Source of the DNA: Hadesarchaea archaeon
Lineage (GTDB): Archaea; Hadarchaeota; Hadarchaeia; Hadarchaeales; WYZ-LMO6
Reading direction: 5' to 3'
DNA length: 39,589 bases
Assembly (NCBI GenBank): GCA_029259185.1
Contig: JAPDJF010000054.1
Coordinates: 1 to 39,589, forward strand
Shown in pieces: positions 1-39,589 of the stretch (positions are counted from its first letter, which is position 1; the number at the start of each line of letters is the position of its first letter). A program made the translations under genes and the position numbers. The notes below the pieces were generated by a model, which saw nothing but the letters and a program-made list of their open reading frames with translations, did no database searches and was not told where the DNA came from.

Positions 1-1
1 G

Positions 2-979
2 GGAGAGCACATAGTCTCGGACCTCGCGTTCTCCTTCAAGCACGCCCGCGTGGTGCGGATGGGAAACAAGATGTGGTACCAGCGGATGCGGGGGACCAAC
101 GAGCCCGGAGGATTCCCGGATGGGTTCATATGTGATTTCATGCAGTGTGAGCGAGACCTACCCGCTAGGAGGTTCATAGAGGTCGTGCAAGAGGATGAGG
201 ATGAGGCCCTGAAGTACTCCCATGCGATGAGTGAGGGTATCGGAGGGATAGGGGCCGTGCTGGACAATGTCATATGGCTGGGATTCTACATGAGCGGGGG
301 AATAGGGTTCTCCAACACCGTGGCCTCGGCGGCTTATTCGGAGGTGCTTAACGAGATGTCGCTTGAGTTGATTGAGCTCTCCCACCGATACATGCAAGGG
401 GTGAGGAAGGTTCCCTTGAAATGGGAAACAATAAGGACAATGGTTAACACCTTAGTGCAGTATGCGATGGAGAGTTATGAGAAGTTCCCCACCCTCTCTG
501 AGTTCCATTGGGGAGGGGCCCACAGGGTCTCCGTTATCGGGTCGATCGCAGCATCGTCGGCAGCGATGCTTACTGGAAGCTCGACGATGGGGATGATGGC
601 AGGCAACTATGCGATAGCATTCGCGATGAAAGAGGGATGGTTGAGAACGGGCTGGGCTGGGCAGGAGATCCAGGACCACATAGGTCTCCCCTACCTCTGT
701 AGCTTCAGACCCGAGGAGGGAAACCTCACCGAGCTCAGAGGTCAAAACTACCCGATGCAGTCCTTCAGCGCGGCCCACGGCAACATGCGAGCAGCAGCTG
801 TCTATTCAGCAATGATAGGCAGGGGAAGTGCGTGGTGTCTCAGTCCGATAGTCAAGGTGGCATTCGCCGATCCTCACCTCGTCTTCGACTTCAAGCGCCC
901 GAGGTTGGCGATAGCCAAAGCGGCGATCAGACAGTTCATGCCCGCCGGGGAAAGAGATCCCGTGCTTCCACCACACTGA
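2..979 (+). CDS. mcrA: Methyl/alkyl-coenzyme M reductase subunit alpha (McrA/AcrA family), 5'-truncated by window edge
   Basis: Frame open from base 2: GEHIVSDLAFSFKHARVVRMGNKMWYQRMRGTNEPGG..., WLGFYMSGGIGF, GGAHRVSV, GQEIQDHIG, LRGQNYP, VKVAFADPHLVFDFKRPR, PAGERDPVLPPH. These match the order of C-terminal McrA motifs but are strongly divergent. Confidence 0.9.
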   Translation, partial: GEHIVSDLAFSFKHARVVRMGNKMWYQRMRGTNEPGGFPDGFICDFMQCERDLPARRFIEVVQEDEDEALKYSHAMSEGIGGIGAVLDNVIWLGFYMSGGIGFSNTVASAAYSEVLNEMSLELIELSHRYMQGVRKVPLKWETIRTMVNTLVQYAMESYEKFPTLSEFHWGGAHRVSVIGSIAASSAAMLTGSSTMGMMAGNYAIAFAMKEGWLRTGWAGQEIQDHIGLPYLCSFRPEEGNLTELRGQNYPMQSFSAAHGNMRAAAVYSAMIGRGSAWCLSPIVKVAFADPHLVFDFKRPRLAIAKAAIRQFMPAGERDPVLPPH

Positions 980-987
980 GGGAAAAC

Positions 988-1572
988 ATGAGGAAAGTTC
1001 CCTCTCTACGGGAGATGTACCCGAAGTTCGCTGAGGAATTTGAGAAAACCAAACCACCATCTGTAGTGGAGAGGGTTACCCCAGACCCGCCTCCTCCTCC
1101 CAGTATGTGCACACCACGCCCGGATGGGTGGTGGAAGCAGCCGCCTTACTCGAGTTGGGTTGGGGACAGGGGAAGAGAGCCTACAGCATATGAGCTCTTT
1201 CTGGACTTCATAATCGGGAAGTCCATAAAAAGTCCGAAGGCGATGGAGGTCGCTAGCACCCCTCCCTCTCGTCTCATAGTGTATGAGATCAGACATCCCA
1301 AGAGAGGGACGGAATTCGTAAGACTGTTTTTGAATCCAACCCAAGTGCTTGAAGGTCCTCCAGAGGAGGAACCCGATCTATGGATCAAGATGGACTATTA
1401 TGACTTCGTTCCGGTGCTAGGAGGGGAGATCAGCGTCTTCAATGCGTTATACGAGGGAAGGGCGACGTTGATAGGTAACACCACAGCGGGCTTGGATCAG
1501 TACGACATTATGGCAGCCATCCAAGGTTTCGAGATCCCGAGGCCTAGATGTTGGCCGAAGGGGCACCCCTGA
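988..1572 (+). CDS. SCP2 sterol-carrier-like protein downstream of mcrA (ORF start at 832 overlaps mcrA; ATG at 988 more likely)
   Basis: ATG at 988, 9 nt after the mcrA stop; C-terminal ...EPDLWIKMDYYDFVPVLGGEISVFNALYEGRATLIGNTTAGL resembles the SCP2 fold. Confidence 0.6.
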   Translation: MRKVPSLREMYPKFAEEFEKTKPPSVVERVTPDPPPPPSMCTPRPDGWWKQPPYSSWVGDRGREPTAYELFLDFIIGKSIKSPKAMEVASTPPSRLIVYEIRHPKRGTEFVRLFLNPTQVLEGPPEEEPDLWIKMDYYDFVPVLGGEISVFNALYEGRATLIGNTTAGLDQYDIMAAIQGFEIPRPRCWPKGHP

Positions 1573-1646
1573 CGGGGGAGAAGCGTGAGGAGGGCCCCGA
1601 TGAACTCTCGAGGAGCCCGAGCGTGATGAGTCCCAAGAAAAACGGT

Positions 1647-3110
1647 TCATTCGTTACCGTTTTTCCAGAACCCGTTGATCCTCTCCTTCAGCAACTTATA
1701 CTCAATGAGTTTTGAATAGGCTTTTCCCGCGTCCTCGGGTGAGAAGTATACCGGGATTTTGTTTCTTCGCAAGAGTTTGATCGACCTCGACTTGTCAAGG
1801 GGTTTCAGTGCTACTCCGAATACAGTTTTTCCCTTCTTACTGAATTCAATTATTTTTTTTACTAACGGTGTCTGTATCGTGTCTACGTAGTACTTCCGCA
1901 TCTCCTTGTCAAGGAATCTGACGGCATAAGCTCCTAATCCTCCAAGTATTATCACGCCTCCCACATCCCACTTTTCGAGAATACTCAAGATCTTGAACTC
2001 AATGGAGGGATCCAGTTCAGCCACCGTGTCTATAGGATTTCCCTTACTCCAGTAGGGGGGCATGAATGAGTTGAGTTCCTCCAGTATCCTAGGTGGAGGT
2101 GGAGAAATATCCACTAACCCCTCATCACAAGCATCAGTAGCTGCCACCCCCCATCCCCCACCCCGGGTCAAGATCACGAGTTTGTTGTTCTTCGGTATGG
2201 GTTGATCGAAGGCCATAGCTATTTTCAATAGGTCTTCTGTAGTTTCGGCTTCGATGATCCCGGCTTGTCTGAATGCCCCCCGATAGACTTGAATCGAGCC
2301 GGCTAGGGAGCCGGTGTGTGATCTAGCGGCCACACTTCCAGCTCTGGTTTTTCCCACCTTGAGCGCGATTATGGGTTTTTCCTTGGTGGTCTCCTTGGCT
2401 TCTCTCAAAAATTTTCTTCCATCTTTCACCCCCTCGATGTAAGTGAGGATCGTCTTGGTGGATTTCCTTCTGCGTAGGAACTCGATGAAATCCTCACATC
2501 GAAGGAAAGCTTCGTTACCACTGCTCACGAACACGTCGAATCCAAGCTGGTAGTACGTTCCCCTGTCGAGAAGTTGGGTTCCAAGGTTCCCACTTTGAGA
2601 AATGAATGACACGCTCCCTTTAAGCGGTTGAACCGAAGCCATAAGTGCCAACAAGTTTGAAGTTGCGCTGAAGACACCCATGCAGTTTGGTCCAACGAAA
2701 GGAAAGCGTCCTTCTTCAGCGATCTTTATGAGTTCGTCCTCAAGTCTTTTGCCTTCCTCCCCCGTCTCCCGAAATCCTGCCGATATGATCACACCCGCTT
2801 TTACTCCTCTCTCCACACATTCTTGAAGGATGGCCGGAACCGTGCGGGCAGGTGTGGCCACCACTGCGAGGTCCGTTTCTTCAGGGACTTTAGGGTAGAC
2901 TTTCAGTCCCATTATTTCCTTCTCCTTTGGGTTCACCGGATAAACCTCTCCCTCGAACTTTCCATCGATGATGTGTTTCAGAATTATAGTTCCCCATTTT
3001 AACGGAGAACCGGATGCCCCTATCACGGCCACAGAGTGTGGATCGAAAATGTACTTAAGACGATCAAAGACTTCTCGGGAGTTCTGTCGGTTTTCTTGCC
3101 CAGCGGTCAT
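1647..3110 (-). CDS. Acyl-CoA synthetase (NDP/ADP-forming), alpha-subunit type
   Basis: IFDPHSVAVIGASGSPLKWG CoA-binding domain; FVGPNCMG; FISQSGNLG; ARSHTGSLAGS with the conserved His. Confidence 0.92.
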   Translation of the reverse strand: MTAGQENRQNSREVFDRLKYIFDPHSVAVIGASGSPLKWGTIILKHIIDGKFEGEVYPVNPKEKEIMGLKVYPKVPEETDLAVVATPARTVPAILQECVERGVKAGVIISAGFRETGEEGKRLEDELIKIAEEGRFPFVGPNCMGVFSATSNLLALMASVQPLKGSVSFISQSGNLGTQLLDRGTYYQLGFDVFVSSGNEAFLRCEDFIEFLRRRKSTKTILTYIEGVKDGRKFLREAKETTKEKPIIALKVGKTRAGSVAARSHTGSLAGSIQVYRGAFRQAGIIEAETTEDLLKIAMAFDQPIPKNNKLVILTRGGGWGVAATDACDEGLVDISPPPPRILEELNSFMPPYWSKGNPIDTVAELDPSIEFKILSILEKWDVGGVIILGGLGAYAVRFLDKEMRKYYVDTIQTPLVKKIIEFSKKGKTVFGVALKPLDKSRSIKLLRRNKIPVYFSPEDAGKAYSKLIEYKLLKERINGFWKNGNE

Positions 3111-3344
3111 CTTTTTTGATTATTTTCAGTAGGTCGTATATAAGCTGGTGGGACGATTTTCTGAAGAGTTTTGGAGACATGGGTCCCCACGATTTCTGCA
3201 TTCATGGTTCTCCAGCTCCCACCAAAAAATGGCCACCGTTTCTTTTTCCTCACCTCTTCGCGTTTTTGTAGGAATCTCAGCTATCGAGCCAAAACGGCGA
3301 ATCCGTTAATGAAAATTTTTAAGGAATGTTTGAGTAATTAATCT

Positions 3345-3815
3345 GTGCCTCTCGTAATAACCAAAGAGTGGTTTGAAACCATAAAAGAAAAATGGAATTC
3401 AGACTCCTCGAACGTTGAAAGTTTGAAGGATTCGCACGAGACGATCCTTTGGATCGTGGAGGAGTTACCTTTATCCAAAATCTCGGGTGAACTTGAGAAG
3501 TCTATATTGGGGAGCGGGATGGTGGATCCCGCGTATTTTCAGGCGATGAAGAAGGAAAACCGGGCGGATCTCATCATCAAAATCGAGGGTGGGAAAATAA
3601 CCGAATTCAGACCGGCAAAGCAAGGGGAGGAACACACGGGAATGATCAGGGGCAAATACTCTTCATTTGAGAAGGTGGTGAAGGGTGAGGATCTCATCTG
3701 GTTGATCATGGACGGAGAAATACATTTTAGGGGAAGGTTGCCAGAATTTGCGAAGAGACTTGACGGCTACACGAGACTCACAATCACCTTTGTATCCAAT
3801 ACCGAACTTCCGTGA
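3345..3815 (+). CDS. SCP2-like sterol carrier domain protein
   Basis: GTG start; ADLIIKIEGGKITEFRPAKQGEEHTGMIRGKYSSFEKVVKGE..IHFRGRLPEFAKRLDGYTRL. Confidence 0.5.
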   Translation: MPLVITKEWFETIKEKWNSDSSNVESLKDSHETILWIVEELPLSKISGELEKSILGSGMVDPAYFQAMKKENRADLIIKIEGGKITEFRPAKQGEEHTGMIRGKYSSFEKVVKGEDLIWLIMDGEIHFRGRLPEFAKRLDGYTRLTITFVSNTELP

Positions 3816-3824
3816 GGTGGGAAT

Positions 3825-5300
3825 ATGGCGGAGATGATGGAGGAGAGAAGTCAACAGCTGAAGGCTGAGTGGGAAGAGTGGTTTAGGGGAATGGGGTTCG
3901 ATAAGGTATGGAAACGGTTAGACGTGATCAATCCTTTCCCGGGTAGCATCCCAACTAACGCGGAAATATTCATGGTAATGCCCGTGTGGCGACACGTCTT
4001 CAGGGAACTCCACATGGATCCAGAAGTGTGGCGAAGGTTGAAATACGAGAATTTTGTTGAATGGTCTTACAGAGTGGATCAAGCAGTCGAGACCACGAAC
4101 CGTGTGGCTAAAAATCCCCCTTCTCCCGATGAGATGTATTGTATTGAGAACCTGTGTTATTTGAGCCATCCCCCTGCATATCTTTGTAAGCCGGATGTGG
4201 GAAAGAGCACATGTCAAATGCTTTACGGGAAATATGCGACCGTTGAGTACGTGCACGTGGATGATTTCTCCAGAGAGGTTTACTGGATAAATGGGTATCA
4301 TAACGAGGATGGATTCCCCGTGCACAGATGGACCGTAGGGGTTGCGAGTGATATCTCCCAATATTTCGATGAAGAAGACGAGAGAGCATTTCTCACAAGT
4401 ACTGAAAGCTGGACGGGAGCCTCAAACAGAGAGGAGCTAGACGATCGTTTAAACCGGAGACACCTCAGAACTGGAGTGAAGATAAGGGATGTGCCGAAGG
4501 TGTACTGGGATCCATATGACTGGGGGATGGGGGTTAGAGATGTAGTGAACGATATGCGGACAGAAGTTTTTTCTAAATGGCTCCACGCCACGTTGTACAT
4601 GTCATGTGTCTCAGCATACATCAGCACGATCGCGCAGAATGCCCTAATGAGCAGTGAGTTTTTCCTTTACGTGTACTACGGATTGAATACGAGCGCATTA
4701 GGTGTGAAGTATAATTTGTTCTCTTATGTACCGATTCCTCCGATCCTGAGAACTCTGCTCAACCTGCCTCAAGAGACTTTCGTTAAGCGGATGAGTGAGC
4801 TTTTCTTAGGTGGATACAACGCAATTCATAAGTATGCTTGTAATGAGAAGAAGGTTCCTCATCTCTTCAAGATCAGGAAATTCATCTTCGATCACGGTCA
4901 GTTCTATCCGCACGTCAAGGGAATAGTCCCACCTATGGCAATGGCGAGAGCTATCCCTCCCTCGATGGAGGTGATAAACCTGGACAGGTATTTGGAGACT
5001 CCTCCCAGCAAGGAGTTCTTGGAATTGTTAGAGGCCGATGGGGGTCTGAATCCCGAGACGGGCGAACTCCCACCCGTAGACGAAGTCGGACGATTCAGTT
5101 TTCTCATAGATCCATCTATCGAACCGATCAGGCCAAGCGACTTTCCACCATTAGACTGTAACCAGGGACAGATCTGGCCATTCGACATAACAAGAGAAAA
5201 AGTGGAGATAATGGTGGAAGAGGGTTATGACGGCTCTGGGAAAAACGTGGAACACTACAGCAAACTAGCGGATAAGAAGATGGGTAAGAAAGTGGATTGA
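3825..5300 (+). CDS. Uncharacterised 491-aa protein in the mcr/SCP2/AOR locus
   Basis: Long ORF, SD-like gaggtggg upstream, 9 nt after the SCP2-like ORF; no family recognised by eye; rich in Trp/Tyr/His. Confidence 0.85.
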   Translation: MAEMMEERSQQLKAEWEEWFRGMGFDKVWKRLDVINPFPGSIPTNAEIFMVMPVWRHVFRELHMDPEVWRRLKYENFVEWSYRVDQAVETTNRVAKNPPSPDEMYCIENLCYLSHPPAYLCKPDVGKSTCQMLYGKYATVEYVHVDDFSREVYWINGYHNEDGFPVHRWTVGVASDISQYFDEEDERAFLTSTESWTGASNREELDDRLNRRHLRTGVKIRDVPKVYWDPYDWGMGVRDVVNDMRTEVFSKWLHATLYMSCVSAYISTIAQNALMSSEFFLYVYYGLNTSALGVKYNLFSYVPIPPILRTLLNLPQETFVKRMSELFLGGYNAIHKYACNEKKVPHLFKIRKFIFDHGQFYPHVKGIVPPMAMARAIPPSMEVINLDRYLETPPSKEFLELLEADGGLNPETGELPPVDEVGRFSFLIDPSIEPIRPSDFPPLDCNQGQIWPFDITREKVEIMVEEGYDGSGKNVEHYSKLADKKMGKKVD

Positions 5301-5302
5301 AT

Positions 5303-5878
5303 TTATTTCCCCTGCTTAAACAGCTCTGCTACTTCCATCATCGCGGATGAAACTTTCATCCCAAGGGGAATACTTCCCCCTTCCATCTTTATAACCTGTT
5401 TGAAAAAAGCTTCAGTAGGATCTATTTCCCCGACTAGCACACCTATCAAGGATTTGGTGTATCCTTTGATGGTCATATCCGCATTCGCAAGTGGATATCC
5501 CCCCCCAGATAATTTTCCTTCAGATATCTTCAAGTGACCTTTCATGGGACTGTCTATTGCTTCGAAATTTACTGACACTTCTCCAGCTTTTTTTAGCGCT
5601 TCCTTGATATCAGGATTCTTCTCGACCATGACACTTATCCCCTCCCACAATAAATCCATGAACTTAGCAGAAGCTTCAGGGGCCTCTTTCACGAACTTGA
5701 TCACGTCCACATTTTTTAGCTTGTTGATGAGCTTTGGAACAAGATCGGGGACGAGTTCTATCAGCTGTGCTACACCGAATTCTTTTATGCCATTCAAAAG
5801 GGGAATCAGGTTTTCCTTCAGTTGATCCACAGGTAACTCTAGGGCTTCCTCAACAGCTTTCTTGAGATCTTCTCCCAC
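5303..5878 (-). CDS. SCP2 sterol-binding domain protein
   Basis: GHLKISEGKLSGGGYPLANADMTIKGYTKSLIGVLVGEIDPTEAFFKQVIKMEGGSIPLGMKVSSAMMEVA. Confidence 0.75.
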   Translation of the reverse strand: MGEDLKKAVEEALELPVDQLKENLIPLLNGIKEFGVAQLIELVPDLVPKLINKLKNVDVIKFVKEAPEASAKFMDLLWEGISVMVEKNPDIKEALKKAGEVSVNFEAIDSPMKGHLKISEGKLSGGGYPLANADMTIKGYTKSLIGVLVGEIDPTEAFFKQVIKMEGGSIPLGMKVSSAMMEVAELFKQGK

Positions 5879-6203
5879 GGCCTAATAAGAGGCGGGAATC
5901 TTTTAAAACTTTTGGGAACCGGTTCTTCGCGCAATCGGTCTTCGTTTTAGTCGGCATCCACACCCTATACTGAGGGGTGATGTTGGCTTTCGTAACCCTA
6001 GACGTTATGATGATCAATGCGCCGGCAGTTGTGGGATCGAGGGGAGGGACCGCATAGCTTGGGTGAACATTGCCGAACCCGAAGATGAAGGGTGAGGTTC
6101 GGCCGGGTGTGGGAAATGATTGCGAACCCATCAGTTGCGTACTCCAGATTGCGTGACAGAACCTGGGACCCAAACCTTTTAGCAGTCCATTCTGAAATAG
6201 GGT

Positions 6204-8174
6204 GTGGACTATTTCGGATATTCGGGGCTCGTGCTCAAGGTTGATTTGGATAGAGGAAAAGTGGAAAGTGAAACACTCTCCAAGGAGCTGATCGAGAAAT
6301 TCATCGGGGGATGGGGAATCAACTTAAAACTTTTCAGAGATTGGAGCAAGCCGCTCGTGGATCCTCTCTCTCCAGAAAATCCCCTGATCCTGGGGGCAGG
6401 TCCACTGGTCGGAACGGCAGTCCCAGGAGCGGTCAAGCTTGTGGCTACAACGAAGTCACCAATAGCGGACAGGGCGGGGAAGCATTTCATCGACTGTGCG
6501 GTTGCGGGTGGAAAATTTGGCCCAATGCTAAAGAAAGCGGGCTACGATCATGTGATAATAACCGGCAGAGCGAGTGAACCCGTCTACCTGAGTATAGAAA
6601 ACAAAGGAGCTGAGATACTCGATGCTTCGGATCTATGGGGAAAAATGGATACGTACGAAACCACCGATTGGCTCCTCCGCAGACACCCGAATGCAGCCGT
6701 GATTTCAATAGGCAAAGCTGGGGAAAAGTTGGTGAGATACGGGATGGCCATCGTCGATCGCTTTGCCACGTTGGGGAGATTCGGGGTGGGGGCGGTGATG
6801 GGATCGAAAAATCTCAAGGCCATAGCCGTCAGGGGAGATGGAGGGGTTCGGATAGCAGAACCGGACGAATTCCTGCGGTGGGTTAGAGAGTGGAGAAAAG
6901 ACATAGAGAAAAATCCGATCCTCTCTGAATGGCGCGTTCTCGGTATAACGGCAGGGTGGGCGGTTCACTCTCCCCTAGTTCGGGAGGGGGTTTGGGAGTA
7001 TTCCAGATGGGCGGAACTCTACGGGCCGGAACGTTGGGTCGAGTTCAAGTGTAAAAAGAGAAATTCAGCTTGCTATGGGTGTCCTATGAGTTGTAGGGTG
7101 GATTTCTGCATAAAGGATGGGAAATACAGGGGTCTTGCTTCCTTCACCGGCTCGTACATGCTTCCAGCTAGGGTTGGACAAAGACTAGAACTCGAAGATC
7201 CGCGAGAAGCCGTCAAGTTGCTTGATATCTGCAACAGGGCCGGGATGTGTTACTTCACCACAAGCCAGCTCGTGAACTGGGTCACGAGATTGTATGGGAG
7301 GGGCAAAATTTCGAAGAAGACAACAGGTGGGGAGGTTCTGGAGAGAAAATTCGATGTCTACCTGAGACTCTTCGAACAAGTAGCATCAAGAAGTGGATTC
7401 GGGAAAATCCTAGCGGATGGGTGGTATCCATTGGCCAGACGGATAGGTGCCGATCCAGATGAATTCGAAGAGGGGACAGGAGTCTTCAGGGGTTGTGATG
7501 TCATTCAAGATGCGAGATTCACCAGACTTCATCCCCAAGCGTTTTCTCATTTCACGAGCCCGAGACCTCATCACGGGGGAACCCAATCGGTTTACACTAT
7601 CCCGAACTTGCCACTCGAGGTTCTCAGGGAGGTGGACGCGAAGGACATGGGCTTATCGGAAGAGGAGCTTCACCGGATATTCGGCGATCACAGGTTCGGA
7701 AGGTTTAACGTGGGGAGGTACGCCAGACATGCTGAGGATCGGATGGCGGTTTACAACAGTTTGGGGGTGTGTATTGTCCATGCGCTTTGGGGTTTCTTGG
7801 GAATAAAATACCTGAACCTGAGGTGGATAGCGAAAATTTATTCATCAGCTACCGGGATTCAAACGAGTGTAGACAAACTCAAGAAGGGTGGAGAGAGAGC
7901 ATTCACTTTTTGGAAGCTTTTGAACGCCGAGGAAGGATTCTCCAAAGAAGACTACAGATGTTCGGAGGTTTGGCTTAATCCGAGGAAAACTCCGGAAGGT
8001 GAATGTGGGCTGATGGATTACTATGGTGAGATACGCATCTCAAGAGCGGAGGTGGAGAAATTGTTGGAAGAATACTATGAGGAAAGGGGATGGGATAAGA
8101 AGACAGGGCTCCCCACTCTTGAGAAACTCAAGGAGCTCGGGTTGGAGGAGAATTTCAGGGTTCGATCAACTTAA
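6204..8174 (+). CDS. aor: Aldehyde ferredoxin oxidoreductase family (tungsten-pterin) protein
   Basis: GYSGLVLKVDLDRGKVESETL; FIGGWGIN; ENPLILGAGPLVGT; RFGVGAVMGSKNLKAIAVRG; ACYGCPMSC 4Fe-4S ligands. GTG start. Confidence 0.95.
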   Translation: MDYFGYSGLVLKVDLDRGKVESETLSKELIEKFIGGWGINLKLFRDWSKPLVDPLSPENPLILGAGPLVGTAVPGAVKLVATTKSPIADRAGKHFIDCAVAGGKFGPMLKKAGYDHVIITGRASEPVYLSIENKGAEILDASDLWGKMDTYETTDWLLRRHPNAAVISIGKAGEKLVRYGMAIVDRFATLGRFGVGAVMGSKNLKAIAVRGDGGVRIAEPDEFLRWVREWRKDIEKNPILSEWRVLGITAGWAVHSPLVREGVWEYSRWAELYGPERWVEFKCKKRNSACYGCPMSCRVDFCIKDGKYRGLASFTGSYMLPARVGQRLELEDPREAVKLLDICNRAGMCYFTTSQLVNWVTRLYGRGKISKKTTGGEVLERKFDVYLRLFEQVASRSGFGKILADGWYPLARRIGADPDEFEEGTGVFRGCDVIQDARFTRLHPQAFSHFTSPRPHHGGTQSVYTIPNLPLEVLREVDAKDMGLSEEELHRIFGDHRFGRFNVGRYARHAEDRMAVYNSLGVCIVHALWGFLGIKYLNLRWIAKIYSSATGIQTSVDKLKKGGERAFTFWKLLNAEEGFSKEDYRCSEVWLNPRKTPEGECGLMDYYGEIRISRAEVEKLLEEYYEERGWDKKTGLPTLEKLKELGLEENFRVRST

Positions 8175-8601
8175 ACACGCTATCTGGGACTGTTGAGTTA
8201 CTCATTCCCCCTGCTATCAACGATATGAGTTCGAAGTCCAGTTTATCAACACCTTTGGTGATTTTCAGCTTTTCTTCCGCTAGAGCGTTAGAGAGTTCTT
8301 CTCGTCCAGAGAGAATATCCTTCCACGTGGACCACTCTCCTTCTAACACAACATCCGCTTCGAAAGGGCTTGTACTCACTTCGGATTCCACGCGTTGATC
8401 CACCAAACGGATGTGCATGTAAACATCGCTCATACCTTTTTCCTTAAATGGATCGGGAACCCTTATCACGGGGGAAAGGGAGAAATCTTTTCCCTTCGTT
8501 TTTTCTTTGAAATCCGGCTGGGCTTCGATGTTGCTCATCAAGACGTTTAGAAAACTCCTTATACCGGCGATGAACAATTCTGATTCGATACTTCCGGTCA
8601 T
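8155..8601 (-). CDS. SCP2-like protein
   Basis: ADVVLEGEWSTWKDILSGREELSNALAEEKLKITKGVDKLDFELISLIAGGMS. Confidence 0.55.
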   Translation of the reverse strand: MTGSIESELFIAGIRSFLNVLMSNIEAQPDFKEKTKGKDFSLSPVIRVPDPFKEKGMSDVYMHIRLVDQRVESEVSTSPFEADVVLEGEWSTWKDILSGREELSNALAEEKLKITKGVDKLDFELISLIAGGMSNSTVPDSVFKLIEP

Positions 8602-8625
8602 CTTCTAACAGAGGAAAAAATGTAT

Positions 8626-9255
8626 TTAACTCCTTCGCCGAGAAGTTTTTGTCTCTTCCCCGAGGATTTTTGCGGCTGCGGTCTTAGCAGCCTCAAGGAG
8701 TGGTTGACTACAGAGCAACACGGGACAAGCGGATATCGGCACCTTCACGATCTTCTCAAGAGTAGTGCTTACAATGGGTGCGCACACAATAGCTTTGGCT
8801 CCCTCTTGTTCAGCGTTGAGGGCAGCAATGATCACGTCCTCAATGGTTGTTGCTCCGTATTCCTTTATTTTGATCTTCTGCCCGTGCACACTTATGTACT
8901 GGGTTTGTATCGAGTCGAGCGTTGGTCTTGCTGCGATTATAGCGATAAAAGGTTCCCGACCCCCTTCCACGTTTTCAAGTTTTCTTATGGCCTTCACTAT
9001 CTCTCGAAACGTTGAGAGACGGGGGTTGGGTCTGTCTCCCGAGATAATCTTGTAGAGGGAACTTTCAGATATGCCCGAGATCCTGCTGAATTCTTTTATA
9101 TCCAAGCGCAGCTCCCTCAGGACTTTTTTCAGAGTCTCCCTGAAGCTTTCATCCGATTCTAAACTCGACTTGAATACTTCCTCCCACTTCAAGAAGCCGG
9201 CCATTTTCTTCCTATTATATGATTTACCCAATTTGGGAATAAATACTTTCATCAA
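8626..9255 (-). CDS. XRE-type HTH transcriptional regulator with C-terminal ligand-binding-like domain
   Basis: LDIKEFSRISGISESSLYKIISGDRPNPRLSTFREIVKAIRKLE HTH; C-terminal AARPTLDSIQ...GATTIEDVIIAALNAEQEGAKAIVCAPIVS. Confidence 0.8.
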   Translation of the reverse strand: MMKVFIPKLGKSYNRKKMAGFLKWEEVFKSSLESDESFRETLKKVLRELRLDIKEFSRISGISESSLYKIISGDRPNPRLSTFREIVKAIRKLENVEGGREPFIAIIAARPTLDSIQTQYISVHGQKIKIKEYGATTIEDVIIAALNAEQEGAKAIVCAPIVSTTLEKIVKVPISACPVLLCSQPLLEAAKTAAAKILGEETKTSRRRS

Positions 9256-9276
9256 AATGGAACTGAGTTTGGAGAG

Positions 9277-9318
9277 TTAGACCATCCCATGTCAATACCT
9301 TTAAACGGGGTGGTCTAA
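9277..9318. promoter_or_regulatory. Inverted-repeat candidate operator flanking a TATA-like element
   Basis: TTAGACCATCCC (9277-9288) and GGGGTGGTCTAA (9307-9318), 11/12 complementary, between the divergent HTH regulator and symporter genes; TTTAAA lies between the arms. Confidence 0.65.
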
Positions 9319-9369
9319 AGTTTTTCAAGCGCGGGCGATTGTGTAGCTTAGACGGGTGGAGGGAAAAAC

Positions 9370-10713
9370 ATGGGAATAGGATGGTCGTACGTGCTAGATT
9401 TCGTATTCCTCAGCGCGCTCCTTCTCTTCTCAACTCTCCTGCGTGCAAAGATCAAAATCTTTCAAAGAGTTCTAATGCCGAATGCACTGGTAGCGGGGAT
9501 CTTCGGACTTTTGTTGAGCCACCAAGTTCTCGGTTTGGTTCCATTTTATCACCTGAAGGATATGGTATATCATTTGTTGAATCTAACGTTTGCTTTTCTA
9601 GTTCTAGGTATTCCTATGGGAAAGGGGACTTATGGTCAAGCCGCTAGTACGGGTATTCTAATGAGTTTTGTTTTTGCCCTGCAACTTTTAGTGGGGCTGT
9701 CTTTAACCTTCGTTCTTTTATACACGTTCATGCCCACTCTCTTCCCAGCCTTCGGCGCGCTTATGGGGATAGGTTATGCTTCCGGTCCAGGACAAGCGTT
9801 CGCGATAGGTTCGAGCTGGGAGTCCGCTGGGTTCCCGCATGGTGGGGACGTGGGATTGATTTTCGGAGTGATAGGTTTTTTCTGGGCTTATGGTGTCGGG
9901 GTGATGTTGTTGAATCGCGGAATAGGGAAAGGTTTGAGCACCAAGATCAAGGACATGAAGAGTGTTCCGAAAGAGGTTTGGAGCGGGATACTACCCGAGA
10001 GGAAACAGAGACCGGTTGGAAAACTCACAACCTCTTCAGAGGTGGTGGACACGTTTACGGTTCAGATAGCCCTGGGCGGATTGGTCTATATGTTGGCATA
10101 CATGGTGGCGAAGGGTGTGGATGAACTGATTTCGGTCAATGCTGTCTGGGGGGTACTTTTCATACTCACGGTGATCACGGGTTTTGTGGTTAGGATGATT
10201 ATCGAAAGAACTGGTGGGGATAAGTTGTTGTCTCCCGGGGTCCAGAGACACATGGCTGGAGCATGCGTTGATTACACAGTAGCTGCGTCGGTGGCGGCCA
10301 TTTCCATACCGGTGGTGAGCGAGTATGCAGTACCCTTGGTCCTCATAGCTCTCATGGGCGGGCTCGCAACACTTCTGGTGTTCTTTTGGTTGCCGAGGAA
10401 AATCTGGCGGAATTATCGGTTCGAGAGAACGCTCGTATGTTACGGAACCCTTACGGGAACGATGGATTCAGGTATTGCCCTTTGTAGGGTAGTGGATCCC
10501 GAACTCAGCACTCCAGCGGTGACCGATTACGTGCGTGGAATGCCTTTGATGTTCGTTTTAGTTATGCCTCTCTTCGCCATAGCTTCCATACCCGTACTCG
10601 GTTACGGTCTTCCAGATTCCTCTCTCTATTGTATCTCCGCGATCCTCCTTCTCTTAGTTTGTATGGGGGTCCTAGTTGGGTTATGGAAAAAAATAGGGTA
10701 CTGGGGGGACTGA
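9370..10713 (+). CDS. Sodium/glutamate symporter (GltS)-like transporter
   Basis: Multi-TM; GYASGPGQAFAIGSSWESAGFPHGGDVGLIFGVIGFFWAYGVG motif. Confidence 0.8.
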   Translation: MGIGWSYVLDFVFLSALLLFSTLLRAKIKIFQRVLMPNALVAGIFGLLLSHQVLGLVPFYHLKDMVYHLLNLTFAFLVLGIPMGKGTYGQAASTGILMSFVFALQLLVGLSLTFVLLYTFMPTLFPAFGALMGIGYASGPGQAFAIGSSWESAGFPHGGDVGLIFGVIGFFWAYGVGVMLLNRGIGKGLSTKIKDMKSVPKEVWSGILPERKQRPVGKLTTSSEVVDTFTVQIALGGLVYMLAYMVAKGVDELISVNAVWGVLFILTVITGFVVRMIIERTGGDKLLSPGVQRHMAGACVDYTVAASVAAISIPVVSEYAVPLVLIALMGGLATLLVFFWLPRKIWRNYRFERTLVCYGTLTGTMDSGIALCRVVDPELSTPAVTDYVRGMPLMFVLVMPLFAIASIPVLGYGLPDSSLYCISAILLLLVCMGVLVGLWKKIGYWGD

Positions 10714-10795
10714 TCTCCCACTGTTTTTCGTAATCGTTCAGAATCGGAAGAGGAGCGGATGACGAGGGGATGAGGTGCCCCTGCTGGAGCAGTGT

Positions 10796-11569
10796 TCACA
10801 ATGGTCGGAGGGGGATAACTTGGGGTTTTTCATCTTCCCATAGCACCTTCACCTTTACACCATAGCAATTCTTCAAATTTTTTTGAGTCAGGACTTCCTC
10901 AGGTTTTCCTATCGCGAGGATTTTCCCGTTGTTGAGCATTATCATTTCATCGGAGAACCTGGATGCTAGGTTCAGATCGTGCATGGCCATGAGTACAACG
11001 AGTTTTTCGTGTTTCAGAGTACTCCTGATGAAAGCGAGCACTTCGAGTTGGTGTCTGATGTCCAAGTTCCCGGTGGGCTCATCCAAAAGCAGAATCTTGG
11101 GCTCTTGCACCAAAGCTCTGGCTATCATGACTTTCTGTTTCTCACCATCACTGAGTTCATCGAAGTATCTGAGGGCTAGGGCCTCCAACTTCATACGCTT
11201 CAGAATATCCCACATTACATCGATATCACGAGTGCTGGGTTTCCATCCGATGTAGGGTTTCCTTCCCAACATGAGGACATCGAGAACGCGAAATGGAAAA
11301 ACATTCGGATACGTCCTCGGCACGTAGGCGATGAGCTTTGATAGCTCCTTGGATCCCAATTCACTTATCTCCCTTCCGTCGACCATTATCGTCCCCCGCT
11401 TGGGTTTCAGTATGCGATCTATACACCTCAACAGAGTGGTTTTGCCTGAGCCGTTTGGGCCCACCACACTCACCACGCTTCCCTCCTTCACCTTCATTGT
11501 GATGTTGTGGAGTGCTCGGGTGCTTCCGTAGTCGAACGAAATCCCACATATCTCGATTTTCATCCCCAA
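10796..11569 (-). CDS. ABC transporter ATP-binding protein (iron-siderophore/cobalamin type, FecE/BtuD)
   Basis: Walker A GPNGSGKTT; signature LSDGEKQKVMIARALVQEPKILLLDEPTGNLD. Confidence 0.93.
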   Translation of the reverse strand: MGMKIEICGISFDYGSTRALHNITMKVKEGSVVSVVGPNGSGKTTLLRCIDRILKPKRGTIMVDGREISELGSKELSKLIAYVPRTYPNVFPFRVLDVLMLGRKPYIGWKPSTRDIDVMWDILKRMKLEALALRYFDELSDGEKQKVMIARALVQEPKILLLDEPTGNLDIRHQLEVLAFIRSTLKHEKLVVLMAMHDLNLASRFSDEMIMLNNGKILAIGKPEEVLTQKNLKNCYGVKVKVLWEDEKPQVIPLRPL

Positions 11570-12615
11570 TACCTCCTTCTCTCTTTCATGAGGAGATACA
11601 CGAAGAAGGGCACCCCCATAAGGGATGTCGGGATCCCAACCGGGATCTCGGTTGGTGCAATGATCGTTCTAGCCACGGTATCTGCTCCCAACAAGAGAAG
11701 GCCTCCCATCAGACAAGCGCATGGCAACGAAAATCTATGGTCCCCCCCAACCGTCATTCGAGCCATGTGTGGAGCAACGAGTCCGATGAATCCAATGGTA
11801 CCGGTAAAGCACACCACGGTAGAGACGATGAGGGTGGCTAGAACGAGTGAAGCGGTTCTGACGAATCCCACTTCGACACCTAAGCTGGCCGCGATTTCGT
11901 CTCCGGCACTCACAGCGTTGAGATCCCAAGTCATCCGGATCAGTAGGGGAAGTAGCAAAAACATCATCATGGTGACAGGAACGAGTTCTTCCCAGGTGGT
12001 GGGGTTGAGACTCCCCATTAACCAGAAAACGATTTGTTGAAGTGCATCGGGTTCAGCTACATATTCTAAGAGGGAGGTCATGGCTGCAAACATGTACATC
12101 ACGACGATCCCCGTCAAAATTACAGATTCGGAGGTCATCCCTCTCAATCCGCTTATTCCAGAGACTAGGAAAGCCGCGAGTAACGAGAAGATGAACGCAT
12201 TCGTAATGACCAAATACTTAGATCCTCCAACCATCCCCACCCCAAGCACGATGGCTAAGGCAGCCCCGAAGCCGGCGGCGGAGGACACACCAATGGTGTA
12301 GGGGCTTACAAGGGGATTTCGGAGGGTTGCCTGTAGCGTGATCCCAGAAACTGCGAGACCACCGCCGGCCACTATCGCCATGAGCACGCGTGGTAGCCTG
12401 AATTCCCAAACTATGAATTCCTTCACCCCCCTCAGGGGCTCGAGGGGATGGGTGATTTTCGAAACGATAGCAGAGATCGTATCTCTAAAAGTCAGGTCAG
12501 CGGCTCCTAGCGTGGTGGCTACGATAGCTGTGAGCAAGAGCAGAACCCATAGGAGTAGGAGGGTGAAAAATTTTTCTGCGGTTAATCTGTCGTAAATCCT
12601 CCCTCGAGTTTTCAC
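11560..12615 (-). CDS. FecCD/BtuC-family ABC transporter permease
   Basis: GGGLAVSGITLQATLRNPLVSPYTIGVSSAAGFGAA; FIGLVAPHMARMTVGGDHR. Likely GTG start at 12615 overlapping the upstream gene's stop; the longer ORF start (12735) runs inside it. Confidence 0.92.
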   Translation of the reverse strand: MKTRGRIYDRLTAEKFFTLLLLWVLLLLTAIVATTLGAADLTFRDTISAIVSKITHPLEPLRGVKEFIVWEFRLPRVLMAIVAGGGLAVSGITLQATLRNPLVSPYTIGVSSAAGFGAALAIVLGVGMVGGSKYLVITNAFIFSLLAAFLVSGISGLRGMTSESVILTGIVVMYMFAAMTSLLEYVAEPDALQQIVFWLMGSLNPTTWEELVPVTMMMFLLLPLLIRMTWDLNAVSAGDEIAASLGVEVGFVRTASLVLATLIVSTVVCFTGTIGFIGLVAPHMARMTVGGDHRFSLPCACLMGGLLLLGADTVARTIIAPTEIPVGIPTSLMGVPFFVYLLMKERRRYWG

Positions 12616-13688
12616 GGGTACGCGAACACCCCTTTGTACTCGAGTCCTATGAAGTTCTCTAAGATGGTGCGGTGAATCAGCTCTGGATCCAAGTTCTCGA
12701 AAAGCTGTGGATAAAACCATTTGGCCAAATAACACATACCAACCACCTCTCTAGGCCCCAGCCAAACGGCTTGTGAGAGGAGGTGAACTCTCCCCTCTTT
12801 CACAGCTTTCATGTGCTCCTGCCATCCAGTTCTTCCTGTTATATCCTCCATCAGTTCTTGGAGGTCTTCCGTGTCCAAGACACCGTATCCACATCGGAGT
12901 GTCTTCGGCGTGAGTTTTATTACCACATCTGGATCTCGTTCAAGTATCCATTCTGAACTCACTTTAGGATAGGGCACGGGCTCGGCGGCAGCGATGTTTA
13001 TTCCTCCAGCAATGGTTATGAGTTTGTGTGCTGCGCCCTCCGAGTTTGAAGTGTAACCTGTGGCGCTCTCATAATATACTCGAACTCTCTCCCCAGGTTC
13101 CAGATCTTTCACACGATCTTTTATCTTATCCATCCAAGACTGGATGAACTTAGCGTATTCGTTAGCCCTTTCGGTCTTGCCAAACATCAATCCTATCGTT
13201 TTTATGTCGTTTATGAGCGTGTCCACTTCGTAGCAATTGAGCCGCACGACCTTGATCCCGAGGGACTCCAAAGTTTCTTCTAGCTCGGGTCCAGGCCATT
13301 TCTCATATGTTATTACTATCTGCGGATGGAGTTCGGCTATCCTCTCATAGCTGGGGGAATACCACTTACCTACTGTGGGAGTGTTTTCGAATATAATTCC
13401 AAGTTCTCTGGTAACCGAGTCTTTGGTAGCGGTGTAGTCGTTTACACCAATCACTCTGTTTTCGGCATCCAAGATACATATCGTCTCAGCGGCATCGCTG
13501 TTAAGAACCACTACACGTTCTAATGGTAGGGGGACTTCGACGTACCTACCGGCGGAGTCCACGATCGTGAGAGTGTTTTCGGTGATGAGCTTACTCCCTA
13601 TGATGTGTCCGATCCCCATTCCTACGATCACAGAGATGGTTATGCCGATTGTTCCGAGGATTATCGGATATTTCGACTCAGGAACCAT
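12612..13688 (-). CDS. ABC transporter substrate-binding protein (BtuF/FepB family)
   Basis: N-terminal membrane anchor, DSAGRYVEVPLPLERVVVLNSDAAETICILDAENRVIGVND. Confidence 0.92.
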   Translation of the reverse strand: MVPESKYPIILGTIGITISVIVGMGIGHIIGSKLITENTLTIVDSAGRYVEVPLPLERVVVLNSDAAETICILDAENRVIGVNDYTATKDSVTRELGIIFENTPTVGKWYSPSYERIAELHPQIVITYEKWPGPELEETLESLGIKVVRLNCYEVDTLINDIKTIGLMFGKTERANEYAKFIQSWMDKIKDRVKDLEPGERVRVYYESATGYTSNSEGAAHKLITIAGGINIAAAEPVPYPKVSSEWILERDPDVVIKLTPKTLRCGYGVLDTEDLQELMEDITGRTGWQEHMKAVKEGRVHLLSQAVWLGPREVVGMCYLAKWFYPQLFENLDPELIHRTILENFIGLEYKGVFAYP

Positions 13689-13723
13689 CTTTATCTAACC
13701 GAAAATGTGTATTTAAAAATTAC

Positions 13724-13741
13724 TTGTTTCATATGAAACAA
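13724..13741. promoter_or_regulatory. Perfect 18-bp palindrome, candidate operator
   Basis: TTGTTTCATATGAAACAA between the divergent ABC transporter operon and the DUF2117-like gene. Confidence 0.6.
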
Positions 13742-13788
13742 ATTCAAAAATATATCAGAAGAATTTTTCAAGTGATTAGGGTGATTGA

Positions 13789-14859
13789 CTGAAAATTGCA
13801 GTTTTCTTCCACATGCCGGGAATCTTTGACAGCGGATGGGCCAAACGGATCATAGATTTTTTGAGAACCAAACACGAGGTTCTACCCACGACATACGGCA
13901 CGATGGGAAGAACTGCTTTGTTCGATAGCGGTCTGGAAAGGGAAATCCAGTTCGTTAAGGGAGAGCCCAGTGAGATACTCACGAAAATTTCGAAGACGGT
14001 TGATGCTTTCGTCTTACCGATGTACGCGACTTCCCCTTTGAAAAGTCATGCGCACTGTTGGCACCTCTTGAAGTCCTCGGGCATCACAAAACCTTTGGTG
14101 GAGATAGAGGCAAAAAGCAGGTGTGTGATCCCTTGGAACAAGGAGGCTAGAGAACTCTCATCCTGGATAGCGAGTGGACTTAGGCTTGAGTTAAAGGAAG
14201 CCCCAGCTTTTGGTGAGACCTTTTGGGTCTCTGGTGGGAAGAAATACAGGAGAATCTTAGGGGTGGAGGTGGGGGATTATGTAATGGTTAACAGAGTAGT
14301 GATTGGAAGGGCCAACTCGGAAAATGTCATTTTAGTGGAGGAGAATGGGGTCTTGACGGAGTTCGTCGGAGTGGATCTAAAACTTGGGGGTTTGAGAAAG
14401 CTGCAAAAATTGGAGAAGATCGATCTGAAGAAAATTAGAGTTGAGACCACTTCTTCCTTGAGGTTCACGACCAAAAAGCCGAGGATGATCGAGATCCCGA
14501 AAAGAAGCGGAGTAGTTTTCATAGATCATGCGGGATACGATGTTTACGATCTAGCTTGGGGTGTAGAAGGTGTGGTGGTTGTAGGAGATGATACTTCTTC
14601 GATAGTGGGGGATATCCTCTTCCGTTTGCAAGTCCCGATATTGGGCATCGTGGATGGAGATGAAGACAAATTGTTGAAGGGATCTCAATTGAGTGAGGGA
14701 TCGGTAATACTCACCGTTGAAAACGACGATTCCGTGGGTGAAGAGGTTTTCAGAAAGGTCTTCAAGCGGAAGGCGAGACTCGGACGAAAGTTCAGCGAAG
14801 TCAAGCGAGAGATAATTTTCCTCTTAAGAGACAAGATCAAGAGAATTCTCGAAGTTTGA
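13789..14859 (+). CDS. DUF2117-like archaeal conserved protein (possible CTG start)
   Basis: LKIAVFFHMPGIFDSGWAKRIIDFL...; an in-frame stop at 13786 leaves CTG 13789 as the only codon giving the expected N-terminal strand; first ATG at 13813. Confidence 0.7.
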   Translation: MKIAVFFHMPGIFDSGWAKRIIDFLRTKHEVLPTTYGTMGRTALFDSGLEREIQFVKGEPSEILTKISKTVDAFVLPMYATSPLKSHAHCWHLLKSSGITKPLVEIEAKSRCVIPWNKEARELSSWIASGLRLELKEAPAFGETFWVSGGKKYRRILGVEVGDYVMVNRVVIGRANSENVILVEENGVLTEFVGVDLKLGGLRKLQKLEKIDLKKIRVETTSSLRFTTKKPRMIEIPKRSGVVFIDHAGYDVYDLAWGVEGVVVVGDDTSSIVGDILFRLQVPILGIVDGDEDKLLKGSQLSEGSVILTVENDDSVGEEVFRKVFKRKARLGRKFSEVKREIIFLLRDKIKRILEV

Positions 14860-14960
14860 CCTGGCGGTCGAACAGACAGGTGTGGAGGATAGATTTCGGT
14901 CGCGGAGTGTCACTTTTAAAACTCAAATTTTTAGCCAACGATGGCAAAAATTAAGCTGGT

Positions 14961-15077
14961 AGCCCCGTGGGGTAGGCCGCTTTAGGTTAGCGGGCCCAAT
15001 GGTCAGGCTTAAGCCCCATAAAAGCCTACGGGCCTTTGGAGCCCGTGACACCGGTTCGAATCCGGTCGGGGCTACCA
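14961..15077 (+). tRNA. tRNA-Gln(TTG) with two putative introns (14976-14999 and 15005-15021), CCA encoded
   Basis: AGCCCCG/CGGGGCT acceptor; ACCGG-TTCGAAT-CCGGT T-arm; anticodon loop CTTTGGA. Mature form after excision AGCCCCGTGGGGTAGTGGTCAAGCCTACGGGCCTTTGGAGCCCGTGACACCGGTTCGAATCCGGTCGGGGCTACCA. Confidence 0.88.
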
Positions 15078-15204
15078 CTCTGTGCCGTTAACTCGTTCTG
15101 CAGTCTTTTATAGGAGGTAAGCTAGAGCAAGGAGTTTGGTTCAGTTACCTCTACGGGGTTTTTGGAGAAAGTTTTTGAGAGTCCAGAGGCTTATCTAATT
15201 TAGT

Positions 15205-15306
15205 AGCCCCGTGGGGTAGGCCGCTTTACGGTTAGGCGGGCCCAATGGTCAATCCTGCGAGGCTCTGGACCTCGCGACTCCGGTTCGAATCCGGACGGGG
15301 CTACCA
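15205..15306 (+). tRNA. tRNA-Gln(CTG) with one putative D-loop intron (15220-15245), CCA encoded
   Basis: Same acceptor stem; anticodon loop CTCTGGA; intron GCCGCTTTACGGTTAGGCGGGCCCAA at the same GGGTAG^TGGTC position as in the TTG gene. Confidence 0.9.
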
Positions 15307-15401
15307 CTTGGGATAGTTTCGGTGGATGAATAGTTCCCCCTAGCCGAAGATCATTCCTACTTCCACTTTCAGGTGCAGGAAATCTGAATCGGTCGCCGAG
15401 T

Positions 15402-15635
15402 TCAAATTTCTACTACAATCGCAGTGTTTGTATCCACAACGCCTTTTATCCGGTGGATTCCCCCCACCACGGTATTCGTGAGCGATGCTAGGTCCTTTGT
15501 TTCCACGAAAGCGATGATGTCGTAGGGTCCCGTGACCGTGTGGATAGATTTGATCCCTCGAACCTTTCTGAGTTCCTTGGCAACCGATTTGACCTTCCCT
15601 ATGGCCACGGTTATCAAGACGTAGGCTTGCATCAC
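15402..15635 (-). CDS. Stand-alone Lrp/AsnC ligand-binding (RAM) domain protein
   Basis: AYVLITVAIGKVKSVAKELRKVRGIKSIHTVTGPYDIIAFVETKD. Confidence 0.88.
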   Translation of the reverse strand: MMQAYVLITVAIGKVKSVAKELRKVRGIKSIHTVTGPYDIIAFVETKDLASLTNTVVGGIHRIKGVVDTNTAIVVEI

Positions 15636-15648
15636 TTAAACTAAGTTT

Positions 15649-16356
15649 CTAGGTATAAAAGCAGTCCGAGGCCTCCCACTCGTATCTTCCCACCCAACTC
15701 TTCGAGAGGATTCGAGAGATACCCGGCAGATGACCGGCCCCCACCACACAAACGATTTTGCCATCCGTTTTGGTGAGGAGAAGTGAAATCTTCTCAGCCA
15801 TGTACCAATCTCTTTCCTTGATGAGCACTTCGTACATAGTTTTCGAGATCTTCTTCACCTCCCGGAGGATTCGTTCCACCGTTTCTTCCTCGGTGAACTT
15901 CTCTAAATCCAATCTCCTGCCTATGGGTAACATGGCTGTTGAGAGCATAACCAGTAGCTTCATTTTTTCGATAGTACCCATTCTCGAAATGAGCTTTTCC
16001 ATGGTGGTTCGAAAGCTTTGGTCTATGAACTCGATTCTAGCCCCAACTTCGCGAGCCGCCTCTGCAGCTGTTATCATTTCCCTTCCAGCCGGAGTTCCGG
16101 TGTGGCGAGACAGGTAGTTTTGCAGGTAGTGCATGAGGCGCCAGAGTATCGGTATAGAGGTCTTTTGATCGATCATTTCGTTGCTTGATGGCTGGGAGGC
16201 ACCCCTCCTCAACATGTCATATCGTTCTTGGCATAGTTCTAAGCCCACGACGGCAGGCTTTTCCTTCTTTATGATTTCTTCGACTTCTCTCGAACTCTGA
16301 GGAAAAATGTGCGCGACCCCGACAAGGAACAGCTTGTTTCCTACTCTCTTCAACAC
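15649..16356 (-). CDS. TraB/PrgY-like family protein
   Basis: LVGVAHIFPQSSREVEEIIKKEKPAVVGLELCQERYDML; VCVVGAGHLPGI. Confidence 0.88.
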   Translation of the reverse strand: MLKRVGNKLFLVGVAHIFPQSSREVEEIIKKEKPAVVGLELCQERYDMLRRGASQPSSNEMIDQKTSIPILWRLMHYLQNYLSRHTGTPAGREMITAAEAAREVGARIEFIDQSFRTTMEKLISRMGTIEKMKLLVMLSTAMLPIGRRLDLEKFTEEETVERILREVKKISKTMYEVLIKERDWYMAEKISLLLTKTDGKIVCVVGAGHLPGISRILSKSWVGRYEWEASDCFYT

Positions 16357-17006
16357 TTCGAACCCCTAGGACGATAAGTGAGGAGTAGATCCTCCCCGAC
16401 CCTCGAAATTCTTAAGAGCTCCAGCTTTATCCCTTCATTCACTCTAAAAAAACCCTCCCCTCCCACCAGCGTTTTGGCCTCGGTGCCTCCCACAATGCGG
16501 GGGGAGATCGCTATCCTTATCTCGTCCACGAGCCCCCTGCTGAGCATGGCCCAGTTAAGGGTTGAGCCACCCTCAAGAAGGAGTCTCCGAACTCCCCTTT
16601 CGTAAAGCTTCTTGAGGAGGAGGGCCAAATTTACTTCGTCCCTTCCGACCTGGATCACTTCGGCCCCCACCTTTTGTAGATTCTTCACTTTGTCTCTTCT
16701 CGCCCTCCGGGAGACCGCCACAATCGTTTTTGATGAATTATCCAATGCTTTTGCACCCGGTGGAACTCTGGCCGTTCCATCGATTATCACCCTCATCGGG
16801 TTCTTTCCTTTGGCCCTCCTCACGGTGAGGGAGGGATCATCTGCCAGCACCGTGCCGGCACCAACCATCACGGCATCCACACTGGCCCTGAGCTTATGGA
16901 GCCTATCTAAATCTTTAGAACATGAGATTCGACTGTCCCCCCCCTTTGTGGCTATTTTTCCATCGAGTGTCATCGCGGCGTTCATGATGACGTATGGGCG
17001 AGGCAT
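16350..17006 (-). CDS. 2,5-diamino-6-ribosylamino-4(3H)-pyrimidinone 5'-phosphate reductase (RibD C-terminal family)
   Basis: PYVIMNAAMTLDGKIAT; DAVMVGAGTVLADDPSLTVR; RLLLEGGSTLNWAML. Confidence 0.92.
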   Translation of the reverse strand: MPRPYVIMNAAMTLDGKIATKGGDSRISCSKDLDRLHKLRASVDAVMVGAGTVLADDPSLTVRRAKGKNPMRVIIDGTARVPPGAKALDNSSKTIVAVSRRARRDKVKNLQKVGAEVIQVGRDEVNLALLLKKLYERGVRRLLLEGGSTLNWAMLSRGLVDEIRIAISPRIVGGTEAKTLVGGEGFFRVNEGIKLELLRISRVGEDLLLTYRPRGSKC

Positions 17007-17219
17007 TCATTTTCATTTCGGTGTTTCAATCTTTAATTCCATCGGGGGGCAGTGTTTGGAAGCTTTGTTCGAATGAGTCCTCAAATAACCCAATAACAGT
17101 CAAGGACGACGAAGCACCTTTTGGATAGGGGTTCTAGTAAATATTCGTGGCTTAAGGATTTAGGGGGAACGCCAAGTTACTCTGATGCTGGTCTCCAAAA
17201 CCGTGAGGGCTGAACCGCA

Positions 17220-17928
17220 CGGCCTCACGAGAAGCGAGCTGAGGGGAACTGGAAGACCTCCAAGCGTGGGATCGCGCCCAAGAGGGACTACAAGAAGCTG
17301 AGGGAGCAGACTAGGCTATCCTCCTACTATAGGTCGCTCAGTTGGAAGGCAAAAGACGGGCGCAAATCCCCTATTCTCCTCGATAAGGACGCATTCAAGA
17401 TCGTGGAGACCGACAATAAATTTGCCCGGTTTTTCATCTCGATCCCGACCCCCAGGCAGGATTTGGTGCCCCCTGCGGATGCGGAAAAACCACGAGCGCC
17501 TGTTAGTCCAAGGGGGGAGGTTTCGGACTCCCAGATCACCAAGCGCGGGGGGAAGTTCTTCCTCCATCTGGTCGTTAAACGAGAGGTCAAGCTGACGCTT
17601 CGCTCGTCCGTCCCGCAGTGGACTTGGGGGAGCGCTTTCTCGCGGCGTCTGTGGTGCTGTCGGAGGAGGCCAACATCACCTCCCCCAAGCTCTACGGGAA
17701 GGAAGCAAGGGGAGTGAGGCGTCATTGCGCGTGGCTCCGAAAGCGGCTTGGAGAAACGAAGGGCGAAGGGTCTCGAGCTTCTTCAAATGCCTATCGTGCG
17801 GCCTAGAGTACAACGCCGATCTCAACGGAGCCGTAAACATAGGAAAGAGGTTCGCCGACCATTGGTTGGCGGACGGGGCACTAGGGTTCGTGCCCTTGAG
17901 GGAGGATCCCAGCTACCTCCCAAGGTAA
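17220..17928 (+). pseudogene. tnpB: Degenerate IS200/IS605-family TnpB
   Basis: Frameshifted fragments RDYKKLREQTRLSSYYRSLSWKAKDGR, DLGERFLAASVVLSEE..YGKEARGVRRHCAWLRKRLGE, then (after an apparent deletion) SFFKCLSCGLEYNADLNGAVNIGKRF. Confidence 0.85.
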
Positions 17929-17954
17929 GTCACGAATACTTACCAGAACTGGAT

Positions 17955-17969
17955 AGTTAAGGTTTATAT
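17955..17969. repeat. Left target-site duplication of the casposon (AGTTAAGGTTTATAT)
   Basis: Identical 15-mer at 27526-27540, immediately outside both TIRs. Confidence 0.93.
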
Positions 17970-18173
17970 TTTTTACATTATTTGCATTTTCGACCCCAAC
18001 TTTATGCCATCTGAAGGTAGATAACATACGTTTTAGCCAATCAGAGCACTTATTGAGCGGCGAACAACGAAATACGGATTAAACAGTCCTTTTTCAATTT
18101 TTACGTTACCTATTCTTCCTCCTTTCGGCTTCGACCAAAACCCCGAAAATCGAATTAGGGTCAGGATTTGGGT
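17970..18173 (+). repeat. Left terminal inverted repeat, 204 bp
   Basis: TTTTTACATTATTTGCATTTTCGACCCC...GGTCAGGATTTGGGT; reverse complement found at 27322-27525 with no mismatch seen by eye. Confidence 0.97.
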
Positions 18174-18202
18174 TCAGAGTAGCTTATTGGGGTTATGAAG
18201 TT

Positions 18203-18553
18203 ATGAAGCAACATTTATTAAAGTCAAAAATCACATGCAATGGGGTGTCAGGAATTCAAGTCCCAATCCCTCCCGAATACGCCTGGTTGATTCCAATCGT
18301 CGTGCCTTTTATAATCGGTCTGCTCGTGGGGACAATAATCAAAAAAGTCATAAAGTTGGCTTTGGCTGTAGTAGCTTTAATAATCGTTTTAGTCGCCACC
18401 GGATCCATGACCATGACTTTTGAAGACCTGTGGGGTAAAGCGATGGAATTCCTGCCTAAGTTGTACGAATCGGGTGAGGGATACTTAGACGTTTTGCCGT
18501 ACACATCCGCAACGTTTTTGATCGGCCTTGCGCTGGCGCTTTGGAAAGCTTAA
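18203..18553 (+). CDS. Small membrane protein of casposon
   Basis: Two or three hydrophobic segments (WLIPIVVPFIIGLLVGTII, KLALAVVALIIVLVATG). Confidence 0.6.
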   Translation: MKQHLLKSKITCNGVSGIQVPIPPEYAWLIPIVVPFIIGLLVGTIIKKVIKLALAVVALIIVLVATGSMTMTFEDLWGKAMEFLPKLYESGEGYLDVLPYTSATFLIGLALALWKA

Positions 18554-18577
18554 AAATAAGAAATGTGAGGAATAAAT

Positions 18578-18838
18578 TTGCCTATTGATATGAAAGATGT
18601 TGAAAAAACTGTGATGAGTTGGATAAGATCTAGGTATAAAAATGTTAGAGCTATACGGATTACCAAGATATGGAGAGAGCAGGACTTTTGGAGCGTCGAT
18701 GTAGAATTCGAGATTCCGACCGAAACCACATTTGGCTTTGACCCGCTTTTGCCTGCAAGTCTCAGGTCGCGGGGGATAAAACGTATGCGTAGGTTTCAAG
18801 TGGATAGATCAAGCGGGGAGGTTATAGGGGTTAAATAG
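18578..18838 (+). CDS. Hypothetical 86-aa protein of casposon
   Basis: ORF in + strand cluster; no family recognised. Confidence 0.5.
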   Translation: MPIDMKDVEKTVMSWIRSRYKNVRAIRITKIWREQDFWSVDVEFEIPTETTFGFDPLLPASLRSRGIKRMRRFQVDRSSGEVIGVK

Positions 18839-18922
18839 AAATTGTCGGAAATTCAGATTCAATCCTCTCGAAACTATTGCCATAAAAATAATAAGGTTAA
18901 GATTAACATAAATGGTGATTTC

Positions 18923-19516
18923 ATGAAAATAATCGGAGTTTTTAAAGAATTGGATGAAAATGAAAAATTAATTTTCGAAAGTAAAGTAGTAACTCCAACG
19001 ATCTTCGTCAAGGAAGCCGAAGTTAAAAAATTAATCGGAAGAGAAAGACGGGAAATCCCTATTTCTTTCTCTGCTACCAATCTTTACTTAACAAACAAAC
19101 GGCTTTCTTTTCTTATTTTGTACCAGCTTGAAGCGAGGACAATTTCAGAGAGTGGGGCTCCAAAATTAAGTGGAGTTGCTGGCACATGGTTTGAAATTCC
19201 AGTAAGCGCAATATCTTCAGCTGACATAAGACCCGTATTTCTAAAATCATTTGAAAAAGAAGTTGACATGAAAAGGCTTGTCGAGTGGGGGGTAATAAAA
19301 AAAGAAATGGCGGAGAGAGCATCAGCCGTCGAACTGATTTATAGCGAAGAGGATGCTGTTGGTAGAATTAAAGATTATATGCAATCTTTGTTAAAAATGG
19401 GTTTCTGGGGTAAAATTTTTAAAAAAATTGAAAGAGTATCAGATAAATTAATGATAGTAGGCGAAGAAGCAACAACAATAGTTCCCTCAATAAAAGGCTT
19501 GATAAAGAAACAGTAA
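18923..19516 (+). CDS. Hypothetical protein, possibly PH/GRAM-like
   Basis: Likely ATG 18923 (MKIIGVFKELDENEKLIFESK...ATNLYLTNKRLSFLILY). Confidence 0.5.
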   Translation: MKIIGVFKELDENEKLIFESKVVTPTIFVKEAEVKKLIGRERREIPISFSATNLYLTNKRLSFLILYQLEARTISESGAPKLSGVAGTWFEIPVSAISSADIRPVFLKSFEKEVDMKRLVEWGVIKKEMAERASAVELIYSEEDAVGRIKDYMQSLLKMGFWGKIFKKIERVSDKLMIVGEEATTIVPSIKGLIKKQ

Positions 19517-19656
19517 TCTCTAAAAAATCTTAATGAGCTTTTGTTCCCAAGCACTTAAAAACGGTTCGAAATATGTTGAGGTGGTAGTTTTTCTGGCAAT
19601 TTTAATCTAGAGATTTGCTGGCCTATATCAGTAGGGGGGCGTTGGAGAAGTTAGAT

Positions 19657-20079
19657 TCATAGAACTTCATCTTCAAAAGGAATCCCAAACTCTTGTTTTA
19701 GGAAATTCTTCAGATAATATTTCAGACCTCCATCCTTTTTCAGCAGTTCAATAAGCTTGTCTTCCTCCTCGTGTTTTGAGGTCTCAACCTTCTGCTTCTC
19801 CAACTCCTCTTGTAGGATCTTTCGAATGAGGGGTTCGATGTCTGACCTCGCTTTATCCCTTGGTCGGGCTTTGTATCTCCCTTCGTCATGATCGCTTATC
19901 CGATGCTTTTCGACTTCCCACGCTGCTTGACAACACCTAAAGTAATGTTTTCCCCTCGTTTGGTGCAATTTGCCACATAAGGGACACTTAACTATCTTTT
20001 TCATGTCTTTTTCACCATTTTTGGCACGGATAAACTGGTCTTTTCCATACCCTTTGGGTAAAAAATACCTCTTTTTCAT
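19657..20079 (-). CDS. Small zinc-finger protein of casposon
   Basis: KCPLCGKLHQTRGKHYFRCC. Confidence 0.6.
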   Translation of the reverse strand: MKKRYFLPKGYGKDQFIRAKNGEKDMKKIVKCPLCGKLHQTRGKHYFRCCQAAWEVEKHRISDHDEGRYKARPRDKARSDIEPLIRKILQEELEKQKVETSKHEEEDKLIELLKKDGGLKYYLKNFLKQEFGIPFEDEVL

Positions 20080-20195
20080 GTCTTTTTGATGGTTTTTGCA
20101 GCGATATGCCTACATTATCCTCAATATGTCGTGATTTTCTTACATTTGACGCAATTTTCCGAGATTTGACAAGATTTGATGTCATTAGTACACCT

Positions 20196-22157
20196 CTAAA
20201 ATTCTGTGGCATAAGCGCATTCATGGCACTCCGGAGCAACGCAAAGCTCCTTCCGCTTCAAAGCTTCGCTTGCTGTCAAACCGCAAGGCTTGATCTCATT
20301 TTCCCAGTTTATCCAAAGCCTTCTCGGCCTGGTCTCCATAACTCTGGCCCTTTTCTTTTGCCTGATCGCTTCTCTGACTTTGGTCATGTGCTTAGCTATG
20401 TATTCGTTTGACTTGTCCCTGTAAAGCCTGAGCAGTTCTATGACGTTTCCCCAGAAACCGTGCAAGGCGTATTTCGGGAAGAACTTCCACGTGTCTTTGG
20501 GATGAGTCTTCAAATGCTCTTCAATTCGGTCAAGATTTTTTCTTGACCACGCCCTTAGATCCCCTCCAAATTCTCCCATCACTTCCTTTTGAATCTCCTC
20601 CGAAAACATGACGTAGAGCTTGGGTCTAATCAAGAGGAGCAAGCCACGATGCTCGCGCTTCAGTTCGCCAAGACCCGAACCAGTCGGTATGTCGTTTCTC
20701 CTCGTCTTGAACGAATCTGTAGCACAGTCTACCGCTTCGTATCGGTGCAAATCTTCATGAAGCTTGGCCCTGCACATCGAGGTTATCCAAGATCCAACAT
20801 GGGGGAGGTAGATGCCACCGGCGCGGTAAAGGATCCTGTTTCTAACACACCGCTTTAGTCTCTCATCCCAGATAAGCTCAGGCTCCTCTTCGTAATCCGT
20901 TTGCCTGATCGCTTGGTATGTTTTGCCGTAGAGGGAGTTCAACAAGAGTTTATACATTTGATAGCGTGGATCATCTTCAGGTGTTTCTTGCTTTAGACGG
21001 TAAAATTCTTCCACGTAGTCTTTGAACGGATTTTCTGCACGGTTGGAAGGAACCCAGACATACCCTTTGACCTTTGCTAAGTCTATTTCGTCATGCTTCA
21101 GGGCTTCCCTTAGTTCATAAGAGACAACTGGCGCACGCCTTACGTGTTCATCGTTGGCAAACTCGAAGTTATTGGCGTTCTTCAGGATTATCGGATACTT
21201 GCACTTATTCACATAACCATCAACCAAATAGAACCCTTCAAACTCATCAACGAAATCATTAACCTTCAGCCATTTGCCCTCGGTCAAAGGTGGCAAATTC
21301 GCCATTGCCCAAGGGTAAAAGGAGTTATAATCGTAATAGTTCACGTCTGGGATTACCGCTATTCCATCAACAAAGGTGCTCGCCCTCCCGCCATGTATCG
21401 ATTGTTCGGCAAGCCGCCTAACCCAAGAGGGAACTTGCGGGATCTTGGTTTTTAGAAAGTGCTTCTTGAAAACTTTGGAAGCGAACTGAGAAGCCGAGAC
21501 CGATATTGCTGTATCATAACGCTTGTGCATGTCCAAGATGTATTGGGCTAAATCATATGTGGCTAAAATTTCGACTCTGCAATAACGGTAGAGGTCTTGC
21601 CATTCACTTCGTGTTTTAGGTTTCTTACCTTCTCTGACGAATTCGGGCCTTATCCCCTTTTGATGATTCAGGTTTAACTTTCTGGATATTTCGTAAAGTG
21701 AACCTCGAACAAAAGAGCCCGTATCGATAACTTTGATGTAAGCTCCATTTCTCAATCCTATTCTAGCGAACCAGACCTTTTGAGAATAGATTTTTTCAAA
21801 CGTGCCAAGTGGGTGTTCAAGTTTTGGTGGGTTCAAATATCGAAATAATTCATCTTCCTTTTCGCACAGAACAGCCGTTAGGTCAAACTGCAGGTTGTGG
21901 GCAAATAATAAATTTGTTCGGTGGTTGGCGCATCTCTGGCTCAGATATCTCATGAATTCGTCTAAAACAGTTCTTTGAGTTACCCTGATGTAAGCCGGTC
22001 TGATCCCATCGTGAAACGTTAAGAGATAAGGAATGCCGTCCTCAGTTTCCGTGTCAAATACCATGAGGTTGACGTTTCTCGGAAAAGAATTTCTTAGCGG
22101 TTTTACTCCACCAGCAAGATACCTGGGCAATTCAACCGATTTATCCATGTCTACCAC
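20196..22157 (-). CDS. polB: Family B DNA polymerase, probably protein-primed (casposon PolB)
   Basis: Exo I FDTETEDG, Exo II AHNLQFDL, motif A YYDYNSFYPWAM, motif B KLLLNSLYGKTYQ, motif C CATDSF. Confidence 0.93.
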   Translation of the reverse strand: MVDMDKSVELPRYLAGGVKPLRNSFPRNVNLMVFDTETEDGIPYLLTFHDGIRPAYIRVTQRTVLDEFMRYLSQRCANHRTNLLFAHNLQFDLTAVLCEKEDELFRYLNPPKLEHPLGTFEKIYSQKVWFARIGLRNGAYIKVIDTGSFVRGSLYEISRKLNLNHQKGIRPEFVREGKKPKTRSEWQDLYRYCRVEILATYDLAQYILDMHKRYDTAISVSASQFASKVFKKHFLKTKIPQVPSWVRRLAEQSIHGGRASTFVDGIAVIPDVNYYDYNSFYPWAMANLPPLTEGKWLKVNDFVDEFEGFYLVDGYVNKCKYPIILKNANNFEFANDEHVRRAPVVSYELREALKHDEIDLAKVKGYVWVPSNRAENPFKDYVEEFYRLKQETPEDDPRYQMYKLLLNSLYGKTYQAIRQTDYEEEPELIWDERLKRCVRNRILYRAGGIYLPHVGSWITSMCRAKLHEDLHRYEAVDCATDSFKTRRNDIPTGSGLGELKREHRGLLLLIRPKLYVMFSEEIQKEVMGEFGGDLRAWSRKNLDRIEEHLKTHPKDTWKFFPKYALHGFWGNVIELLRLYRDKSNEYIAKHMTKVREAIRQKKRARVMETRPRRLWINWENEIKPCGLTASEALKRKELCVAPECHECAYATEF

Positions 22158-22929
22158 CTTTCGCCTTGATGACCTTTGGCTTGCGTTCAGGCGAGAGGAA
22201 AGTCAGGGCGATTATCCGCTCGATTACGAAAGGTGCTCTCCGGTATTGCTCAGCCAAAATATCGGGCATGTTCTCCTTCGCCCAAGCGTAGATCTCATCG
22301 AAGTCAACGGGCTTGTCTGAATACCTGATTTGAGTTGTGTTGATGAAATAGACATCCGATTGTTCAACGATGAAGTAAGCTCCAACGGTTGTGAACTTTC
22401 CTCTCGGGTTTCTCTTTCTATCGGAACAAACAAGTGTTCTGGGATTGATGAACTTAAAACGTGGATATGCGATGTTTCCGAAGCGATAGATTCTGTTAAG
22501 CTTATCGATGTATTTTTGTGTTGGAATCCATTCTCTTTCCGGCTTTGGGAATCTCGGCCTCTCAACAGACGGCTTCCTCCCTCTCTTCCTCAGCCCCTTC
22601 AAGCCGTACTCCCTGATTTTCCGCTTGATGGTGGACTCAGAAACTCGGTAATAGCGGGCTATGGCTTCGGTCTTTTTGTCCTGCTTAAGAAATCGCTTAA
22701 GTTCCTGTTTCGTGATCCGCTTCGGCTTTCTGACCCTGATTTTCGGCTTGGGTTTCCCCCTGAGTTTAGCTTTGAGCCTCCGAACCTCTGATTTAAGTGT
22801 CCGAATCTCGGCCTCAAGCTCGGCAACGCTTTTATGCTTTACTCGCAATTTTTTCTTATGGGGATTGCCGACTAGGGAAGGTTGTCTTCGCTTCCTAGCC
22901 ATTGGGGGAGATGGGATGGCTTTCTTCAT
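22141..22929 (-). CDS. HTH-containing protein of casposon
   Basis: KQELKRFLKQDKKTEAIARYYRVSESTIKRKIREYGLKGLRKRGRKP HTH after a basic coiled N-terminus. Confidence 0.7.
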   Translation of the reverse strand: MKKAIPSPPMARKRRQPSLVGNPHKKKLRVKHKSVAELEAEIRTLKSEVRRLKAKLRGKPKPKIRVRKPKRITKQELKRFLKQDKKTEAIARYYRVSESTIKRKIREYGLKGLRKRGRKPSVERPRFPKPEREWIPTQKYIDKLNRIYRFGNIAYPRFKFINPRTLVCSDRKRNPRGKFTTVGAYFIVEQSDVYFINTTQIRYSDKPVDFDEIYAWAKENMPDILAEQYRRAPFVIERIIALTFLSPERKPKVIKAKGGRHG

Positions 22930-23210
22930 CGGATATCCCCTTTTTTGACTTGTTCTCTGATCAAGGAGAGATCCGAGAGAAATGCATACAGCGCAGTTCT
23001 GACTACTTCAGCCTGAGAACATTGCAATCTTTGAGACGCTTCTTCTACTGCACGTTTTAATCCACTTGGAACTACTAGGTCAAGCACAGGTTTTGGAGAC
23101 TTCCACGATTTTTTTGTATTCATGATCATCAAAAACAAGTTCACGTAAGTCTTATATAGACCTTTAAGGTAATTACTCGATGGGTATGATATATACCCGA
23201 CGCAAAACAT
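22926..23210 (-). CDS. Ribbon-helix-helix-like regulator
   Basis: VLDLVVPSGLKRAVEEASQRLQCSQAEVVRTALYAFLSDL. Confidence 0.65.
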   Translation of the reverse strand: MFCVGYISYPSSNYLKGLYKTYVNLFLMIMNTKKSWKSPKPVLDLVVPSGLKRAVEEASQRLQCSQAEVVRTALYAFLSDLSLIREQVKKGDIR

Positions 23211-23220
23211 TGGTGATATA

Positions 23221-24138
23221 GTGCCTAAGAAAATCGAGAACCCACTGCGGGAAGGCCTGCCCTCTAAGATTTATTTGTTATCCTACTGTGAACCTCTTAC
23301 CGCCTATGAGATAGCTAAAAGAATTTATGGAGTAAAGCCCCCCCATATTCCGCCTACTTCTAAAGTTTCGACTTGGGTAAAGAAAATGAAGGAAAATGGG
23401 ACCCTTTCCGAGAATGAGGAAAAGAAAACTTATGCCCGAGTTGACCCTCTAATAGTTGAAATTGAAAGCACCCTGAAAGAACACGATGTTGAGCTATCCG
23501 ATTTTGAAAAACATATGATCTCTCGTCTCTTGGATTCCCAAGAATTCAGATGGCTTGTTAAGAAATTGATGCCCCCAATGAGTTATGATATCGACTCGGC
23601 TTGGATTATCATGAACCATCTTGCACTTGTGGCTTCTGTGCGGGTTCTTAGAGAAAAGATGCCAGAAGTTCCACAGCTGGAAACACCAAGGGGCTTTATC
23701 CAAAAACATGCAGGAAAATTAGAGGAAACCAGAGAATTTAGGAGTCTGGAAAAGATTGGGCGCTTTCCATCAAAAGAGTCAGAGTTTGATGAAAGACTGA
23801 AAATTCTCAGAAGGTTTTGGGAAACGAAGGAATTCAGGGAACTTACATCTGAAATAACCGAATTGCTTAAAGAAGCGGAAGTTTTTGGGGATCTCTCGGA
23901 CGAAGAAGTTTTAGAATTTTTCAAACTTGACCTGTTGCTAAGATCGATTCCAATTTCAACTTTGGAGAAACTCACCAATTTGGGTTTTTTAAACAGATTG
24001 ATATCAATACCCGCGCTAGCAGGGTTTGACTTCTTCCCCTTTCATCGGTTGGAGAGAGTATTAGAAAGAGAAGTAAATCGAATGAAGACACGTGAAAGGA
24101 AGAAGCTTTTGAAAAATTCCGGAGTGGAAAAAATCTAG
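23221..24138 (+). CDS. Winged-HTH-like protein upstream of casposase
   Basis: N-terminal LLSYCEPLTAYEIAKRIYGVKP..PPTSKVSTWVKKMKENGTLSE; GTG start. Confidence 0.65.
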   Translation: MPKKIENPLREGLPSKIYLLSYCEPLTAYEIAKRIYGVKPPHIPPTSKVSTWVKKMKENGTLSENEEKKTYARVDPLIVEIESTLKEHDVELSDFEKHMISRLLDSQEFRWLVKKLMPPMSYDIDSAWIIMNHLALVASVRVLREKMPEVPQLETPRGFIQKHAGKLEETREFRSLEKIGRFPSKESEFDERLKILRRFWETKEFRELTSEITELLKEAEVFGDLSDEEVLEFFKLDLLLRSIPISTLEKLTNLGFLNRLISIPALAGFDFFPFHRLERVLEREVNRMKTRERKKLLKNSGVEKI

Positions 24139-24144
24139 AACGAG

Positions 24145-25139
24145 GTGAGAACACGCAGATAATCCTTAACGAGTTCGGCCAGTATCTCGGAAGCGACAAG
24201 GAGAACTTCATCGTTTACAAAGACAACAATCCGATAAAACGCATCCCATTTTACAAGGTGAAACAAATCATCTTGACACCGGGCAACACGGTTTCGACTT
24301 CGGCTTTGTTCTGGTGCTCGATTTACGGGATCAACCTAATGATGACCTCAAATACAGGAAGACCTCTAAGCATGATGTTGCCTTTAACTTCGAGCGCGCA
24401 TGTCAAGACAAGGATAAAGCAGTATGAAGCCTATTACAACTCAAAAGGTGTTGAAATTGCGAAGGCGCTTCTGACCACCAAAGTCAACAACCAAATCGCA
24501 CTGCTTGAAAAATACGGGTTTGATGGCCACAAGCTTGATTATCTCGTGGAAAAGCTTCAAAGAATCGATGGAGAAAAGGTCGATGACGTAAGGCCAAGAC
24601 TGATGGGGATAGAATCGAGGTGTTCAAAAGTCTATTTCAGAAATCTCAAGACCCTGTTTCCAGATTTCTTGCAAACATCAAAGCGAATGAAATACAAAGC
24701 CGAAGACCCCCTGAACAATTTGCTAAATCTTGGCTATGAAGTCCTGAAGGGAGAAGTTTACAGGGGCGTGATGTATGCCCACCTAGATCCATACTTAGGT
24801 TATCTGCATTCAATCCAGTTTGCTAAGCCATCTCTGGTTTGCGATATTCAAGAGGTCTTCAGAGGTCTGATTGACGAGTTTCTAATCAGATACGCTCAGA
24901 AGTTAAGTGAGAACGATTTCGAAAACAAAAACGGAAGGATGTTCTTGAAGCAGAAGGAGAGCTATAAGCTGATAGAAGCTGTCAACAGGCTTTTCGACAA
25001 GCGGATCAAGCACCAGAGGATAAAGAAATACGGAGAGCACTCGAAGATAAGAACGGCAATAAGGGAGGAGCCGATAAAACTAGGTCAGTACTTGAGGGAC
25101 GAAAAGAAAAAGTATGAACCAGTTGTGATGCCAAGATAA
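24145..25139 (+). CDS. cas1: Cas1 endonuclease/integrase (casposase); 5' end disrupted or with a non-canonical start
   Basis: IILNEFGQYLGSDKENFIVYKDNNPIKRIPFYKVKQIILTPGNTVSTSALFWCSIYGINL; GIESRCSKVYF (Glu), LDPYLGYLH (His), PSLVCDIQEVFR (Asp). The computed GTG at 24258 truncates the N-terminal domain; the frame is open upstream without ATG/GTG/TTG. Confidence 0.92.
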
Positions 25140-25149
25140 TGGTGAAGCC

Positions 25150-25512
25150 ATGAAAAAGCCAACGGTCATCTCCACGTTTACTAAAAAAGGACAAACAGAT
25201 ATAGTAGAAATCATTAGAGGGATATTCGTTATTATTGTTCTTGCTTGGGCTGGGTGGATAATAGCTGGAGTATTTGAATTACAAGAAATCGTTGGGGCGA
25301 TCCTCGTTAGTGCTGGCATTTTAGCCGTTGCGAGCATTGTTGCATATTTAGTTTACATTGTTTTGGGATCTTTAGGCATTGCAGCTGTTGTTTTTCTTTC
25401 CCTAGCTGGGTTGCTCGCAGCAATAGTCTTTGGGGTACCAGCTCTTGTTAATATTGGTATTGGTGTTGGCATCACAGTTATCATAATTCTTTGTGTTTAC
25501 TTCACTTATTAA
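25150..25512 (+). CDS. Small membrane protein of casposon
   Basis: Highly hydrophobic IVEIIRGIFVIIVLAWAGWIIAGVF... Confidence 0.55.
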   Translation: MKKPTVISTFTKKGQTDIVEIIRGIFVIIVLAWAGWIIAGVFELQEIVGAILVSAGILAVASIVAYLVYIVLGSLGIAAVVFLSLAGLLAAIVFGVPALVNIGIGVGITVIIILCVYFTY

Positions 25513-25524
25513 CTGCGGAAATGG

Positions 25525-25978
25525 ATGTTTGAAGCAAGACAACACAAGAAAGGTCTAGTGAAATTTGTTGATAGAAAGGGAAACGAAAGATGGGGGAAGC
25601 CAGAAGAAATAAAAAATGGAAGCAGGAAGATTTTGAACAAGCACAACTCGAAAAGGGATTAGTGAAATATAAAGGGAATTGGGTAACTCTTAAGAAAAGG
25701 AAAATCTGAAGAAAGGTTATGTTAAATATGTAGAAAAACAAAAAGGCGCCTCCAGACCCGATATTGTAATTGACAATATAGGAATAGAAATCAAGGGCCC
25801 CACACGCAGAACAGATCAACTGGACTCGATAGTTAGTAAGTGTATGAGGTACTCCCAACACTTTGAAAAAATAATTTTGGTTTTATTTGATGTAGCCGTT
25901 AGCGAACACTACTACGAGGAGTGGTTAGAAGGATTAAGAAGAAAATATCCCGAAGTAAAAGTGATACGAAAGGATTAA
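25525..25978 (+). pseudogene. Frameshifted PD-(D/E)XK-like nuclease with N-terminal 'KGLVKxxxxxW' repeats
   Basis: Three frames: MFEARQHKKGLVKFVDRKGNERWGKPEEIK / WKQEDFEQAQLEKGLVKYKGNWVTLKKRK / LKKGYVKYVEKQKGASRPDIVIDNIGIEIKGPTRRTDQLDSIVSKCMRYSQHFEKIILVLF. Confidence 0.6.
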
Positions 25979-26180
25979 AATAACGAAACAGAAACTTGGG
26001 TGATGATGATAAAAATGGTAAAAAAGAAGAGGATATATGTGGACCCCTCACAGGAGAGGTTATTACAGAGTCAAGACGGAAGGTGAGGAAAGATGAATAT
26101 GTTGATATCTGGTCAGGCAGGGTCAAGAGGAGAAAGAAATACTCTCTGTTTTGACTCTTATGACCTGATTAAACAGTTTT

Positions 26181-26744
26181 GTGATCAAAATGTTCGGACT
26201 CACAAGTTTATTCGATGAAGTTCTTCGACTTGTAAACGCATGGAAACCGCAAAAAAGATACAGATCTGAAGATGGTTATAGAGACGAACTAAAAGAATTC
26301 CTTAGGACAAACTTGAATAGATCCAACGCACTCAGCATTGGACCACAAAAGCCGATTAAAGTTGCTTCAGAGTCGGGTAGGCATCTTTGTGATATAGCCG
26401 TTGACGAATCAGTTGGTGTTGAGCTGAAGAAAGATCTCAATAAATTGGCAGAAGTTGATAGGTTGTCTGGACAGTTAAGCAGGTATAAGAAACAATATTC
26501 TGGGATAATTGTTGTATTGGTGGGCAGCACAAATAAAGACGCTTACGCTGAATTGGTGAACCGAGTTTATGAAATGCAGCAAAGCACAGGTATTTCTCTT
26601 GGGTTTACTGCGGGAACAAAAATCAGGGTTGTGGATAAGGGATTTACAGGGGCTGGAGCAGAGAAAACTAGAGTAAAAAACGCACAACCCAAAAGACCGT
26701 ATTGGGTGAACCCTCTTACAGGTAAAAAAGAGCCTTTATTCTAA
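26181..26744 (+). CDS. Putative PD-(D/E)XK nuclease-like cargo protein
   Basis: GRHLCDIAVDESVGVELKKDLNKLAEVDRLSGQLSRYKKQYSGIIVVLVG (D-x(n)-ExK). Confidence 0.6.
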   Translation: MIKMFGLTSLFDEVLRLVNAWKPQKRYRSEDGYRDELKEFLRTNLNRSNALSIGPQKPIKVASESGRHLCDIAVDESVGVELKKDLNKLAEVDRLSGQLSRYKKQYSGIIVVLVGSTNKDAYAELVNRVYEMQQSTGISLGFTAGTKIRVVDKGFTGAGAEKTRVKNAQPKRPYWVNPLTGKKEPLF

Positions 26745-26942
26745 AATTGAATTCAACACCTATGCTGAGCCGCCCGCTTTCGCCGACCTCCATCTTTTTA
26801 CGGGGTTTAACGAAGGCTACGAAAACGGGTACACGGATGGCCACAGGCTGGGCTGACACAGAGAGCTAGACATGTTGAACACTGTTTTTTACTTATTTAT
26901 TAGTAAATGAGTAAATGATTTGGATAATTAAGAGGTTCGAAG

Positions 26943-27257
26943 ATGGAACTACATGCACATGGGATAGTGGTATTGACAGCTTTGTGTGTAGCTTTTTTGG
27001 CTTGGTTTGGAGGCGAATTTTTTGCGGGATCCATGATACTCGATGAGGTCGCTGATGAATACTATGAGCGGGGGTATTATGAAGATGCAATAGAGGCGAG
27101 AGATCAGGCAAGGGAAGCCCATGACTATTTCGTCTATTGCATGGCAGGGGTCGTGTTGGTTATCATCGGTGGTGCCGTCTGGGCGTGGAAGTGGGAACAC
27201 GGGCAAATAACCCAGCCCGGGGCGTTCTGGAAGACCGTCGGTGATTTGCGAAAGTGA
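26943..27257 (+). CDS. Small membrane protein of casposon
   Basis: Two TM segments around an acidic YYERGYYEDAIEARDQAREAHD linker. Confidence 0.5.
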   Translation: MELHAHGIVVLTALCVAFLAWFGGEFFAGSMILDEVADEYYERGYYEDAIEARDQAREAHDYFVYCMAGVVLVIIGGAVWAWKWEHGQITQPGAFWKTVGDLRK

Positions 27258-27321
27258 GATGGCCACAAAATGACCAAGCCCGTTCTCCAAACCCTAAAAG
27301 CGTTGGCGGAAAATCTGCATG

Positions 27322-27525
27322 ACCCAAATCCTGACCCTAATTCGATTTTCGGGGTTTTGGTCGAAGCCGAAAGGAGGAAGAATAGGTAACGTAAAAATTG
27401 AAAAAGGACTGTTTAATCCGTATTTCGTTGTTCGCCGCTCAATAAGTGCTCTGATTGGCTAAAACGTATGTTATCTACCTTCAGATGGCATAAAGTTGGG
27501 GTCGAAAATGCAAATAATGTAAAAA
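27322..27525 (-). repeat. Right terminal inverted repeat, 204 bp
   Basis: Perfect reverse complement of 17970-18173. Confidence 0.97.
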
Positions 27526-27540
27526 AGTTAAGGTTTATAT
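27526..27540. repeat. Right target-site duplication of the casposon, overlapping a TATA-like element
   Basis: AGTTAAGGTTTATAT, identical to 17955-17969; GTTTATAT lies about 30-35 bp upstream of the PRC-barrel ATG. Confidence 0.93.
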
Positions 27541-27570
27541 CGTACGTAGCATGCAGAAGCATGGTGGAAG

Positions 27571-27822
27571 ATGATCAGACTCTCCCAAGTTCACGGCCTT
27601 CGGATATATAATGACCGAGCGAGATACGTGGGGAATGTTCGTGATATAGTATTGGACGATGAGGAGGGTAAAGTAGTCGGTCTAGCCTTCGGGCGTAAAG
27701 GAGACACAATTCTGTCAGTCCCTTACGATAGTGTGCTCGCCATAGGTGATATAGTTCTAACCAGAAGTAAGGAATCTGAGCAAGCTGGGGAGGGGGAGGG
27801 GTCTCAAGCCCCCGGGGGATGA
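27571..27822 (+). CDS. PRC-barrel domain protein
   Basis: GLRIYNDRARYVGNVRDIVLDDEEGKVVGLAFGRKGDTILSVPYDSVLAIGDIVL. Confidence 0.85.
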   Translation: MIRLSQVHGLRIYNDRARYVGNVRDIVLDDEEGKVVGLAFGRKGDTILSVPYDSVLAIGDIVLTRSKESEQAGEGEGSQAPGG

Positions 27823-27827
27823 GTTCC

Positions 27828-28949
27828 CTAGAGATAGTTGCTCCCACATGACTTTCGGCTGGGAGTTTGGAGTGGTAATGGTATGAAGGTCACCTCTAGT
27901 TGGTCGAAAGTTGGGTAGTATTCGATCCAAGCGAACTTGAGTCCTTTTTCCTTCTTAGATAAGGTTTCGGCTGTGATCGGATCTAGATCGAGTCTCTTTC
28001 TCTTGAGGTCTACCGATATGAGGTGGTTCGGGATCCTATATTTTCTGATTAACCTTCTTTTCTCTTTGATAAGCTCAAGTCGAGGAATTCCGTAAACGAT
28101 CCCCTTTACGAGAAGCCCCTCCCGGGTGATACGCTCGTACGGTTTCGCTACGTTCTTGGCCCTCCGTTTCAGACGATTTCGGAGTTGTACCCCATCTTTC
28201 AGTGAGCTAGGACAGTAGTGCACGTTCAGGTCAGTATTCTCAGCAGCCCAGTTCAATACCTTCATAGCTAGAGGCTCACTCCCCCTGACCGCGACCGATT
28301 CATCAGATTTTATCTTGAATCCTCGCTTGAGCAGGTTTGTGGAATTGGTTTCCGAAAATTCCAGTTCATTCAAATTAACGAAAAGGCACCCTATCTCGTC
28401 GAGTTCTTTTAGGAGGCGGATCGTCTTCGAAAAATCTCTCGGGATGGCTGGAATTTCAACTCCAGCGTCGAGCCCAATTTTGAGGGCAGATCTCACGGGC
28501 TCTCCAGTCCAAGTGTGGAATCTGAGTTCGTCCAATCCCGCATCCTTCAGTTCCTTGAGTTTTTCGTTAGGAAGTGCTCCGATGCAGTACATGTGCACGT
28601 GGTGTTCCTTCCCGAACTCTCTCTTCAGGAGCTTTAGGTACCGAATGACGCGTTTGAACTTCAGAGCGGGGTTGCCCCCCGTGATCCCTGTCCCCAGGGC
28701 ATCCATCAGTCTAGCTTCCTCGAGGATATCGGCATACGATTTTACCGGTCGCTCGTTAGCGTATACCACATCTTTTCCCCTCCTTTTCTCAGAGAGTGGA
28801 CAGTAATAACACGAGTGATTACAAATTCCGGTGACAAAGAGTACGAGCTTTGCCCCCCGAATGCAGAGCTTGCATCCTTCAGGCATCTCCCGGAGGAGAA
28901 GAGAGTTAGCAGGAGTACGCTTGATCTCCGGTGCCAATTCAGTGTTCAT
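27828..28949 (-). CDS. Radical SAM family protein
   Basis: CNHSCYYCPLSEKRRG (CxxxCxxC), GITGGNPALKF. Confidence 0.9.
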   Translation of the reverse strand: MNTELAPEIKRTPANSLLLREMPEGCKLCIRGAKLVLFVTGICNHSCYYCPLSEKRRGKDVVYANERPVKSYADILEEARLMDALGTGITGGNPALKFKRVIRYLKLLKREFGKEHHVHMYCIGALPNEKLKELKDAGLDELRFHTWTGEPVRSALKIGLDAGVEIPAIPRDFSKTIRLLKELDEIGCLFVNLNELEFSETNSTNLLKRGFKIKSDESVAVRGSEPLAMKVLNWAAENTDLNVHYCPSSLKDGVQLRNRLKRRAKNVAKPYERITREGLLVKGIVYGIPRLELIKEKRRLIRKYRIPNHLISVDLKRKRLDLDPITAETLSKKEKGLKFAWIEYYPTFDQLEVTFIPLPLQTPSRKSCGSNYL

Positions 28950-29025
28950 TTTCAGACCTTTTTTTACTCGGAAGTCTCTCTCCTAACATTTTTAAAACTA
29001 GTGGGTGATTTTATACCTTGATAAA

Positions 29026-29565
29026 ATGCCCAAGCCGAGGGTGGATATAGAGATCCAAAACATAGTACTTTCGGTAGTATACGAAGGTACTACCTTTAAC
29101 TTGGAGAGGTTGGTCAAAGCCCTCGATAACGCGAGATATGATCCCGAAGTCTTTCCAGGAATAGCTTACAAATCAGAGGATCCTCCGGCCTCGTTCCTGA
29201 TTTTCTCTTCGGGTAAAATGAACTGTGTGGGTGCTAAGAGCATGAGGGATGCTAGACTCGCGATAAAAAAGCTCACTAAGAAGCTTAAGAAGGCCGGTGC
29301 TAAAGTGAAGTCTGAGCCCAAGGTTCAAGTCCAGAATATCGTGGCATCGTTTGACTTCAAGAGGGAGTTCGATCTTGAGCAGATATCGAGAACTTATGAG
29401 AACACAGAGTATGAGCCAGAGGTTTTCCCCGGTTTGGTTTTCAGGTTGGAAAAACCGAAAGCTGTAGTTCTCTTATTCGTGTCCGGCAAGGGGGTCTGTG
29501 CGGGAGCAAAGACGATGAAGGATATTGAAGCTGCTGCCAAGATAATAATGAGGACCCTCAAGTAA
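29026..29565 (+). CDS. tbp: TATA-box binding protein
   Basis: Two imperfect repeats: IQNIVLSVVYEGTTFNLERL..YDPEVFPGIAYKSEDPPASFLIFSSGKMNCVGAKS and VQNIVASFDFKREFDLEQI..YEPEVFPGLVFRLEKPKAVVLLFVSGKGVCAGAKT. Confidence 0.97.
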   Translation: MPKPRVDIEIQNIVLSVVYEGTTFNLERLVKALDNARYDPEVFPGIAYKSEDPPASFLIFSSGKMNCVGAKSMRDARLAIKKLTKKLKKAGAKVKSEPKVQVQNIVASFDFKREFDLEQISRTYENTEYEPEVFPGLVFRLEKPKAVVLLFVSGKGVCAGAKTMKDIEAAAKIIMRTLK

Positions 29566-29603
29566 ACCTTCTTCTTTTTTGACTCCCACTTCTCTGGAGT
29601 ACC

Positions 29604-30869
29604 ATGGACATCGTGGTTCACGGAAAAGCAACAATCTCCGGAGAGATGCGACCACCCCCTTCCAAGTTTTATACTCACTTCACCACAGCCTTGGCCTCCC
29701 TTTCTCATGGAAAGAGTGTTGTTAGGGATCCCCTTCCAGTCAAGGACACACTTTCCCTCTTTAGGGCATTGGAAAAATTAGGTGTGGTGATTAGCCGTGG
29801 AGCGAGGGAGTGGGTGGTGTGGGGGACGGGGGGAGAGCTCAGGCCCAAGGGAAACACATTGGATGTGGGAAACTCGGCCACGGCCCTCAGTATTTTGACA
29901 TCCATTTCAACGTTGGCTTCCCGAGTTCTCGTGGTCACGGGAGACTCTCAACTGCGTTCCCGTCCCATGCCCTCCCTACTGCGTGGACTTCGTAGGTTGG
30001 GGGGAGAGGTGTACTCCACGAAGCCTGAGGAGAGCGCGCCCTTCATAGTCTTCGGAGGAGGGCTCCAAGGCGGGATGGTGGATGGAGTGGATGCGAGGTT
30101 TTTACCGGCGTTCCTACTACCGGCCCCATTCGCCTCCAAGGGAGTGGAGATACGGGTGAGGACAGGGGGAGAAGTCTTGGAAAGGTGTGCCGACTTCATC
30201 CAGAGGATGGGGGTCCCTTTGAGGATGCAAGGGAGGAGACTCATAATTTCAGAGGGAAGTTTCAGACCATCAACTCTTGTGGTTCCGCCGAGTCTCTACC
30301 AAGTAGCCCCTTTCATCGTCGCCGCGTGTCTAACTTATTCTGAGCTTCGATTGCGGGCTAATAAGGAAAAATGTGAAGGCGTGTTCTTGCTGAAAATCTT
30401 GGAGGAAATGGGCATGAACTTTCGATTCTCAAGGGAAAAAATAGTGATCAAGGGGCCCCAAAGAGCTGGGGGAGGTGTGGTGGATCTGGGTGGAAATCCG
30501 GACATCCTTCCACTGATAGCCGTCGTTGCTTCCCTAGCCCATGGGAGAACCCGGTTGGTGAACGTTTCGGGGGCGAGGGAGATGAAATCGGATCGTGTCT
30601 CATCAATGGCAAAAAATCTCAGAAAGATGGGGGCCAAGATAAAGGAAAGGCGTGGAGAATTGGTGATCGAGGGTCAGAGGGTACTGAGGGGAGCAGAGGT
30701 GGATGGGAGCGACGACCATGCGGTAGCAGCAGCGCTGGTGGTGGCGGGTTTGGTGGCGGAGGGACGAACTGTGGTGAGAGGCGGAGTTGGAGCCCTGCGT
30801 ACTTCTTATTCGAAGTTTTTATCCGAGTTTCAAAAGTTGGGGGCGGGAGTAAGTTTGAAGGGGGATTAG
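29604..30869 (+). CDS. EPSP synthase (3-phosphoshikimate 1-carboxyvinyltransferase) family, divergent
   Basis: PPPSKFYTHFTTALASLSHGKSVVRDPLPVKDTLSLFRALEKLGV; LDVGNSATALSIL; GDSQLRSRPMPSLLRGLRRLGG; SDDHAVAAALVVAGLVAEG. Confidence 0.8.
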   Translation: MDIVVHGKATISGEMRPPPSKFYTHFTTALASLSHGKSVVRDPLPVKDTLSLFRALEKLGVVISRGAREWVVWGTGGELRPKGNTLDVGNSATALSILTSISTLASRVLVVTGDSQLRSRPMPSLLRGLRRLGGEVYSTKPEESAPFIVFGGGLQGGMVDGVDARFLPAFLLPAPFASKGVEIRVRTGGEVLERCADFIQRMGVPLRMQGRRLIISEGSFRPSTLVVPPSLYQVAPFIVAACLTYSELRLRANKEKCEGVFLLKILEEMGMNFRFSREKIVIKGPQRAGGGVVDLGGNPDILPLIAVVASLAHGRTRLVNVSGAREMKSDRVSSMAKNLRKMGAKIKERRGELVIEGQRVLRGAEVDGSDDHAVAAALVVAGLVAEGRTVVRGGVGALRTSYSKFLSEFQKLGAGVSLKGD

Positions 30870-30899
30870 AACGGAATCGAGCGAGAAACCCCCAGCGCT

Positions 30900-31056
30900 T
30901 TAGCCGTGAGGTGAATGCGTGTCGAGGGCCGATTCCGCAATAGCTAAGGGCCCGAACGAACGCCTGTGAGCTCAAGACCTCCGTAATCCGTCCTTCCAGA
31001 TGGGATCAGTCTGATCGTCAAAGAGGAAGCCCCGCTTTAGGGGTGTGGTAGTTGAC
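30900..31056 (+). ncRNA. IS200/IS605 right-end / omegaRNA-like relic (copy a)
   Basis: 3'-end hairpin GGAAGCCCCGCTTTAGGGGTGTGGTAGTTGAC; shares GCCCGAACGAACGCCTGTG..CAAGACCTCCGTAA with the reverse strand of 33078-33250. Confidence 0.5.
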
Positions 31057-31057
31057 C

Positions 31058-31828
31058 TCATATCCCACCCAAGAGAGAGACGAGGGTCCAGTAAAAGTCC
31101 CCGTATAGAATGGCCGATAAGAGACCCACGGCCAGAGCTGGGGCGAACGGTATTCCCTTCTTTATTTTTATGGTATTTTTAAGTTTGCTATCGTTGACGA
31201 GGCGTTTGAGCGTCCTCACTTGATATCTTGTCAATCCAGCCGCCCGTCTTGGATTGGCGAAAAATTTGTCACCCTCTGGCCGAGGATGTATCCCGAATAT
31301 AGTGCTCCATCTCATGATTTTTCCTCCTTTTTCGTAGATGTACTCGGCTGGGATCATCCCCTCCCGGAGATCTGTTATTTTGATCTCTTCGTAAAAGATC
31401 CCTATTCCTCTCATGAGACACGTGAGCGCGTAAATGAGCAAGATGGGTACCATCATCAAAATGCTGTTGAACAGAATAGAAAGTGGAAACAGTGGATAAT
31501 CGCTAGCATAGGGAGCTGGGGATCTGGGGGAGGAATACATAGGTAGCAGTGCTCCAAACGCCGTGAACAGCTTGACATCCCCTCCTGCCCACCCCCCGAC
31601 CGACCAGAGGAAGTATGCTACACCGAAAGCTACACCCGCCCCGATGGCACCGGAGGACGCGATATACGCATTTCTTTCCCAAATACCCCTGAAGAGGTGA
31701 AAACAAATGCCCGCTCCTATCATCGGGATGGTGAGTTTATCCGGAATGATACGATCTCTGAATACATCGGTGTACACGGCCATGATCGCCGTGGTTACAG
31801 CTAACCCAACGGGAATCAACTCAAGCAT
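31058..31828 (-). CDS. A24-family prepilin peptidase (archaeal preflagellin/prepilin peptidase-like)
   Basis: YTDVFRDRIIPDKLT and GGWAGGDVKLFTAFGALLP (catalytic Asp and GxGD-type motif). Confidence 0.88.
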   Translation of the reverse strand: MLELIPVGLAVTTAIMAVYTDVFRDRIIPDKLTIPMIGAGICFHLFRGIWERNAYIASSGAIGAGVAFGVAYFLWSVGGWAGGDVKLFTAFGALLPMYSSPRSPAPYASDYPLFPLSILFNSILMMVPILLIYALTCLMRGIGIFYEEIKITDLREGMIPAEYIYEKGGKIMRWSTIFGIHPRPEGDKFFANPRRAAGLTRYQVRTLKRLVNDSKLKNTIKIKKGIPFAPALAVGLLSAILYGDFYWTLVSLLGGI

Positions 31829-31876
31829 CTTCTTTCTCCCCTCGTGGTTTTGGATTTAAATTTTTGTGGCGGGTGG

Positions 31877-32182
31877 GCTTTGCACAAAAATTAGCCTCTG
31901 AGGCCAATTTCCGTGCTTGGGGGCTCGGGGTCCCCTAAGGGCCGAAAGCCCTACGGCCCAGGCCCTTGAGAAGGATTACCGGACTCTGAGAGAGCAAACG
32001 AGGCTGCCCTCTTACTACTGCCGTGCTTGGCTTGGAAGGCTGGCGATGGGCGGAGGGTTTCCTTCAAGCTCGTCGACACGGCTTGGATCGGAGGCCGTAG
32101 GGTTCAGCCCTTATCGCTTGGAGGCCAACCTCAACCACGATCTTTTGGATCCATTTGCTTTTGCAGTATTTTTGTGCAAAGC
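31877..32182. mobile_element. 306-bp MITE-like element with perfect 15-bp terminal inverted repeats containing a TnpB fragment
   Basis: GCTTTGCACAAAAAT (31877-31891) and ATTTTTGTGCAAAGC (32168-32182); interior EKDYRTLREQTRLPSYYCRAW matches the TnpB relic at about 17.3 kb. Confidence 0.65.
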
Positions 32183-32235
32183 GTAAAGGTTCGAAAAGTT
32201 TTAAGAGATTCTTCCTCAAATAAAATCGAGAAACT

Positions 32236-32769
32236 TTGAGTCAAGAGATGGATGAAAAAAGGGTAGCGAGAGAAGTTGCGATGTTTATGATTCTCTCGGC
32301 TAGGACAGCGCCTAAAGCGAGGGGGATAGATCACCTCAAGACGGCAATACTCACAGGCCAAGAGAAAGATAGGTTGGCAGGAGAAATGGAAAAACTCAGT
32401 TCAGAGTATGGTTTCTTTGAAAGGGACGCAAAAAATGTGAGAAGTGCTGAAGTAGTTCTGTTGATTGGTTTGTCAGCTGCTCCTATAGGCCTGAACTGTG
32501 GTGCATGTGGGAGGACATGTACAGAACTTCAAGGGGAATCCTCTAAAGAGGGGAAAGGGTATAGGGGGCCCCTCTGTGTTATGGACATAATGAATTTTGG
32601 TATTGCTTTGGGTTCAGCCGTTAAGACAGCCTCGATGTTTAACGTGGACAATCGTATGATGTTTTCTGCTGGGGTGGCGGCTAGGAAGTCAGGAATAATG
32701 GACGCGGATGTCGTGATAGGAATTCCTCTTTCCATTAAAGGCAAGAATATCTTTTTCGATCGGAAGTAG
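32236..32769 (+). CDS. DUF2148 ferredoxin-like domain protein
   Basis: ARTAPKARGIDHLKTAILTG; NCGACGRTCTEL; MFSAGVAARKSGIMDADVVIGIPLSIKGKNIFFDRK. TTG start possible; ATG at 32248. Confidence 0.85.
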   Translation: MSQEMDEKRVAREVAMFMILSARTAPKARGIDHLKTAILTGQEKDRLAGEMEKLSSEYGFFERDAKNVRSAEVVLLIGLSAAPIGLNCGACGRTCTELQGESSKEGKGYRGPLCVMDIMNFGIALGSAVKTASMFNVDNRMMFSAGVAARKSGIMDADVVIGIPLSIKGKNIFFDRK

Positions 32770-32831
32770 GGCTCAGTTGGTTCTTCCTAAGGTTATCTTC
32801 ATCGCCCCTACTCGTGTTCTCTTCCATGTTT

Positions 32832-32943
32832 GTGAACTACCCCTCCCTCACGGAAGGAGCTTCTCCGACCGTGCCTTCACGGCTTGGGGAACTCCAGCAC
32901 GGGACCCCTTTACGGAGACCTCTGTCCCAGAGGCGTCCCCGAC
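32832..32943 (-). ncRNA. IS200/IS605 right-end / omegaRNA-like relic (copy b)
   Basis: Reverse strand ends GAGAAGCTCCTTCCGTGAGGGAGGGGTAGTTCAC, typical IS605-type terminal hairpin plus GTTCAC. Confidence 0.5.
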
Positions 32944-33077
32944 AAAGAAATATCACAAAAAGTGTATATATGAATTGTGGGCTCCCGTCCCCTCCTTTCG
33001 GACTTCCCGCCCGCATCGGTTAAAGATGGGGTCAGTTGGGGTAGGGAGAGGCGTGTTTTCCAGATTTTCCTGCATGT

Positions 33078-33250
33078 GTGAACCACCCCCAGCTCTCGCA
33101 GGGGGCTCCCTGCTTCATCCACCGCGCTCGATCCCCTCACAGGTGCGGTCATCCGCTTGCCCGCCGGCGCTTTCAGCCTTGCGGACCTGCGGGAGGTTAC
33201 GGAGGTCTTGTCTCCACAGGCGTTCGCTCGGGCCGTCCCAGCCCTACTCA
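33078..33250 (-). ncRNA. IS200/IS605 right-end / omegaRNA-like relic (copy c)
   Basis: Reverse strand ends GGGAGCCCCCTGCGAGAGCTGGGGGTGGTTCAC; contains TTACGGAGGTCTTG..CACAGGCGTTCGCTCGGGC (plus-strand reading) shared with copy a. Confidence 0.5.
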
Positions 33251-33372
33251 AGAGAGTTTTTATCACCAACTACCAACTATATATGTGTTCCACCTCTCAT
33301 TCCCTCCCTTGCGGAAGGGGACTTCTCGGCGGTGGAGTTAAAGTTAAGGAGACCCGTCGAAGCTTTAGAGGG

Positions 33373-34065
33373 GTGAAAATTCATCCTTTTGCTGGCTTTG
33401 AGAAAGTTGGTTTGACATTCCTAATAATTTCGATCTTGAGTACGGTTCTCTTTCTCATAACTTCCACATTCCCCACACTCGTGAATGCGCTCTCTTTATC
33501 CTCTGAGCATCCTTGGGGAATTTTCACATCTATTTTCGTCCACGAGGATCTCAGCCACCTTTTAAACAACATATTTTCCCTTTCGGTGTTTTCCGCGTTT
33601 TTTGTCTTAGTGAATTCCCTATGGAAAGAGGAGCTTAGGAGATACTGGAGCACGGTTTTCTTTCAAACGATTTTTCTTTCGGGAATCGGAACAAACACTG
33701 TTGAGTTCGTTCTCCGCAGATACACTTGGTCAACCATAAGTTCATGTGGAGTTTCAGCTGTTGTTTATGCCTCAAAGGGGATCCTGATGATCGCGTCCCT
33801 TTACAATTTTTCAGTCTATTTGATTGGTTTCTCTAGATTTTCGAAGAAGCGAGACATCGCTGGAATATTCGTGATTTTCCTCTCTATTATGATTATTTCT
33901 TCATTCTTGTTTGAGCTGATATGGGATCCGAAAACATTCTTTGGTGCCGCCCCCCATGTTAATACATTTGCTCATTTTGTTGGGTTTCTGCTGGGGATGG
34001 CCATTTCCTCTTCTATACTTTTCATCCACAATCTCAGAAGAGTTTCCCATGCCGGTATGGTCTAG
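33373..34065 (+). CDS. Rhomboid-family intramembrane protease
   Basis: HEDLSHLLNNIFSL; SSCGVSAVVYASKG (GxS); VNTFAHFVGFLLGM. Likely GTG start at 33373; the longer ORF start lies in transposon relic sequence. Confidence 0.85.
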   Translation: MKIHPFAGFEKVGLTFLIISILSTVLFLITSTFPTLVNALSLSSEHPWGIFTSIFVHEDLSHLLNNIFSLSVFSAFFVLVNSLWKEELRRYWSTVFFQTIFLSGIGTNTVEFVLRRYTWSTISSCGVSAVVYASKGILMIASLYNFSVYLIGFSRFSKKRDIAGIFVIFLSIMIISSFLFELIWDPKTFFGAAPHVNTFAHFVGFLLGMAISSSILFIHNLRRVSHAGMV

Positions 34066-34363
34066 TCCGGTTATATTCCATCTTCCGTTTGAGTGCGCTC
34101 TCTAGATCTATCCCTCTTGCTTCACAGTAGTCAAATATGCGTATCAAACAGTCAGCGAGTTCTTCTCCGACTCTTTCTTTAGATCCTCCCGATCGAAGGA
34201 TTTGCAAGCACTCGGAGAGCTCACTGTGCATCAATGCGATCAATTCGCCATCGTTCCGCTCTCGGTCCCACCACCCTTTTGACCTAGCTATCTCATGAGC
34301 CTCTTTACAGAGTCTGGATATCTCTCCCATCGAATCAAGAGTTGTTTTTAACTTTTTATCCAT
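34034..34363 (-). CDS. MazG-like nucleotide pyrophosphohydrolase
   Basis: GWWDRERNDGELIALMHSELSECLQILRSG..EELADCLIRIFDYCEARGIDLESAL. Confidence 0.85.
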   Translation of the reverse strand: MDKKLKTTLDSMGEISRLCKEAHEIARSKGWWDRERNDGELIALMHSELSECLQILRSGGSKERVGEELADCLIRIFDYCEARGIDLESALKRKMEYNRTRPYRHGKLF

Positions 34364-34377
34364 TTAAGTTCGACAAA

Positions 34378-35025
34378 TCATTCTTCCTCTTGAGATTTTC
34401 TTGCTCTCTCTACCAGGGTCTTCAAGGCCTCTACCGGTTGGGATTCAATTTTTCTTTCCATTTCTAATAGGAAGCGATTAGCGGTTGGGCCTCCTATTTG
34501 CCAGAGGTCCACATAGAGTTGAGCAAAAGGAGCAGATCGGTCTTGTTTTAAAAGTTTAAGGTGGGGGTCAGACTTGAGGACAACGAGGTTGTGGTCTTTG
34601 ACGTTCGATTCAGGGAATTTTTTTCGAACTTCGTCGGGGTCGGCATAAACGAAGACTTCTTCATAGGGGACAGGGGTTGTTTTGAATGTGAACTTGTATC
34701 CAGAGTACCCCGTAAAGATGGCTTCCTCTGGTAGAGCATCCTCTATTCTATCTGGGGAGTAGGGTGAGAAAGTCATGTAGGCTATATCGTTCGGAAGGTT
34801 TCGTGTAGCGGCCCAGTAAGTTAATACTTTTTTTGGCTCCGTCACCCTAAATCCAAAAGGTCTCTTCTCTACAGCGCGTAATCTATCGAGTTTTGTCACG
34901 AGCCGATTGACGGTGTCCATGGATAACCCACAAGTAGCAGCGATGGATTTCTGGGTCATGAATATTTCGTTCTTTTCATAGACTCGGAAAAGGATTTCCC
35001 GCAAAACCCAGTCTATTTTTCTCAC
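34378..35025 (-). CDS. Winged-HTH protein with AbiEi-like C-terminal region
   Basis: MTQKSIAATCGLSMDTVNRLVTKLDRLRAVEKRPFGFRVTEPKKVLTYWAATRNL. Confidence 0.65.
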   Translation of the reverse strand: MRKIDWVLREILFRVYEKNEIFMTQKSIAATCGLSMDTVNRLVTKLDRLRAVEKRPFGFRVTEPKKVLTYWAATRNLPNDIAYMTFSPYSPDRIEDALPEEAIFTGYSGYKFTFKTTPVPYEEVFVYADPDEVRKKFPESNVKDHNLVVLKSDPHLKLLKQDRSAPFAQLYVDLWQIGGPTANRFLLEMERKIESQPVEALKTLVERARKSQEEE

Positions 35026-35287
35026 ATCGAGAATAAATTGAGAGTTCTATTAAGTGTTTCGGAAAAATCCGACATAGCTTTTTGGATCCCAAGTCCTTTT
35101 TTATTCTAGTGATTTGAGGCACCCAAAATCTGCGGAAGTAGATAGAGACAGACTTAGAAGACTTGACTTTCCATATCAAAAATTTGATATCCATTTTTTC
35201 GAGCTGGTTCTAGTTTTTTTGACCTTAACGTTATTCAAATATTGACTTTTGAAAAGTGAACGCGACATCTTTGAACTGCATGGGTAG

Positions 35288-35329
35288 TGTATTTACATTT
35301 GGGTTTGTTTTGATTGCAATGTAAATACA
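35288..35329. promoter_or_regulatory. Perfect 12-bp inverted repeat, candidate operator
   Basis: TGTATTTACATT (35288-35299) / AATGTAAATACA (35318-35329), 18-nt spacer, in the divergent intergenic region. Confidence 0.6.
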
Positions 35330-35419
35330 TCAAAGTGATATGTATGTGCACAGGAGAAACACTTTTATACCGTCATTTTTAACGGAATACAGACAGGGTG
35401 CCCCTGGGAGGTACGATGA

Positions 35420-36184
35420 ATGAAGATACCACGGAGGAAACGGCAAGTTACGACTATTACTCTAGACCCAGAGGTCCTTAAGAAAGCCAAAGAGCACAAT
35501 TTGAATATCTCAAGACTCAGCGAGGAAGCACTCAGGGAGATGATAAAAAGGATTGAAAGGGAAGGCGAGACGCTGGGGGCACCTGAGATAAAAAAAGGAG
35601 GTGAGAGAGTGGGAGTCAGAACTTGGGGAGCGATCGCGTCGGTCATCGTGTTAGTGGCAGTAATCGGAGCGTGGGCACTTTGGCCTACAGCACCATCTAC
35701 GCAACCAACTGGTACAGCAACGGTATCGGCAGTAGCAGCTTCGGGGACGGTCTTTGCAGCGGGGACACCTCCAGGCACAGCTTCTGGAATAGAAAATGTA
35801 TACATAATGAAAAGTGGTCTCTATACTAAGACGGAGAACTTATCTGGGCACGAAAATATCCTGGGAGTCATCACGGAAAGCGGTGGGTCTGTGGATATCC
35901 CCTATGATACTCCCTTTGATATCGTTATCGCCGTCAAAGCTGGAACTGACAACATGGCATATGCGGTGTTAGAGAATATGGAAGTGGAGCTGACCGTGGA
36001 TGGGTCATTCTCTCTAGGACCAGAAAACTGTACTGACAAGAATCTATTCGAGAACAGTGGATACGGAACTTCCGACGGCTGGATACGTGTGAACGCTGTG
36101 TGGGACAACAACGGAAGTGGATATACATTGCCGGCCGGGGGATCGATCTCGCTCGATCCTATAAAACTATGGTGTTGGGGTTAA
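35420..36184 (+). CDS. RHH DNA-binding domain fused to a TM helix and a predicted extracellular domain
   Basis: QVTTITLDPEVLKKAKEHNLNISRLSEEALREMIKRIE then GAIASVIVLVAVIGAWALWP then a 170-aa beta-rich secreted-type region. Confidence 0.8.
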   Translation: MKIPRRKRQVTTITLDPEVLKKAKEHNLNISRLSEEALREMIKRIEREGETLGAPEIKKGGERVGVRTWGAIASVIVLVAVIGAWALWPTAPSTQPTGTATVSAVAASGTVFAAGTPPGTASGIENVYIMKSGLYTKTENLSGHENILGVITESGGSVDIPYDTPFDIVIAVKAGTDNMAYAVLENMEVELTVDGSFSLGPENCTDKNLFENSGYGTSDGWIRVNAVWDNNGSGYTLPAGGSISLDPIKLWCWG

Positions 36185-36246
36185 GCTAGGATGAATTAAC
36201 TTTTCCCCTCTTCTTTTTTTATGATAAAGAGAAGAGTGAGAGACTG

Positions 36247-36720
36247 ATGGAGAGTAAGCATGTTACGGTAATATTACTGAGCTTAGTAGCAATTGGGGGA
36301 ATAGGATGGGGTATCTCCGAGTTTATGCTAGAGCCCGTGCAGGTCCTCCCACCGAGAGTAGATAACTGGACGAAAATATTTCATGGATATGAAGCATATC
36401 TCGACAACCAGATTTTTTATTCCACAGTCAGCGGCACCAGCATGGCACCTACGATCAAGGATGGTGATGTCGTCCTTTGGGTGAAAGCGGATCCAGCTGA
36501 ACTTGAAGTCGGTGATATCATCGTCTATCAACACCCTACTCAACCAGGAGAAAAACTCATCGTCCACCGAATAATCCGAATAATAAAGGAAGGAGGGGAG
36601 TACATGTTTGAAACTAAAGGGGATAATCGGTTGGAATCGGATGCCGAAACGGCTATTGGTGCTTATTTAGTAGGGGAGGATGACCTAAGGGGGTTGGTGA
36701 TAGGCGTAGTGTACTACTGA
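36247..36720 (+). CDS. Signal peptidase I (S26B, archaeal/ER type)
   Basis: SGTSMAPTIKDGDVVL; GDIIVYQHP; LIVHRIIRI; TKGDNRLESD. Confidence 0.92.
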   Translation: MESKHVTVILLSLVAIGGIGWGISEFMLEPVQVLPPRVDNWTKIFHGYEAYLDNQIFYSTVSGTSMAPTIKDGDVVLWVKADPAELEVGDIIVYQHPTQPGEKLIVHRIIRIIKEGGEYMFETKGDNRLESDAETAIGAYLVGEDDLRGLVIGVVYY

Positions 36721-36752
36721 AAAATGAGGGGAATTTTTTCACTTTTTATTTG

Positions 36753-36832
36753 TTTCGGGAAAATTCTTAACTCCATAAACAAAACCAGCTAATGTTTTTA
36801 ATTTTGAAGCTTTCGGAAAAATCCTTAACTCC
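36753..36832. repeat. Pair of 22-nt direct repeats upstream of the wHTH gene
   Basis: TTTCGGGAAAATTCTTAACTCC (36753-36774) and TTTCGGAAAAATCCTTAACTCC (36811-36832). Confidence 0.6.
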
Positions 36833-36897
36833 GTCTTTCATTTCCTCTCTTTAAACGCCCTAGATACGATTTTTCTCTGCAAAAAAATGGCAAAAAA

Positions 36898-37170
36898 ATG
36901 GTGCGCACTATGAAAAATTCTATTTTAGTTGTGGGGAGGGAACTTCTTTCAAGAGAGTGGGTCAGCCAAGTCGATTTGTGCCAGTTTACTGGATTTCCCG
37001 CTTGGAAAATCTCGCGTTTGTTTAAACGTCTAGAAATTTTTGGATTCGTAGAGGTCAAACGAGAATCTCGTTTCGTTAGGGGGAGGCCGAGGAAACTCTA
37101 TAGGCTAACTTCGAGTGGAGTCGAGTACTTCGCAGACTTGGTGGGGGGAGAGAGTCAGAGGTATCGGTAG
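36898..37170 (+). CDS. Winged-HTH transcriptional regulator
   Basis: SREWVSQVDLCQFTGFPAWKISRLFKRLEIFGFVEVKRESRFVRGRPRKLYRLTSSG. Confidence 0.85.
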   Translation: MVRTMKNSILVVGRELLSREWVSQVDLCQFTGFPAWKISRLFKRLEIFGFVEVKRESRFVRGRPRKLYRLTSSGVEYFADLVGGESQRYR

Positions 37171-37181
37171 AGGTGGGGGGC

Positions 37182-39589
37182 ATGATGATAGAAAGGAGTA
37201 ACTGGGTAAGACTGAACTTAGAGCAGAAAGCTCGAGCAGTGACACCGATCATGCTTGTTTTATTCTTACTCACCCAACTGGCACCAGTCACAGTTTCTGG
37301 CTCTCAAGGAATCAGGTTCCAATCTCTAGGTGGAGGTGCTGATGACGTATTGTCTGAGAACTCAACAGTGGAGAACTCGATGAGGGTTATCGAGGAGATA
37401 TCCCACAACTACTCGCTTATCGAGTTCTGGTCTGGCATCGTTGAGGAATATCCAGCTTGGCAGCTCGTTGAGAAGTGGTCTAAGAGCGTGGTCGAGAATC
37501 GGTTCAACGATAAAAGAACTGAAAACCTAATCACGAGTAAACAAATTGTAGAACGAACCAATGTTCCATTTAAAATCGTTATGGGATGGAGTTCAGTTGA
37601 AGTCTGGTCTGGAATGATCAACCCTCCTTCAACAGAGGTTATGGAGTTTCGCATATCTAACTCACCAGTTAGACGGATAAGGATTGTTGCAAAAGAAACG
37701 GTCACCACGGAAGTACAAGTAGAGTCGTTAGGGAAAAGACCCATGGGCGTGCCATCACTCGAAGGAATTGGAATTTATGATTATTTGGAAATATCAGCAT
37801 CGATTCCGAACGAACTCATCTCGAGGGTTGATATCGAGTTCAGTCTCTCGAAAGCTTGGATGGCACTTCATCAGGTGTATAGGAAGAGTATTGTTCTCTA
37901 TCACTACGACGGTTTGAGTTGGGAAGCGCTACCGACTTTCGAGTTAGGAGAGGATAGTGAGCAGGTATATTTCTTGGCACACAGTACCGGGTTCTCGATC
38001 TATGCCATCACATACGCCGGGGTGGAAACTGTCTACGAAGGTGGGACAACAGGTATTTCTGGAGCTCAAGATGATGATGGGATCTACGAAAACCTGTATG
38101 AGAACGATTACGGTGGGCTCATGTCGACTTTGTATAATTTTTCCTCCGGCGGAGGAACCGACAAGTGGTTCTACGATAGCGACGCAGGTGACGAGGGCGA
38201 CCCTCCAGCCGATCCTTCAGACGCTAGTTGGGAGGAGCAGACAGACTATGATTCAATTGCCAGTTCGGACGATATTAGCCACACATATACCATAACGGCA
38301 AACGTATTCAACAATCCCCACACGATGTTTAAGTTCACAATTTCTGAGGATCCATCATCGATAGAGAACATCGAGTGGTTATGGGAAGGCCATGCTGGAG
38401 GTGATGACATCGAAATCTTTGTATGGAACTCAACTACCGCCGCTTGGGAGTCTGTGGCCACCGATACAAGTGGCACGACTACGGATATTGTCCTCTCAGG
38501 GGCTATTACTGCGAGCGTTTCCGATTACATTGACGCAGATGGGTATTTCTATCTCTGTGCGATGAACGACTCAAACCGTGGGACGGATATTTCTACAGAC
38601 TATGTCGAGGTAGTGGTGAACTACTCTGGAGTGGCATATCGGATGGATATCCAACACGACATTACTGGAATTTTGGAGGGTGACAATTACGAACTCCAGA
38701 TCGAATACTATCTCGACGGAGATTCTGAAGCAGTTAGCGTTTACCTTTACAACTTTTCAACTACAGGCTGGGATAACGTTGGGGTTCTCACTTCTACGAT
38801 ACTTGACAACTTCACCTATGATCTCACGGGCACGGATTATATCTCTGCCGGTGAGGTTCGGGTACGATATGTCCAGCCTGACAACGATAGCATCCAGACT
38901 AGCTTGATGTTAGATTACACACGCGTAGAGACACGGCTGTGGCAGGTAGTTGAAAGTTGGGGTGGAACTACCAATGGACCAGCCAATTGGGTGCTTGTAG
39001 AAAGTTGGGTTGGAGCTATAGAAGCTCCCAAATGGTCAGTCATAGAGACATGGACGGGTACAGTCCAAGCACCTGCCGAATGGCAGGTAGTTGAGACATG
39101 GACCGCGAGCATGCAGGTCCCGGCAGCCTGGCACGTGGTCGACGCGTGGACCGGAACCGTGCAAGCTCCGGTGGGATGGAAGGTCGTCGAGACCTGGACG
39201 GGTACGGTGCAGGCGCCCGTCAAGTGGAGGATCGTTGAGGCATGGGTTGGAACAGTAAATGCCCCACCACCTGCTTGGGAAGTAATAGAGACTTGGACGG
39301 GTACAATAAGTGCGCCGATACCTACGTGGCAGGTAGTGAATGTGTGGAGTGGAACCGTGAGTGCACCACTTCCTAGTTGGAGGATCGTTGAGACATGGAC
39401 GGGCGCGGTGAGCGCACCCGCCGAGTGGAGGGTCGTCGACACATGGACCGGAACGATCACATCACCTGCCGAATGGCAGGTAGTTGAGACATGGACCGGA
39501 ACGATCACATCACCTGCCGAATGGCAGGTAGTTGAGACATGGACCGGAACGATCACATCACCTGCCGAATGGCAGGTAGTTGAGACATG
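37182..39589 (+). CDS. Large secreted surface protein (PGF-pre-PGF-like domain, then W-rich tandem repeats), 3'-truncated by window; absent from supplied ORF track because it has no stop
   Basis: MMIERSNWVRLNLEQKARAVTPIMLVLFLLTQLAPVTVSG signal sequence; YDYLEISASIPNELISRVDIEFSLSKAW..VLYHYDGLSWEALPTFELGEDSEQVYFLAHSTGFSIYAIT; repeats AEWQVVETWTGTITSP. Confidence 0.9.
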   Translation, partial: MMIERSNWVRLNLEQKARAVTPIMLVLFLLTQLAPVTVSGSQGIRFQSLGGGADDVLSENSTVENSMRVIEEISHNYSLIEFWSGIVEEYPAWQLVEKWSKSVVENRFNDKRTENLITSKQIVERTNVPFKIVMGWSSVEVWSGMINPPSTEVMEFRISNSPVRRIRIVAKETVTTEVQVESLGKRPMGVPSLEGIGIYDYLEISASIPNELISRVDIEFSLSKAWMALHQVYRKSIVLYHYDGLSWEALPTFELGEDSEQVYFLAHSTGFSIYAITYAGVETVYEGGTTGISGAQDDDGIYENLYENDYGGLMSTLYNFSSGGGTDKWFYDSDAGDEGDPPADPSDASWEEQTDYDSIASSDDISHTYTITANVFNNPHTMFKFTISEDPSSIENIEWLWEGHAGGDDIEIFVWNSTTAAWESVATDTSGTTTDIVLSGAITASVSDYIDADGYFYLCAMNDSNRGTDISTDYVEVVVNYSGVAYRMDIQHDITGILEGDNYELQIEYYLDGDSEAVSVYLYNFSTTGWDNVGVLTSTILDNFTYDLTGTDYISAGEVRVRYVQPDNDSIQTSLMLDYTRVETRLWQVVESWGGTTNGPANWVLVESWVGAIEAPKWSVIETWTGTVQAPAEWQVVETWTASMQVPAAWHVVDAWTGTVQAPVGWKVVETWTGTVQAPVKWRIVEAWVGTVNAPPPAWEVIETWTGTISAPIPTWQVVNVWSGTVSAPLPSWRIVETWTGAVSAPAEWRVVDTWTGTITSPAEWQVVETWTGTITSPAEWQVVETWTGTITSPAEWQVVET
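38938..39589 (+). repeat. Tandem coding repeats, about 45-51 bp per unit, perfect 48-bp period at the window end
   Basis: GACATGGACCGGAACGATCACATCACCTGCCGAATGGCAGGTAGTT repeats at 39438-39589; older units diverged (WxVVExWTGTVxAPxx). Confidence 0.95.

Follow-up and report, generated by a model that had tools for sequence, protein, structure and literature searches.

The window analysed here is a contig of 39,589 nucleotides (C13) from a Hadesarchaea archaeon, and it opens inside a gene for a protein of the McrA family. The locus raises the question of which enzyme this broken gene encodes, which substrate the enzyme acts on, and what the genes next to it contribute. The annotated features are as follows.

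2-979, + strand: C-terminal 325 aa of an alkyl-CoM reductase alpha subunit, assigned to acrA2; 5' end lost at the contig start
988-1572, + strand: SCP2-like protein of 194 aa adjoining acrA; only its paralogue gives a weak SCP2 match
1647-3110, - strand: ADP-forming acyl-CoA synthetase alpha subunit-like protein (CoA_binding and Succ_CoA_lig)
3345-3815, + strand: 156-aa protein directly before orfX, no Pfam family
3825-5300, + strand: orfX paralogue of 491 aa, unnamed family; conserved His159, Glu161, Arg211, Arg212, His213, Asp243, Arg245 and Glu247
5303-5878, - strand: SCP2-domain protein of 191 aa, with a homologue near acrA in BA2
6204-8174, + strand: aldehyde:ferredoxin oxidoreductase (AOR) family protein, of a subfamily adjoining orfX in Methanoliparum and Alkanophaga
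8155-8601, - strand: SCP2-like protein of 148 aa (SCP2 E-value 0.0027, below the Pfam cut-off), conserved in genome G026
20196-22157: viral/organellar-type family B DNA polymerase (PF03175) in a casposon-like element
24258-25139: solo Cas1 (PF01867) in the same element

The casposon-like element is complete and spans 17956-27540. It has terminal inverted repeats of 210 nt that are 99% identical (17964-18173 and 27322-27531), and the 14-bp direct repeat GTTAAGGTTTATAT stands at both outer ends (17956-17969 and 27527-27540). The open-licence main texts searched do not mention casposons together with Hadesarchaea. Toward the other end of the window, a repeat-rich protein without a Pfam match (37173-39587), with units like AEWQVVETWTGTITSP, runs off the contig, and contig C7 (L112 1759-4692) encodes a relative that shares its GGGTDKWFYDSD segment.

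The alpha subunit at the contig start

The reading frame at 2-979 is open from the first base of the contig, runs for 325 codons with no internal stops, and terminates in TGA. It matches the NCBIfam profile met_CoM_red_alp over positions 242-547 of 548 (E-value 3.5e-66; 224 bits vs an equivalog cut-off of 768), Pfam MCR_alpha (E-value 1.3e-22) and solved MCR alpha chains (best E-value 3.6e-59), and this McrA-family match is far above chance. The sequence-only reading had quoted GGIGFSNTVASAAY around the active-site Tyr, where the canonical motif is GGVGFTQYATAAY, and GWAGQEIQDHIG in the thioglycine region, where it is GFYGYDLQDQCG; in both cases the letters are exactly so. Residues were numbered on an M. 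marburgensis reference sequence judged by its known landmark residues, all of which stand at their expected places. In this numbering the active-site Tyr is indeed lost, alpha-Tyr333 being Thr, and the other substitutions are Phe443Trp, Tyr444Ala, Gln400His and Cys452Ile, together with Met480-Asn481-Val482 to Phe-Ser-Ala, so that the residues of canonical McrA are replaced at all of these positions. The fold family and the F430 and coenzyme framework residues are shared with canonical McrA, and Lys256, His257, Arg271, Phe330, Asp450, His484 and Gly445, at the thioglycine position, are retained. The thioglycine region, described as divergent, is thus changed in the neighbours but not in the glycine itself.

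Tyr333 is absent from every Acr sequence in the residue table, so its loss marks the group and does not make the window protein exceptional. Phe443Trp, Tyr444Ala, Met480Phe, Asn481Ser, Val482Ala and Gln400His are pocket changes of the clade that unites Methanoliparia, BA2 and Hadarchaeota, and the fragment has the full pocket set of this clade (Tyr333Thr, Phe443Trp, Tyr444Ala, Met480Phe/Tyr and Asn481Ser/Thr, with Gly445 retained). The motifs GGIGFSNTV and GWAGQEIQDH are common to the window, the other Hadarchaeal copies, BA2, Methanolliviera and Methanoliparum. A one-residue deletion in the loop at 239-246 has been linked to mid- and long-chain Acr (PMC9118554). It is seen in the full-length WYZ-LMO6 and G026 orthologues, as the axial nickel ligand Gln147 is in full-length orthologues; in the window genome both positions fall in an unassembled stretch.

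In a maximum-likelihood tree of 39 proteins that includes the window fragment, the latter groups with the AcrA2 of WYZ-LMO6 and with G026 (100/98), and the AcrA1 copies are their sister. All Hadarchaeal AcrA copies group with BA2 and Methanoliparia (100/100), the Helarchaeota come next (95/94), and all Acr separate from Mcr (100/100). With the WYZ-LMO6 AcrA2 orthologue as the query (first in the alignment), identity is 77% to BA2, 63% to Methanolliviera and Methanoliparum, 56% to a Helarchaeon, 50% to an Archaeoglobaceae MAG, and about 40-44% to methanogens, Syntrophoarchaeum and Alkanophaga. The description of the protein as highly divergent therefore applies relative to methanogens only, and not against BA2, Methanoliparum or Methanolliviera. 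A diverged methane-forming or methane-oxidising Mcr would fit the identity of about 37-38% to methanogenic McrA and the retained framework residues, but the tree places the protein outside Mcr and no methanogen residue is left at 333, 443-444 or 480-482: Tyr333, Tyr/Phe444, Met/Leu480 and Asn481 are all missing, and the chance of such an Mcr is close to nil. A family-wide search of the window genome (1.27 Mb, 54 contigs, 95% complete) found no canonical Mcr. The earlier suggestion of an alkyl-CoM reductase for a non-methane substrate is borne out by this phylogeny, the very check proposed for it, and the suggestion of a further paralogue proves right as well, the window copy being one of two acrA paralogues.

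We have high confidence that the window protein is an alkyl-CoM reductase alpha subunit of the long-chain type, and the relatives suggest the chain length of the substrate. A cultured Hadarchaeon with an AcrA of the same clade forms hexadecyl-CoM from hexadecane (PMC10811742), and Methanoliparia use C14-C22 alkanes (PMC9118554). An Acr of the Syntrophoarchaeum or Ethanoperedens kind, acting on short-chain alkanes from ethane to butane, is unlikely here. Like Syntrophoarchaeum and Alkanophaga, the window protein has lost Tyr333 and carries the G-Q change that follows Gly445, and short-chain alkanes are proposed for the Hadesarchaeal duplicates in passages of Hua et al. (PMC6783470). However, Syntrophoarchaeum and Alkanophaga split from the window clade with 100/100 support, the nearest relatives with data use alkanes of C14 and longer, and the SCP2-like carriers and acyl-CoA synthetases linked to acr here are not found in the Syntrophoarchaeum and Alkanophaga acr loci searched. 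Phe330, replaced in Acr of that type, is retained in the window.

Two acrA copies and a single acrB-acrG pair

The window genome contains four McrA pieces: C13 and C38 each start with a C-terminal half, and C10 and C38 each end with an N-terminal half. Its one acrB and one acrG are both on C38 (5,903 bp), which reads acrA C-half, SCP2-like gene, acrB, acrG, orfX (526 aa), acrA N-half. The beta-Tyr367 motif (FYTHSIYGG) is intact in AcrB, as is the gamma-Arg120 motif (SGR) in AcrG. In both acrA genes the assembly is interrupted over the same stretch of about 120 residues; at the break the ends of C10 and C38 are identical to each other, as are the starts of C38 and C13. Judging from contig ends and synteny, and not from reads, the simplest layout would be C10-C38-C13, giving acrA1-scp-acrB-acrG-orfX-acrA2-scp, with the N-terminal half of acrA2 most likely at the 3' end of C38. 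This same order is found on a single contig of WYZ-LMO6 (QNVD01000218.1, 9,258 bp, genome G025), where the acyl-CoA synthetase gene of the window is also next in line. WYZ-LMO6 belongs to the same family as the window genome and to another genus, and its AcrA2 is 88% identical over the window stretch. The similarities of the N-halves fit the proposed layout: the one on C38 is like the N-half of WYZ-LMO6 acrA2, and the one on C10 is like the N-terminus of the G026 acrA. Across Hadarchaeota, acrA is present in 4 of 28 genomes, all from one family, WYZ-LMO6 among them. A relic lacking mcrBG, the outcome that would have counted against the sequence-only reading, is rejected: acrB and acrG lie on C38 beside the paralogue and are linked to acrA2 in WYZ-LMO6.

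Could the two copies, or the 5.9-kb segment of C38, be an assembly artefact or an excised circle and not a tandem? Both acrA genes of the window genome are broken at the same repeat. In G026 (four contigs), an acrA on C1 (L023 9059-10879) joins an N-half of A1 type to a C-half of A2 type, and acrBG-orfX stands alone on a 5.6-kb contig (L024), an arrangement that is either a repeat collapse in assembly or a real excision by recombination between acrA copies. Nevertheless, all of the genes follow one another on the single WYZ-LMO6 contig, and passages of Hua et al. (PMC6783470) describe other Hadesarchaeota MAGs in which one operon holds a second mcrA, which makes an artefact or a circle quite improbable. 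A circular C38 is not needed given the WYZ-LMO6 contig, although this is no formal exclusion. We put at roughly 85% the probability that the fragment belongs to the C-terminal part of AcrA2, and that this subunit and a second alpha subunit share one acrB/acrG in a Hadarchaeal operon that activates long-chain alkanes anaerobically. Upstream of acrA1 on C10, some 630 bp following an anaerobic ribonucleotide reductase-like gene (L012 8879-9509) hold short overlapping frames only, and may contain the remnant of a mobile element.

The window and C38 copies were compared by codon alignment, and the figures are descriptive, as like and unlike blocks were chosen after seeing the profile. Long blocks are 100% identical in DNA, and other blocks are 55-76% identical; the like blocks cover C-half residues 1-60, 211-248 and 271-326. 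Within the window genome, 65/67 fourfold-degenerate sites (97%) agree in the like blocks and 16/48 in the unlike blocks, vs 23/55 (42%) in the like blocks between the window genome and the WYZ-LMO6 orthologue. The corresponding within-genome agreement in like blocks is 48/48 in WYZ-LMO6 and 43/52 in G026, where the contrast is weaker. Orthologues of different genomes have no such mosaic pattern. Because near-identical blocks alternate with paralogue-specific ones, acrA1 and acrA2 are mosaics produced by concerted evolution through gene conversion in each of the three genomes. Conversion spares the same segments: an insertion before 317, and residues at about 333-391, 407-435 and 484-495 (M. 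marburgensis numbering). The open-licence main texts searched contain no earlier description of this mosaic, and the main-text passages of PMC6783470 consulted mention neither the mosaic nor orfX.

The large blocks identical to acrA1 and the single acrBG set would also be expected if acrA2 were a decaying or non-catalytic second copy, its sequence maintained only through gene conversion with acrA1. Such decay is highly improbable, since the acrA2 frame is open without stops, A2 orthologues are found in at least two other genomes (WYZ-LMO6 and G026) as a clade of their own (100/98), 84% of residues vs 34% of fourfold sites are conserved in the unconverted segments, and none of the 16 active-site positions compared differs between acrA1 and acrA2. 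In our reading, selection would keep two alpha isoforms on one BG platform. As a guess, AcrA1 and AcrA2 may be interchangeable isoforms that differ in the chain lengths or shapes they suit; subunit packing could instead account for the paralogue-specific segments.

The orfX family and the genes around it

The protein encoded at 3825-5300 (491 aa) and the C38 frame between acrG and acrA2 (526 aa) belong to one family, orfX, and three more paralogues are found in the window genome, on C6 (L111 6311-7789), C7 (L112 7201-8787) and C36 (L113 5062-6633). None of 35 members has a match in Pfam or NCBIfam, and none has one in the PDB by sequence; weak Pfam and PDB matches (actin-like, UvrC, haemoglobin-like and others) were below any significance and were discarded. 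With 13 sequences, structure modelling gave a poor result (pLDDT 64), making a fold search from it meaningless. The model from the 35-sequence alignment, with a 386-aa Helarchaeal member placed first, is confident (pLDDT 92.8, pTM 0.91), and its comparison with PDB folds found no solved relative (best E-value 0.06, TM 0.15). In window numbering, Gly135, Glu151, His159, Glu161, Gly163, Arg211, Arg212, His213, Gly217, Asp243, Arg245, Glu247, Pro303 and Pro305 are near-invariant, and a metal or acid-base site could be built from the conserved His, Glu, Asp and Arg. The C7 and C36 copies differ except over their last 110 or so amino acids, which are almost identical, suggesting that gene conversion may act among orfX paralogues too.

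The family follows acr closely. Of the 28 Hadarchaeota genomes, the 4 that have acrA are also the 4 that have orfX, each with about five or more orfX pieces. Both genes are restricted to BA2 among the 260 genomes of its class, and to one shared set of 4 among the 86 of the Helarchaeon's class, setting aside one match in an acr-free Asgard genome that was judged spurious (E-value 3.8e-4, 80 aa, three stops). Among 16 named genomes, orfX is present in 9/9 that bear acr and in 0/7 methanogens; the former include Methanoliparum, two Methanolliviera (contig-edge fragments), Archaeoglobaceae S009, CSMAG_2992, Alkanophaga and Syntrophoarchaeum. Overall, counting each genome once and including MAGs that are possibly incomplete or contaminated, orfX is in 16/16 acr-bearing vs 0/372 acr-free genomes (relatives and methanogens). 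Fisher's test gives p of about 1e-28, ignoring kinship, and the acr-bearing genomes form about seven independent lineages. The search was confined to the named genome sets and plasmids; tblastn against 72,556 plasmids gave no match. The pattern could come from joint transfer of linked genes, which would itself mean that they are functionally linked. The Helarchaeal acr-bearing genomes (L036; G029, G303-G305) have roughly 9 to 24 orfX matches each, a large expansion.

Gene order links the two as well. In Hadarchaeota, orfX stands between acrG and acrA2. It adjoins acrB in S009 and, save for one small intervening scp gene, acrA in BA2; in the Helarchaeon it is near acrA, in CSMAG_2992 near acrG or acrA, and in Syntrophoarchaeum it precedes an acrA by two genes. 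The pair of the 156-aa gene and orfX is also found in BA2, G026 and G027. The copies on C6 and C7 adjoin AMP-forming acyl-CoA synthetases, the C36 copy is near an ADP-forming synthetase beta subunit, and the synthetase gene at 1647-3110 stands beside acrA2-scp in WYZ-LMO6 and G026 too. The AOR at 6204-8174 is 56% identical to the orfX-adjacent AOR of Methanoliparum (L120) vs 26% to another AOR of that genome, and 44-51% identical to AOR near orfX in Alkanophaga. In Alkanophaga (L121) a YcaO gene adjoins orfX; the enzyme that thioamidates McrA is of the YcaO family.

Across most of the long-chain clade, acrA has an SCP2-like protein encoded beside it: homologues of the 988-1572 protein hold this position in BA2, Methanolliviera, Helarchaeota, Archaeoglobaceae S009 and CSMAG_2992, and in Hadarchaeota they occur only in the 4 acr-bearing genomes, with 2 copies each. 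The open-licence main texts searched hold no earlier description of the orfX family and nothing on an SCP2-like or orfX-like gene linked to Acr, which is weak evidence of novelty.

A candidate pathway and its place among known systems

Alkyl-CoM formation by Acr is established in relatives, and gene content, order, homology and distribution are the basis of the following scheme. With the nickel cofactor F430, AcrABG would convert an alkane and the CoM-CoB heterodisulfide into alkyl-CoM and HS-CoB, by the reverse of methane-forming chemistry on a larger substrate, and Tyr333Thr, Tyr444Ala, Met480Phe and Asn481Ser fit a remodelled pocket typical of the clade. SCP2-like proteins may carry the long-chain substrate or product. 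OrfX would then take alkyl-CoM, or the intermediate after it, as its substrate. An aldehyde would be oxidised by the AOR-family enzyme, and the synthetases would make acyl-CoA, to be burned by beta-oxidation. Papers from 2023-2024 call the archaeal conversion of alkyl-CoM to acyl-CoA unknown (PMC10322722, PMC11543930, PMC10811742). From linkage and co-occurrence we tentatively propose, as something possible rather than probable, that OrfX is a new enzyme family acting directly after Acr in this conversion, together with a dedicated AOR subfamily. The same co-occurrence would be expected if OrfX served in cofactor maturation, in CoM/CoB handling or as an accessory to Acr.

A second mcrA copy inside one mcr operon was published for Hadesarchaeota in 2019, in JZ-1 bin_103 and JZ-2 bin_199, of the same phylum as the window, as described in passages of Hua et al. 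(PMC6783470). The same source gives the earlier MAGs as having a single mcrA, whereas the WYZ-LMO6 contig considered here carries two. The AcrA of Ca. Bathyarchaeota BA2 has the same motifs as the window and linked scp and orfX, but one acrA was found in that genome, and acrB is about 8 kb downstream. The alkylotrophic methanogens Ca. Methanoliparum and Methanolliviera share the pocket motifs and orfX, which in Methanoliparum adjoins the same AOR subfamily as in the window; they also encode canonical Mcr (PMC9118554), and none was found in the window genome. Ca. Cerberiarchaeum oleivorans, a hexadecane-degrading Hadarchaeon compared here by description only, has a Hadarchaeal Acr of the same long-chain clade as Bathyarchaeia, Helarchaeales and Methanoliparia, with a single acr operon reported (PMC10811742).

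The enzyme type is thus already known, and the locus adds another Hadarchaeal lineage to the anaerobic oxidisers of long-chain alkanes: a heat-loving Hadarchaeon that probably attacks them without oxygen through an AcrA-containing enzyme. orfX and one AOR subfamily are concrete candidates for the step from alkyl-CoM to acyl-CoA. With two alpha subunits that have the same active-site residues, one BG pair and few private segments, the operon is a natural experiment on chain-length preference, and the acrA1/acrA2 pair makes the sequence basis of this preference testable.

Follow-up and report, generated by a model that had tools for sequence, protein, structure and literature searches.

The stretch of DNA analysed here, referred to as the window, is 39,589 nucleotides long and corresponds to contig C13 of a 1.27 Mb genome in 54 contigs. 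It begins within a gene for the alpha subunit of an alkyl-CoM reductase (Acr), which is followed by a compact set of genes (Table 1). The contig start cuts this gene, acrA2, leaving 325 aa that match positions 242-547 of the TIGR03256 model and whose nearest PDB chains are Mcr alpha subunits. Full-length AcrA orthologues score 489-519 bits against an Mcr equivalog cut-off of 767.75, and the acrA2 orthologue groups with Acr and apart from Mcr, in a 25-row Acr branch with a tree support of 100/100. By analogy, the AcrA encoded here may activate an alkane to alkyl-CoM. One contig of G003, which is one of the three other family members, is identical to a contig of Hadesarchaea WYZ-LMO6, and the host family is therefore GTDB WYZ-LMO6, to which Benito Merino et al. 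(PMC10811742) gave the name Ca. Cerberiarchaeaceae.

Table 1. Features of the Acr-associated block in the window
Feature	Coordinates	Strand	Evidence
acrA2, C-terminal part (alkyl-CoM reductase alpha)	2..979	+	PF02249 81 bits; TIGR03256 224 bits
SCPa, SCP2-fold protein	988..1572	+	8 bp behind acrA; fold from predicted model
ACDalpha, ADP-forming acyl-CoA synthetase alpha subunit	1647..3110	-	CoA_binding_2, Succ_CoA_lig; PDB 2csu/4xyl family
SCPb, weakly SCP2-like	3345..3815	+	9 bp before U491; hhalign to SCPc prob 57%
U491, uncharacterised Acr-linked family, key gene	3825..5300	+	491 aa; no family match
SCPc, SCP-2 sterol transfer family	5303..5878	-	PF02036 31.1 bits, above cut-off 21.3
AOR-family protein (tungsten aldehyde:ferredoxin oxidoreductase-like)	6204..8174	+	PF02730 225 bits; PF01314 192 bits
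SCPd, weakly SCP2-like	8155..8601	-	PF02036 18.5 bits, below cut-off 21.3
HTH (XRE-type) regulator	8626..9255	-	PF01381 26.4 bits, cut-off 23; same place in G001
Membrane protein, probable transporter, end of conserved block	9370..10713	+	hydrophobic sequence as judged by eye; no above-threshold Pfam hit; same position in G001, G003

The remainder of the Acr locus appears to lie on other contigs. Contigs C38 and C10 end in acrA N-termini, C38 carrying acrA1-SCPa1-acrB-acrG-U525-acrA2 N-terminus, and on a single WYZ-LMO6 contig the run acrA1(part)-SCPa1-acrB-acrG-U525-acrA2-SCPa2-ACDalpha is unbroken. Because of these two observations, we infer that C38 precedes the window and that the contig order here is C10-C38-C13. 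What the window holds would then probably be the 3' portion of an Acr locus belonging to a putative long-chain-alkane-oxidising Hadarchaeon. Hexadecyl-CoM has been detected in a Hadarchaeon of the same family, and its conversion is called unknown in that report (PMC10811742).

The full block reads acrA2-SCPa-ACDalpha-SCPb-U491-SCPc-AOR-SCPd-HTH-transporter and is tightly packed, with intergenic gaps of -20 to 325 bp. The original prediction had placed an acyl-CoA synthetase, an AOR, SCP2-like proteins and a regulator beside the mcrA-like gene, and all of these are present, in an order that is conserved in G001. This genome belongs to a second genus of the family and reproduces the block gene for gene, with identical relative strands and 58-89% identity (acrA 89%, SCPa 82%, U491 79%, ACDalpha 73%, AOR 68%, and the remaining SCPs within 59-67%). 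The start of the block is reproduced in G003 and G002 as well. To the right of the block, the genes of the window have no counterpart in the same order in G001, and because the block is kept while the synteny beyond it is broken, its arrangement exceeds neighbourhood by chance. The gene list of the prediction omitted one member, the 491-aa gene U491, which tracks one Acr clade; it and its relatives are called the U family below. An ordinary fatty-acid or aldehyde gene cluster that came to adjoin acr by chance is a very improbable account of the locus. The ACD, AOR and SCP2 families are indeed common elsewhere, and an AOR is found in many of the compared genomes, but such a cluster would not be expected to recur as the same block in two genera, nor would U and SCPa be expected beside acr across distant lineages.

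The ADP-forming acyl-CoA synthetase of the prediction is represented by its alpha subunit, whereas no beta (ATP-grasp) subunit was identified within the window. ACDalpha carries the phospho-His motif SHTGSLAG and occupies the same place in G001, G002 and G003, and it is fixed at the acr locus only in Hadarchaeota. It is not filed as acetate-specific because its TIGR02717 score of 438.6 bits falls below the cut-off of 567. The four proposed SCP2-like proteins fare unevenly, with SCPc assigned by Pfam and SCPa by predicted fold, while SCPd stays below the Pfam cut-off and the resemblance of SCPb is only weak. SCPa has no Pfam match, but its AF2 model (pLDDT 74) is predicted to have an SCP2 fold, the top Foldseek matches being sterol carrier protein 2 (E 9e-7, prob 1.00) and part of alkylsulfatases such as SdsA1. 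Unlike SCP2 sterol carriers, which SCPc resembles by Pfam, SCPa has an N-terminal extension and adjoins acrA. It does so in most lineages with the AcrA clade that U tracks, including Hadarchaeota, Bathyarchaeon BA2, G678, f146, f161 and f164. SCPb, likewise without a Pfam match, is adjacent to U in Hadarchaeota and BA2, and in G648 the protein encoded before U has a stretch homologous to SCPb, as judged by eye and alignment. Relatives of SCPc lie near acrA or U in BA2, G648, G672, G678 and G664, and SCPd keeps its place in G001 and G003.

The U491 protein has no match in Pfam (even at E 10) or NCBIfam and no sequence relative in the PDB, and searches for remote relatives of U in Pfam to E 10, NCBIfam, PHROGs and three PDB profile searches gave nothing usable. 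No comparison of folds was made because the AF2 model, built from 8 sequences, reached a pLDDT of only 45. U525, encoded between acrG and acrA2, is a paralogue with 44% identity. The family occurs in a long and a short form, the latter encoded by whole genes of about 370-440 aa, and a comparison of their profiles links the two (prob 99.7, E 5e-26). Residues H159, E161, H213 and E247 (U491 numbering) are kept in the acr-linked copies. H159 is lost in the copies termed p2, FadD-linked copies have Asp at the H213 position, and copies linked to acyl-CoA dehydrogenase have lost E247. As a guess from sequence, the conserved His-x-Glu and His would suit a metal site of the 2-His-1-carboxylate kind. 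The grouping test in the U tree says little because many of its rows are unlabelled. Neither U nor SCP2 proteins accompanying Acr were found described in the literature searched, which was mostly open-access and taken without supplements.

The distribution of U is narrow. A scan for exact matches to conserved peptides over about 85,000 prokaryote species, which detects close relatives only and may have excluded the genome records of the window itself, returned U relatives only in two Hadarchaeal genomes and BA2. When a U profile was searched against the 394 genomes around the window, it matched the 4 family members only. An McrA-type gene is present in 73 of these 394 genomes, comprising 4 with Acr, which are the same 4 U-positive genomes, and 69 others, and the profile search found U in none of the 69 genomes with canonical Mcr. 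A second set consisted of 394 genomes from the phylum of G257 (taken as Halobacteriota), from which those with sub-cut-off McrA scores were picked. With the long-form profile, four Methanoliparia-type genomes gave clear relatives (E 5e-86 to 5e-28) and f146, f154, f158, f161 and f164 gave weak ones (E 1e-11 to 5e-5), and the short-form profile, run over 325 genomes of that phylum, matched nine, all from the same families. No U was detected in five ANME-1 genomes by profile A1 (long form) or in five others by A3. Profile search also found none in G1011, whose AcrA matches the ethyl-CoM reductase 7b1s at full length with 1363 bits, so that this genome is, on its sequence, an ethane oxidiser. In G662, a sister of G707, neither U nor the U-linked AcrA clade was found. 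Several of the lineages carry more than one reductase: f138 has a canonical Mcr and a divergent Acr, f146 has four acrA copies, f154 has three, one of them apart from acrBG, and f161 has two. We infer that f138 corresponds to Methanoliparia, f146 to Syntrophoarchaeum, f154 to Alkanophaga and f161 to a Polytropus-like genome, and the carriers beyond Hadarchaeota and BA2 would be Methanoliparia and Alkanophaga-, Syntrophoarchaeum- and Polytropus-like genomes.

The restriction becomes sharper in a tree of 33 McrA and AcrA sequences. The 12 AcrA counted as U-linked, with U no more than 10 kb from acrA (or 16 kb, in G648), all fall into a single branch (support 100/100), joined there by one unlabelled G678 sequence. 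The full-length G003 orthologue of the acrA2 of the window belongs to this branch. The 14 sequences without U fall outside it and include other Acr of the same genomes; contig C26 of G843, where a divergent p2 paralogue lies about 5 kb away, was scored as without U. The idea that U tracks all Acr was dropped, as the tree restricts it to one AcrA clade. Apart from divergent p2 paralogues, U was not found alongside methanogen Mcr, ANME-1 Mcr, ethyl-CoM reductase or other Acr clades. It is present in every examined lineage that has the U-linked AcrA clade, in a survey of incomplete MAG bins drawn from the genome sets described above.

U adjoins or is near acr in eight lineages (Hadarchaeota, BA2, G648, f146, f154, f158, f161 and f164), usually less than 10 kb from acrA. 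In Hadarchaeota and f164, one copy sits between acrG and acrA, the f164 order being acrB-acrG-U-small-acrA-SCPa. The order is SCPb-U-SCPa-acrA in BA2, U-small-acrA-SCPa in f146, small-U-YcaO-acrA in f154 and U-acrA in f158, and in f161 U is divergent from acrB-acrG-acrA-SCPa. G648 has SCP-U-AOR, with U 0.3 kb from the AOR orthologue; the contig also carries acrBGA, at a distance of about 16 kb, and a FadD gene in between. Further U copies follow FadD or have acyl-CoA dehydrogenase and Etf genes nearby. These arrangements bear on the main rival reading, in which U is an Acr accessory for assembly, F430 loading, post-translational modification or delivery of long alkanes, much as McrC and McrD are for Mcr, with SCPa acting likewise. 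Such a role stays a serious alternative because U sits inside acr operons, and the position of SCPa behind acrA, the YcaO gene between U and acrA in f154 and the tracking of a single AcrA clade are all in keeping with it. We nevertheless consider it rather unlikely, as there are several U copies per genome, some of which stand beside FadD, Etf and acyl-CoA dehydrogenase genes and not beside acr, and other Acr clades manage without U.

The AOR of the window contains both the AFOR_N and AFOR_C domains, a CxxCxxxC motif at residues 290-297 and the sequence NSLGVC, and it reaches no NCBIfam equivalog cut-off. Its domains and cluster motif are shared with the tungsten AOR family (Pyrococcus furiosus AOR, 1aor), and it is putatively a tungsten enzyme with aldehyde activity. 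Orthologues with 51-70% pairwise identity occur in G000-G003 (four Hadarchaeota), BA2, G648, G678 and G780, whereas all other AORs compared have about 40% identity or less to it over their length. Every genome in which this orthologue group was found carries the U-linked AcrA clade. The orthologue is next to U in Hadarchaeota and G648, and in BA2 it lies on the acrA contig, about 20 kb from acrA. As far as seen, it was not found in f146, f154, f161 or f164. A different AOR lies beside U in the f154 genome G771.

An involvement of AOR has been proposed before, for Ethanoperedens (PMC7175092) and in PMC10811742, and Aor is only moderately expressed in Alkanophaga (PMC10322722). It is conceivable that the AOR orthologue oxidises alkyl-CoM directly and that U is secondary. 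The confinement of the orthologue group to genomes with this Acr, its position beside U and on the BA2 acrA contig, and the proposal for Ethanoperedens would all fit, but most of the Syntrophoarchaeia-type genomes with both U and this AcrA clade yielded no such orthologue, and we regard direct oxidation as improbable. AOR alone as the explanation of the cluster was dropped because the orthologue is patchy across lineages with this Acr. The original prediction of a cluster leading from alkyl-CoM to acyl-CoA named a lack of co-occurrence with mcr/acr among related genomes as its refutation, and it survived this check. It holds insofar as the cluster is kept beside acr throughout the family and both it and the AOR are linked to Acr, but it is weakened by this patchiness and by an ACDalpha that is fixed only in Hadarchaeota. 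Since U and the AOR orthologues are both restricted to one AcrA clade, a role of the cluster in the conversion of alkyl-CoM to acyl-CoA is plausible, and U is a better common denominator than AOR.

The best explanation of the whole, to which we give about an even chance, is an Acr locus joined to a module that processes alkyl-CoM to acyl-CoA with the help of U and AOR. The locus would run acrA1-SCPa1-acrB-acrG-U525-acrA2-SCPa2, followed by the processing module SCPb-U491-AOR, with ACDalpha, SCPc, SCPd and the regulator on the opposite strand. We would assign the catalytic roles and the order of steps as follows. Acr would form alkyl-CoM, and the SCP2-fold proteins may hold or pass on hydrophobic alkyl intermediates. 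Enzymes of the U family would act on alkyl-CoM at a site made up of the conserved His-x-Glu and His, either releasing the chain from CoM or rearranging a subterminal isomer. The clade-specific AOR would oxidise an aldehyde-level intermediate to the acid with ferredoxin, and ACD, or FadD beside other U copies, would yield the acyl-CoA for beta-oxidation. The narrower claim that U491 is the founding member of a new enzyme family, tied to a single AcrA clade and catalysing the missing conversion of mid- and long-chain alkyl-CoM toward acyl-CoA, is more tentative, with the balance tilted somewhat against it. A particular version makes U a mutase or isomerase that shifts a subterminal CoM to carbon 1, a step needed by mid- and long-chain alkanes. 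In Alkanophaga, activation of long alkanes takes place mainly at inner carbons and such a rearrangement has been postulated (PMC10322722). The AcrA clade that U tracks is related to long-chain Acr, and no U was found in the ethane oxidiser. However, neither a B12 nor a radical-SAM family is recognised in U, and a mutase is improbable.

The locus can be compared with known systems. Ca. Cerberiarchaeum oleivorans, of the same family by its genome, shares Acr, several Aor, acyl-CoA synthetases and beta-oxidation, but one complete Acr operon is reported there, whereas here two acrA flank one acrB/acrG (PMC10811742). The paper names Aor and acyl-CoA synthetases, and its accessible part is silent on gene neighbourhood, on SCP2 proteins and on the U family. 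Ca. Alkanophaga and Ca. Syntrophoarchaeum are alike in that U stands next to one of their Acr, which belongs to the same clade, with the strongly expressed acrA separated from acrBG (PMC10322722), and differ in their short U (about 380 aa), a small Cys/His-containing partner and an AOR orthologue that was not found. In Alkanophaga, the long-chain-related acrA apart from acrBG is within the top 4-19 expressed genes (PMC10322722), and by its description this would be the U-linked acrA of f154.

The route from alkyl-CoM to acyl-CoA is called unknown in papers on these archaea, and earlier candidates, AOR and methyltransferases, have been doubted on grounds of expression or substrate size. Because U tracks one Acr clade across distant lineages, adjoins acr and does not occur with Mcr or ethyl-CoM reductase, the family is a concrete target for assay and for the re-reading of transcriptomes already available. 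It could also be used as a marker in genomes for this class of archaeal alkane oxidisers, and it is a candidate, open to test, for the step of oil breakdown that is missing after alkane activation.

In four family-level genome groups, f146, f154, f161 and f164 (stretches L107, L108, L111, L112, L113 and L117), U, the uncharacterised family linked to one AcrA clade, is accompanied by a small protein, about 105-180 aa long. This protein has a conserved Cys and a CExGH-like motif, and its tested members gave zero matches in Pfam and NCBIfam. A second, divergent U paralogue, p2 (L165-L170), lacks the conserved His; it lies near ACDalpha (ADP-forming acyl-CoA synthetase alpha subunit) in f154 and near a second acr operon in genome G843. 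In the Bathyarchaeon BA2, a FAD-linked oxidase and a CCG/Fe-S protein stand immediately ahead of SCPb (weakly SCP2-like)-U-acrA, with a similar-looking pair ~8 kb upstream on L172.

The window also carries a casposon-like element, in which polymerase and Cas1 are bracketed by 210-nt terminal inverted repeats with 99% complementarity. A tRNA-like sequence is present as two near-copies, one of which was scored as tRNA by Rfam, while ARAGORN reported no tRNA; these are perhaps tandem intron-containing tRNA genes.

Coordinates of additional features in the window and BA2
Feature	Position	Strand	Location
Casposon-like element	17964-27531		window
Terminal inverted repeats	17964-18173 / 27322-27531		window
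Type B DNA polymerase	20196-22157	(-)	window, within casposon-like element
Cas1	24258-25139	(+)	window, within casposon-like element
tRNA-like near-copies	14952-15308		window
Rfam-scored near-copy	15012-15074		window
FAD-linked oxidase + CCG/Fe-S protein	6780-9433		BA2 L027
Similar-looking pair	15924-18553		BA2 L172

On stretches L017, L021 and L020, single acrB and acrG genes are bracketed by two acrA copies that are ~80-84% identical over their shared part. The acrA interior is the site of assembly breaks or fusions in three genomes, probably at near-identical stretches, and in contig C1 of G001, the second genus of the family, the acrA1 N-terminus seems to have been joined to the acrA2 C-terminus in assembly. 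A mixed alpha/alpha' Acr formed from the two copies is conceivable.
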